Positions 1-64,000 of a stretch of DNA of 64,000 nucleotides are shown here, piece after piece. Numbering within the stretch: position 1 is the first letter of the stretch; every line of letters starts with the position of its first letter. A program made the position numbers and the translations under genes. The DNA lies in NCBI GenBank assembly GCA_025617375.2, contig JAMYGW020000014.1:534472-598471 (forward strand). Direction: 5' to 3'. A model generated the notes under the pieces. That model was not told where the DNA came from and searched no databases. It worked only from the letters and a program-made list of their open reading frames with translations. The DNA comes from Acarospora socialis. Its lineage: Eukaryota; Ascomycota; Lecanoromycetes; Acarosporales; Acarosporaceae.

Positions 1-414
1 TTCTAACGGTTGATCATCGCCTGCGAGAGATGAAACCTCGTTATGGCCCTATAGCGAATGCGGTAGATTACCTTCGTTTGCGGTAGGTGAATCTCGACGG
101 TCATCGGCGGCTTCCATAGAGCTTAAAGAGCACAGCGGAGTACCAATGTGAGGAGGCTCAGGGGATGGTGTACATTCGTCATCCTTAGGATAACATTTTG
201 AAAACAGTAAAGAGCTCGTATAATGAGAATCTGTTATATAACCAGACCTTCACTCTATGCGTAACGGACCCACAAAGGTTCTTAATGTATCTAGAAGTTC
301 TATCACTATACTTCCTATCAGCTGACGTAAAGTGACTAGATGGACTGGGTAAGGTAGTAAATCAGTCATTCCTTCGTTCCTTAGATAATGTTCAGACAAT
401 ATATTCATTTGCAC
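1..414. other. No gene recognised (downstream of NRPS relic)
   Basis: I see no convincing coding pattern here on either strand. The stretch follows the end of the last recognisable NRPS epimerization domain. It could hold mutated remains of a further condensation domain or 3' flanking DNA. The window edge prevents a decision. Confidence 0.4.
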
Positions 415-639
415 TTACAAGAGCGAGGCATTGTTGTGGCGTGAAAGAATATCCGCGACCTGTTGGGGTGTCTGACAACGGAAGGGCCTTAACCTATTTA
501 GGAGCAGCGACGGGTACCCATCGGTCTGTTGGGCCCCGACATCACAATACAGCAGATGGGCAGATGGGAGGCTTGTAGAATCCGTGACAGAAATAATTAG
601 CACTACTCGCTGGCCCAGGAACAGTTCCGACGTCCACGC

Positions 640-3600
640 TATCTATACAGGCTTCACCATGTCCACCAAAGTCTTCTCAAAAGTCCGAATCCATGCCTCA
701 ATCTTGTCTTAATGACGGACGCGCGAGTTGTACTTGAAGTCGGCATACACCTGACCCCTCTCGATGAAGATGACGACATCGAGGACGCCGACCGTGTCGA
801 TTGTAGCCATCCCGGGAGGTTTGCAGTTGTCTGGGAGCTTCACGGCTTCCAGCAGAGACAGTTCTCGCTCCAGCTGCTGGAATTGACCCAGGAAGTTGAA
901 CTTGATCTTCATTCGATCACTCAGGAAGGCTTTCCGACCCCTTTCGTTCAGATACTTCGATGCGAAGTAGGACCAGACCTGGCGAGGCGTATTCGCAGAC
1001 TGTCCTTTGTCTTGAAGACGAAATCGAGTACGTCATCCTCTTCGGATGTGTCGATTTGTACGGGAAACACTGTCGTGAACCAGCCCACTGTCCGGGAAAG
1101 GTCGATCGACTCATCCCAGCCTTCACGGCCGTGGCCTTCGGTGAAAATAGGTGGAACTGAGCGGTCTCGGAATACACGACTGAACGAGTAGCTCAAGGCC
1201 CCCATCATAAGCTCATGCGGCCGAATTTGAAGCCTTGCGGTGCAGGAACCGAGGACGGCCGAGCTGGTGGGCTTGTCGAGGAAGAACTGTTTTCGGGTGT
1301 ACGCCTCCTTGCCTGGTACTGACTCTTCTGTTCCCCAGTAGTTCGGGGGTGGGTGGTATGGCGCATGATTCAGCGCAACCTCAGGTTCCAGGTTTTTCAC
1401 TGCGTAATCTCTCTGCAGGCGGCACCACTCCTGGAATGATGTAATCGGAGAAGAGACAAACTCTCCTCGTATCAGGAGATCTTCCAAGTCCTGGAAAAGT
1501 AACCGCCATGATACGAAATCAATGACAAGGTGATGAGCTGTGATGAACAGGGTCTGCTGGTCGTCGTCTTCGGAAGAGAGCAGCCACCAAGGATGGTCCG
1601 TTCTCGATATCAATGCTGGCACGACACTCTGCAATGGCATCGGCCTTTTGCGACTCACTAGATCTGTCGAAGCGCTTGAACAGAAGCGAGTCTTTCGTAC
1701 TTTCATAGACGTATTGCACCCAAGCACCGGTCTCATCGCGACAGAAACGAGCCCGCAGCATTGAATGTTTTGCAACTAGTCGGTGGAGAGCATCAGTGAT
1801 TGGTTGAGATGCGATTGGTCTCGTTATGCCAAGGTAAAACGGCAGATCCGCCCAATCAAGGCCTTCAGGTCTTGTATCGAAATGGTATTGTTGGATCGGC
1901 GACAGACTGAATTGGCCGCCAGAGTCAGTAGTCGTATTGGCAACCAGCGGACGGCTTCCCATTGTCTGCACATCCAGGGAGCTGGTGAGCTTTTCAATGG
2001 TGTTTTTCAGCTTGAAGTCTCTCGTAGGGATATGCAAGCCTTGCAAGCGTGCTGCTGCCGAGACCTGCATGGCAGATATGGAGTCGCCCCCCAGGCTGAA
2101 GAAGTTGTCGTCTAGACCAATCTCAGTGGTGATGTTCAAGACTCGCGCCCATATCTGTGCCAATGTGCGTTCCACCTGGCTCGTCGGCACTCGTTTCGGC
2201 AGGGTCCTTTGCGTGCTCATGGAAGTTAAGTCGGACCTGGTGAATGAGCTTCCTTTGGCCCGCAAACGGCGGCGATCCATCTTTCCCGTCGTCGTCATCG
2301 GCGCGCTTTCCAATCCTATGTACGCGCTAGGAATCATGTGTGGCGGTAACACTTTCGCCAGTCTCTCGTCCAGACCAGCCACCATTTCTCGCACTTCCGC
2401 GGCGCATTCGTCTGCCGATTGGAGCAGAGCCTTTCCCGGGCAGATGAAAGCAACCAGCATAGGCTTGCTAGCATCTCGAAGCTTGATAACCTCCGCTGCC
2501 AACTCGACGCCGCCTCGGTGGTTTGGAGAAGGGCTGTTCAAGAGTCGCCGTACGTGGTACTCGACCTCACCCAGCTCGACCCGCTGGCCGTTGATTTTCA
2601 CCTGACTGTCCTAACGTCCGAAGCATACGAGGGTGCCATGAGGATCGTAACGCACAAGGTCTCCGGTTTTATAAAGACGGCCACGGCGGCCACCTTCTTT
2701 CAGCCAAGGCGGGCTTCCACAAACGCTGCCGATGTCCGAGCTTTATCGTGGAGATATCCTCTGGCCAAGAGATTGCCTTCGATCAGCAACTCATCGACTG
2801 CTCCGATTGGTACGAGGTTGTCGTGATTTTCCGGGTCCACCGCCCACACCACGCATCTTATGGTTTTGCCAATGGTTTGGGCTGGTACGCTCTTCCCCGT
2901 CAGAACCTGCATTACACATAGAACTGCACATTCTATTAGCCCATAAACATTCAGGAGCCTTGGAAGGTACACCCATCTTTCGGTGTCTGTGGTCAACACT
3001 TGCTCACCTCCTAACGCTAGGGTTCTGAGGGTTAGAACCTGATCCGGCCGCAGAAGGCGAGCGATGGATGGAGTAGCGAACATTTTGTTGGCGCTCATTT
3101 CATTGATGCTCTCTGCCAGCCGTCGGAGTCTAGATTCATCCGACGGGATGTAAATGCATCCTCTATAGACGAGAATGGTCAGGATCTCCATTATGGAAGC
3201 ATCGAAAGCATACGACGCGAATTGGAAGAATCTTGTACCCTGGTTCAGACTCAACTCGGCCCCATGAGCGAAAAGGCTTGTACTTGCCGCCCCATGCTCC
3301 ATCACCACACCTTTGGGCATCCCAGTGCTGCCGGACGTGAAGATGATATATGCCGCCGATGGAGGAGTGAGGCTGACATCGGTGAATGTGCGCTTCAGAA
3401 CTCTTCCACAACGAGTCAGAAGATCTTCAGGCTGAACTGTAGGGTACCCTTGCTGCTGTGCGAACTTCTGATGTCTTCTGGATGTGACAATGATGGTTGG
3501 CCATATGTCTGCAAGAATCAATCGTGCGTGGTCTTCTGCTTGATCAACATCAACTGGGACGAAAACACCACCAGCTTTCATGACGCCGAGCATGGCGACA

Positions 3601-3995
3601 GGCATCCACATCGACTTCTCAAAACACACTGGAACTATCATTTCCGGCCCGACTCCAAGCTCAAAGAGATACTGCGCCAGTTGGTTTGAAAAGTCATCGA
3701 GACGTCCAGAGGTTAATTTCCCATCCCATGCATGAACAGCAGGCGCAAGGGGTTGCTGGCGCGCCATATCCACAATCAGGTCGTGTATGCACGCGTTGGC
3801 TGATGCTGGCAATGCTGCGTTCCACCGCCAGAGGTCGCGTAAGTCCTCCGCACTTGCAAAGCTGATGTCGCGTATCCGTTTCATCTGGCCACTCTCTGCC
3901 AATACCTGTTGCAGGATGTGCTCAAACTGCTGGAGCATACGACTCACTACCCACTCTTCTACAACTGAGAAGTCGAAACTAGCCAGAATTCGCAT
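640..3995 (-). other. NRPS module 3: A3-T3-E3 (degenerate)
   Basis: A3 is the longest open stretch of the gene (431 codons, 2,700-3,995). It has IIFTSGSTGMPKGVVM, FASYAFDASIMEI and TLALGGEQVL, but A5 has decayed to YGLIECA. After a TAG at 2,611 it continues with KINGQRVELGEVEYHVR and GKMDRRRLR. The carrier core FFSLGGDSISAMQV carries its serine near 2,080-2,082. The epimerization domain runs from SPIQQYHFD (about 1,905) through HHLVIDFVSWR, EGHGREGW, SRTVGWFTT and FNFLGQFQQLE. A frame change near 1,590 separates its two halves. Confidence 0.9.
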
Positions 3996-4016
3996 GCCCT
4001 GCTCTTCTAGCTGACA

Positions 4017-5133
4017 CTAGACCGTGAGAACATACGTGCTGAAGTTTGCCATTGTGTCTACCTCTTCATCTACCAAGTCCTTCCTGAGCACAAAAAGACC
4101 TGAGTTGTCAGACTCCGAGTTTGCCGGTTGAACAACCAGCAATGTTTGGAATCGACATGCCAGACTAGCGAGTTCACTGACCCGTCGGATACGGCGAAGA
4201 CCTGTTTGTTCGAAGGGAACCATGTCCGCTGCTTGATTCTGAACATTTTCCAGCAGATCCCCCACCGGTTGGTCCCAGTTGAGCGTAATTTGAACCGGCA
4301 CTGTTGCGATTGTGGGCGCCAGTATCCGCTCGAGTCCAGCTACGGGGGCCTGTCGTCTCGAGACTAACACTCCGAACACTGCATCGCTCGCGGTACTGCG
4401 CTTTACAGCAAGAATACTCCATGCTGATCGGATGGTAGTCGACACTGTGAAACTGCTTCGGCTCCATAGAAGACACTATATCTGGTGTCCGAGATTACGG
4501 TTGGCGCGTGGGGTATATGCTGACGACGGCAGGGCCGGGAACGGTTCCGTCTCCAATTGCTCAAATTCACTTTCCCAATAGGCCTCGGCCAATGCGTCGT
4601 CCATCGTGGTCAAATGCTTGACGAAAGCCTGGAATAGAACCGGTGCAGGGCTCGAGCCACGTTCGTAGTGACTTCGAACTCTGTCGAAAAGCAGCATCAC
4701 CGACCATCCGTGGTACAAAGCATGGTGTACGGTCCAGATGAAGGAAGCTTTGCCCGATTTGAGATCTCGAACGAGACCTGTCCGTGAAAGCGGTTCACCT
4801 AGTCCCATCGTTCGGCGCTGATCCTCTTCAATATGTGTCGACATCGTCTCCAGATAGCCAATGGTTCCGGTCTTGCTCTGCTACCACTTGATAGATTCCA
4901 TGCCCTGATAGCTAGGCGAATGTCGTTCGCAAGATAGGCAGCTTCTCAACTGCGTGATCCCACGCTTCGGTGAAACGGGAGAAATCGACGTCAGGATGCA
5001 GTTCCTGTATGAAATGAGTATGTAATTGCCCTCCTGCTGCATGCTCAAGGTGAGGAGGCCCGCTTGGAGCGGCGTACAGGGGAAAATGTCCTGAATCTAT
5101 GCTGTTTTGCATAGTGACGCCACATCTCGTCAA
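4017..5133 (-). other. NRPS condensation domain between modules 2 and 3 (degenerate)
   Basis: The start of the domain is visible in shifted frames near 5,040-5,130 and continues with GGQLHTHFIQELHPDVD. The active-site motif at about 4,710-4,750 reads HHALYHGWS. The family has HHxxxDG, so the structural aspartate is now histidine. It continues with FVKHL and YWESEFEQLE, then SAWSILA (about 4,400-4,425). It ends at a TAG (4,017-4,019) where the family glutamine of the linker would be. The reading then resumes into A3. Confidence 0.82.
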
Positions 5134-7200
5134 ATGGCGGCTTCGTCGAGGCTGGAGCCCAGCAGAGAGAATGGAGGGATGTCTTCATCGCGGGAATCGT
5201 GGTCAACCTCCACATACCCTGCCAGTTCAGCAAGGTTTGGATGTCGTAGAATGTCGGCTACGTGGAGTAGGAGGCCCTCTTCCCTCGCAGCAGCAGCTAG
5301 TCGCATGGCCTTGATTGAGTCTCCACCAAGGTGTAGGAAGCTGTCATCTAGACTGATGGAATTGGCGTTCAGGTTCAAAACTTTGGCCCATAGGGACTGC
5401 ATCCGCAATTCTCGCTGAGTACTCGGAGCTCGCCGCGCACGCGGTGATATGCTCAGCACGTTCCGTGCAGCTATGCCCTTCCATGTGAGTGACGTACCCA
5501 TCGCACGCAGTTGGCGGCGGTCGACTTTTTCCGAACTCAGTTTCGGTACTCTTTGTAGAGGTAAGAAGGCACTAGGAAGCATATATAGTGACACTGAATC
5601 TACCACTCGCTTTGTTAAAAAGGCCGCAATTCGACGGACCGCCTCAATACACTCTCCCTCTGGTCTGGCATGAGCCCCACCTGGATAGATGAAGAGTACA
5701 AGTTAGGGCTGCTTTTTGTCTTGAGGGGTGGTCACTTCGGCCATAACGGCGCCTTCGAAAGCGTGAACAACGTCTGCTGCCTCCTATCGTTCTGAATAAG
5801 CACGATGAAGCAATTGATGCATATAGTCATCAATCGCGGTGATTCCGACGCGTTGGCCACGAATCTTGACCTGCGTGTCTTTACGGCCGATGAATGCAAG
5901 TGAACCGTCGGCGTTGTACCTGACCAGATCTCCTGTCTTGTACAGGCGACCGCAACGTCCTGAGCGACCATCCCCACCGCCCTGAAGCAGCCACGCGGGG
6001 CTTTTGACAAACGCTGCAGATGTTTGAGCAGGGATGTTGAAGTAACCCGACCCTACGATATGTCCTTCGAGCCAGAGCTCCCCAATTGCACCGATGGGAG
6101 CCAGCTCACCGTCGTTCGCAACGACCCAAGTCACAATGCCAATACCAGTACCGACTCTACGTTGGTGTTTACTGTTTGATTTGATTGGGGTTGATGTGCT
6201 GTTGATTGTACACTCAGCTGGTCCATAAGTATTGGTGAGCCGCACATGCTCTGGCCAGTGGGCATAGGCAGCCTCGGTCAGTGCCTCTCCTCTAAAGACC
6301 ACATGGGTGACATGAGGGACGTCGGAGTGCGAGAGTAACTCGGCGACGGACGGTGTGAGATCCAGATATGTTGCTCTCAATCTTCGGATCGAACCAGCGA
6401 GATCACGTTTTCGATCCAATTCTGACGGAATGCACACGCAGCCACCGGCATATAGAGTGTATAGGAGTTGGACCAGGCGGCGTCAAAGGCGTAGGATGCG
6501 AAATCGAAAACGCGGCACTCGGATGTGTATCCAAGTGGCGACCGTTGGTGTTTCATGGCGCTGCAGAAATTGCCGTTGGTTATCACCACCCCTTTCGGTG
6601 TTCCCGTACTCCCGGATGTGAAAACGATGTAGAGCTGATCTGTAGGATCAACCGATGAAAGCTTTTGGTAGACAGGCCAAGATTTTCCAGCTCCTTGCCT
6701 ACCGTAACCACCTTATAGGGCCCGAGTCGATTGGCCAGGGACGCGTTGTCTGTAGATAGAACCAGTCTTTAGGCTACCTCATCAACAATGCTTCGCAAAC
6801 GGTCTTCTGGCTGTGGGATGTCTAGATTGACCGACACAACGCCGGCCTTCATAACACCAAGTATAGCAACAGGCGTCCAGACCGACTTTTCGAAGCATAA
6901 GCATATGGGAGTCTCCCGCGCATTGCCTAGCTGTACGAGTTGCTGTGCAAGCTTGGTCGATAGTGCTTCGAGCTGCTGATATGTAAGCTCCCGGTCCCAG
7001 GCGCAAACTGCGGGTGCTTCGGGTTATCTCCGGGTAGCTACCGCAATCAGGTCATGCACACATCCCAGTACCGGCTCTGGTGCGACCGCATTGCGGAGCC
7101 AAATGTTATGGAGATCCAGCGCGCTTGCCACACTGATCTCACGCAGCCGCGTTCTATCATCCCAGGTCGAGACCTGGCGCAGGATGTGCTCAAATTAGTG
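5130..7200 (-). other. NRPS module 2: A2-T2 (degenerate)
   Basis: A2 begins with the linker SVASALDLHNIW near 7,120. The phosphate-binding loop is intact (FTSGSTGTPKGVV, about 6,585-6,630). A4 reads FASYAFDAAW, A5 YGPAECTINST, A7 YKTGDLVRY and A8 KIRGQRVGI. A10 (EKVDRRQLR) lies near 5,510-5,535. The carrier core LHLGGDSIKAMRL carries the phosphopantetheine serine near 5,316. No E domain follows. In-frame TAA codons at 7,195, 7,024 and 6,769 replace glutamines, and a frame change splits the domain near 6,400-6,450. Confidence 0.88.
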
Positions 7201-7425
7201 AGCTATACGCACAACCTGTGCCCTGTCGAAGACGGTGCTGTCGAAGCCGATAAACAGTCTCAGGCCTTGTTCTTGAGTTTGGCACTTGATTGTTAGCGCA
7301 CACTCCGCTTCGGCCTGGTCAACCGTCTTGTCTTCGGACAGCTCATCGCAAACAGTCAGAGTCGATTGTGAGTCTTCAGACAGTATCATCAGCAACGTCT
7401 GATACTGGTATGCACGCTCAGCTTC

Positions 7426-7970
7426 TCACTTATACTGCGAAGGCGTTGTGGGCCCATCCGCCGAAATATGCTCCATGTCTGTTTGTTTCTTATAAATATT
7501 CTTCAGAAACTCGCCCACTCGCCAATCCGACTCCAGTATCACACGTATCGGCACAGCCGTTGTGGTAGTGGATCCCACACTCGCCCCGGTACCCAACAGC
7601 CCCGGTCGATGCGCCAGTGGCCGTTCAGCCACCAGAATTCCAAATGTGGCTTCGTCCGAGTTGGCGTATCGAGCTGCTAGGATTGACCACGCAGCCGTAG
7701 TCTTCGTCGATTGGGTGAAATCAGACCTGCGCCAATCGAAGCCTTGATTATCGTGACATATGATACCATCAAGGCAGGGCCTGTAAGTGGGCGACGGCAA
7801 ACTGGGAAATTGTGCCGCTTCCGATCCTTCGAACTCTTTCTCCCAAAACTCGACTCCAATATCCTCGTGGAAGCCAGTACGGTAAGTGAAAAACGCGTCG
7901 TACAAGGAACGATCATCTTGTTCCCGGCTCGACTTTGCCGCTGTTGTTGGTTTGAAGGTTGATACTCAGT
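7426..7970 (-). other. Partial NRPS condensation domain (C-terminal half only)
   Basis: A 159-residue open stretch matches the second half of a C domain. It has FWEKEFEGSEAAQFP, AAWSILAARY and then FGILVAERPL and VPIRVILESDW. The N-terminal half with the catalytic histidines is missing between this segment and the preceding C domain, and no carrier domain separates the two. Either a T domain and half a C domain were deleted, or two C domains fused. It leads directly into the A2 linker. Confidence 0.75.
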
Positions 7971-8049
7971 AGGTATTCAATCGCGTCGCAGATCATGCTA
8001 GCAACCCCTTGAGATGTGTCCAGGCTCAGGAAGGCGTTTTGGTAGACGA

Positions 8050-9250
8050 GGCTAATATCTGTGCTGGCTCCACTGATTCCCGCGACAAGAGTAACGTCAA
8101 ACTGTTCAAATCCATGTCAGTAATGTAGCTGTGACAATCGTGTCTCAGGCGGAGCTTCGAATCTCGTCTGGATCCGCACTCTCAACTTCGTGGAAGCTGA
8201 CATCACCTTCCTAGTGCTTCTCATTCTGGCGCGATTCGCGGACAGTTATGGCCGTGTTGAACAAGGGCCTGGCCCCCAGACCTAGCTTCCGCTGGATGTC
8301 TGCAAGACTGGTAGTTGATAAGTCAGCTGATCGACGGACCGTGCGAACGTGGTTGAGACCACTTCGCGGGCGATGCCATCGAGGTCGATGCGGCCTATCA
8401 GGACATTGATCAACGGTCTCACTGTATTCTCGATGCCATTGATGGGTATATCACGACTTGACGCCAATAGCCGAAATTCCTTGACACAGTATATTGAGAC
8501 AGAACAAGAGCCCGGAAGACCTGTATGAAAACAGAGCGTGTAATTCCCTGGCTCTGGCAGAAGGAGTGGAGGTCAGATGTGACACTGGACGGAAGCGTTA
8601 TTCGACCTTGACCCGATTGCGAACGAACGGGCAATCCCACGGCGTTTCCTGACGGAAAGCGACATCTCTGAGCGCTGGCCAAGAGTCGCGTCCAAAACGC
8701 GAGACTGTTTGACTTGCGCACACGTGCCATGTGCTGGATGAACTGGCCGAACGGTACATTCACTGACAGACCTCTGCCACGATAGGCCTTCGAGAGATCA
8801 CCCATCAAGATTTGGATAGATGCAGCGTCAATCAGTGCATGTGTCACGTCGAGTCGGCCAGCCACGTCGCCATTCGAGGCTCGGCAGATTGTAAAGGCGT
8901 GCTGTGGTTCCCCAGCAGTAAAGCTAGGCCGTTTCTGCTCTTGTAATGCATCTGCTGGTCGCTTAGAATCTGACTGTATCAGCCAAACCTTGGGAGAGTG
9001 ATCTCGAAGTAGCACCTGGATGAAACTACAAACGTCGAGGCGCTCTAGGATCACCGTGGACAAAATCGAGTGGTGTGCAACCACGCTTCTCCATGCCGCC
9101 TCGAGTTGGATCGGCAAAATCGGGCCTCCACCCTCAGCAACACACTCCCATATAAAGTAATTTGCATAGGATGCCGTCCCTTCGCTGATGCTAAAAGGAT
9201 GCCTTCCTGTAGTGACGTACAGGGGTAGATGTCCTTCACCGTGGGCACCG
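8050..9250 (-). other. NRPS condensation domain after E1 (degenerate)
   Basis: The C1 motif reads DIYPCTSLQEGILLA at about 9,190-9,235, which is the form found in C domains that accept a D-residue from an upstream E domain. The active-site region reads THALIDAAS rather than HHxxxDG. The order continues with the GRD-IPINGIENTV segment (about 8,400-8,460) and LFNTAITVRE (about 8,240). Several frame changes are needed to follow it, so it is not functional. Confidence 0.8.
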
Positions 9251-9269
9251 GAACGCCCGCCCCGGGTAG

Positions 9270-12200
9270 CGTTCTACCAACCAACCTATCGAACTCATCG
9301 TAGGTCGATGGTAGCAGAGGGAAATTAACTCGGGGCGAAGGAAGCTCCGGGCAGCGATTGTCAACTGCTGCGCGAATCCGGTCATCCATGCTTCCAGTTG
9401 AGGTTGGTGCAACATCTTTTGATGGACTCCAAAGGAGATGCTCATGCGACCCTTGGCGACCCCCACGATGACTTCAATCAAACAGAACCTTTTTGTCGCC
9501 GCAGACATGCTCAGCGATCTTCCGGAGCCACCCGACCTTTCTTCAAGCTGGAAGAGCCCATTTACGTTCTCCAGCTGCTGATATACGCCGGTGAAGTTGA
9601 GCCTCAGTTCAGGGACGCGGTGCTTTCCGAGAACTCGACAGCCTTTGGCGGCAGTATATCGGTAGTTGAAATACGGACGACCTTTGCCGGGAACGCGACG
9701 TCGAATGTCCTTGGCGATTCTCACTGAGTCAACTATGTCTTGCTTGGTCTCTATTGGAATCTGAAGAGGGTGCATTGTCGTGAACCAGCCCACAGTTTCC
9801 GAAAGATCGACTTCAACTTGACCTAGAGGCTCCCTACCATGGCCTTCTAGGTGTACTGGGGGCGACTGACGGTCGGGAAAGGTTTGTCGGAAAGAATGAG
9901 CCATTGCCGTCACCAAGGAATCGGTGACTTCGGTGCCGAAAGGCTGGTTGCTCTGGCCAAGCAAGAAATTGGTTGTTTCGACATCAAGATGTGTGCTGTA
10001 GTGTCTGGTACTCTCCTGCGTATTTTCGGTGGCGGACAGGCCCCGATACTCCAGGTTCGGACCGGTAAATGGGAAGGGAAGGACTTGATCAAGCGATAGT
10101 GATTGAGCCTCCACTCGCTGCAGTCCATGCCAAGCGTGGAACGACGTTGTCCGATGCGCTAGTGTCTCCTCCTTCTTGATGATACGTTCGATATCATGCC
10201 ACAACACACGCCACGATACCAGGTCGACGACTAGGTGATGAGCCGCAAGGAAAAGGAACTGTGTCCCTTCTGCATCGGTGAAGAGGTCAGCTGCAAAAAT
10301 TGGGCCAATTAAGATGTTCAGAGTCTTTTGCCGAGCTTACACGAGCCTGTCGACTTCTGCCATTGATTGCACAGAGTGCTCGCTGAATGCAAACGTACTT
10401 GAGCCATTCTCTTAGATAATCTGCTCCCACTCGCCCCCTTCATTCTGCCGAAAGCGTACGCGAAGCATCGAGTGTCGACCAACCACAGCTTGTAACGCTG
10501 TCCGGATGGCATCATTCGGGACCGTCTCCCGGAGCTTCAAGAGAAAACCATGATTGAAGTGGTTGAGTCCATCTGGATGAAACTCGAAAAACATCTGCTG
10601 TATCGGTGATAGCTTCCAGGCGATGCGTTCGAGCTCTTCCTCTGTGGGAGAAGGCAGGTATGTCATACTGGTATTGAGCGCTGCAATTCTCTGAATTGTT
10701 TGCTCTCGGAGCATTTCTCCTACTGCAAGAGAAATGCCTCGAGCCCTACATCGGGAGATGACTTGCATAGCGGTGATGGAATCCCCGCCGATTCGCATAA
10801 ATGACGAGTCCGTCGAGATGTAGTCTGGGCCCATCTCGAGTACCTCCGCCCAAACCTCCACGAGGATCTTTCTGACATTGTTGGACGGTGCAAGCTTCTC
10901 AAGCTGCTCGCTTCTTAGAGTATGAGGGTAGAAAGTCGTACGCCCCATTTCACGCAGCTGGCGTCGGTCTGTCTTACCGTGGTTCGCAATTGGCACCTGC
11001 ATGACCGGGATGGATGCATTGGGAACCATATACGAAGGCAGAACCTCGGCTAACCGCTCGTGTAGTCCATCGACCAGCTGACGCACTGCTCTTGCACATG
11101 CTTCCTCCGGTTGAGTTGCCTCTATCCCCTTATAGGCGGTACTGGGTGAACAAAGGCAACTAAAGTTGGGCTACCACTGCCTTCAGGCACGATCACCTCT
11201 GCCACTACGAGGCCGTCGAGGAGTTTAGAACGGCAAGCATCATCAAGGTGTCGACGGATGTGATGCTCGATTTCAACCAGCTCGACTCGCTGCCCCCGAA
11301 TTTTGATCTGGTTGTCCTTACGGCCGGCGAATGCGAGGGTGCCGTCAGAATTGTAACGCACAAGGTTTCCTGTTTTGTATAGTTCGGCTAGGGAGGCCAG
11401 AATGGCTAGGGCATCCTTGAAGTAACTAAGAAGGATCTTGAACAAACGCTTCACCAGTGCGATTGATATAACCTTGGCCGACTAGAGCTTCTCAAGCCAA
11501 AATTCACCAAGCGTGCCGACAGGCGCCAATGTCGGACTTTCGGAAGCAGTCAAAATCCAATTTGCACTGGCGAGACCTCTGCCAATAAACATATCACCGC
11601 GCTGTAGAGTACTGGCATCCGTAGCCGTCGAGACGACAGTGCATTCGGTAGGACCGTACACGCTTAGCTTTTGTACGTGTGCGGGCCAGGACTGGAAATC
11701 GATCCATTGCTGGGGCTCGCCACCCAGGGCCACACATCTAACTGGTGGAAGGTTCTCTAGATACAAGAGTCGGGCAACTGATGGGTCAAAAATATGACCG
11801 TCGCGTTGAATCGAGCCATCGAAGCTTCCAAATCAATCTTGCGTTCCGCCTCCGAGGGAACGCAAAGACATGCGACATGAGAAAGTGCCTGTAACACGTT
11901 GAACCAGGCAATATCGAAGCTATATGACGCAATATCGTAGATGCGCTCGCCGAGGCCAATCCCAGAAACAAGCCCATGGTGTTTGATCGCGGTCGAAAAC
12001 AAAGAAGGTGTAATAACGGCGCCCTTCGGAGAGCCCGTACTTCGTGACGTAAAAAGGACTATCAACTTGTGAGAAGGACGGCCGATTGGCAAGATGGGAA
12101 CCGGGAGCGTTTCCATGGCTACCAGTTGCTCTTCCCCAATCACAACCACGTCACATTCGCCGATGCGTCTCGCCATCAACCGGTTCGATTCCGATGATAC

Positions 12201-12651
12201 GATCAGCCTCGGGCTCACTTGTCCCACGATAATCTTCAAACGTTTCTCTGACTGTGTGATGTCCATGGCGACCGATACGACACCAGCCTTCATAACACCT
12301 AACATCGCAACGGCCGTCCACTTTGACTTCTCAAAACACAGCGGTACCATGGTCTCGGAAGCAAGCTTTTGGTTGACCAGATGACGTGCGAGACGGGTTG
12401 ACAAGTCGTCTACCTCCTAGTAAGTGAGGCTACCATCCCAAGCGCATATTGCCGGTGCGTCTGGCTGCTTCTTTGCTGTTTTGCGAGATCAAGTCGTGCA
12501 CGCACGTCTCTTCTGCAGCTGGCACCGTGGCGTTCCACCCCCAGATATCTTTCAAGTCCTGTGAAGACATTGCTGCTGCAACATCAGCCATCGAACGTGA
12601 CGGACAGGACCCAGCCAGTTGCCGTGTGACGAAACTGAACTGTTCGATCAT
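9270..12651 (-). other. NRPS module 1: A1-T1-E1 (degenerate)
   Basis: The linker that precedes fungal A domains (DLKDIWGWNATVP) lies at 12,430-12,651, followed by A1. The A3 phosphate-binding loop reads FTSRSTGSPKG, with Arg replacing the usual Gly. A5 reads YGPTECTVVST. A7/A8 ([17 protein letters not shown]) lie at about 11,270-11,390, and A10 (GKTDRRQL) near 10,960-10,985. The carrier core (MRIGGDSITAMQV) is at about 10,760-10,800. The epimerization domain follows from about 10,620. It shows SPIQQ, HHLVVDLVSWR, EGHGRE, ETVGWFTT, GKGRPYFNYRY and LNFTGVYQQLE, so this module would have presented a D-residue. Stops at 12,417 and 10,412 and several frame changes break it. Confidence 0.88.
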
Positions 12652-12770
12652 TCTCTGCGCCTTTCAAGAGTCAAGGACCGTGAGTCGGAGATGGCGACCA
12701 TCCTGATACCGGTCTTATTGAGAAAGCATTGAACGGTCAGCGCGTAAGATGAGCGGCCAACGTCGGTCTC

Positions 12771-12931
12771 CAGGCATTTCTAATCGCCAGCGCAGTCAGG
12801 AACGCCTGCTTTCTTCCGAGACTGTCCTCCAACTTGGCAAACATAGTTTTCTGCCAAAACACCAAACTACTCACGCTGAAGTAGAGACAGAGCGAAGTTT
12901 CGTCGTCGTTTCTTTGTTGAATTTCAACACA
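12771..12931. promoter_or_regulatory. Intergenic region between divergent NRPS and ABC transporter
   Basis: The NRPS remains read leftwards and the ABC transporter reads rightwards from ATG 12,932. The roughly 160 bases between them would have held divergent promoters, although upstream NRPS coding remnants may extend into it. I see no binding motif that I can name. Confidence 0.3.
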
Positions 12932-13135
12932 ATGCAATCACAATTCAATGACTACAGCTTTCGCCCTGTGGCCAAGGGTTGCTACCGTGATCTTGATTTC
13001 AAGCTTTTATTCGAGAACACGATCCTTTCCATCCTTCCGTCTTTACTGGTCTTGTTAGCCGCCATCGGAAGAACATAATATCTCCACCGTCAACAGAGGC
13101 TGGTTTCGACTAGAGTGCTCCAGATAGTCATGTTA

Positions 13136-13187
13136 GTCAGTTTCTATAGTCATCTACCAAGCTCGGGTTACTAAATACTGCTTTTAG
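13136..13187 (+). other. Intron in the ABC transporter relic
   Basis: The 52-base intron begins GTCAGT, has a branch-like ACTAAAT and ends TTTTAG. It joins codons in phase 0, so that LQIVML continues into LALAIYTALQAAL of TMD0. The splice sites survive although the exons on both sides are broken. Confidence 0.65.
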
Positions 13188-15851
13188 TTGGCCCTCGCAA
13201 TCTATACTGCGCTACAAGCAGCTCTGCTTTCCATCTGGTCCACGCACCAGAGTTTGAGAACCTGGTCCTCGATTGCAGCGGCTGGACTTGCCCTGGTCAC
13301 TGCCATCCTTCTCTGCTTGCTCTCATATCTTGAGCATGGCCGCAACGTTCGGCCATCGTCCATCCTCTACTGTTGTATTCTTTGTTCTCCACTATGTTTG
13401 ATGCCGTCCGCGCCCGCACAGTATGGCTGGTGTCTCCAGCGTCGACGCTCGCCGAGCTTGCCATCGCCTCGGTAGTCGCGAAAGCCGTGGTCCTAATCCT
13501 GGAGTCGCACGAGAAATCAGACTATATAGTGGCACCGACGGAGGCATACGGACCGAAAGCACCAGCAGTGTGTTGAACCGGAGCATCTTCTTCTGGCTCA
13601 ACCGCATTGTATGGAACGGTGCACGAACAGTGCTGCTCCCGGGCAATCTTGATGGATTGACTCCGGAAATGACCTCAACCTCTCCCGGTTCCCCTTTCCT
13701 TAACGCTTGGAGAAGGTCAAAGCAGAAACGACAAAGCTATGCATCCATGCGAGCCCTTTTTGCTACTTTGAAGTGGTCCATACTCAGAGCACTCTTCCCG
13801 CGAATTCTGCTCCTGGCTCTCACGGTCTGCCAACCAATTCTACTGCACGACCTGATGGAGTACTTCGGAGAGCCTTCTACGCCCGAGTCCGAAGCTGTTG
13901 GGAAGGGTCTGATAGGCGCTTACGCTCTGGTTTACATTGGAATCGCCATGGCCACTGGCTTCTATTGGTACCATCACTATCGGGTGCTTACCATGATTCG
14001 CGGTTGTCTAGTATCCGCGGTCGGCTGACAGACGTTGAGGGTGAACGCCCATGCAATGAGCGATCCCAGGGCAGCCGTGACGTTGATGACTACGGATGTT
14101 GAGAGAAGTCTCTTCGGGTTGCACAGTTTCCACGAGTTCTGGGTCATTGTCGTCCAAGTCGAGATCCAGACATGTTTGCTGCAAAGACAGTTGGGCGTGG
14201 CGCTCGCGGTTCTGATTGTCATCACGGCTATCTTCTCTGTCGCATCGGTCTGGGTCAGCCGGTTTTCCTATGCTCGTTCAAACCAAATGGAGGGAGGCAG
14301 CCCAGTCCCGCATCGGGGCGAGTTCGAACATTCTATTGTCCATCAAAGCGATGAAGATGCGAGGACTAACAGAGAGCGTGTCTTCTATCATCCATAATCT
14401 GCGGCTGGAAGAGCTCAGTTTCGCGGCCGGATTCAGAATACTGTTGGTGTGGACCACCGAGCTGGGCTACATTCCGCAATTCATTTCACCCCTTCTTACA
14501 TTCCTGGTGTTTATCCTTCAAGCGAGGACCAGCCACCAACCTTTTGACGCCTCTCGGGCTTTCACCTCGCTCTCCTTGCTGTTGCTGATCGCTCAGTCTC
14601 TAAGTCAGACTCTGCTTGATCTCCCTCACTTCTTGCTGCATTTGGGTCCTCCGCACGGATCGATGAGTTCTTGTCGACCGAGCAACAAACCGACTTCAGA
14701 GACTTCGATATGCTTCCGGACACAAAAGCCGCTCTATGGATGCTTCAGAAACCTTTGATGGGTAGAGGTGTTACTGGAGAGAAAGACCCCGAGGAGCCGG
14801 CTCTCAAACGCGCAGTTGCTGGACATGAGGCTATCACTCGTATCAACCAAGGCTCTTACGGCTGGGGTGAGGTTGATGTCCTTCAAGACATTAACATCAC
14901 TATCCCGCGAGGCCAGCTTACTCTTATCGTCGGGCCGGTCGCGAGTGACAAATCTACTCTCTGCCACGCCTTGATAGGGGAGACACCCACTTCGAAAGGC
15001 ACACTGCAAGTATTTGTCGATTCCAAGAAGATTGCATTCTGCAGTCAGACACCTTACTTGACCAACGGGACTATCAAGGAAAACATTGTGGGATATTCGA
15101 ATTTCACACGGCCATGGTATGATACGGTCATCGCCGTCTGTGCGTTGTCCGATGATATCAACCAGATGCCCAGCCGAGACAACACCGTGGTCGGAAGCGA
15201 CGGTATCAACCTGAGCGGTGGTCAGAGACAAAAGGTCGCCCTGGCCAGAGCTCTATATGCCCGAAATTCTATCGTTGTCCTTGATGATGTCCTGAGTGAC
15301 CTCGAGAGCGAAGGGGCAAACCATGTATTCTGGAATGTTATGGGCCCGGAGGGGATCGTACGACAACAGAATATCACGGTCATCTTTGCCACGCATGCTA
15401 CGCAGTTTCTTCCTTTCTGCGACCACATTGTCGCTCTCAGCAGCTCCGGTCGAGTCGCGCAGCAGGGCGATTACCGCTCTCTTCGCTCTCAAGAAGGCTT
15501 TTCGAGCTATCTGAGCGTCGTTCAAGATCGGAGCGCCAAGAAGGTCCGTGGTCAGGAAGGCGGCGAAGCAGATGCAAGTCGTGAGAAAGCTTCCGAGCTT
15601 AGCACGATCGAAAGCGCCCAAAACCGAACAGCAAGCAATCTCGCGGTCTACCGTTATTATGTCAAGGCGGTTGGCACCTGGGCGACCTGCCTTCTTCTCC
15701 TTCTTGTTGTACTCTACGCTGCCTCATATAACATCCCGAGTTACTGGCTCAACGTCTGAGTAAATACCGCCAAACCCGGCGACCTCGTCTATTGGGGAGT
15801 CTACGCAGCATTTCAGATCCTAGCCCTCCTTCTCTTATTCGCAGCAGCATC

Positions 15852-15961
15852 CTCGTGCGGCCGACAAGTCATCATATTACGTGCAGGCCATGGTACGCTT
15901 ACCGATCTACCCAAGCGTACCATGGCCTGCACGTGATATGATAACTTGTCGGCCGCACGAG
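15852..15961. repeat. Foldback: 49-base inverted repeat with 12-base loop
   Basis: Arm 1 (15,852-15,900) and arm 2 (15,913-15,961) are reverse complements at 47 of 49 positions around the loop at 15,901-15,912. Each arm begins or ends with CTCGTGCGGCCGACAAGT or its complement. It lies inside the TMD2 coding part of the ABC transporter relic and disrupts the reading. It has no flanking element of its own, so a local template-switch inversion or a small foldback insertion are both possible. Confidence 0.9.
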
Positions 15962-17788
15962 TACCACACATTCGTCCGGAATTTCACCCGGGCGGGCTCA
16001 AGCTTACACGCCTCTCTCTTGAAGTCCGTTATGGAGGCGCCCTTGTCCTTATTTAGTTCTACCGACAGTGGTGTCACTATCAACCGATTCTCTCAAGATC
16101 TCTAATTTGTTGACAACGAGCTGCGTCTGGCGCTGCTAACGCTGTTATTGACAATTTTCTTGCCACTCGTTCAGGCAACCTTGATCATTGTTTCCAGCCC
16201 TTGGGTCGGGGTGGCATTTGTTATCATCATACCAGTCTTCTACGCGGTCCAGAACTTCTATCTTCGAACCTCACGTCAGTTGAGGTTGTTGGAGCTCAAA
16301 GCTAAAAGCCCGTTGTACACCAGTTTTTGGAGACATTGAACGGGCTCTCCACGCGGAGGTCTTTCGGCTGGGCATCTAAGACTTTAGAAGCGAATTGGAG
16401 ACTCCTAGATTCGTCTCAATAGCCTCTCTATCTGCTCTACATGATCCAGCGCTGGCTAACTTTGGTTCTTGACATGGTCGTCGCCTTTGTGGCAATCATC
16501 GTCGTGACCCTCTCAGTAACTCTGAAATCGAGCGGCGGGCTCGCGGGCGTTGCCTTGACGCAGGTAATGTCGCTAAGTATGATGCTTACAACCATCGTCA
16601 TGCAGTGGACACTCGTTGAGACCAGCATTGGGTCCGTTAGTAGGATAAAGACCTTTGTTGAGAACACGCCCTCAGAGAACAAGGCTCACGAGGTTTCCGA
16701 ACTACCGTCGGCTTGGCCAGGTGACGGTAGAATCCGTCTCGACAACGTTAGCGCTTTCTACAAGTAAGGTCCATGCATATCCCAGACGTTGGGTTGAATC
16801 GCAGCGGCGACTGACGTATCATCATTAGAACAAACCGGACACTCTTGTTCTCCGAGACGTGAGCCTATCCGTGGAAGGTGGACAGAAGATAGGGATATGT
16901 GGCCAAAGTGGCAGGTAAACTGCGTACCCAACGTAACAAAAATTTCGAATCAAGACACTAACCATAAGTCTTAGCGGTAGATCGTCGCTGCTCCTGCTTC
17001 TATCACGTATGCTGGAGATACAGGAAGGTTCCATCGTTATTGACGGTGTCAATCTTAGCACTCTGCCTCGCAACACGCTCCGCGCTCGACTGAATATTGT
17101 TCCTCAAGAACCCGTCTTCGTCCCCGGTACGATTCGCTTCAACCTGAATCCTTCCAACGAGTTTTCGGATTCTGCAGTGGTCGAAGCGTTGACAAGGGTG
17201 TATCTCTTCGACGTACCGGATGCCAAAGGTGGGCTAATGGCACAGCTTTTGATCCGGGCTTTCTGAGCCACGGTCAGCGTCAGCTGTTCTGCTTGGCAGT
17301 TGCCGTCCTTTGCAATGCAAGCATCGTACTGCTTGACGAAGTCATGAGCAAGCAAGTCCAGTTATGGCCTGGCGCAACGAAACCGAAGCTGTGCTGACAT
17401 TTGGAAAGTGTGGACCAGGTCACGGACGACCTCATGCAGACAATCATTCGCGAGCAGTTCAGGGACTGTACCGTCATTGCTATTGCACATCGTCCAAGTA
17501 CTATCCTCGACTTCGATCGGGTGGTAGTGCTCGATCGCGGAGTAGTGTGCGAAGTTGGTAACCCGCAACAACTTCTTGAAGAGAACTCCCGGTTCAAGGA
17601 AATGTGGATGGGAAATGAAGAGGAGGACGTAGATTAGATGGGAATCCAGCCAGATGGCAGGGAGTGCCACATGTACTTATACATGTAGGAAGCTAGCAGC
17701 TAGAACGCCATTAAGTCATCAACTCCCTCCGGATCCATCATGTTCTCCCTGTCGCATTGGAACTTAGATCCCCTGCCGTGGCATGTTT

Positions 17789-18667
17789 CTAGCGGACAGG
17801 ATCAGAACGCGCTTCCGTTTGTGCACGTGGCCTGAATTTGAGTAGACTCATCAGTACGAGTGCCAACAAGGACACCACAGCAGTAACATCAAACGGCAGT
17901 CCAAGCCAGATGCCACCCCTATCCAGGCCCAGATTAAACAGGATTGAGATCAGAGAAAATAGAAGCATTCTCGAAAATGTATCTGCAATTGCAATCACAG
18001 AAAACATGCGAGCATTGTACTTTGGCTCTATGAGCGCGCCCAAGACTTTCGGTTAGCCAGCCGAGAATCATCAGAGCGACTGTCGGGGCGAGGCCTTGAG
18101 TCGTATAGCCGAGCGTCAGCAGGCACAAGGACATTCGAGTAATAACGACATTTTCCTGAAGTGCTCCAAGATGGAACTTCTCTTGTATTCTATCGACGAC
18201 GAAAGGAAGAACAGAGAGGGCAAACGTGGGGATAGCCGCTTGAGGCGAATAAAGAAACGTTGCGTTGGCCAGAGTCCACTGATACCGATTGAATATGTAA
18301 CGTTGGAGGGTGTCGGACAATGCGAGCGTCATCATACAAAGTAGACAAAGCGCCAGCAGGAAGTTAAGTTGCCAATCTGCCCTCATGATCTTGAAATTCC
18401 GAATACTAGGTGAGTCGCCGTGATCATGTCCTGGATCGTTGTTCGCATGTTCTGTGAACACCTCCCGTCGTCCTCGTCATCGTCGCCGTCATTGTTGTTG
18501 CCATCATCTTCGCCTTCGTTGTCGTCGTCGTAATGCATCTTAGCATCAGCATTCCAGGCTAGCGTTTCTGGAATGGAAATGGCAATAGGATCACACAACG
18601 CCTGGAGAGCAATGCCAATGCATATGGCGAACCAAGCGTTGATCTTCAACACTGCGGCCGCCAACAC
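17789..18667 (-). pseudogene. Truncated MFS transporter (C-terminal part)
   Basis: The fragment carries a hydrophobic segment ending IAISIPETL (about 18,570-18,620), typical of the end of TM6 in fungal MFS transporters. A long acidic cytoplasmic loop (Asp/Asn/Glu/Gly-rich) follows, and then several membrane segments (NFLLALCLLCMMTLAL, VVITRMSLCLLTLG, VALMILGWL, LLFSLISILFNLGL, VTAVVSLLALVLMSLL). Frame changes near 18,480 and 18,045 break it, and TM1-TM5 are not found upstream. It converges with the ABC transporter and may have been a second exporter of the same cluster. The assignment rests on topology and the PETL motif, so the subfamily is unknown. Confidence 0.7.
18468..18535. repeat. GTC/GAC-rich simple repeat in MFS loop
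   Basis: Imperfect trinucleotides (GTC, GTT, ATC) encode the acidic loop on the minus strand. Slippage here is a likely cause of the adjacent frameshift. Confidence 0.6.
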
Positions 18668-18699
18668 TGTGCCGTTAGGATGCTCAGCTGGCTGAGAGT

Positions 18700-21600
18700 G
18701 TATAACCGAAAGGAGACAGTGGATCTAGTGCACGATTAACGCCCGAGTAGGCAAAATAGGAAGGGCACGGAAGCGTACAGATCCGTCCGAGAGGCAGCGA
18801 ACCTTGAGCCTGTCGCGCCTCTGTAGTTGAAACTATTGAGGACAGCGACGACGTCCGACTGAGCCCGGTAGTGGTCCTGCGTATATGGCTCGGAGTGTGG
18901 TGGAAGGGCTTGCCGACCCTGGGAAGCATGGACGGGCCGGTAGGCTCGAATGACAGAGACCAAGAGTCCCTGTGCGGCCTTCGCGCGGCAAAACGGGAGA
19001 TTTGGGCGCTCGTGCGGGTCGTTTCCTAGTGGTTCGACCGTGCCCGCCCCAGGATCGCAGCGCCCTGCTGAGAATAAAACATGACGGATGGAGGACAGTC
19101 AGAAATGCTCACCGAGAGTTATAGAGAGAGTCGTAAAACCAGAAAGAGGGTCGAATAGCGCACGCTCCCAACTGACTGCTCTGCCGTCTTTTATATAGGC
19201 GCCATTGTCCCGACAGCACGGTCAGAGAAATGATACCCTTCACTGAAGGAGAAGCTATGCAGAGGTTCCTATGCCTGCTTCCCTGTCAAATCCCCACTGT
19301 GAGAGGTGATTATCTTGGGCACAAGCCCCGGGGCATTCGGAGGTCCTGCGCGACCGCCACTGCTTGTGATCGTGTGCACTGTGAGCATTCGGAGGACGCT
19401 CTGTTGTCGAGGTGTATATCTCTGCTTGCAGCTACTTGTTATGGGCCGGTTACACACCTTGCGGTGACGCTCCAGCAAGTGCAGGCTCGCGGCATGCGTC
19501 TAGAATGCCCACAAGTAGGTCAAGTGAGAGGACAAACCGACGGGGTATACTGACCTTTCCCTCACCCAACTCTGTGGCAGAGAGCTGGTCAATGCCAGAC
19601 TTGGTGGCGCACAGGCCCAGTACCTGCATGCCCCACAGCTCGTGCTAATGCAGACTAGATCCTCATTCGGGGTAGGTCCGGAAAACCCAACGTCTTTCTA
19701 CTTTCCCCCCGCTGCTTCGACTCATGACTCGTCAGGGCACTGCAGTGGATAAGGGCGCACGCCCTGGACGAGCAAATGGCCCACACCCTCCACACATCTG
19801 AAAGACAAACCCGAGCCGATCTCGTCAATCGCCCCTTAGGCGGGCACATATGATCAGGGCGCGGATGAAACGCCACCCAAGCCATTCTGGTTCTCGCCGA
19901 GCAGGGACAGGCATATCTGACAGGAGCTGCTCTGTGCTTCATCGTTCTGCTAGCTACAGATGCATGGTAGACGTGTCGCAATTGGACAGCACCCTTGCGA
20001 CGTTGAAATCCTCGTGCCATTGAGTCAGCTGCCAGAGAGCCGCGCGCGAATGAGGGCAACCAGAGTCAATGAGAAGGTTCGACTCGACCTTCACCTTCTT
20101 CGCATTGCATCCTGGCCAGAGGCTAGCTTTTAATGTCCTTGATTCCAATACAGCCATCATCTATCTCCACGCCCCCACCATCCACTATGGGTGTCGCCTT
20201 GATTGCCGCCGGCCCCGCCTCCCGCCTTCCGCTCGCCTAGCCGCCCACCATAAGCGAAGTAGGGTTGCATCGTTCCTCGTTTAGCAGCTCGGCCCACAAG
20301 AAGCACTCAACTAGGCGTTTCGACGTCCATTTTCGAGTCCCGGTCAGGAAAGCCTCTTTTTACGGGCACTCACCCCTCGTCGACAGCAGCTAGCTATGCT
20401 TGGCCCGGTCAAACAGGCTAGATCATGCGGCGGCGTCAGTCGGCTGGCATGCTGTTCTGTTGCCGCCCAGAAGACCAACCGACCCGGGCATGTAGACGAA
20501 CATGCAGCCATTCATATCGACTCCCTGCGTCAAACTCGACTTGCTCGCCTCCATCTGATAAAGTGGATGGCACCTCCCATCCACCTTGCGCGGGCCGCGG
20601 GAACGCCGTCTCCGGGCCCTTGACCAGTTGGCGGAGCCCGAACGCCACAACTCGTCTGCCAACGAGTCGGGTCGGCGTTAACCCGCGCAAGGCTCGCGGG
20701 AGGTCCATGCTCACGGGCATTCGGGGCAACCTGCCTCAGCACCAATCCGCCCGATTTCCCTCAGTGGATCGCTTGCGCCCCGGCCCAGGCGATCTATCGG
20801 GCATAGGCAGCACTTTCATGACACTCGACAGCCTGTCATAACGCCACCACTTTGATCGTGTCACATGCGGGCGACCCCGAGATGCATTCTCTCTTGGCCC
20901 CTTATTTCCAATCGCGTGCGCGAGAGTGTGCGTGGTGTCTGTATGCCCTTGAGTTCAAATCGCCCAGGCTGCACACCGAGCCAGCCTGATCGACTTGCCA
21001 GCATGTCGGCACGGAACCCACGGCAAGCGTATTTTAGATACTACGCTGCCACGCCAGATCCCCGAGCTTGCATTCATTGAACCCAGCTATGTGCTGCAGC
21101 GTTGCAACCGGCAGTGTCAGCGATCCTTGGCCACCTGTGTGCCGGGGCTAGAGCATTGCTGGTTGCAACGCCAGAAGCTTCCAAGTTAGGAGCTGTGCAG
21201 TCCTGCAGCCAGGCGCTGCCTTATTTGGAAGCCGTCGAGATGAAAGGTGTGCCTCGGGGCACGATGGGTGCTGCGGAAGCACGCAACGATGACGAGCCAT
21301 GCGAGTCGAGGTGGCCACAATGGCATCAGTGACAGCGGCGTCGGGGGTCGCCGAGAACACAAGTTCACAACCCATCCCGACGTCCCTCAGCTAGGGCTAA
21401 ACACCGATGAATGGCCAACAGAGTGCGTGCGCGCTCCTGCACCAGCATCACTATTGGGTGCCGATGCGAGGGAACGCCGTACAATTGGGCAACAGATGGG
21501 CCCGAGTGGGATGGGCTGTTGGTGCCCTCATTCTGCTCCTCACTGCGCGCATCCCCTGTGATGATCGACTGCCGTCTTGCGATGTACTTCTTCGACGCCG

Positions 21601-22160
21601 GCCTCCTGACTGACATGGAGAATAGTTGTCAGCGACGATAGAGAGATGTAGTTGGAATAAGCTCGCACAATGTCGTCAACACTGCTTAGTCAATCTGTTG
21701 CCGCCCGTCAACGTTAGCTCTGATCTTTGACGGGCGATCAGGTGAACCGGACCGGGGTGTGACCGCAATCAATTGGGGTGGCCGTGGCGTCTCAAGGGGC
21801 TCAGCAGGGCGCGTAGATCCCGCTGCGCCCTCCCCCTGGCCAGAGCCGGTGCCCGCTGCCTGCTCATACAACACATGACACGTATTCTTAGCGCGAAACC
21901 GATCATCAATCTGTCAGCATGGGACATTTCCGGTCGACCCCGTCAAGAACGCCCGGACACGGTAAGCCGACGCGGACCTCCTGCCCCGGTTCACGAAGTG
22001 AGCCCCTGTCCGCCGTGGTAGGCTGCAGCCAAGGTCGATGATGTGGCAAGCCGTGGATGCACGTTCCCGGATACGACCGCGCGGACATGACAGTTGATGC
22101 GGAACCTCTCCGGACAGGACACGGGGACAAGACCTATTAACCAATTTGAGCATAGAGGGA
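18700..22160. other. Gene-poor stretch, nothing recognised
   Basis: This is about 3.5 kb of moderate to high GC with only short open frames on both strands, none of which resembles a family I know. It has no obvious LTRs, terminal inverted repeats or tandem arrays by eye. A TATA-like TTTTATATAGG lies near 19,190 without a convincing gene after it. It may be strongly decayed coding or transposon sequence. Confidence 0.4.
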
Positions 22161-22429
22161 GGGTTAAAGCAGGGCTAAGTTCCAGGTAGGAAGCGAACGG
22201 CCGTCCAACAGTATCATGCCCGCTCTATGCAAAGTCAGCCCCAAACACACTGCGAAAGTGAGCCGAAGCTTTAGCCGTATTCTTTCCTGATGAGATGGAT
22301 ATAGAAAACAGTGGTTGAAAATGCATGCTAGCCTTGACGAACACCTGATGCAGGCAGTCTCTAAATCATTCCTGACCAATCGTACAGCCCCAATACCAAC
22401 AACAGGCTCGCCACTCTTACACTGAATCG

Positions 22430-23295
22430 CAGGTACGCCACTAGCCGTTAGAACTCTTGAAGTACAATAGAGAACTTGACTCGCAATTCTCGCAGCAGTT
22501 GTGGTCGAAGCAATAGAGGATGATGACGAATGAACTGTGCACACTGCGGTTGCACCCCAAGATGTGCAGCAACTCGTCCTTCCAATTTATGCATGCACAA
22601 CGGATCAATAATGATCCATATCTTTGGTGCCCCAGTATGCACCAGGTTCGCTGACTTCAAATAGAAGTCCTCTACATGTAATGCGAAGGCAGACCGCCCT
22701 GAGGAGATGTAAGCGTATGGTGAATGTATCCCAGCATAATGCCTTCGAGTTGACAACAGTCGTTGCCCCGGTCCAAGTGGACAGCTAGGTAGGCCTAGAT
22801 CCTCTCGGATCTTCGGTGAGTGTGCTGGTAATATGCAACACTTCACTGCACCTGTTGAGGCAAGCAGGCTCTGCAACTCGATGAATGCTTCCAGGTCGGT
22901 TGACTCTCTATAGACCTCGTGATCTGTAAACTTTGGTAAGATAAATGGTGCTTCGATGTGAGGTGAGGTGAGAGCCGTCGGATTTTTGTCGTCCAGTCGA
23001 ATCCAACCATCTTCGTCTCGACAGGTCTGATGTTAAATAGTACCACTACAGATAGAGTACACTCTCATAGTCACTATAGTTTCGCCGACCTACAACAGAG
23101 AGTAGCCCTTGGGTGTATCCGTGTAAATAGATGACAGGTCCGACAGGTCAGTTGAGAGGAAGGTTTGGCTACTTTCACCGTCATGATTGGTGGCAGAACT
23201 TGTTCTTCCCAACGTCGAAGAATCTCTCTCACTTCATCTATCGAGTGTTTCTTCGTGAGTTCAGAGAACGCTTCGTGCAACGCTTGTTCCGACAT
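22430..23295 (-). pseudogene. JmjC-domain protein fragment
   Basis: The segment at 22,448-22,876 reads like the core of a JmjC domain (Fe(II)/2-oxoglutarate oxygenase fold, often a histone demethylase). It has GIHSPYAYISSGRSAFALHV followed directly by EDF, then SANLVHTGAPKIWIIIDP and FIRHHPLLL. The HVED element supplies the first iron ligands (HxD/E). Upstream in other frames, the segment ending in STDLEAFIELQSLL and an N-terminal helix-rich piece (EVREILRRWEEQVLPP) appear to belong to the same protein. The part after 22,448, which should hold the last His ligand, is not readable. I infer a broken gene, and introns could explain some of the frame changes. Confidence 0.65.
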
Positions 23296-23349
23296 GCTGG
23301 TAACTTCGACTGCCCTTCTCTTTGTCGTTGACCTCGATTCATTCAGTTA

Positions 23350-24787
23350 GGGTTTGATGCCAAACCATGTTACGGTTCGCTTAGCCGTAAGATGATTTTG
23401 GGGCGGAAAATGGTTATTCCTTACTCGCTCTTGAGTCTGAGGGCGAAGTTACAGATGCACTAATACCCACTTCGAAGAATCTTCATTGATCTTTCAACTT
23501 CCATCAGCTTATTGACAACTTCCTTGTGAGATGTAGGTGAGCGACCTACTTTTGCGCGTCCTCAGAGAATTCCTTCTTGCACAAACACAACATTATCTTG
23601 GTAAGATAGCAAGTGTATCTGCGACCCGTCCGAGCGCTAGGGTGACGTCGCGGGAAGCTGGCCCTTGGTAAAGGCCGGCGGGCTCGGTACGCCGGAGGGT
23701 CTGGTGGTAACAGCGAGGTTGGTAGTGTAATATCGGGTTGGTGCTCTCCAATCGCCGGGCGTGAATAGCTGGTGTGATCTGGCGAACTTCAACACCGTAC
23801 AGCTTGGGGGTTCAATATTATTGCTACTCCGTTTTCGTTCCTACAGTAGCACCCTTTCAGAACACGACATGGTGGCCTTTTAATATGTGCCCTGAGAAAC
23901 TCCCTACGGATAAGGTAGGTATGGAAGATGGATTGGAGTTTTTAAGGCTCTAAGCGAAGATCTAGCTATATAGGTGCCTTCCACATCTCGCAACCAAGCC
24001 CATGACGCTATGATATCTGGGATGACAGCGGAGTGGGTCACGGCCACATGGGGCATGTCGGGTAGAACGAGGCGAGGTAGGTAGAGCCAGGTTGGCCTCA
24101 CGAGGAGCAAGAAGCTCACCCCGTTTGACGACGGTTGGTGACGTCGTTCCTCCGTTCGTAGTTCCGCACCAAAATCCTTCGCCTCAGCGAGATCCTTTAA
24201 GTCATACCACACGAAGCGGTCCGAGGGTGAGTCTAATCAGCGATGGGATCGGCGTTGAGATCAACCAAGTAAGCAAAAGTAAAAGACCTTTCATCGAGAG
24301 GTCCTTCAGGAACAAAGTCAGAAGGCGGCCAATGTTCAAGAGATGAAGATCTGGCTGAGGGGTGTAGGACCCATTGAGGAGGCAGTTGAAAGCATTGTCG
24401 CTGGACAAGGTATTATAAACGTATGTACGAGGACGATTTGCGGTTGGGTGTAAGAAGTTGGATTGGATGCAGAAGAAACGTCTGCAGAGACGAGGCTATA
24501 TACTAGCTATTAAGCGACGATTAGGTAATGGCGCCACAACTCACCCCCTCCTGGTGAATTGTACCATAAATGCCCTCTGGAAAACACATAACAGTCACAA
24601 AAGCAGCGCTTTTCGAAGCAATAATGCTAAAATCCAGGTTAGATCCATAAGCCATAGCATGTCCCCTCGCCATAAAGCAAATCCGCGAGGGTATCAATAT
24701 CTTGTAAAGCAAAGGAAATCAAACGCTCATAACATAAAATCAAAGTCGTAATGCGTAACGTCGTCGACATACCCCTTCCATAGCGGA
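23350..24787. other. No gene recognised
   Basis: Only short frames are present. A 102-codon open stretch at 23,904-24,212 (minus) and one of 97 codons at 24,458-24,751 (plus) show no family features. No tRNA or repeat structure stands out. Confidence 0.4.
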
Positions 24788-26236
24788 TCACTTAGGATTC
24801 GCCATCGTCATCGCGATAGGGAAAGAAAAGGGCACTGGCTTCCTGAATTTCCCTGTCTCCTTCGACACTGGCAAGAAGTCCGGATCCATTGTCTTGTCAA
24901 ACTGGAATTCCTGCGCATGTCGAAGGAACGAGTGTTGTTGCTTAAGGTCCCCGTTTTCGCTCTGCAGGAGGGTGTAACATGCCATTAGGTTGGCATAGCT
25001 GGTCTTTAAGTCATCGTTTTGTCGGCGTAATTCGGTGTTCTTCTTTTGGAGGTTGTCCCTTTCCGTAGTAATATCACCCGCCTTGATCTTAGTTATGGCC
25101 TTTGCCAATTTGTCCAGCTCGACTTCCCGCTCCGACACCCGTAACGTTGCCTTCTCCAATTCGGATCTTTGCTTCGAGGTACGCTCTTTCTTTCCCGTAC
25201 CGTCTCCTCCCTTTCTAGTATTATGTTCTAGGTGATCTGCCAAAGCAGATTTGACGAGGCTGTGCCGTAAGAGACGAAGCACCATCGAAGTGAGGAGGGA
25301 GTGGAACCCCAGTTGGTGTTGAAGGTTGTCCACCACCGTTGATGGAGTCCCAACAGGTGAAGAAGCTCCCAGGAAGTCAACTAGCAATATTGTACATTCT
25401 GCAAAAGTCAAACCCCGTGGCTCAACCAATAATCACGGTAGTACAAGAAGGTCTGTGCTATCGCTTGGCTCAAGAGGATCATCTAAGTCTGCCACATGAG
25501 GAGCCCATCTGGTCCATACATGTTCTCGCCAGTCATTGAGTTCAGAAATGCAGGCTAATTCTGCAGCGGCAAGAGTATTCTCGTCATCCTGCGCGACTAG
25601 TGTTGGTGATGGGCAACTTTGTAGTAATAGGCAGCGATTTCTTCGCATTCGACCGTATGCCCGATTCGCCAGTGGGTATCCGTGATGAATTTGAGGTTGG
25701 TGGCAATGCGCACATCAACACTAAGAAGAATGTCGGAGGTTAGATCTCCGATATTGTTACCATAGCGATTACTTGTGATGTCTCCTCTAAGTAACAGCAA
25801 ACTCCTTCTGGTTCCCTCCGCTACGGTGAGAGCTTTGGCAAGGTCTGTGCCGATTCTTCGTATAGATTGAGTGTAATTCTCTGTCTACCATCATAGCACT
25901 GATACCAAGTCGCCTCTCCTTGAGCAGCATTCTTTGACGTTTACGTTCCTCGAGCGTTGATTTCAAGTCGTGCTCTTGTTGCTGGAGCATGAGCCGGACC
26001 GCGTTCTCGATTCGGGTGTTCATGTCTTGAGCCTTGGCGTTGCATTCAAGTCGGGATATGGGACGCTCATGCATATGGTCTTCCATGGTAAGAAAGTCAC
26101 TGATGCCGTGACGCCTCAAACGTTTGACGTCCTGTCCTTGAGATGTGTCATCTGAAGTGGCCAGGTACGAATTATCGTCGGAACCAATGTTGTGGTCGTC
26201 CGTGTCCATAGCCCTTCCTATTCCGAAGTCAACCAA
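24788..26236 (-). pseudogene. Uncharacterised coiled-coil region, likely downstream part of the same locus
   Basis: Minus-strand frames follow one another at 26,236-25,787 (149 codons, with a glutamine/arginine-rich helix containing QQQEHDLKSTLEERKRQR), 25,800-25,597, 25,648-25,433 and 25,429-24,788 (213 codons). The last contains a clear coiled coil (TERDNLQKKNTELRRQNDDL). A TGA at about 25,433 separates two frames that are otherwise in register. They may be exons of one gene beginning at 27,447 or pieces of a broken one. No catalytic motif is visible. Confidence 0.45.
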
Positions 26237-27447
26237 TTATTAGTTGGTGTCAACACTTGGTCCGAACAGAGACTCGATTGCTGCTCGAACATGCTCTCGT
26301 ATAATTCTTCACGAAGAAATGGAGGACCATCTGGGTGGCGTCTGCCAACCTCAGGACTGGACCCTGAGGTCTCTGTGCCCTGACTGAGGTGTTGGGATGA
26401 GTGTTGATTCACTCCGCCCGGGCCACCTTGGGTCGTATGTGTTGTGCCGATGCCGGTTTGGATGCTCTGGGACGTCTGACGCTGGTTAGGGCTGAGCATT
26501 GATGGTGTGTTTCGATGGTGAGACCTGGACGTTGAGTGTGCTTTGCGCAACCGCGATTGTTTTAGCGTTCGTCGGGCTGGTTGGTGGGGCGAGTGTGCGT
26601 TTGACGATAGGCGCGTGGGACTGGTAACGGCTACATATTCGTCTGGTTGAGTCTGATCGATGTTCTGCTGAGATGCCACTAAAAAGGATGTCCCAGGACC
26701 GTTGCTCGAGCGGTTGTGGGAGCATTGACCGATATCAGGGGTCAGACTACGTTGCTGGCTGCCCGGAACTGATGGCGCTGATGGGGGCGCTGATGGGCGA
26801 CTGGGCTTGTATGTGTTGTCCCTTTGGTCAAATGGAGCTTTTTTCCGTTTTCGCAGGGTTGCTTGGTGGGTGTGGTCAGGGTTGTACTGTGTTGTAGCAT
26901 TTCGTACGTCCATCGGCAGTAATCTCTCCGTTCTGGGGACACCCTTGCCCCTCTCGTGGGGTTCTGCTAAATAGCGATTGCGGCGGCAAGCTTCAATTGC
27001 TCGACGAGCAATTGAGAGATCTGGGCAGATTTTGGCTAGGGATGCTAGGGCTGTGACAAGGTCCTTTGAAGGTCTTTCGGCAAAGGCCTCGAGGTTCACA
27101 TTCCAGTTTTTCTCGATGACTGCCGCCGATGACTTAATCCTGTCGAGTGTGGACTTTGCACTTCGCTTTATGTATTCGACGTCGATAGAGTGTATGCTTG
27201 ACCGCCACTCCTCTCGGCTCTGGAATTTGGTAACCCATAATCGTTCTGTATCGACCTTGTCATGGGCGTATATTATGCGCACGTCCGACTCCTCCAGTCT
27301 AGCCGCTGCCTGCTGCCGCCGAGCTGCTTCCCTCTCAATAATCCCTGACAACTCGGCAAAGGCAAGGTCTTTTGGTAGGCCCTCTACTTGATCGTCAATC
27401 TCTGTGGCTACTTGTTTGCCGAGCGGACCGTCGAATTGAGCGTCCAT
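26218..27447 (-). CDS. Uncharacterised 409-aa protein, helical N-terminus and disordered C-terminus
   Basis: I do not recognise this protein. From Met at 27,447 (the first ATG after a divergent intergenic region) it has a charged helical region (residues about 1-170, with REAARRQQAAARLEE). A long low-complexity tail rich in Ser, Pro, Gln, His and Thr follows (about 180-400). It stays open for 1.2 kb, unlike most frames in the surrounding DNA. It ends by overlapping another frame at 26,236 that continues on the same strand, so the true gene may be longer, with an intron or a frameshift between them. A nuclear or regulatory role would be a guess from composition only. Confidence 0.6.
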   Translation of the reverse strand: MDAQFDGPLGKQVATEIDDQVEGLPKDLAFAELSGIIEREAARRQQAAARLEESDVRIIYAHDKVDTERLWVTKFQSREEWRSSIHSIDVEYIKRSAKSTLDRIKSSAAVIEKNWNVNLEAFAERPSKDLVTALASLAKICPDLSIARRAIEACRRNRYLAEPHERGKGVPRTERLLPMDVRNATTQYNPDHTHQATLRKRKKAPFDQRDNTYKPSRPSAPPSAPSVPGSQQRSLTPDIGQCSHNRSSNGPGTSFLVASQQNIDQTQPDEYVAVTSPTRLSSNAHSPHQPARRTLKQSRLRKAHSTSRSHHRNTPSMLSPNQRQTSQSIQTGIGTTHTTQGGPGGVNQHSSQHLSQGTETSGSSPEVGRRHPDGPPFLREELYESMFEQQSSLCSDQVLTPTNNWLTSE

Positions 27448-27891
27448 TGATGATGATGCTAAGAGTTCTTCAGTGCAAGGTTGTATAAGGTATTGTGGGT
27501 GTGTCTCGGACTGCCGCTAATATGTAATGCACTCCGTGCGGAAGTACATTGGCTCGTTCTGGCTTAACACCATGGTTGAAAGCAAGGGTAGAACCACTTC
27601 TTTCCTAAATTGATAGTTGATCAGTCACCAGTCTTGGACTGACCTTAATCCATATGCAGAAGGTAGTTCTCTTGTGGTAGCCTTACGAAATGCACACCAA
27701 TCCGAACGTACCTAGGTAGACAAGGCATTTACTTCCGTCAACTCAGCTGTTTTCATGGCTAAATCTTCGGAAGAAAACCCCCTTCAACATCAACAACACA
27801 CCAATCCATCGATGCCTTAATCGAAGATGTTGAAAACGCGACGCTGTCAGACCCTCCCGAGCGGTTTGAGCGCCTGACACGTCAAATTGAT
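27448..27891. promoter_or_regulatory. Intergenic region of a divergent pair
   Basis: This separates the 409-aa minus-strand frame from a short plus-strand frame. A plus-strand ATG at 27,755 opens 21 codons and then changes frame into the segment that contains the next feature, so the right part may be degraded coding sequence. Confidence 0.3.
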
Positions 27892-28086
27892 ATGCCCCAT
27901 CGAGATATACGCCGCCCGGTAATCGACATCAACGGCATGCTGTCTCAGCTAGTCACTTCGTTCCGCCTCACCCCTGCCTCACCGAAAAGCCACGACCAAA
28001 CCGCCTCCGACAGAGCATCTAGTGAGCATAACAATGGCTATGACTTAATGGGTATGAGCAATGGTCACCGTAGGGCGAATGGCTAG
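27892..28086 (+). CDS. Short helical protein, uncharacterised, possibly broken
   Basis: The frame runs from 27,765 without a start (IDALIEDVENATL, PERFERLTRQID) to a Met at 27,892 and then MPHRDIRRPVIDINGMLSQL before a Ser/Pro-rich end. The amphipathic, protein-like composition upstream of the Met suggests that the real start is earlier and lost by a one-base shift near 27,810. It is divergent from the 409-aa gene. No family is recognised. Confidence 0.35.
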   Translation: MPHRDIRRPVIDINGMLSQLVTSFRLTPASPKSHDQTASDRASSEHNNGYDLMGMSNGHRRANG

Positions 28087-28339
28087 GAGAAGAGCCGGGA
28101 AACCTTACGAACTTAGGAGCCTTCTGTGCGGACGATGCCCGTATGGCGACGTTACACTCAGAAGATATCGGTCTTTCGACCCACATATATTTATTGAGTA
28201 TGGTGACGGCGACATCGTCAGCGTGAGTAAAACGGAGTACTACCGCGATGTCCACCTCTTCGTCTCGCAAATACAGGCCATAGCGAAGATTTAAGGCAAT
28301 GTCGTTCGAATGAAGTCCCCACACCTGTCTTCGCGGCAC

Positions 28340-31270
28340 CGCATTAGCATGGTATGCCGCTAAGCCGCCTCGAGCGAGTGGGCCTACCTACCTACCTTAG
28401 TATCCATTGTCCTACCTACCTACTCTAGTAGATGACTGGGTCCGCGAACCAACTGGGCAATTTAGGACCTCGCCATCCGAAGCTAACTTGAGGTTCTATG
28501 ATATTGGGGGAGAAGTACGGAGGTGTAGCCCACTAGTGCACCCCCCGTTTTCTGACTAAGCAATCTGAGCGCTTCATCAACTGTAATATATCTGATTCGA
28601 GCGATACCACTTTTGCGATCCTACAATTATTAATTCTTATTTATGAGATTTATCATTTCTTTGATACACCGAGTAAGATAAGGTCATAAGAAAATATTTG
28701 TAACTGGAAGTTGAGTTATATGCTTGCATGTGAAGAGTTGAAAACAGATATCTCTTAGTCAGTCCGCAACAGTCAAGGCCTAATGACGTATGTTCAGGCT
28801 CTTGTTCAATACAGTAGAATTACCACCTTATAACTGGGTCCATTTCAACTGGCCAACCTTGTTTCGACACTGCAATTGCACGTTCCACAGCCTACAATTC
28901 ATTGAACTCCTATAAAAAGATGGAGGTTTGGATACAACACTTCTCGAGGCCATCATTGCCACGAGGACTACGCAACAGCCCATATCCGCGATACACCGAG
29001 CCACCCCATCTCATCGATTGAATACCGCAAATCGCGGCTAGAGTACAACTCACGACCTTGGAGCCTTGACCGACCGCGTCTGTACGAACTTCCAAAACGC
29101 AGATACCTTCCGAATCAATCTCATTCTTACGGAAACCATGACTACAACCCAGTCAAAGCGACATGCAAATCGAGGCACCCAACCACCTCCGCAACAGCGT
29201 CCATTTTACCCATCGAAAATCCGCGGATGCGAGAACCGAGGCTTTACAGAATTGAGGCCGCCGAGTTCTCCACAGCTAGCCTACCACGTGGACCCGACGA
29301 CGAGTCGAGGCGCACCCCACAGCGGACTTTACGGATCAAGAACCGGCAAATATGTGTATACTGGCTAAGGCATAATGGCGGACCCACGGCTATGCGAATC
29401 GAGCAGCTGCACGTCGCAAGTACACGTGCCATGCATGCACCGCCACCTTCTCAGTAGCCGGACAGGTCAAATACCGAGTCCCGGACACTTACTACAACTA
29501 CCTTGCCTCGGCCTACAACATTACCGTCTCCTCCATAGGATAAACCACAGTCCGGCAAGCATTAGCAGCCTCAGCGCAAACCTCAAGCTATGTGCCTAGA
29601 CTCCAGCGCCACTCCCACGCTCATCGATAGCAGCCTTGGTGCCTCTCCCCCGAGTTTAGTGACCCTCTGCTTCGGGCAAGATGCGTGCACGTCGGGACCA
29701 GCCGCCGCTTTCAATGTCTATAAACGTCGCGCTCCCCCGCTCCAAATCATCTCCCTCTTGAATCCTTTCCCAACAGCCCATCGCGGGGTCATTCGTTCTC
29801 GTCATGCGGGGTCAACCTATACTGACACAGACCCACTCCAAATGACCTCTCTGTCGGCCTCGCCGCAGCTGAGAACAATGCTATGGCCTGTTCAAAGCCA
29901 GATTCGCCGATCTCCCGCTCTGAATTCAAAGCTTTCGGGTGTCTGCGACGGCGATCATTCCTTCAGAGTCAGTTGGATTGATTGAGATATGAGTGTGAGC
30001 ACCGGCTACGCTCCCTCTTCTCGCTCAATCTTAACCTCCACGACAATGCATCGTCGGTGATTACAGCAGTGGAGACTTACGCTTGGCGGTGGCTCCAAGC
30101 GTTGCGACCTGGCCAATTGAAGGAATGTCTCACGACGACGTGGCTGGCTTCGGTCTGGACGCACTGTGGAATTATGTGTTGGGGAAGGATCTCGGTGAGC
30201 TCCCTTACGCCATGGGGACGATGATATGCAATGTAAGCCTTGATCTAGGCTGATCTGTCACGAGAAGGGCCGATATCTGCCTGCGTGGCTGTCGTAGATG
30301 ACAAGTTGCATGACAATTGCATCATCAAAGCTTCAGTTGAGCATCCTGCCCAATGCACACGAAACTCGGCCGGTGAGACAACTGGGTGAGAAGTGAGGAA
30401 GGAGACGTGGGCCATCACTGGCAGGCAGGTCGTGTGACCTCGGAAAGAGCTCCATCCTGGCCTATAGCATATTGGAAGGATGGGTGTGACAATTGCAGGC
30501 ATGCTGAAGGCACTTGCCACAGCACGCTTTTGTGGCAGGACAGCATATACCGTCAGATTGGACACAAGAACATTTACGCTGCACAGCTTCACTTCTGCAA
30601 GGGGAAAGTCGTTTGGCTCAGCAAAAGTGGTTGCAGGTTCCAACGGATGGATGGGGTGGACTGGGTTGGCAGAAATATTGACCGATCACAGCTCTATCTC
30701 TCGATGTTTGGTGAACCCGCGAAGGCTGGGGCAACAAGTGTTGGCGATATCGCACGAAAAGCGAGTCCTGGCTCGATCATCCGGTTGTGATTACCAGCAA
30801 AGTGACGTTTGAAGTCTATGCGCGGCTTCTGCTGCGATGAGATAGGAGTGCAACCTGCATGCTTGAAGTCGGAGCTGGGCGACTGGCCGGATTGCACTCA
30901 ATAATATCTCAATGTACTAGTAGATTAGGCACTCTGGGCGATCTGCATCTCCATAGGAGCTTGAAGTATGGAGTTTATGCGCAGACCCACACCATCTACT
31001 TGTCAGGACAGCCTACAGCAGTTGTGAGCGGCAAAACTGGCCTGTGGACGAGACCAGTCCCATTCTGACAAGCAGGTGCTCACACGTCAGCACTTAAAAC
31101 ACTCTGTTCCCGTTGTCGAATATCCTATATATTCTCAGACTGCTTTCTTCTCTCTCTAGTTCGTTCTGTGATGGCTCGGCTTGAGGGTTCAATTGCACTT
31201 CCTCCATCAAACCTATCGTTTTGCAACAACAGTACTCCCTGCTAAGACCAGCTGATCAATTCGTTCCCTC
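28340..31270. other. Gene-poor stretch, nothing recognised
   Basis: Several frames of 60-130 codons exist (for example 29,590-29,985 plus, 30,245-30,643 minus and 30,386-30,790 plus), but they overlap on both strands and show no family motif. A short CCTA-type repeat lies at 28,385-28,431. A TATA-like CCTATATATTC near 31,120 precedes the next candidate gene. Confidence 0.4.
28385..28431. repeat. Short CCTAC/CCTA repeat
   Basis: Two runs of CCTACCTACCTA separated by about 15 bases. The unit is four bases and is not the telomere unit CCCTAA found at the window end. Confidence 0.6.
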
Positions 31271-31275
31271 AACAT

Positions 31276-32800
31276 CATGGCCGTTAGATAACACGTAGAC
31301 CTACGCTCACTTTTTGCCGGTCTGGCCGTCAAGCTGAGGCAGATGGAAATACGGCAGCGAGAGGTGGAGGTACGTGTTAACCCTTTACCGAAAGTAAATC
31401 TTTCTAATTAGTCAATATAGGTCGCAAGCGCGCCTCTTGCTAACAGTGACGATGAATCAGACAACGATCTTCCATCTCTCAAGGAGTTCTTCCAGACTGC
31501 TCCGCATCCGAAGATCTCAACTACAGTCTTGAAGACCGAGCGTACCCTTCAGCATCCGGAACAGCCAGCTCCTGACAGGGCTGAGATGCAAGTCTACCGA
31601 ACAAAATCAGGATTGGGTGAACATCAGGCTGACAGTCCAGGTAGGCCAGCCGGTAACCCTTCATGCAAAGAAGCGGTCCGCTAGGCACAAGCAGATCAAG
31701 CAACGATTTCCGATAATGATGAGTCAGATAAGCAAGGTAGTGGGAATAAGGCTAAGGGCACTTCTTTTGATGACGATATTGGGTGTTTTGGATGGGGATA
31801 TGACTCTGCATAACACCTTTGCAACCTCAGAACTCGCCCCAGGGTCGACAAAGTCTATTAAGGGATACGGTCCATGTTATGACGTTGAGGAGGGCTGCTA
31901 TATTGAGGGCCCGCTCCGGAACTTGGGTTCTGTGAGCAGCAAGACGTGCCTTCTGGTCTCGCACAAGATCAACCCCGGAATCTCCCCCAGTTCTCCAAGC
32001 CACTGCAAGATCAGACCAACCGGCGAGGTGTCGGCAGTATCAGTCAGAGCATGTCAGTGGAGTCTGCGCCTACTCCCTGCCTAAGCTTTCCGACAGTGGC
32101 GATGATGAATGGACTGATGAAAGCATGGCTGAATCGGAGAAAGAACTGGGGTTACTTTGATGGGCAAGTGAGTTCATCATCGCCCAGCGCGTCAAGGTCC
32201 CATATCCTTGCTCGATCGGGGCACCGCAGGACGAGATCAAGAGTCGAGAACGCACCCAAATCCACCGGTAGCAGACTAGAAGAGCTGCAAGATGTTAGTC
32301 GACAAGACACTTCAGTTCAGGACCTTGAGGAGTGGGAGCAGCGGGAGACTGAGGTGGTGGTGAAAGCACTAGGGAGGAGGGAACTACGGGAGGAAGAGCT
32401 GGTGGGAAGAAGGAGGCGTAGCAATACAGCAGAGGAAGAGCTTGCAGGACAAAAGGAAGAGCTCGGGCGGCCAGCTGTAAGTAATTAACAGAACCTACTA
32501 GAGGTCGTCGACGTAGACGACCCTGAGGACAAGGAAGCCAACTGAGGCTCTACTAGCCACGCAACCCGAGATCGACGAGCACCGTTTCCAATTACGTGGG
32601 GTACGAGCCTAACAGCTTGCTGGACGCCAAACAAGAGAACCCAATACAGAGTCATATGGGGTGAACATCCAACTAGGTCTGATTCTTCGGTCTACGAAGA
32701 CGACGTGCGAATGCCAATGCTATGGCCGCCTTCAAACGATCCTCTCGAGACTTGGCAGAAAGGGACATTTTCCGAATTCGCGACATGAGCTCTAGCCGGC
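31276..32800 (+). pseudogene. Uncharacterised protein relic with one intron
   Basis: A helical start (LAVKLRQMEIRQREVE) is joined by a probable intron (31,370-31,420, GTACGT to ATATAG, with CTAAT inside) to an acidic segment (SDDESDNDLPSLKEFF). Frames then change. At 31,946-32,488 a 180-codon stretch is rich in Arg and Glu, with RREL, EEEL and RRRR. Farther on, TQYRVIWGEHP and SSVYEDDVR can be read near 32,640-32,720. The latter faintly resembles the end of a chromo-like barrel, but I would not assign it. A stop four codons after ATG 31,276 and others near 31,680 and 31,810 indicate decay. Confidence 0.4.
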
Positions 32801-32809
32801 GCAAAGACG

Positions 32810-34700
32810 GAAAAGTGTTCGACTACCTGGTCAATGTGTTGATCCCAATGAAGCCCTCACCTGGATCACTGAAGCCCCCTTGAGAATCTCACTCAGCCCT
32901 ATGTTGGTCGTCGAGCTTGAAGGTAACTAGTTGGGTCATGAGTGCCCCATCCTGGAAATATTGCGAAACAGGTTGCTAGCGGAACACAGCTCGAACAGCG
33001 TCTTCTCCCCATCCCTTGAGCCAAGCACAGTCTGAGGCCCATCCAAGGCGTTCATCAACTCCGATTAATGACAAGCATCGCCATACGTCACGCGCCTCTC
33101 AAGGCTCCTCTACCCCACCAGGCCCGGCACTGGGCGGCGAGCCTGCGGCATGGAAGCAGGGACACCAAGACATGTAAACAGAGATCAGGAGCGCAACCCA
33201 ACATTCTGTGAACACTGATGACAATCACATGCGATACAGACGACGAGGCCCCACGACCTGCAAAGCAACGAAGCCACACTCGGCGCCTGCCGTGACTCCA
33301 CCTCTTCACCTCCGACGGTCACCCCGCATCAGGTCGCCCTTCTACCGCCAAATCTGAGATGGACAACGCGCAGCCTCAGAATGATCACTGATGTTCGTCG
33401 ACTTTTGTCGATAACGCGCAGCACCATGTCCTACGGAATTCTCGGAGTCCCCGTACCGCTGCAGAAGTGGTACCGTTGGCTACGTATCAGGAATAGCCCT
33501 TCCACGGCTTCCTCAAACGCACCAAGACCGGGGATGATATAACGTAGAATCTTAAGTTCAGGCTGCCAGCGATCTTGAATTACCTTGATGTACCGATCAA
33601 TCTCGAAGCATAGGAAGTCTGTACTAGCGAGGAAACGCCAGCAAAGGTTCCGATCCGTCACGACGCGGCTACACATTCCAAGAATGATCCAGCAACATTG
33701 CGCCCTCAGTTAAAGCGTGCGCCATGAAGTCCGAAAGAAGACGCAATCGTGCCAAGATGGGAATGAGGGCTGCTCGTGGGAAGACATACATGCTATCCTC
33801 CTTCACCGGAGTAAGGGATGATCCAGATGCGCTACTCTACGAAGCTCCAGAAGTAGTGTTGCCAAAGTGACGGCGCCAACTGCCCGACACCCCCATCAAA
33901 CAAGGTTGAATTAGCTCAATATTGTCTTCCTCAGCTGCCGCTTGAAGGGCAATTCTGCCCTCCTCACTAGTTTCTGGGGCTTGCCGTCGAGTAGTGATGG
34001 TGATAGTGGTTTGAGCGACATCGATCCTGATCCCAGCAGTGGCGATGGTGGATACTCAAGCTGCTAAAGCAATCAAGGGAGATCGGTCTTCGGGGACTTG
34101 AAGATGTCAGATATCGCGGACGCAAAAGCCAAAATCTTATCAGAAACATCAAGTAACCTAGAAGAGAGAAGAAAGAAGAAAGAGGGGAGAAACTCAGAAG
34201 AGGAGAGGGCCGGAGAAGCTTGGGCTTCGAGAGAATCAGGAATGACTGCTTAGATGTCTTTAGTGATGGTCACGACAATGTTCACTAATAATGGGGGGGT
34301 CATATTTGCTTTCATTGTGTCTACCTCATATTGCCGATGCCCTGGACTCCATTCGCGAACGGCTGATCTCCCTGTTGAATGCCGGGATATTTGTGTTCTA
34401 CAAGATGCTACGATCTTTGTAGGTAACCGGAAAGAATAACTCCCCTCGGCCCCCCATCGCGCATTTCAACCAGCATCCTGTGACTGATGTAGTTCAACAG
34501 TCCAACCCCTTTTCCTTGGCTTGTTAATTGCTCCTCCCTCGATACTCTGAGAATAGGGAAGTACCAGAGGTAATGTCTCGCGAAGCAACACGACTTGGTT
34601 GACTGTCGGCATCCTCCAGTAGAGATGCAACATCATGGCTTGATTGGTCAGAGAGATGGTGAGCTTTCCAAACGCTGTGAAAGTTCGGATTCCCCTAGCT
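32810..34700. other. No gene recognised
   Basis: Short frames only. An 81-codon minus-strand stretch at 33,431-33,676 is moderately protein-like (WRFLASTDFLCFEIDRYIKV) but I recognise no family. A purine-rich GAAGAA/GAGAGAAG tract lies near 34,155-34,215. Confidence 0.4.
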
Positions 34701-34707
34701 TAGATTA

Positions 34708-36110
34708 CTATAAGACTTCAAAATCCAGATCGACCCGGTAACTGATCGATAATTGAACAGAGTTTTTCCAAATAAGTCGGCATCCATGTATTGTAGACGT
34801 TTTGGGTAAATTTGTATGCCGTCCATTTCTCTTTGCCATCCAGTTCCGTGAAGTCGATTGTGCGGATAGGATGGCGGTAGAAGGTGTCTTGTTTCCTTTC
34901 ATTATAGGGTAATGGTTGTAGATCCTCACTGTCCGGTGATTGTGCATGATTGAGAAGGCGAGGATTTCCCGATGGAGTTCTGATTCGCGTTTGACAACAC
35001 CTTTCACCGCTATGGTCATGCTGTGAGCATTCTGTCGGTCCGCGATGTCAAGTGCCGCCGCACCTCACTTTACTTCGCAGGTCAGGAACGGAAAGTACAT
35101 GTAGTAGGTGGCCATGAAGAAAGAAGTATCCGTGAGCTCGCCTACGAAAAGTCTAGCCGTTTGCGTTGCTTTTGTGAACGCCTCTCGCCTGAAGCCTACA
35201 GAGTAGTCGGGTTGCGGACGGGTCTTAGTTATTGGGATGGAACTGTTCCAGCCTTCGTTGACACTTTCAATTAGAAGTCCAAGACTTTGGCCCCGAATGT
35301 CGCTAGAGTTTCCGCAGATGGGACAATCAATCGAGTAATATCTTGAATGACTTCTCCTCGTTTCGGTCTTGTAATTTTTCGCAAGTTCTATCAAACAGGT
35401 CATCATGGAATAATGAATCTTAAGGCACCGTCTGCTCCTCAGATATGGTTCGGCAAAGGCTTTTGCTAGTATCGGTGATGCCCAATTCGGATTTACCCAT
35501 GAAGCTGCCTTTGGTCGCAAGGATAATTTTATAACGCGGATCTTGATAGGGAGCGCTTTTGACCGCCCTTGGCTAGGCATTGTAGAGCTAGGTGTGACAG
35601 AGCTGGTTTCCGATTGTTTACCGCGAAGGGAGGATGACGCCTTCTTCCTTGCAAGTAGGTGGCTCATGTTGTTCCCTGGCTCCCAATATTCCCCAAGCCA
35701 GCCGTCCCTCTCCAAATCCTTTCTAGCCTGATCGTCTTGAGCGAAGCATTCCTTGGGCCAACTTTCCTTCTGAATCCCGATACGCGATTGGATTAAACCT
35801 ATTATCGACGACACCATCCGCCACTGACTTTTCAAATGTATCCCAAGAAGCCGAGTGTTCAACAGATGTACGCGGTCGCTTAGATGGAGCGCGAATAGGT
35901 GGTTCTTCGGGTTCTCGCTCTCGTTTTTGTTGTCGATCTTTTTCTCGCAGAGGGGCCGATAGATTCTGTGGAAACTTGACTTGAGTTAGCTTAATAGCGT
36001 AGCCAGGAGGAGACTGACATGCCTCTTTGCCGGGAGTGTTGCTGATTGGGGAGGGAGGTGGATGGTTTGATTCGGTATTCCTGTCTCTGGATACAGTTCG
36101 TTCTTGAGGG
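34708..36110 (-). pseudogene. DUF7924-type protein relic (PD-(D/E)XK-like nuclease fold)
   Basis: Fungal genomes carry many copies of this family, whose function is not established. The core reads RPQPDYSVGFRREAF, then TSFFMATYYMYFPFLTCEVK, with D and ExK spaced as in PD-(D/E)XK nucleases (about 35,065-35,180). After a TGA at 35,062 where the family has Cys, the same frame continues GAAALDIADRQNAHSM, REILAFSI and HRTVRIYNHYPI. A shift near 34,890 is then needed to read WTAYKFTQNVYNTWMP. Upstream, SVEHSASWDTFEKSV and a probable intron (GTCAGT to TTTCCACAG, about 35,968-36,020) with a charged N-terminal region belong to it. The middle is frame-mixed. The family name is from memory of its conserved motifs, so the identification is good but not certain. 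Confidence 0.7.
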
Positions 36111-36304
36111 CGTTCTAAGTGTGCACTCTTACGAGACGATAAATGTAGTCGTTCCTTCTCGATATCTTGAGACCGATTCCCTAATAATGATCAGTTAAGT
36201 ACGCAGTACCAGGGATGAATAGCTTATCTTGGTCTTTTGGCACTGAGGGTTGCCGCCCAACTTCTTGGGTGTTTTGTTTTGCTTGACGCGGGACCATATC
36301 GACT

Positions 36305-36333
36305 GGAAGGGAAGGGAAGGGAAGGGAAGGGGT
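36305..36333. repeat. (GGAAG)n microsatellite
   Basis: Five tandem pentamers GGAAG with a GGGG end. It sits between the DUF7924 relic and the F-box relic. Confidence 0.85.
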
Positions 36334-36490
36334 AACGAGTTGATTTTTATTGCCACTGGGGTTGATAGACAGAGATCTATGGAAGCTGCAATTTTCAACT
36401 CTGTGAACAGGTTATGGATACCGCGGACTGCTGGTTGCATATGAGTACAGTAGCATACGGTGCGAATGACTCCGAACCCCAAATCTCACC

Positions 36491-38004
36491 TTGAACAAGA
36501 TGTCACCGTATCAACAAGATCCATTTCCGTCTCTGCCTCTTGAGCTCATAGGATCCATCATAGACACCTCCCTCAAAGAAACAACAAACACCCTGAGGCG
36601 CGTCTCAAAAGTCTGGAAAGACACTTCTGAGAACCACTGCGGCAACCGTGCAACCAAACAGCACTTTCCTAATACTGAAGCCGCTCAGAGGACGTTTGCA
36701 ACCCAGGAAACAAATTTGACATTCTGCCGACTTTGTAAGATTGGAATTCCTCCAGTATATTACCAAAAATCTATCGAGAGAGGCTACGTTACACACGCTC
36801 GCCGGTATTCAGGGGTGAGGACTTGGCATCTCAAAGGAAATTCATTGCTCTGGGCAGATCCATCTGGCACGATCACTATAGAGGATCTTCAGTCTCAGGA
36901 TCCCCAAAGTGTTCCTAACATCTAGGTGCTGGAAGAGGAAGCTGGACGGTGCAAAACATTTGATTCATGCATTTCTTGCTGTATTTGCGAGAATCGGATA
37001 ACACCGACTATCAACAGAGCAGACGGTAGGGAAGACATGACATCCGTTTATGTTTTTAATCTAATTTAGTTGGACAATAGAAGGCGGTGCTTTGATGGAC
37101 TGGCGAAGATCTCATGTCAAGAAGATGTCCGCTGGTACTTTGGCTTGAAGGCTCCTGCCTCCGCTCATTATCTACACATGAGCATCAATATATTCTACTA
37201 CACCCTTAATCCAACCTCAGAGGACGTGCCAGGGTCTTTGTTTATCACGAGGAGTGTGGAAACTGGAGGTGTGCTCCGTGAGATCACACTCTCGTTTCGC
37301 GCCCACACTTTTTCCTCTACCCGTGATCCTGAACAAGAGATTGGCTTTAGTTCACAGCGATCATTGCGGGAAATTTATTATTGATACCTCTACTGAGGGT
37401 GCTGTGTTTTCTACAGAGCACCACGACATTGTGTTCAGCGCCATGGAGGACAAGATCTGGGAAATTCCGACTATGGAGCAAATAACACGGGATATCATTC
37501 GGTCTGAGTATCTCTACGACACAGAACAAAAGACATTCACCTCGCAGGTAGCTAATCACACTGTCAAGTTCACGAAGCCTACTCGTTGCTGGGCCGTTGA
37601 TGGATCATCAGCTGCTTTTCCACATCAAGCCACAGAAACATGGGCGGAAAGCGGACCTCCGCGACCTTGTACTGCACACAGTCTTTGTTGCATCTCTAAA
37701 CCAACAGCACTCTGGTATTGAAGAGTCTGAGATGACACTTTGACATGTGCCAATGACTTTGCCAGCCGACTCGGACCGACGAAAACTGGAGTTGGACCTC
37801 TCACGGGATGCATGCCGCGAGGCCATGAGTGTTTGTGTGATTGATCGGTACCTACTGGTCCATCACGAAATGCGCAATGTGCTTATCCTGCTGGACTTTT
37901 GGCCCGATTGTAATGTTGTCGGGCGCCTGAGATTTCTATCTGGTTCAGTGAGATGTGAGCTTCTATTTCAGCATTATGGTCAGAGGATGAAAAAACGTCA
38001 CTAA
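36491..38004 (+). pseudogene. F-box-like protein relic
   Basis: ATG 36,491 opens 144 codons. Residues about 10-50 match an F-box (SLPLELIGSIIDTSL, then LRRVSKVWKDTS), the module that binds Skp1 in SCF ubiquitin ligases. The rest, where substrate recognition would occur, is Cys-containing (CRLCKIG, CISCCICENR). After a TAG at 36,923 the frame continues to about 37,060, then into LDNRRRCFDGLAKI. It then shifts near 37,340 into a frame with YDTEQKTFTSQ and again into HIKPQKHGRKADLRDL and RDACREAMSVCVIDRYLL, ending at 38,004. The decay is modest. An intron at about 37,030-37,070 may explain one of the changes. Confidence 0.65.
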
Positions 38005-38235
38005 TTGTCAGCGTCAGGATAGCTATTTACTCAGGTCTTGCGTACTGTTAAATTATTCGGTTCTATTAACTCTAAATGTTCATAGTCATATGTTGTACGA
38101 GGTGTGATTATCTTCCTAAGTGTGGTCTCCTTATCTCACTGTCACCACTATGCGTCGCTATCAACAGCAGTGACGTTTTTACCCCGCTGGTACGTTGATA
38201 GCCTGTGCGCTGGGTGCTCCCCCGAAGCCCGCACC
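38005..38235. other. Short gap without a gene
   Basis: Nothing recognised. It separates the F-box relic from the copia-like fragment. Confidence 0.4.
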
Positions 38236-39127
38236 TTATCGTAGAGCCTCAGCGCGCCGAGCCCTATAGGTAGTCTTGCCCTTATCGACGTGACTAGGGT
38301 GGTGGGGCCGGCGAGGACGGCGAGGACGAAGCGCTGTTGCGTGGCCTGAAGTGCGGGAGGTGCTCATGTAGACCGTTTGACGCGTGATATTGTCGATGTT
38401 CGATCTCATTACGATCGTGCTGTTTGCTTCGACGTGTTTTCGTGGTGACACCGCGCAGTCATCTTAGCTGTCATTTCAGCGACGGCCGTTTCCATAATCC
38501 AGAACCATGCCCTCCGCCTGCATGGCGACCATGCCGATAAGGATGCAGCTTCAAGGCCATCCACCACGTAAGCTTTGCATGCCACGACGCCCTTACCTTT
38601 ACCGTCGCTGCCGTGGATGTATAGGCGTTAATTGACGTATTCCGACGGGGCAACTCGCTAGCGATGCCGTAGATTTGTATGGTCTTGCGGGCGAGGGTGT
38701 TATCGACGGACGAGGCTGCAGTTAACAAGCATGCGGGTGGCGCCTGAGTCTAGCTAGACTGCTTGAGGTTCAGCAGTCAGCTTGCTATTGCTTGCCTGCA
38801 TGGTGACGTACCCTAGCTGAGTGACGGTGGCGGTGTGGTAGGCGGGAACGAGGCGGTTGAAGTGGGCCTCTTTTAAGGAGATCTCACGCCGACTGGCCGA
38901 TGCGAAGTTTGCTTCGCATGCCCAACACGGGTAAGTTTCGTTTGTTGAAGGCCCAATTGACGCAGGCATGGCGCGCTGTCGTGGTCTGATGCTTCGTCAG
39001 CTTGCTGCTCCGTGTAGTATGATGGGAATAGCGTTAGGAAAAGCAGACACAAGGTATTCCCTGTCACTGCAGGATCCTCAAGGCTTCTTCTGCTAGGGTT
39101 TTCTCGATTCTGGTCGACATTGGACAT
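38236..39127 (-). mobile_element. Ty1/copia-like polyprotein fragment (protease region)
   Basis: On the minus strand near 38,735-38,760, SNSKLTAEPQAV is followed by TAG and LDSGATRMLV. This is the copia aspartic protease core (D-S-G-A-T) with the preceding Trp turned into a stop. Flanking frames in the same orientation (NTSINAYTSTAATVKV and upstream Cys-rich EANFAS with YPCW) fit the region around the protease. No LTR, integrase or reverse transcriptase is seen, so only a piece remains. Confidence 0.5.
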
Positions 39128-39229
39128 TCACAGCTCTTGTCGCCAGAACGTTTGGCTTTAACTCTGGAGCCCATCTTACTGGCGGCATTTATATCCGTCC
39201 ACTTCGTGTCATAACATTCTCAGGTGCAG

Positions 39230-40093
39230 GTTGCGGTCGCTGTGGGGTCGGCAGGCGCTGAGGTCGTGGTCGGTCTTGAGATGGGTCTGCCTGGCACAAG
39301 GGGGTTATGTCCCTGGCAGTGATGCTGTGCCGGCATCAGCAAATCGATTTGCTTTGCACGCTCTCTGTGGATCAAGTTGGCGGAGTGGCGTCTTGTCCTT
39401 GGTACGTCGAGGCTTTGTCTCTTGAGGCTCCGGTGCCTGTGGAATGCTGCTCTGCGGGATGGCGTCTGAGTCCTGGATGGCAGGCTCAAATTCTGAAGCC
39501 TTGGGTTTGTGGGTCTGCGTGTTCTGCGTCTTCAGCCTGGCTTTCGAGACCCTGACCTTGCCGAGAACCGCAGAAATCGCCTCTTCGGGTCGTCATGGGT
39601 GAAGGTCCTTCGGACGGCTTTAAGTGCGACATCCTTGATCATCATTGTCTCCTTCAACGGATGTCGGATACCCTGTATCCATCGCCCTTCGCTCCTGCTA
39701 GATCCACTGTAGCAAAAGCTTGTGACGTTTCAGGTTCCGTTCAGCATACTTCAGGGCTCGCCGAACGACTTCTGCGTCCTCCACTACACGTTCGGAACCT
39801 GTGGTATCTGTGCCATGGGCTTTCCTCCCAGTGTCATCCAACTCTTTCTTCAACTCATCTCACTTCTTTTCAAACTGCTCAAGGCGTTGAAGGTGGTAGT
39901 TATGAGACTCCATCCAATTCTCCAGCCGGCTCTGTTGCTCCGGGGCCAAAAGTAGGCGGACATTGCCACCCACTTTATCCTTTGCCGACGCTCGCGAACG
40001 TTGTCTACAAACTTGCTGAAGGGTCTGTTTCGATAACTCGCCGAACCCTCCCCTGAAACACGTGGAATCTGTGTCAGTCCGATATGGGCGCAA
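39230..40093 (-). pseudogene. Uncharacterised coiled-coil protein relic
   Basis: Reading from 40,093 leftwards, a continuous protein-like frame contains LSKQTLQQVCRQRSR, LENWMESHNYHLQRLEQFEK, DELKKELDDTGRKAHGT and VVRRALKYAERNLKRHKLLL. It is interrupted by stops after EQFEKK (39,860) and near 39,700. The second half is Pro/Gln/Ser-rich. The repeated charged heptads suggest a coiled coil. I do not recognise the family. Its 5' end lies close to the point where APN2 homology breaks off. Confidence 0.4.
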
Positions 40094-40402
40094 AGCACCA
40101 CGTCAACTGTCCCTGGGAACGATTTCTAATATGGTAATATCGTCTAGTATTTCTCGGGTGGCTTTCAAAGGGGAAATTCGAGGTAGGGCGGATAGCAAGG
40201 AGGACAGCCTTCTTTTTCCAGTTTTTTATGCGCCTGGGCTACTAGCAAGCGAGACTCCTCTTGGTCCAGTGACGGTGTCATGCATCTTCGTTGTCACAAT
40301 GTTAGTGGTAAGGAGAAGACGTATGGTGTGTTAGGACGAACCGCAATGTAGACAGGAGAGCAGTTGCCATCTGCCGTTGTCTAAAGAAACCGCAATGTTG
40401 GC

Positions 40403-41519
40403 TTGTCTCTCCAGGATTATCTGACCGTTTCTGGGCCCGTACTTTATTTTGTTAAGCACTGCCCAGTATACGCAGCACTGAAGGACAAGATCTTGCATGA
40501 TGGCGAAGAGGTTGACGTACGAGATGTTATGAACCCAGCTGGAATGTTCAAAGACGGCAAGAGATTGCGAGAACACTCTATGAAGGATCAGCTTCCGTTG
40601 TCTGGCGAATTAATCCCAGAATTCGATCGACGAAGGAATATTAAAGATATGTTTTCTCGAAAGCCTTCTCTACCAACCGCTCAAAGCACCCAGTCGTCGA
40701 TTTTAACAGAGTGACAATAATTCATTGACAAATATGTCCGAAGTACCTCCGACTGTGTTACAAGAAGCTGTGGATCTACAGATAGTTACCTCTGTACTGC
40801 CCACGACTACTCTACCATCTCCAAACCCAGCTTCTCTTGTCACGCCAGCAAGTCCTGCAAACAGTACCAATAAGAAGAGATCCGTCGGCGACACACTGAC
40901 GAACCACCCTCTCAAACGATCCAAATCGGCCTCTACAGCCACGAATGGGACATTAGCGGGAAAAGGTCAGCAGAGTTTGAAGGGCTTTTTCAAGCCGAAA
41001 CCACCGAATTCATCCACCACTAATGGAATTGGCACCGGAGACGATGCACAATCACCCTTTGGTAGCTCAGAGCACCCTGCGTCCCAGCCAGCAAGCACTA
41101 GTCTCGAGGCAAAGCAGACCAAGAACAGCATAGCGCCCGCATCGCCCACACCCAACAACTCCCCTGCACCAAACAACTATGATCCTGCCCAACAAGAATC
41201 CCAACCAGCCTCCCTGCTTCCGTCCCCCATCATCGCCCGCACCACCTCCATCGCAGACCAAGAGTTCGTCCACGACCCGGTCATCAGCAAAGAATCCTGG
41301 TCCAAACTCTTTACCAAGCCCGCCGCGCCCCGCTGTGAAGGCCACCACGAACCGTGCATCAGTATGTTGACGAAGAAAAGCGGCATTAACTGCGGTCGCT
41401 CGTTCTGGATGTGTGCATGGCCCGTTGGACCTACGGGAACGAAGGAGAGGAATACGCAGTGGCGGTGTCAGACGTTCATCTGGTGTAGTGATTGGAATGG
41501 GGGTGGGGGTGGGAGTTAG
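40403..41519 (+). pseudogene. APN2: APN2, 3' half (AP endonuclease 2 / DNA lyase)
   Basis: APN2 is the abasic-site endonuclease whose gene flanks the mating-type locus in most Pezizomycotina. The remaining part starts at about the HCPVYAALKD motif near the end of the endonuclease fold (the preceding GSD is not seen). It continues RDVMNPAGMFKDGKRLRE, LIPEFDRRRNIKDMFSRKPS, a disordered linker, a PCNA-binding PIP box (QQSLKGFF, about 40,970-40,995) and the C-terminal GRF zinc finger (about 41,330-41,510). The finger has CEGHHEPC, NCGRSFWMCAWPVGP and NTQWRCQTFIWCSDWNGG. The catalytic N-terminal two-thirds are absent, and a one-base shift near 40,705 separates two frames. It is therefore a truncated copy. 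It reads toward MAT1-2-1, so the two genes converge. Confidence 0.92.
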
Positions 41520-42943
41520 GAGTTATTCTCCGCAATGAATATGTGGGAGAATGGATCTAGGGAGTTTGGAGAATCGTGGAGCGTCTGAGTTCTAGACTTG
41601 TGCGAGAATATCCGATCTCTGTTTCCATTTTCATACTCATCAACCACCGTCACGCAGCACAGCGGTCCTCTTAAGAATACAAGAAGCGGTCTTTACATTT
41701 CAGCTAAGTTCAACTATACCCGAGTCAATCCAACGAAGCTGAGTGACATTACACGTGTCAGGGCAATTCGAGGTGCTTGTCACTGCCAATGTACATGACA
41801 TGCCACGACTGCGTTTGCTCTGCTTCCATCGCCTGGGCAGAGAGCTGAAGGTTGTCACAAGCAAAGCCGAAAACGATTTACCCTCGCTCACCCAACCCTC
41901 CCTCCCATAGCAACTATCCTCCTGCCATTGACCGGCAGAGACTGCCCGCCCCTACCCAATCCTTTACACTGCCACAGCATTTCCGCTGTCCTATCTCCGC
42001 AACCACGACGCACGCGTCTCTCGCCCACCCACCAGTCTTCAACTCCCTCTACATCCCCATGCCCCACATCACATCTATTTACTACACATCTCCCATGATT
42101 CTCGCCGTCCGCGTTCTCGGCACAAGGTAAAGGAGTCAGATCTCTATGTACGGATATCTCGGCGCAAGGCGTGGGTGTTCCTAAGCGCTTGAGCGGGGGC
42201 AAGGTGTGCTGGTTCGCATCTTGATATGGTTAGGTTTGAGGGTAGGTGTTGTCGGATCATTTGCAGTATCTTCTCGTCTCTGCTCTAATTGGTGCTCGAG
42301 CAGCTCGGGTTACTGGTCCAATAGGGAGAATGAAGAGGCGGACAAGGAGAGAGGCTGATGATGGTTCCAGGACGGGATGAAAGGGGAAGTGCTAAACGGA
42401 GATGGAGCTGATTAGGGATGTTATTGGGGTTTATAGCGCGTAGTGTTACGGTTCCTAATCAATCCCACGAGTCGGAGAAGAAGTGTTGTTATTCTTGGAT
42501 TGGTATCGTACATCAACTGTCAAGTCACAGGTCGACAACCCTAGCGACGATAACACTTCCCCCATTTCCAGTTGATCGATTCGATTCGATTCTATTTATT
42601 CCTTTCCTGCTCTCCTCCCTAGGCTACTAAGCTAGCTACACCATTCGACCCCGTTATCGACAACTATCTGCCAAGTCTGGATACAGGACCATCTCCATCA
42701 CAATTTCCATTGGCGTTCCATCTGTTCCAACCATACCACTTCAAGGTTCAGACGTCAAGAAAAGAAAACCAGCGCTGCCGTCCACGGGGATTTGAGAATG
42801 GTTGTGGAAAAGGCTTCGCGTTGCAGACGTATAGTAGAACACCGCCTGCCTCGAGAACAGGTATTCAAAAAGCCAAACCATTCGTGTCGTGAGACGGAAG
42901 TCGAGGATCTGTCGAAGCTTGCAGGTGAACCAGGATAGTGAAA
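41520..42943. other. Intergenic region between APN2 relic and MAT1-2-1
   Basis: This lies between two convergent 3' ends. Short frames occur but none looks conserved. Several pyrimidine-rich stretches (for example 41,880-42,060) are typical of fungal intergenic DNA. I see no idiomorph gene here. Confidence 0.5.
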
Positions 42944-44236
42944 TTAAAAGGGGCTCGCTTCGGGGCAGGTCGAGCCCGCAGGCATGCGCTCGAGCTCGGC
43001 GTTTGCGAGAGAGGACCAATCGTTCTCCCAGTCGAACTGTGGCTCGGGCTCAAATAGCGGAAGCGCGTCGTTCATGCTATCTTCAGCCTCATTACCCATT
43101 CCTTCCCAATCGCACATGCTGGAGAAGAAGAGTAGATCGTTGATGCTATCGTCAGATGGCCCATAATGGATAATTGGATAGTCATTGGGTGGGACAACTC
43201 CTGCTTGCGGCGGACCAGGGTCTGGCATGGACTCGTTGTACTCCGTGAGCATAGCAACAAACGCTTCGTCGCTCGCGGTGTTGTCGAGATCAAAGTAGAG
43301 ATTGCCGTTGGGAGCGGTTTCGAGGGTTGGAGTAGGCTCAGGAAAGTTTGCCGATCTCAATAGCGTAGAGGCGTTAGATGTAGCAGCCTCGTCAGTCTCA
43401 TTGAGAGAGGCAGTGGAGGTGCCGGTTTCGACATCGGTAGTAGAAGAAATAGAGGCCGACGCTACAATTAGATCTCCAGAATTTCCACCCGTAGCGATAT
43501 CTTGAGTCTGCGCCACCTTATGGTCTCGAATACCGCCAACCTTAGCAAGAGCGGCAGCCTTGCGACGTGTCATACGTCGTTTCTTCTCAGAGGGCTTGCG
43601 AGGCTGGTACTGATAATCGGGAAACATCTCTGAGTGTTTCCTCTTGATATTGTCGGCGACCGTCTTCCAGCGAGCTTTAACCTCAGCCGACTCACGGGAC
43701 CATTGTTCACCGAGCATCATCGCTTTGAAGAGTTAGCGATTGTTGGCCTAGGTATTGACTGGAACTCACAGATGCGATTGTTGTGATAGTCGGGATGCTG
43801 AGCTGTGATGATTGGATGGTGGTGTTGGCGGTAAAGGATGAATGAATTGGGAGGCCGTGGAACTTTCCCAACCTTAGCTGCTGCCTTTCCCTTATTCGAA
43901 GCCGTCATCGTTTCTGGTCCTGCAGCGAGAACAGAGATGTCTCGTCTGATGACAATTGCGTCGATCGTGGTATCTTCGACAGCGCTCACAGGAGATCCGA
44001 TGAGTTGGCTAATGACTTAGCGAATGTAACAAAAGCTCAGATAGTATCACTTACCTATAGCGGGTTTTGAGCTCTTCAATATCCTCTTGGCTAATAAGTG
44101 ACTTGAGGGCGCCAGGGATGAGCAATGCGCTGGTATGTCCTTGAGCGAACTGAGCAAGAGCGTTTGTCCAGATCAACTGGAGAACGTGCTGAGTCTGGAC
44201 GAGAGGGGCTTGCGCAACAGGGTCGTGCACGTTCAT
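42944..44236 (-). CDS. MAT1-2-1: MAT1-2-1 mating-type HMG-box transcription factor
   Basis: This is the master regulator of the MAT1-2 mating type, a nuclear HMG-box DNA-binding protein controlling pheromone and receptor genes and sexual development. The gene has three exons: 44,236-44,055, 44,008-43,770 and 43,722-42,944. Together they give 1,200 bases, 399 aa, without any break. The HMG box covers residues about 109-184: KVPRPPNSFILYRQHH, then HNNRIS-MMLGEQW, and YQYQPRKPSEKKRR at its end. The second intron splits the serine codon of the box (T|CG), the position known from MAT1-2-1 genes of Pezizomycotina. The N-terminus (NVHDPVAQAPLVQTQHVLQL) and the acidic C-terminus are less conserved. 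The start is the only in-frame ATG before the conserved region, 450 bases from a divergent gene. MAT1-2-1 and the APN2 relic are convergent neighbours. Confidence 0.95.
43723..43769 (-). other. Intron 2 of MAT1-2-1 (conserved HMG-box intron)
   Basis: 47 bases, GTGAGT at the donor, GCTAACTC branch region and AAAG acceptor. It splits the serine codon of the ISxMLGxxW segment. Confidence 0.93.
44009..44054 (-). other. Intron 1 of MAT1-2-1
   Basis: 46 bases, GTAAGT to CATTAG. Splicing joins TATAG to C, giving Tyr-Ser and keeping the frame through GSPVSAVED into the HMG exon. Confidence 0.88.
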
Positions 44237-44686
44237 TATTCTCGAATTATCGTGTTGTTGCTCAGAGCTAAGTAAAGAATATTGGGGGATAAAGCGAATT
44301 GAAGCATAGACGTGAGGTGGAAGTTCGGTTTAGGTTGTTGGTAGCAAGGTTGATGGGTTGAAGTGATATGAGATATGTGTGGTCGAGGTTGACTGTGTCG
44401 AGTGGTTGAGCTCAGTTGCTTCAGCCGGAAAAGCGAGAGGTTGGTTCTTTGTGTTGAGCACCGCCCAAGACACAAGTGCAAAAGAAGCATCTACCAGCAA
44501 ATATCACAGACCTTTTGATTGGCTGCGCGGTGGAGTGAATTTTGACAATAGGGATTGTGAAGTCCCTAGCAACCTTTCATAACACACAAAGTCCTAGCAT
44601 TTAAGAACACCCAATATCATCCCAAGAGCAAACTTTCATTCGAAGAACTCTTTCATAGCCTCAACTTCTAAAACTCATCAGCAGCC
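44237..44686. promoter_or_regulatory. Divergent promoter shared by MAT1-2-1 and the homeodomain-like gene
   Basis: The 450 bases lie between the two start codons. An inverted CCAAT box (ATTGG) is at 44,518-44,522. The rightward ATG has a strong context (GCAGCCATGG). A shared control region would allow the two regulators to be expressed together, which is inference from layout. Confidence 0.6.
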
Positions 44687-45498
44687 ATGGCATTTTCGAG
44701 CATTGGGTTTGACAACAAGGTTGCGGAGGCTTTGAAGAGGATTCGCGATAGCAATGAAAACGACGACGAGACTTGTTCGAAGATCGAGTCCCGTGTAAAG
44801 CAATTTCGCCGTCACCACAACAAAGACGACCAACCTGAAGCTTCGGTAGCCGATATCGACGAGTCATTTACTTTTGGCCGTCGAATGGTCATCGATCCTA
44901 ATAAACGTGTTGAGCCGGAGGTGTTGCTAAGCCTCAAGCAGCTTCAAGAGACAGATGAGGAGACAGCTCAGATTCTGTTGGCGAGTCAGCCCAGCTGCCT
45001 CTACGCTGAGAATGGCGAGATTAATCAACACTATGCGTTGCATCGCTGTGCTGTTCGTGTTCTTGTCGAAGAGTGAGGCATTTACTACCATGTATTAGAC
45101 AATGGGCACAGCTGACCTTCGTAATAGCGAAACCGACGTCTTGATCCAACAGTTAGGTTGCGCGGCAGCCCACACCAACTTCAGGCAAGAAGCTGTGAAG
45201 CTGTTTGAGCAGTTCTTTGAAGTATGCCAGAGGCCCAACGCAGCTGAGATAGCGCTGCTTGCTCGAGTGGGTATAGCCGATCCTGCAGCAGTTACGGAGT
45301 GGTGTTAGTATCCTTTCCAGAATGTTGCAAGACGCTCTGCTGATGTATTTTGCAGTCAATCAGAAACGAGAACGTATGAAGCCTCTTTTCATCGCAAGAG
45401 CTGTTAGCGGTGGGAATGGACCGGTGGCAAGATATCTCCGCAAGGAGCGTCTTGGCCAGGGACAGCAAGTGACGAAGAAACCTCTCACACGCCATTAG
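44687..45498 (+). CDS. Homeodomain-like protein divergent from MAT1-2-1
   Basis: Three exons, 44,687-45,072, 45,128-45,303 and 45,356-45,498, total 705 bases and 234 aa without a break. Introns are 55 and 52 bases (GTGAGG...CTGAC...ATAG and GTTAGT...CTGAT...GCAG). Residues about 150-196 look like a homeodomain. Helix 1 is KLFEQFFEVCQRP, helix 2 is EIALLARVGI, and recognition helix 3 is AAVTEWFNQKRERMK (residues 187-192 WFNQKR), split by intron 2 inside the Phe codon. The usual signature is WFxNxR; here Asn and Gln are exchanged, while Trp, Phe and the last Arg are kept. The N-terminal 130 residues are helical and unknown to me. From its position it may be an idiomorph-specific mating-type gene. 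I recall accessory genes such as MAT1-2-14 reported in Lecanoromycetes, but cannot tell whether this is one. Confidence 0.8.
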
Positions 45499-46323
45499 GA
45501 ACTCGACAAGGAGGGAATTCTCTGGCATGAGGTGGTATGCTCGGAGATTCGAATTGGAATGCTAGGGTGTTTTTCAGTAGGCGCAGCTGCAAGGAGTCGA
45601 AAGGTGATCCCAATCAAACAGCCTCATTGCAAGATTCCTTTAATATAAGGCAAGAAGTAGAGGAGCAGCCACACTTAAACACCTGAAACTGGGAATGAAA
45701 AACCAATTCTGGCTTCACTAGTCCAGAAAGACAAGCCATATTCTGCTTTATAATGCTTCTTTGGCAGTATTGATCGCGATATGCAGAGCCTGTTTGAAAA
45801 TGCGTACGAGAAGAACATTCCTGACGTAACAAACTTTTCTCTCACACCCCACCCACCAGACCCACACCCGCAGCGGCGGCAGCGGCGGCAACGGCAACGA
45901 ACCTTACCCACCCAATCCAAACCCCACGCACGCCACCCGCCGGCAGCGGCAGCGCTTATAGCGTCTACCGCCCAAGCCCTGCATCCGCAAACCTCCCTCA
46001 ATCCCTCCTGCAAACCTCCCCCCATCCACCGTCCCAAAACCCTTTCTCTCCCCAAATCCCCGCACACCGTAACACCACTCTCACAACCCCACATCCCAAG
46101 CGACCAATCTCCACATCTCTCCCTTCATCACCTCCCCCCAGCGACCCTCGTACAGCCAAAAAGGTGTATCTACTAAACATGTTCACTGCATATTCTACAC
46201 AGCTAGATTCTATATCAAAGAGCTGCATAGCGCAATTTGTGGCTCCTGCTCTTACAAGCTTAACTGTTGTGAGCGAGCCTTGTGAGACACCACCATGCCT
46301 TTACCTCCGGTACAGTTTCATTG
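45499..46323. other. Region between homeodomain-like gene and retroelement block
   Basis: A C-rich, low-complexity stretch (45,840-46,160) encodes Pro/Ser/Thr-rich frames, such as YSVYRPSPASANLPQSLL in one frame. It may be the edge of a truncated gene or intergenic DNA. No SLA2 or other known MAT flank gene is recognised. The plus-strand frame at 45,781-46,176 is open for 131 codons but is probably composition-driven. Confidence 0.4.
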
Positions 46324-46673
46324 TGTTACGGCCAAGCCAAGATGGGCTTTGGGCGGACTGGTGCGTACGCGCAAGGAGCGTATATCCAGGGGATATCTAA
46401 GCAGCAGTCACGTGACACCTCGACATGCTCAACGGCGAGCTTGGCGAGCAAGCTCGACGGGTTGCATGGGCGAGCCATCTCGACGGGCTCGACGGCGAGG
46501 CCGGCGAGCGGGCTCAGTATATAGTCACGGTCATTTCCCTTATGGAAAGGATCATGTTCAACTCCAGTTACAATCTAAGAATTAGATCTACAAGCCTGCT
46601 GCAGAAACCCTTATATCAATAAGTCAAAACCCTTAGCTCTAATATCAGAGAAATCTTCAGTGAGAACATAACA
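46324..46673 (+). repeat. LTR, least mutated copy
   Basis: 350 bases starting TGTTAC and ending ATAACA. The first 200 bases are still GC-rich and align base by base to the mutated LTRs at 48,856 and 54,686. They serve as a reference: CGGCGAG corresponds to TGATGAG, GGGCGAGCC to GAGCAAGTC and ACCTCGAC to ATCTTAAC. Confidence 0.88.
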
Positions 46674-47500
46674 CTTTGAAAACTCTTACAATATAAGAAT
46701 GACCACCTCTACAGCAGCTCAGAAGTCAGCTTTGACAAGTTAAGTCAATCTTCAAGATCTAACATTCATTAGCAATGTGTTCAAGATATCACCACCTGAT
46801 GCATTCACTGATGAGAGAGAAAAGCTGTGAAGCTTCTTGATCAAGCTCAAGTTATACATTGAATTCAATCTGACTAAGTTCAAATCTGAGATGAACAAGA
46901 GTCTGTTCATCATGTTATACATGAAGAATGCAGTCTTCAACTGAGTAAATCTCAAGCTGCATGAGTTTCTTGACAAGACATCACACAAACAACTTGCAAA
47001 TAGAGAATTCATCTTCTTTAACTACAATAAATTCAAAAAAAAGCTACAAAAAGTCTTCAGAGTAGTGAATGAGAAGTGAGTAGTGAAAAGATATTTACAC
47101 ATTTTAAAAATGAACAGATCAGCAGTTAAGTATGTGGTGAAGTTTCAGAGAATTGTGACTTTAACAAATTGAAATGATGATGTTTTCACATCATAGTATT
47201 ACTGAGAACTTCACAAGATTATCAAAGATGAAATAGCTCAAATAAATCAATTAAAGACACTTCAAGAGATGATTAACATCTTTATTAACATAAACAATTA
47301 ACAATAAAAGCAACAGATAAAGCATAATGAACATTAAGCATCATTTAGATTTGAATGAAAAAAAAAGCTTACTCAAATATGTTGAAAGAGTGATTTAATG
47401 AATCTCAATACAATTAAAAAGCATCATCAGATCTCAATGAAAAAACAAGTGAAATAAAGTAATTAAATAGAGTGACTGCTGAGTCAGTGATTGTGATGTC
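46674..47500 (+). mobile_element. Gypsy gag fragment, diverged copy
   Basis: It follows the LTR directly and aligns to the gag region of the full copy (KLYIEFNLTKF, then a region with SVKYVVKFQ and DEIAQINQ). It is more diverged than the copies to the right and lacks pol. Confidence 0.7.
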
Positions 47501-47764
47501 TTGAGATTGTCTTTACTGTCTGTTCTGATCAGTATAGCAGTTATTTCATCAAAAATTTCAAAACTTCAAAGCAGTGCATTGAGACTGAAAGCAATCAAAA
47601 TTTTATGATTTTTGAGTCAGTTTGTAGTGTTTTTTGAGTGCTTCATAAATTACATATAATCTTCAAAATTACACAGTAAACAATCAAAATTACACACTAT
47701 TACACAACAGGTCAGATCAAGAATATCTGGCCTGATCTGACCTGATGATCACTCTATAATCAAT
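47501..47764. other. Unassigned AT-rich segment
   Basis: It does not align to the gypsy copies by eye. It ends with a short GGCCTGATCTGACCTGATGATC stretch that keeps CC and GG. It may be a remnant of another element. Confidence 0.4.
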
Positions 47765-48850
47765 TAAAACAATACATCTTTAAATCTCAACAGCAATGAG
47801 CAACAGAGACTTAAAAGTGCTATAATTATGAAAAACTCAAACATCTTGTCTGAGAATGCAACAGATTTTAAATAAAGCAAAAAGATATTGCAGTGACAGT
47901 TAAAAAGAATACATACATAATGTATAACACTTTTAACTGAACAGTCTGCTACAATAATATGTACTAAACACATATAAGTATTAAAAACAGAGCTGAATGA
48001 TATCTCAGAAAATTGTGCAATGACATAAGAAATAAATATGACATAATGAGTTGATCAATTTATAAAAAAGAATTAACTATTTTTACAAAAGAATATATCA
48101 AGAAAAACATTCTTGATACTGAGATTAAAGAAGTCAATACTTAAAAAACTCAAATGTTACAATCAAACACATAAGTATGTCTGTGAAATGTATAGAATAA
48201 ATTGACAAAAATAAATACATAATAACATAACTACTTAACAACAAGACATTAAGCTGAGTGCTTAACTACTTAACATAAAAACATTAAAATACACATTAAC
48301 TCAACAGCAGAATGTTGAGTTACAATTTATATAAACACAGTCATTTTTCTTATGAAAAGAATTGTGTTCAACTTCAATTACAATCTAAAAATTAAATCTA
48401 TGAGCTTGCTGCAGAAACTCTTATATCAATAAGTTAAAACTTTTAGCTTTAATATTAAAGAAATCTTTGATGAGAACATAATACTTTAAATACTCTTACA
48501 ATATAAAAATAATCACTTTTACAGTAGTTCAGAAGTCAGCTTTAATAAGTTAAGTTAATCTTTAAAATTTAACACTCATTAGTAATGTACTCAAAATATC
48601 ATCATTTGATGTATTCATCAATAAGAAAGAAAAGCTGCAAAGCTTCTTGATTAAGCTTAAGTTATACATTGAATTTAATCAGATCAAGTTCAAGTTCAAG
48701 ATAAACAAAAGTCTGTTCATCATGTCATATATGAAGAATACAGTTTTTAACTGAGTAAATCTCAAGCTGCACAAGCTTTTTGACAAAACATCACAGAAAT
48801 GACTTGCAGATAAGAAATTCATCTTTTTTAACTATTAGTAGTTTAAAAAG
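47765..48850 (+). mobile_element. Gypsy fragments: gag end, LTR 3' part (to 48,483), gag start
   Basis: The segment around 47,820-47,960 matches the zinc-knuckle part of gag in the full copy. About 48,320-48,483 is the 3' half of an LTR (TTTTTCTTATGAAAAG...ATAATA), followed by the start of gag up to 48,850. The full element begins six bases later. Confidence 0.7.
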
Positions 48851-48855
48851 AAAAG

Positions 48856-49206
48856 TGTTACAATCAAGTCAGAACAGACTTAAAACAAACTGATGTGTAC
48901 ACACAGAGAGTATATATTCAAGAAATGTTTAGACAGCAGTCATGTGACATCTTAACATGCTTGATGATGAGCTTGATGAGCAAGCTCAACAGATTGCATG
49001 AGCAAGTCATCTTGACAGACTCAACAGCAAGATCAACAAGCAGACTCACTATATAGTAGAATTGTTTTTCTTATGAAAACAATCATATTCAACTTAAGTA
49101 ACTATCTAAGAGTTAAAGTTCAAAATCATTTCAGATCAGCTGTTATATCAACAAGCACAAACTCTTAGCTCTACATACTTGAGAAATCTCAGGTTAGAAT
49201 GTTACA
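48856..49206 (+). repeat. 5' LTR of the full-length gypsy element
   Basis: 351 bases, TGTTAC...GTTACA, same length as the 3' LTR. It contains the promoter-like CTATATAGTAG near 49,050. Confidence 0.9.
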
Positions 49207-49237
49207 CTTTGAACACTCTTATGATATAACAAGTATG

Positions 49238-50220
49238 ATGTCTGACACACAGAAGAATGTCTCATCTTTGTTCTTGAAGCAAGCTCAGACAAACTCATCT
49301 TTACTATTTACTTTGAGTAGAATGGTGACACAATCAGTGATGATGTCAGTTCAAGCTATACAACTACTTCTGAGTGCATCAAAGATACAGATATCAGATA
49401 TCTTTGATGAAGAAAGAGAAAAGTTGCAAGTCTTTGTGACTAAACTTAATCTGTACATTGAATTTAATCAACTGAAGTTTTAAATCAATCAAGAAAAGAC
49501 ATTGTTTGCAACAATCTATCTTGTGAATGCAGTCTTCAATTGAGTTGACCTCAAGCTGCATGAGTTTCTAGAAAAGAAGTACAAAGAATGCAACACAGAT
49601 ACAGAGTCTATGTTCAATGACTATGCACAATTTAAGAAAGAGTTAAGAAAAGTCTTCAGAGTGATTGACAAAAAAAGAACAGCTGAGAAATGAGTTCATA
49701 TCTTGTGACAGAGTGAATCAGCAACAGTATACACTATGAAGTTTCAGCAGTTAGCAACACTTATCAGATGAAATGATGAAGCACTCATTTACCAGTACTA
49801 TTGTGAGTTGAGAAAATTCATCAAAGACAAAATAGCTCAAGCAGAACAACCAGATAATCTTCAGAAAATGATCAATCTGAGTATCAACATTGATAGTTGT
49901 CAATGAGAACAACAGATGAAACAAAAGAAATATTGAATGTCATCTATAATAAAAGATCAAGAAGAAAGCTTTCAGCTGTGAATGAAGCAATACATTTCAT
50001 CAATAAGACATAGAGAAACAGACTCTATGAATCTCAATATGATTAAGAAGTGCTGTTAAAAGTCATAAAAGACTAAATAAATGAAGCATGAATGTCAGTC
50101 AGAGTGATTCACTAAGTCTCAGATAACACTGCAAAACAAAATATAAATGTATTATAACTGCAGAAAATCTGAACATCTTGTTTGAGAATGCAACAGATCT
50201 CAAATAAAAGAAAAAAATGT
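49238..50220 (+). pseudogene. gag of full-length gypsy element
   Basis: It encodes the capsid-like protein that packages element RNA. It is open to 49,483 and then broken by TGA codons at Trp sites. Recognisable parts are FVTKLNLYIEFNQLKF, FNDYAQFKKELRKVF, YQYYCELRKFIKD and a CCHC knuckle core YNCRKSEHLV followed by TGA and EC. Confidence 0.85.
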
Positions 50221-51171
50221 TGCAGTGACAGTCAAGAAAAATATATGCATAGTGTATGACATTCTCAGCTAAACAGTCTGCTACAATGACATGTGCAGAG
50301 TACACATGAGTACAAAAAATAAAGTCAGATAGTACTTTCAGAGACTGCACAAAGATGTGAAGAACAGATATGATGTGATGAGTTAATCAATTTATAAGAA
50401 AGAATTAGCTATTCTTATCAAGAAAAGAGTTCTTGATGTTGAGAAAGAAGACAATGTTCTTGAAGATAACATTGAAGAGACTGATGATCATGAATTTCAG
50501 ATTGATGAATCTTGAATATTTTCTGATAGCAATACACTCATGAAAAAAAGTTTGAACAATGTCAAGACAGAATTCTCAAGAAAGTATTAAGCAAAGATTA
50601 AGAAAGATCTAAGTGTCAAAAAAGAAACAACATCAGATCAAAATGCAATGCAAGAGAGAAAACAAAAAACTCAAAATCAGAAAGCAAAGATATACAAAGA
50701 ATTTGACAGTTTAATAAAAGATGTACAAACAGTCACAAGAGAATCAATATCAGAATCTCTTGTGTGAAAAATCAAGAGTCACAAGATTAAGATATGCTTA
50801 TCTGAAAAGTATATCATGCAGAATGAAGACAGATGAATCTTCAGTGAAGAATATATATTATCTGAATTTCTGCAAAGAGTAAAAGTCTTTGAGAGTCAGT
50901 TGCAGATAAAGTATGATCAGTATGAACTCTGACTACATTCAGAAAGATGCATTGAGTAATATAGTCTAGAGTATGTGAATCTCATGATTAAAAAAGAACT
51001 CAAATGATTTCAAGAGCTTTGAAGATAAGCTGAATGATTAAGTGAATCAAAAAATAAAAAGCTTTCTCAATGAAACTAGAGAACAAGAAGCTAGCAATGT
51101 CTCAAAAACAAGACAATGATCATCAGATATGAATTAAGATCATGATCAATGAATATTAAATTAATACATTA

Positions 51172-51410
51172 ATGAATTTTGAAGCAAATGAGAATATTAT
51201 GAATCAGAAAACAGTCAACATGTTGAAATTAGAGACACAGCAAGTGTGCTGTTCATTTAACATAAGAATGACAAATAAAGTTATTGAAAGAATTGATGAG
51301 AAAATCTGTGTGAAAGTCTCAATTCTTGAAAACTCACAAGAGATAATGTTTGATGTTATGAAATCAATTGAATATGATGCAGTGCTAGAAATGCTCTGAT
51401 TGTGCAGAAG
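51172..51410 (+). pseudogene. Protease region of full-length gypsy element
   Basis: The segment IMFDVMKSIEYDAVLEML matches the end of the aspartic protease region just before RT in gypsy elements. The catalytic DSG is not readable. Confidence 0.6.
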
Positions 51411-51559
51411 AAATTTAAGAATTGATTGAGTTATGAAAGAAATATGTGCAGTTAAAAATGCATATGAAATCTCTGAACAATCAGAGATGAGCTTATCAGA
51501 GCATAAGTTATGAAATCACAAAATACTGCTATTGGATGAAAAACAATCTAAGTGAATGT

Positions 51560-52260
51560 CTTTATACTCAATGAGTGAGAATCAACTCAAGAAAGTTAGA
51601 GCTTATCTTGACAAGAATCTCAAAAGAGAATTTATAAAATCATCAAAGTCATCAGCAGAATATTCAATCCTGTTTGTATCAAAGAAAAATGACAAAAAAT
51701 AACTATGTGTTGACTACAGACAACTCAACAAGATAACTCATCAAAATAGTTATTTTCTACTGCTGATAAAAGAGTTGCAAGATTGATTAGACAAGACTAA
51801 GTGATTTACAAACTTAAATCTTAAGAATGTCTATTATCAAGTCAGAATGAAGAAAGATAAAGAATGAAAGATGACATTCTGAATGAGATATGAACACTAT
51901 GAATACACTGTTATGTCATTTGAGTTGAAAAATGCATCAGTCATCTTTCAGAGATTGATCAATGACATATTGAGAGAATATCTTGATGATTTTGTGATCA
52001 CATATCTCAATAATATTCTGATATACTCAGAAGATCTTGAAGAGCATTGCAAACATATGCAAAAGATATTGACAAAGCTCAATGAGAGAGTCTTGTACAT
52101 AAAAAAGTTAAAAAGCAGATTTGAGATTCAGAAAGTTGAGTTTCTAAATTATGTGATTTGATTTAAACAAATTGAAAAGAATTCAAAGAAGATGAAAGCA
52201 GTCAGAAACTGATCAACATTAAAATGAATCAAGAAAGTACAGGTCTTTCTAGAATTGATG
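51560..52260 (+). pseudogene. Reverse transcriptase of full-length gypsy element
   Basis: Motifs in order are SSAEYSILFVSKKN, VDYRQLNKIT, NVYYQVRM, FELKNASVIFQRLIND and the catalytic site. The last reads YLNNILIYS instead of YLDDILIYS, because both Asp codons have changed to Asn by G-to-A change. TGA codons replace Trp and Arg at about 51,786, 51,811, 51,866 and 51,881. Confidence 0.9.
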
Positions 52261-52499
52261 AACTATTATTGAAAGTTTGTATCAAACTATGCAAGAATTG
52301 TGAAATCACTAACACATTTGATGCACAAGAGCAAAGAGTAGCATTGAAATCAAGAGTAGAAAAATGCATTTCACACATTAAAGAGAAGACTTAATGAAAC
52401 AGCATATCTGAGAATACTCAATTCAGCATACAAAAAGACACTGAAAACTGATGCTTCAGATTTTGCAGTAAAAGTGTGCTTATATTAGATTGAGAAAGA

Positions 52500-52800
52500 A
52501 AAGCAGAAACTCATAGCATATTGATTTAGAAAACTATCAGAACTCAAGAAAAGATATGAGATTCATGACAAGAAACTTCTTGCAATAGTGAAGACATTAC
52601 AAGATTGAAGATCTTATCTTGCAGAAACAAACAAGTCAATTCAGATCTATACAGATCACAAGAACTTGAGAAACTTTGCAATGACAAAACAACTCAATCA
52701 ATGACAGATTCATTGAGTGAAGCAGTTGACAGATTATGAATTTCAAATTCATTACAAGAAGAATAATGAAAATGATAAAGCAAATGTCTTGAGCAAATGA
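52500..52800 (+). pseudogene. RNase H region of full-length gypsy element
   Basis: It contains KKRYEIHDKKLLAIVKTL, then IQIYTDHKNLRNF and DYEFQIHYKKNNENDKANVL. These are typical of the gypsy RNase H and its end, with TGA at the Trp of LQEW. Confidence 0.85.
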
Positions 52801-52899
52801 TCTGATCATGAAGATGTACAAATGATACATGTTGAAATTCTCAGTGAAGACAACAACAAAATTCTTATAAAGAACTTAGCAGCAACATACAAGATGAAA

Positions 52900-53640
52900 C
52901 AAGCTTTCTTGATAGATAAAGAACTCATTGAGAGATGTTATCACAGCAAGATTGAAGAACATCTAGAAGTTAAATGCACTGAAGATCTAGTACAAAGAAG
53001 ATGCAATGTTAACAATTTTAAAAATTGAATCATCAAAATGATTGCTATGTGCAATTTATGCTGAAGAAACAGAATTAACTGAGACAAATAATATGACAAA
53101 ATAACACAACTGAACACATCAGATGCATCATGAAAATCAGTTATCATAAACTTTATCATAAAATTGTCACTGTCAAGAGATTCAGCATGAAGAGTGAAAT
53201 TTGATAGCATATTGATCATAGTAAACAGATTAATCAAGTACATGATGTTCATTTCATTCAAAGAAACTGTGACAGCATCAATATTGACATATATGATACT
53301 AAGAGAATTGATTAACAATTATGAGCTATCAAAAGAATTTATCACTGACAGAGACAAGCTGTTTACAAGCAAATTTTGAAAAATGCTCACAGCAGAACTC
53401 AGAATAAAACATAAGATGTCAACAGCATATCATTTACAGACAGATAGACAGAGTGAATGAATGAATCAGATAGTGAAAACATACTTAAAACACTATGTCA
53501 ACAAGAATCAGAACAACTGAGTATGACTGTTGTCAACAGCACAGTTTGTATACAACAATACAAGAAACAAAATCATGAAAGAAATGTCTTTCTATGTGAA
53601 CTATGACTACAACTTAAAGATGTGACAAGATCTCAAAGAA
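52900..53640 (+). pseudogene. Integrase of full-length gypsy element
   Basis: A zinc-binding HHCC part (LIERCYHSKIEEHL and MCNLC) precedes the DDE core: ILIIVNRLIKYMMF, FITDRDKLFTSKF, then TAYHLQTDRQSE and MNQIVKTYL. TGA codons stand for the Trp after TSKF and for both Trp residues before LLSTAQF. Confidence 0.88.
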
Positions 53641-53994
53641 CACAGATCATGAAATCAAAAAGTGATTTTAGATATCACTTAGATAAAGAAACTGCATCAA
53701 GATCTAATGAAACACATTGAACAGCAGACAGAACAAACAATAGAAGCAAAATCATTTAAAGAAGAAGAGAGAGTATATCTGAGAATGAACAACATAAAGA
53801 CTAAAAGAAAAAGCAAAAAGCTGAAAAACAAAAACATAAAATCATTCAAGATCATACAGAACATCAAGAGAATAAGTTATGAGCTAAACTTACTTAAGAA
53901 AATGAGAATACATCTAATATTCTATGCATTCATGCTACAGCATTGCAATCAGTTCATATCACTTCAAATCACTGAAATGTCTGTTGAACTTAAA

Positions 53995-54115
53995 AAAGAA
54001 TATGAAGTTGAGAACATTTTAGAGAAGAGAATGATTAGTGAGAAAGCTCACTATCTCATAAAATGAAAAAATTATAATATCTTAGAAAATATCTGAGAAC
54101 TCAGAGAGAATCTCA
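53995..54115 (+). pseudogene. C-terminal chromodomain of full-length gypsy element
   Basis: The text reads KEYEVENILEKRMISEKAHY, then LIK, TGA, KNYNILENI, TGA, ELRENLKN. With Trp at both TGA positions this is the chromodomain pattern (EYEVExIL...YLVKWKGY...TWE). It marks the element as a chromovirus, a group whose chromodomain is thought to guide integration to methylated-histone chromatin. Confidence 0.85.
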
Positions 54116-54685
54116 AGAACTGTGTGAAAACACTTCAATATTTTGAGAAAAGAAGTCAATATTAGCTCAGAAGAATGACAACATTGAGTTAATAAGTTAT
54201 GACATTGTTTGAAAATCTTCATTCTCAGTTTCATCATTATCACTATCAAGTTCAGCAGCAAGACAGTCAATCTTCTGTGAAGCACAGTAATTCATTTGAT
54301 TCAGTATTTTTTAAAGATGTATGACTTTTGAGAAAAGTGCAGCAAGCTCAGTGTGCTTGACTGTCAATTTGCTGTTTGCTTTACTTATTTTCTTTTGAAG
54401 CAAAAGACAAGTTCTATTGAGAGACTTTCACAACATACTGACACACAGATGATCACAGTGAGTATACTTATTACATTTTGATCAAGATTTTATTACAAAA
54501 CAGTCAATGCTGCAACAGACACAATAGTCACAAGAGAGCAAGATAGACACATCATCAATCTGAATTTTCTTTGTGATTCTTAGACAATTGAAATTTTTAG
54601 AAAGCATCATCACTGATGACAGACAATGTGAATACTCTCACTTATATAGATTCTAGAAAACTAGTGTCTGAGAAGAGAAAAATAG

Positions 54686-55036
54686 TGTTACAGTCAAGTC
54701 AGAATGAACTTAAAGCAAACTGATGTGTATGCACAGAAGATGTATATTCAAGAAATGTTTAAACAACAGTCATGTGACATCTTAACATGCTTGATGATGA
54801 GCTTAATGAGCAAGCTCAACAGATTACATAAGCAAGTCATCTCAACAGACTCAACAGTGAGATCAACAAGCAGACTCACTATATAGTAGAATTGTTTTTC
54901 TTATGAAAATGATCATATTCAACTTAAGTAACTATCTAAGAGTTAAAGTTCAGAATCATTTCAGATCAGCTGTTATATCAACAAGCACAAACTCTTAGCT
55001 CTACATATTCAAGAAATCTCAGATTAAAACATTACA
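54686..55036 (+). repeat. 3' LTR of the full-length gypsy element
   Basis: 351 bases, TGTTAC...ATTACA, nearly identical to the 5' LTR. Differences are mainly transitions. Confidence 0.9.
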
Positions 55037-55128
55037 AAGTTTCTGAAAGTCAGTTGCAGATGAAGTACAATCAGTATAAACTTTGATTACACTAAAAAAA
55101 ATACATTGAGCAGCACAGTTTAAAGTAT
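55037..55128 (+). mobile_element. Short pol fragment of another gypsy copy
   Basis: It aligns to about 50,888-50,980 of the full copy (GAGTCAGTTGCAGAT region). Confidence 0.65.
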
Positions 55129-55462
55129 TGTTACAGTTATACTCTAAAAGATATAATCAGTTTCAGAAATACAATCAGATAAATATATACACAAGTATGA
55201 AACAACAGACACAAGACTTAACAAAGTGTACAATAGTGCTGAGAGCACTATTAAAACAAAAGACATAAGAGTGTGCTAAATGTCAGTTCTATATAGTAAA
55301 ATTGATTTTTTTATGAAATTAATCATGTTTAACTCAAGTAGTCACATACTAGTTATAATAAAGTGTTTACTCAACATCACTGTATCAGAGAACTCTTATA
55401 TTAATAAGATTAAACATTTGAGCTTTAACATATTTGAGAAATCTCAGATTGAATATTACACT
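55129..55462 (+). repeat. Solo LTR, diverged relative
   Basis: It starts TGTTAC, ends near ATTACA at 55,460, and contains the CTATATAGTA and TTTATGAAA landmarks of the other LTRs. Much of the rest is diverged, so it is an older or separate subfamily. It abuts the next LTR. Confidence 0.65.
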
Positions 55463-58156
55463 TATTACAATTATATTCTGTAAAAAAGAAACTTGTAAAT
55501 CTATACTCAGAAGTTTATCTGAAGTGTGTATAAAAAGAACTGCTAGATAGCAGTCACATAATAATGCAACAACTCAATGATGAGCAAATGAGCTGAAAGC
55601 TCAATTTCTCAACATCAAAACATTAAAACATCAAGAATACTCAATGCAGAGACATCAAGCTCACTCTATATAGTAGAATTGTTTTTTCTATGAAAATAAT
55701 CATGTTCAACTTAATTAACTATCTAAAAGTTAAAGATCAGAACTGTTTCAGACCAGCTGTTATATTAATAAGCATAAACTTTTAGCTCTACATACTTGAG
55801 AAAGCTCAAATTAGAATGTTACACTTTAAACATTCTTACAATATAACAAGTACAATGTCTGACACACAGAAAAACATCTTAATCTTGTTTTTAAGATAAG
55901 TTCAGACAAACTTATCTTTACTATTTACTTTAAATAGAATGATGTCACAATCAGTGATGATGTCAGTTCAAACTATACAACTATCTTCAAGCACATCTAA
56001 GATACAGATATCAGATATCTTTGATGAAGAATGAGAAAAGCTGCAAGTTTTTGTGACAAAGCTTAATCTGTATATTGAATTCAATCAACTGAAGTTTTAA
56101 ATCAATCAAGAAAAGACACTGTTTGCAACAATCTATCTTGTAAATGCAGTCTTTAATTGAGTTAATCTCAAGCTGCATGAGTTTCTAGAAAAAAAGTATG
56201 AAGAATGCAACACAGACATGAAGTCTATGTTCAATGACTATGAATGATTTAAGAAAAAATTAAGAAAAGTCTTCAAAGTGATTGACAAAAAGAGAGCAGT
56301 GAAGAAATAGATTCACATCTTGTGACAGAATAAATTAGTGACAGTATATGTCACAGAGTTTCAGCAGTTAGTGACACTTATTAGATAAAATAATAAAGCA
56401 CTCATCTATCAGTACTATTGTGAGTTGAGAAAGTTCATCAAAGATAAAATAGTTCAAGCAGAATGATCAGACAATCTTTAAGAAATAATCAATCTAAGTA
56501 TTAATATTGACAGTTGTCAATGAGAACAACAGATAAAACAAAAAAAATATTGAATGTCATCTATGATAAAAGATCAAGAAGAAAGCTTCTGATCATAAAT
56601 AAAGTGATATGTTTTATCAATAAGATATAGAGATACAGACTCTATAAATCTCAATATAATTAAGAAGTACTGTCAGAAGTCATAAAAAACTAGATAAATA
56701 AAGTCTGAATGTTAATCAGAGTAATTCACTAAGTCTTAGATGACATCACAAAATAAAATGTAAATATATTACAACTGTAAAAAATCTGAACATCTTGCTC
56801 AAGAGTGCAACAGATCTCAAATAAAAAGAAAAAACATTGCAGTAACAGTCAAGAAAAATACATGTGTAGTGCACAACACTCTCAACTAAACAGTCTGTTA
56901 CAATAACATGTGCAGAGTACACATAAGTACAAAAGACAGAGTCAGATGATATTCTCAGAAACTGTGCAAAGATGTAAGAGATGAATATGACATGATGAGT
57001 CAATTAATTTATGAGAAAGAATTAACTATTTTTACAAAAGAATATATCAAGAAAAGTATTCTTAATGTCAAGATCAAAGAGACTGATACTTGAGAAACTC
57101 AGATAGAAAAAGACTACATTAATAGTATCTGTCAAGTACTGAATTCAGATGTAGATCAGAAAGAAATTAATAAATAAAAAGTTAATATAAAACTGAAGAA
57201 AGCATATCAGCACTTGAAAAATCAATGCAAAATATTGAAGAACAAAAAGCTTCAGTTCAAGAAGTACAAGCTTAAACAAGAAAGACAAGCTTGAAAATGA
57301 AAGACACAACACAAGAATGTGAAAAAACAAAAAACATACAATCAGCTAGATAAGCTGATAATAGCTGTTAAAGATAAATGTTTCAACAGTGACAATGCAG
57401 TACTGTCAAGATTTCTTGTTTAAAAGATAAAGAGTTACAAGATTGAGATATATTTATCTGAAGAGTATATCATGCAGAATGAAGACAGATGAATTTTCAG
57501 CAAAAAATATATATCACTCAAATTTCTGCAAAGAGTAAAAGTCTTGAAGAGTCAGTTACAGATAAAGTACAATCAGTATAAATTTCAACTACATTTAAAA
57601 AGATACATTGAGTAGCACAGTCTAAAGTATGTGAATCTTATGATCAGAAGAGAACTCAGATGATTTTAAGAACTTTGAAGATGAACTGAGAAATCAAGAA
57701 AATCAAAAAACAAAAAGCTTTTTCAATAAGACTAGAGAACAAGAAGCTAGCAGCATCTCAAAGACAAGACAATGATTATTAAGTATGAATTAAAATCACA
57801 ATCAATGAACATCAAATCAATGCATTGGTGAATTTTGAAGCAGATGACAACATTATGAGTTAAGAAACAGTTAATATGTTAAAATTAGAGACACAGTGAG
57901 TGTGCTGTTCATTTAACATACAAATGACAAATGAAGTCATTGAAAGAATTGAAGAAAAAATCTGTGTGAAGATCTCAATTCTTGAAAACTCACAAGAAAT
58001 AATGTTCAATATTATGAAATTTATCAGATATGATGCAATGCTAGAAATGTCTTGATTGCATAAAAAGAATTCAAAAATCAATTGAGTTACAAAAGAAATA
58101 TGTGCAGTCAAAGACACATATGAGATTCTCAAGCAATCAGAAATAAACTTATCAAA
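55463..58156 (+). mobile_element. Truncated gypsy copy D (LTR, gag, protease region)
   Basis: A 361-base LTR (55,463-55,823) is followed by gag from ATG 55,857 and the protease region. It breaks off at 58,156, at the place that corresponds to about 51,500 in the full copy. There the LTR of the next copy begins, which suggests that copy E inserted into copy D. Confidence 0.8.
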
Positions 58157-61100
58157 TGTTATAATTATATCTGAAAAAAAAGAAACTTGTGAGTCTGTGA
58201 TCAGAAGTTCACTCAAAGTGTATACAGAGAGAACTGCTAAACAGCAGTCACATAATAATACAACAGTTTAATAGTGAGCAGATGAGCTAAGAACTCAATT
58301 TCTCAACATTGAGACATCAAGACATCAAGAGTGCTCAATGTGAAAGCATCAAGCTTGCTCTATATAGTAGAATTGATTTTCTTATGAAAATCATCATGTT
58401 TAACTTAAATAACAATCTAAGAGTTAAAGACCAGAACCATTTTAAATCAGCTGTTATATCAATAAGCACAAACTCTTAGCTTTACATACTTGAGAAAGCT
58501 TAGATTAGAATATTACACTTTAAATACTCTTATAATATAATGAGTATGATGTCTGACACACAGAAGAATGTCTCAATCTTGTTTTTGAGACAAGCTCAGA
58601 CAAACTCATCTTTATCATTTACTTCAGATAGAATAATGATGCAATTAATGATGATGTTAGCTCAGATCATACAACTATTTCTGAGTATAATTAAGATATA
58701 GGTACTGAATATCTTTGATGAAGAATGAGAAAAGTTGTGAGTCTTTGTGACTAAGCTCAATCTGTACATTGAATTCAATTAACTGAAGTTTCAAACTGAT
58801 CAGAAAAAGACACTGTTTGCAACAACTTATCTTGTAAATGTAGTTTTTAATTGAGTTGACTTCAAGCTGCATGAGTTTCTAGAAAAAAAATACAAAGAAT
58901 GCAATGCTGATGCAGAGTTTATGTTCAATGATTATGAACAGTTTAAGAAAGAATTAAGAAAAGTCTTTGAAGTGATTGATGAAGAGAAAGCAGCAAAGAA
59001 ACAGATTCACATCTTGTGACAAAGAAAATCAGTAACAGTATACATCATTAAGTTTCAGTGATTAGCAACACTTATCAGATAAAACAATGAAGCACTCATC
59101 TATCAGTACTACTGTGAGTTGAGAAAGTTCATCAAAGACAAGATAGTCTAAGTAGAACAATCAGACAATCTTCAGAAAATAATCAATCTAAGTATTAATA
59201 TTGACAGTTGTCAGTGAAAACAACAGATGAAACAAAAAAAATATTAAATACTATCTATAATAAAAGATCAAGAAGAAAGCTTCTGATCATGAATGAAATA
59301 ATATATTTTATTGATAAGATATAGAAAAACAGATTTTATAAATCTCAATATGATTGAGAAGTGCTGTCAAAAGTCATAAAAAACTAAATGAGTAAAGTCT
59401 AAATGTCAAACAGAGCAATTCACTAAGTCTCAGATGACATCACAAAATGAGATGTAAACATGTTATAACTGTGAAAAATCTGAACATCTTGTCTGAGAAT
59501 GCAACAGATCTTAGATAAAAAGAAAAAATATTGCAGTGACAGTTAAGAAGAATACATGTGTAGTGCATGATGTTCTCAGCTGAACAGTCTGCTATGATGA
59601 CATGTGCAGAGTACACATGAGTACAAAAGATAAAGTCAGATAATATCTTCAGAAATCACACAGAGAAAGATATGACATGATAGATTGATCAATTTGCAAG
59701 AAAGAATTGACTATTCTTATCAAGAAAAGAGTTCTTGATGCTGAGAAAAAAGACAATGCTCTTGAAGATGACATTGAAGAGACTGATGATTATGAATTTT
59801 AAATTGACAAATCATGAATAATTTCTGATAGTGATACACTCATGAGAGAAAGTTTAAATGATGCTGAAACAGAATCTTTGAGAAAGTACTGAACAAAGAT
59901 TAAAAAGAATCTAAGTGCTCAGAGAGAAATGACATCAAACTGCAAGATAATATGAAAGAAAAAGCAAAAGACTTGAACTCAGAAAGCAAAGACATACAAA
60001 GAATTTGATGAACTAATGAGAGATATATGAACAATTATGCAAGAATCAATGCTAAAACCTCTTGTGTGAAGAACACAGAGTCACAAGATTGAAATACACT
60101 TATCTGAAGAGTATATCATGCAGAATAAAAACAGATGAATCTTCAGTGAAGAATATATATCATCTGAATTTCTGCAAAGAATAAAAGCTTTTGAGAGTCA
60201 GTTGCAGATAAAGTACAATCAGTATGAATCTTAACTACACTCAGAAAAACACATTAAACAATATAGTTTAAAATATATGAATCTTATGATCAGAAGAGAA
60301 CTCAGATAATTTTAAGAACTTTGAAGATGAGTTGAAGAATTGAAAAAGTCAAAAAATAAAGTGTTTTCTTGACAAGACTAGAGAATAAGAAGCTAGTGAC
60401 ATCTCAAAGACAAGACAATAATCATTGAATATGAATCAAGATTGAAATCAACAAACATCAAATCAGCACATTGATGAATTCTGAAGCAGACAGTAATATT
60501 ATAAGTTAAAGAATTATTAACATGTTAGAATTGAAGACACAGTGAGTGCACTATTCATTTAACATTCAAATAACAAATAAAGTCATCAAAAGAATTGATG
60601 AGAAAATCTGTGTGAAAGTTTTAATTCTTGAAAGCTCACAAGAAATAACATTTAATGTTATGAAATTAATCAGATATGATGCAATGCTAGAGATATCTTG
60701 ATTATACAAAAAGAATTCTAGAATTAACTGAGTCACAAAGAAGATATGTGCAGTGAAAGACACATATGAAATTTCTAAACAATCAGAAATGAGCTTATCA
60801 GAGCATAAGTCATGAGATCATGAGATATTGCTATTGAATGAAAAGCAATCTAAGTGAATGTCATTGTACTCAATGAGTGAGAATCAACTCAAGAAAGTGA
60901 GAACTTATCTTGACAAGAATCTCAAGAAAGAATTCATAAAATCATTAAAATCACTGATAAAATATCTGATTCTATTTGTATCAAAAAAGAATGACAAGAA
61001 ATGACTATGTGTTGACTACAGACAACTCAATGAGATAACTTACTGAAACAGTTATTCTCTATCATTGATAGAAGAATTGCAAGATCAGTTAAGTAAGACT

Positions 61101-63863
61101 AAGTAATTTATGAGCTTAGATCTTAAGAACATCTACTATCAAGTCAGAATGAAAGAAGATAAAAAATGAAAAACAGCATTCTGAACACAATACAAACATT
61201 ATGAATATACTGTTATGTTATTTGAGCTGAAGAATGTCTCAGTCATCTTTCAACAACTAATCAATGACATATTAAGAGAATATCTTAACAATTTTGTGAT
61301 CATGTATCTCAATAATATTCTAATATACTCAGAAGATCTTAAGAAGCACTGCAAGCATATGCACAAAATACTGACAAGACTCAAAGAGAGAGCTCTGTAC
61401 ATGAAAAAATTGAAAAGCAGATTTGAAATCAAGAAAGTTGAGTTTCTAAACTATGTGATTTAATCTAAACAGATCAAGAAGAATTCAAAGAAGACAGAAG
61501 CAGTCAGAAACTAATTAACATTAAAAGAAATCAAGAAAGTATAGATCTTTCTAGAGTTAATGAACTATTATTGAAAGTTTGTACCAAACTATGCAAAGAT
61601 TGTAAAATCACTGACACATTTGACACACAAAAGTGAAAAATAACATTGAAATAAAGAACAGAAGAATGCATTTTACATATTAAAGAGAAGTTTTAGCAGA
61701 ACAACACATCTAAGAATACTCAATTCAACATGTAAGAAGACACTAAAAATCAACACTTCAAATTTCACAATAAAAATATATTTGTACCAGATCAAAGATG
61801 AGCAGCAGAAACTCATAACATATCAATTTAGATAGTTATCAGAACTCAAGAAAAGATATGAGATTTATAACAAGAAACTTCTTGCAATAGTGAAAGCACT
61901 GCAAGACTGAAGATCTTATTTCACAAAAACAAGCAAGTCAATTCAGATCTACACAGATCACAAGAATCTGAGAAACTTTGCAATAACAAAGCAACTCAAT
62001 CAACAATAGATTCATTGAGCAGAGCAGTTAGCAGACTATGAATTTCAGATATATTACAAGAAAAGTAATAAGAATAATGAAATAAATGTCTTGAGCAGAT
62101 AATCTGATTATGAAGACATACAAACAGTACATGCTGAAATTCTGAGCAAAGACAACAAAGAAATTCTCACAAAGAACTTAGCAGCAATGCACAAGATAGA
62201 GCAAGCTTTCTTGACAAATAAAAAACTCATCAAGATATATCACTACAACAGAGCTGAAGAACATCTAAAAGTCAAATGCACTGAGAATTTAATGTGAAGA
62301 AGACAAAACATTGACAATTTTAGAAATTAAGTCATCAGAATGATTGCTGTGTGCAATTCATGTTAAAGAAATAAGATCAACTGAGACAAATAACATGACA
62401 AAATAACATAACTAGATACATTAAATGCATCATGAAAGTTAATTATCATGAACTTCATTATGAAGTTATCACCATCAAAAGACTCAGTATGAAAAGTGAA
62501 ATTCAACAGCATATTAATCATAGTGAACAAATTAATCAAGTACACAATGTTTATTTCATTCAGAGAAACCACAACAGCATCAATATTAACATACACAATA
62601 CTACAAGAACTGATTAGCAATCACAAACTATTAAAAGAGTTCATCATCAATAGAGACAAGCTATTTATGAGTAAGTTTTGAGAAATACTCACAGCAGAAC
62701 TCAGAATAAAACATAAGATGTTAATAGCATATTATTCACAGACAGATAAGCAAAACAAATGAATGAATCAGATAGTAAAGATATACTTGAGATACTATGT
62801 GAACAAGAGTTAGAATAACTGAGTATGACTGTTGTTAATGACACAGTTTGTATATAACAATGCAAAGAATGAAATCATGAAAGAAATGTCTTTCTATGTG
62901 AACTATGACTACAACTCAAAGATATGATGAGATTTCAAAGAACACAAATCATGAAGTTAAAAAGCAACTCTGAACATCACTTAGATGAAGAAACTGCATT
63001 AAGATCTAATGAGATGAATTGAACAGCAGAAGAAATGAACAATAAAGACAAAATTATTTGAAAAAGAAGAAAGAGTATATCTGAGAATGAACAACATAAA
63101 AATTAAAGAAAGAAGCAAGAAATTAAAAAACAAGAGCATTGAATCATTTAAAATCATATAAAACATTAAGAAATTAAGCTATGAGCTAGACTTACTCAAG
63201 AAGATGAGAATACATTCAATATTACATGCATTCATGCTACAACATTGCAATCAATTCATATCACTTCAAATCACTGAAACACCTGTCAAACTCAACAAAG
63301 AATATGAAATTGAGAACATTCTAGAAAGAAGAATGATTAATGAAAAAGCTTACTATCTCATCAAATAAAAAGATTACAATATCTCAGAAAGCATCTGAGA
63401 ATCTAAGAAAAATCTTAAGAACTCTACAAAAACACTTCAACATTTTAAGAAAAAAAGTTGATATTAGTTCAGAAGAATGACAACATTGAGTTAACAAGTT
63501 ATAACATTGTTTGAGAATCTTTATTCTCAGTTTCATCATTATCACTATCAAGTTCAGCAGCAAGACAATCAGTCTTTTGTGTGACATGATGATTTGTTTA
63601 ATTCAAAGTTTTTTGAAAATGCATCATCTTGATGACAAGAGCATCAAGAGTCACATTTGCATCACTTATTTTCTTTTGAAGAAAAAGATGAGTTCTGTTG
63701 AGAGACTTTCACAAAACTGCAACACATAAATGATTATGATGAGTACACTTATCACATTTTGATCTTTCATCAATCATAACAAAGCAATTGAGATCACAAG
63801 CAGTACAGAATTGACAAGAAAATGTGGTGAGACTACCACTGAGTTGAATTTCCTTTGCAATCG
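58157..63863 (+). mobile_element. Gypsy copy E, cut off by the telomere
   Basis: A 361-base LTR (58,157-58,517) is followed by gag from ATG 58,549, protease region, RT (catalytic site again YLNNILIYS, about 61,300), RNase H, integrase (FIINRDKLFMSKF, about 62,640) and chromodomain region. It ends at 63,863, roughly 100 bases before the place where the 3' LTR would start by comparison with the full copy. The last 45 bases keep GG, CC and CG, unlike the rest. Confidence 0.88.
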
Positions 63864-64000
63864 TTAGGGTTAGGGTTAGGGTTAGGGTTAGGGTTAGGGT
63901 TAGGGTTAGGGTTAGGGTTAGGGTTAGGGTTAGGGTTAGGGTTAGGGTTAGGGTTAGGGTTAGGGTTAGGGTTAGGGTTAGGGTTAGGGTTAGGGTTAGG
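63864..64000 (+). repeat. Telomere, (TTAGGG)n
   Basis: 22 complete perfect TTAGGG units and TTAGG, 137 bases, to the window end. The G-rich strand runs 5' to 3' toward the end, as expected for the right end of a chromosome. No variant units are present. Confidence 0.99.

Follow-up and report, generated by a model that had tools for sequence, protein, structure and literature searches.

A divergent-homeodomain auxiliary gene beside MAT1-2-1 in a subtelomeric MAT1-2 unit of Acarospora socialis

In filamentous ascomycetes, MAT1-2 is an idiomorph described as being defined by one HMG gene (PMC2999568). The question here is what a second gene, transcribed away from MAT1-2-1 in Acarospora socialis and ending in a helix-turn-helix, might be. 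A conserved homeodomain partner in the idiomorph would mean that homeodomains are used in mating identity here, as they are in yeasts and basidiomycetes. We analysed this gene within a stretch of 64,000 nucleotides that forms the end of contig C14 (the window), and compared it with the rest of the genome assembly (31.1 Mb, 38 contigs). The gene occupies 44687..45498 on the plus strand and encodes a protein of 234 aa, an assignment based on its gene model, its homologues and its single copy in the genome. Its three exons (44687-45072, 45128-45303 and 45356-45498; 386+176+143 = 705 nt) are separated by introns of 55 nt (GTGAGG..TAG) and 52 nt (GTTAGT..CAG). Many GT/AG combinations can be formed at this locus, and the three-exon model was picked among them because its donor sites fit and the homologue from Pleopsidium flavum aligns without gaps over both junctions. 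The GC content at the three codon positions (0.617/0.379/0.536) follows a coding pattern, and an own-genome search returned no second copy. The intact three-exon gene divergent from MAT1-2-1 that the first-pass annotation described is thereby confirmed, as are the helix motifs quoted from its product (EQFFEVC, LARVGI and WFNQKRERM). The 450 bp that lie between the two start codons, ATG to ATG (44237..44686), are a presumed shared promoter, a role read from gene orientation only.

A first search with this protein gave 7 proteins at E<=10, and an alignment search, in which 7,999 candidates sharing most words were scored, gave 12 distinct homologues, two of them full length and ten limited to exon 1. 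The latter (P0002-P0011) are exon-1 frames from metagenome data, with 6 of the 10 ending exactly at the equivalent donor site and the other 4 continuing for 10-13 residues. The full-length homologues are an annotated protein of 235 aa from Pleopsidium flavum (P0001, 56% identity over 100%) and a protein from Pycnora praestabilis (P0012, 33% identity over 100%). Four blocks are kept in the three full-length proteins, namely an N-terminal MxFxxxGF, RCAxRxL, EQFF..CQ.PN.AEI.LL.R.G....V..WF.QK, and the KKPxTRH that ends the C-terminal tail. In both Pleopsidium and Pycnora the locus tag of the homologue is two steps from that of the neighbour gene beyond SLA2 (M1830_008743/008745 and M1827_007369/007371), which suggests that in these fungi the ordinary MAT locus includes the gene, on the same SLA2 side.

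Critical to the identity of the gene is the long third block, which was compared with known homeodomains in several ways. The Pfam homeodomain model PF00046 matches residues 145-196 (45174..45381, plus strand) with 23.9 bits against a cut-off of 22.9 (E = 3.8e-5). The coding sequence for this domain is split by the intron at 45304-45355, inside the helix-3 WF codons, and exon 2 alone reaches 17.5 bits, under the Pfam cut-off. The Pycnora homologue scores 24.0 bits (E 3.3e-5), above the cut-off, and the Pleopsidium homologue 20.9 bits (E 3.2e-4), under the curated cut-off. When the C-terminal regions of the three proteins are combined into a profile and run against 177,635 PDB sequences, 40 chains are retrieved at E<=10, with PROTODERMAL FACTOR 2 at the top (E 0.0048); 36 of the chains are homeodomains (by name or by the known identity of the entry), 2 are ceramide synthases that contain a homeobox-like region, and 2 are unrelated. 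Compared profile against profile with five homeodomains encoded elsewhere in this genome, the family aligns over 46 ungapped columns, with a probability of 74.9 and an E of 2.6e-5 for this single comparison. The homeodomain that had been proposed at residues 150-196 is thus supported at the level of profiles and in three lineages, with Pleopsidium below the cut-off, and we take the signal to be real though divergent; the match exceeds chance. An own-genome family search with PF00046 listed the five other homeodomains and did not list this gene, in which an intron interrupts the domain, while an NCBIfam search of P0001 and P0012 gave nothing useful. An N-terminal match of the window protein to UBA_3 (16.3 bits against a cut-off of 20.4) was rejected because it is listed neither for the Pleopsidium homologue (E<=1) nor for that of Pycnora (E<=10).

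It could be argued that the similarity is convergent, and that a generic three-helix module has come to resemble a homeodomain without being one. Such a reading could draw on the weak result of a single-sequence PDB search (best E 0.069, with colicin immunity proteins or lysozyme accounting for 8 of the 12 matches), as well as on a negative control, in which a weak profile built from the genome's five homeodomains placed no real protein among the top 15 of 3003 sequences, all 15 being shuffles. However, Pfam significance is reached by distant members of the family, and homeodomains dominate the PDB matches of the profile, so that we regard convergence as improbable and continue with a divergent homeodomain.

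How such a domain might handle DNA depends on its third helix. In homeodomains, Trp48, Phe49 and a basic residue at position 53 are the usual helix-3 residues, while Asn51 is the most constant residue of all, near invariant, and is the usual base-reading residue. With W187 set to position 48, W48, F49, K52 and R/K at 53 are kept in all three full-length members, and residues W187, F188 and R192 of the window protein provide the expected residues at positions 48, 49 and 53. In contrast, position 51 is Gln (residue 190) in each of the three proteins, where Asn is expected, and base recognition is therefore probably changed or partner-dependent. In essence, the protein probably binds DNA with altered specificity or via a partner, in the manner of yeast a1 with alpha2. 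Alternatively, the fold may have lost DNA binding altogether and persist in this MAT1-2 auxiliary gene as a protein-protein module only, for example one that modulates MAT1-2-1. The replacement of Asn51 by Gln throughout the three full-length members and a homeodomain score near the cut-off both lend themselves to this alternative, while the retention of Trp48, Phe49, Lys52 and the basic position 53 in all three, together with the basic C-terminal tail, speaks against it; we consider it possible, if rather doubtful, and prefer a homeodomain that still binds DNA.

Whether the gene belongs to the mating type or is merely its neighbour was judged by comparing the window with a second locus of the same genome, on contig C12. 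MAT1-2-1 itself (42944..44236, minus strand) is an open frame of 399 aa in exons 44236-44055, 44008-43770 and 43722-42944, with its HMG box split over two exons. Between the blastn matches of the window to the C12 locus lies a gap, confirmed genome-wide, that defines the idiomorph core (43039..45824); this stretch of 2.8 kb has no similarity to the C12 MAT1-1 locus, and contains nearly all of MAT1-2-1 and the whole of the homeodomain gene. Outside the core, the two loci share a flank on the APN2 side that runs up to the 3′ end of MAT1-2-1 (41520..43038, 84.5-86.4% identity) and a flank on the SLA2 side (45825..46020, 77.4% identity over 199 columns). Beyond the former lies a 3′ fragment of APN2 (40457..41519, plus strand), which comprises the last exon only and, by comparison with the C12 copy, is frameshifted by a deletion of 2 nt. 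The flanks of the unit end after 2.6 kb on the APN2 side and 0.2 kb on the SLA2 side. The homeodomain gene is a MAT1-2-specific auxiliary gene, wholly within the stretch that differs between the two idiomorphs of this genome. It is paired head to head with the HMG regulator inside the idiomorph, as had been proposed, and the prospect that it is an ordinary gene present in both mating types does not hold in this genome, where it is absent from the MAT1-1 locus and single-copy. A tblastn search of window 40000-47000 for traces of either MAT1-1-1 or the auxiliary gene on C12 had a best E of 0.22, and none was accepted. The shared flanks do not have the C-to-T direction bias of RIP, their transitions being balanced. 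Within the APN2-side flank, a non-coding stretch at about 41755-41867 has short matches of 76-78% outside the MAT loci, at C9:920476-920587 and C4:164979-165051.

The second locus, C12:1094482-1100760 (L016, L017), is MAT1-1 at the SLA2-APN2 locus, and window 40457-46020 is its MAT1-2 counterpart. Its MAT1-1-1 gene, with an alpha box, is open and encodes 369 aa. It lies about 2 kb from an SLA2-type I_LWEQ domain, found once in the genome, and on the near side of an APN2-type gene, for which a partial model has two long open exons, one of them with an endonuclease domain. A gene next to SLA2 on C12 (L016:2455-4878) has, among the 120 listed of 1834 matches, three proteins at 85-87% in front, followed by Acarospora aff. 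strigata at 78% and Pleopsidium flavum at 75%, which puts the fungus near Acarosporaceae. Several smaller features accompany this locus. Between MAT1-1-1 and APN2 is an open auxiliary gene (L017:2924-3794, minus strand) with a provisional splice model and no significant Pfam match, which by position is perhaps MAT1-1-7, a place implied by the Letharia paper (PMC10512270). Towards APN2, the border of the MAT1-1 idiomorph is marked by a remnant of the 3′ end of MAT1-2-1 (C12:1098002-1098061, or 14003-14061 in the local C12 numbering), and between this remnant and APN2 there is a short tandem repeat (L017 about 4880-5140, with repeated GVYRC / IHSTS frames), whose window counterpart, near 42070-42091, is short.

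The genome therefore holds an open MAT1-1-1 on C12 and an open MAT1-2-1 on C14, and as read from sequence this gene set is of the homothallic type. The MAT1-2 unit on C14 is no allele at the usual MAT locus, because its APN2 is cut and frameshifted, its flanks are short, and the contig runs on to the telomere. This second idiomorph, the subtelomeric place and the broken APN2 fragment go beyond the first-pass annotation, which had the window only. Compared with the C12 exon, the APN2 fragment has a dS of 0.36 and a dN/dS of 0.26 over 352 codons, a ratio which indicates that most of the APN2 divergence arose under selection in both lineages, so the MAT1-2 segment would be an old MAT-linked allele or a piece from a related species that was later moved or trimmed. 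In the non-coding shared flank there are 18 gap openings, of which 14 are not multiples of three. We do not take the open frames as proof that selection continued after the move to the subtelomere, as the dN/dS of 0.26 dates most of the divergence to before APN2 lost its function.

These same values bear on whether the two idiomorphs share a nucleus at all, as the assembly might come from a hybrid or combine two species or two mating types, and C14 might be misjoined. Two APN2 copies whose dS and dN/dS imply lineages that were long separate and functional would be expected of such a mixture. However, a full second MAT locus is not what C14 contains: its APN2 is a last exon only, with a frameshift, and its flanks stop after short distances while the contig goes on to a telomere. 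The single I_LWEQ domain of SLA2 and the genome size of 31.1 Mb likewise argue against a mixture, which we judge unlikely. The preferred reading is one in which MAT1-2 at a subtelomere and MAT1-1 at the SLA2-APN2 locus place both gene sets in one nucleus, and this fungus could thus be self-fertile.

The contig ends in 23 copies of the telomere repeat (TTAGGG)n (63863..64000, plus strand), about 18 kb from the unit, and most of the intervening DNA is an AT-rich, CpG-depleted subtelomeric stretch of about 17 kb (46570..63862, with a left edge that is approximate, as it was placed in 200-bp steps). Here, the observed/expected ratio of CpG is 0.04 (46400-63800), compared with 0.93 in window 1-40000, and CpA and TpG are raised. 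This is the signature of a CpG-targeted C-to-T process, not of classical CpA-targeted RIP. The depletion has an abrupt start near 46600, and the MAT1-2 genes are free of it, with ratios of 1.02 (MAT1-2-1) and 0.99 (homeodomain gene). Within the subtelomere, decayed frames at window 48566-48754 and 49169-49483 have a similar repeated stretch, EKLQ.F..KL.LYIEFNQ.KF, and are perhaps remains of a repeated element. At the other end of the window, in 948-15759, open frames on the minus strand resemble, as judged by eye, a nonribosomal peptide synthetase split between several frames; after them come plus-strand frames that look like an ABC transporter.

A subtelomeric place beside AT-rich DNA, open genes, and arms homologous to the MAT1-1 locus on both sides are features that a silent donor cassette for mating-type switching, like yeast HML/HMR, could also have. 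Yet the arms are only 77-86% identical, which argues against a switching donor because recurrent gene conversion would hold them near identical, and this explanation has very little likelihood in our view. The unit may, as an alternative, simply be silent. Since the MAT1-2 genes are open and have been spared the CpG depletion, however, expression of the unit and self-fertility are plausible, and subtelomeric MAT1-2 together with MAT1-1 offers a concrete case for how self-fertility arises in lichen fungi.

Taken as a whole, the evidence makes it quite probable that the gene is an auxiliary one specific to the MAT1-2 idiomorph, most likely MAT1-2-14 of the Lecanoromycetes or a close relative of it, and that its product is a small nuclear transcription factor and putative co-regulator with MAT1-2-1. 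The homeodomain of this product is C-terminal and of standard length, and there is also the basic C-terminal tail KKPxTRH. The shared 450-bp region probably drives the homeodomain gene and MAT1-2-1 together, and the homeodomain protein would then act with the HMG protein in MAT1-2 nuclei, where it may help to control either MAT1-2 identity or development after fertilisation. The signature WFxQK[RK] with KKPxTRH provides a handle for finding the gene in other classes.

Mating-type loci of other fungi offer several points of comparison. In Candida-type MATa loci a homeodomain gene, a1, occurs with an HMG gene, a2, and basidiomycete mating loci contain paired HD1/HD2 homeodomain genes. In yeast MATa1, as in the window, the homeodomain gene is a neighbour of an HMG gene and both lie in the a-type idiomorph. 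The a1 protein (1f43) ranks fifth of the 40 PDB profile matches with an E of 0.072, which is not significant, and the sequences are too short and diverged for a tree; helix 3 of a1 reads WFINKR, with Asn at position 51, whereas the window protein has Gln. It would be attractive to suppose that a homeodomain gene was present in the ancestral ascomycete MAT locus, was kept in Lecanoromycetes and relatives and lost or overlooked elsewhere in Pezizomycotina, and that the HMG-homeodomain pair is the counterpart of yeast MATa, moved as a unit to the subtelomere here, but we give this history only a slight chance of being correct. The basidiomycete genes are likewise homeodomain regulators at a mating-type locus; they are paired with each other, whereas the window gene has an HMG partner and is flanked by APN2 and SLA2 remnants. 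In Aspergillus fumigatus, MAT1-2-4 is an auxiliary MAT1-2 gene, like the window gene, and is needed for mating and cleistothecia (as cited in PMC8454179); it was compared by its description, which does not mention a homeodomain there, and Pizarro et al. (2019; PMC6414310) group only the Xanthoria parietina gene with it.

The closest counterparts are found in Lecanoromycetes. In Lecanoromycetes of the MAT1-2 type, Graphis scripta excepted, Pizarro et al. (2019; PMC6414310) describe an auxiliary gene that lies between MAT1-2 and APN2; for Cetraria islandica, C. commixta and Umbilicaria pustulata they note a match to the homeodomain-leucine-zipper model pfam11569. The suggestion in the first-pass annotation that the fold of such a gene was never recognised is not borne out, given this match. 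The Letharia paper names MAT1-2-14, which it finds in no group but Lecanoromycetes, and in its main text uses neither homeodomain nor homeobox as a term (PMC10512270). Like these genes, the window gene is confined to the MAT1-2 idiomorph, lying within 43039-45824 with no counterpart on C12, and it is probably the already named MAT1-2-14. This likeness is one of description rather than sequence, the protein matches containing no MAT1-2-14 of Letharia, Cladonia or Umbilicaria. Three differences stand beside it: the window gene lies towards SLA2 from MAT1-2-1 rather than between MAT1-2 and APN2, it matches PF00046 where the genes of Pizarro et al. match PF11569, and it has a homologue in Pycnora, which would be a difference if that genus falls outside Lecanoromycetes, the group to which homologues of MAT1-2-14 are described as confined (PMC10512270). 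The main text of Pizarro et al. (2019; PMC6414310) does not mention Acarospora, Acarosporales or Pleopsidium, and besides that paper we recognised none, among those listed by literature searches, with a homeodomain gene at MAT1-2; the homeodomain passages of PMC8454179, PMC3583454, PMC9602353, PMC7344243, PMC3203195, PMC2834667 and PMC2999568 describe none at a Pezizomycotina MAT1-2. The gene class and a hint of its domain are therefore already in print, and the gene is not unprecedented. What is new is that the homeodomain is clearly supported in Acarosporaceae-like fungi and in Pycnora, with a constant Gln51, that the gene stands head to head with MAT1-2-1 on the SLA2 side, and that MAT1-1 is accompanied in one genome by a MAT1-2 unit at a subtelomere, in contrast to the one idiomorph per genome reported for all 39 Lecanoromycete genomes (Pizarro et al., 2019; PMC6414310).
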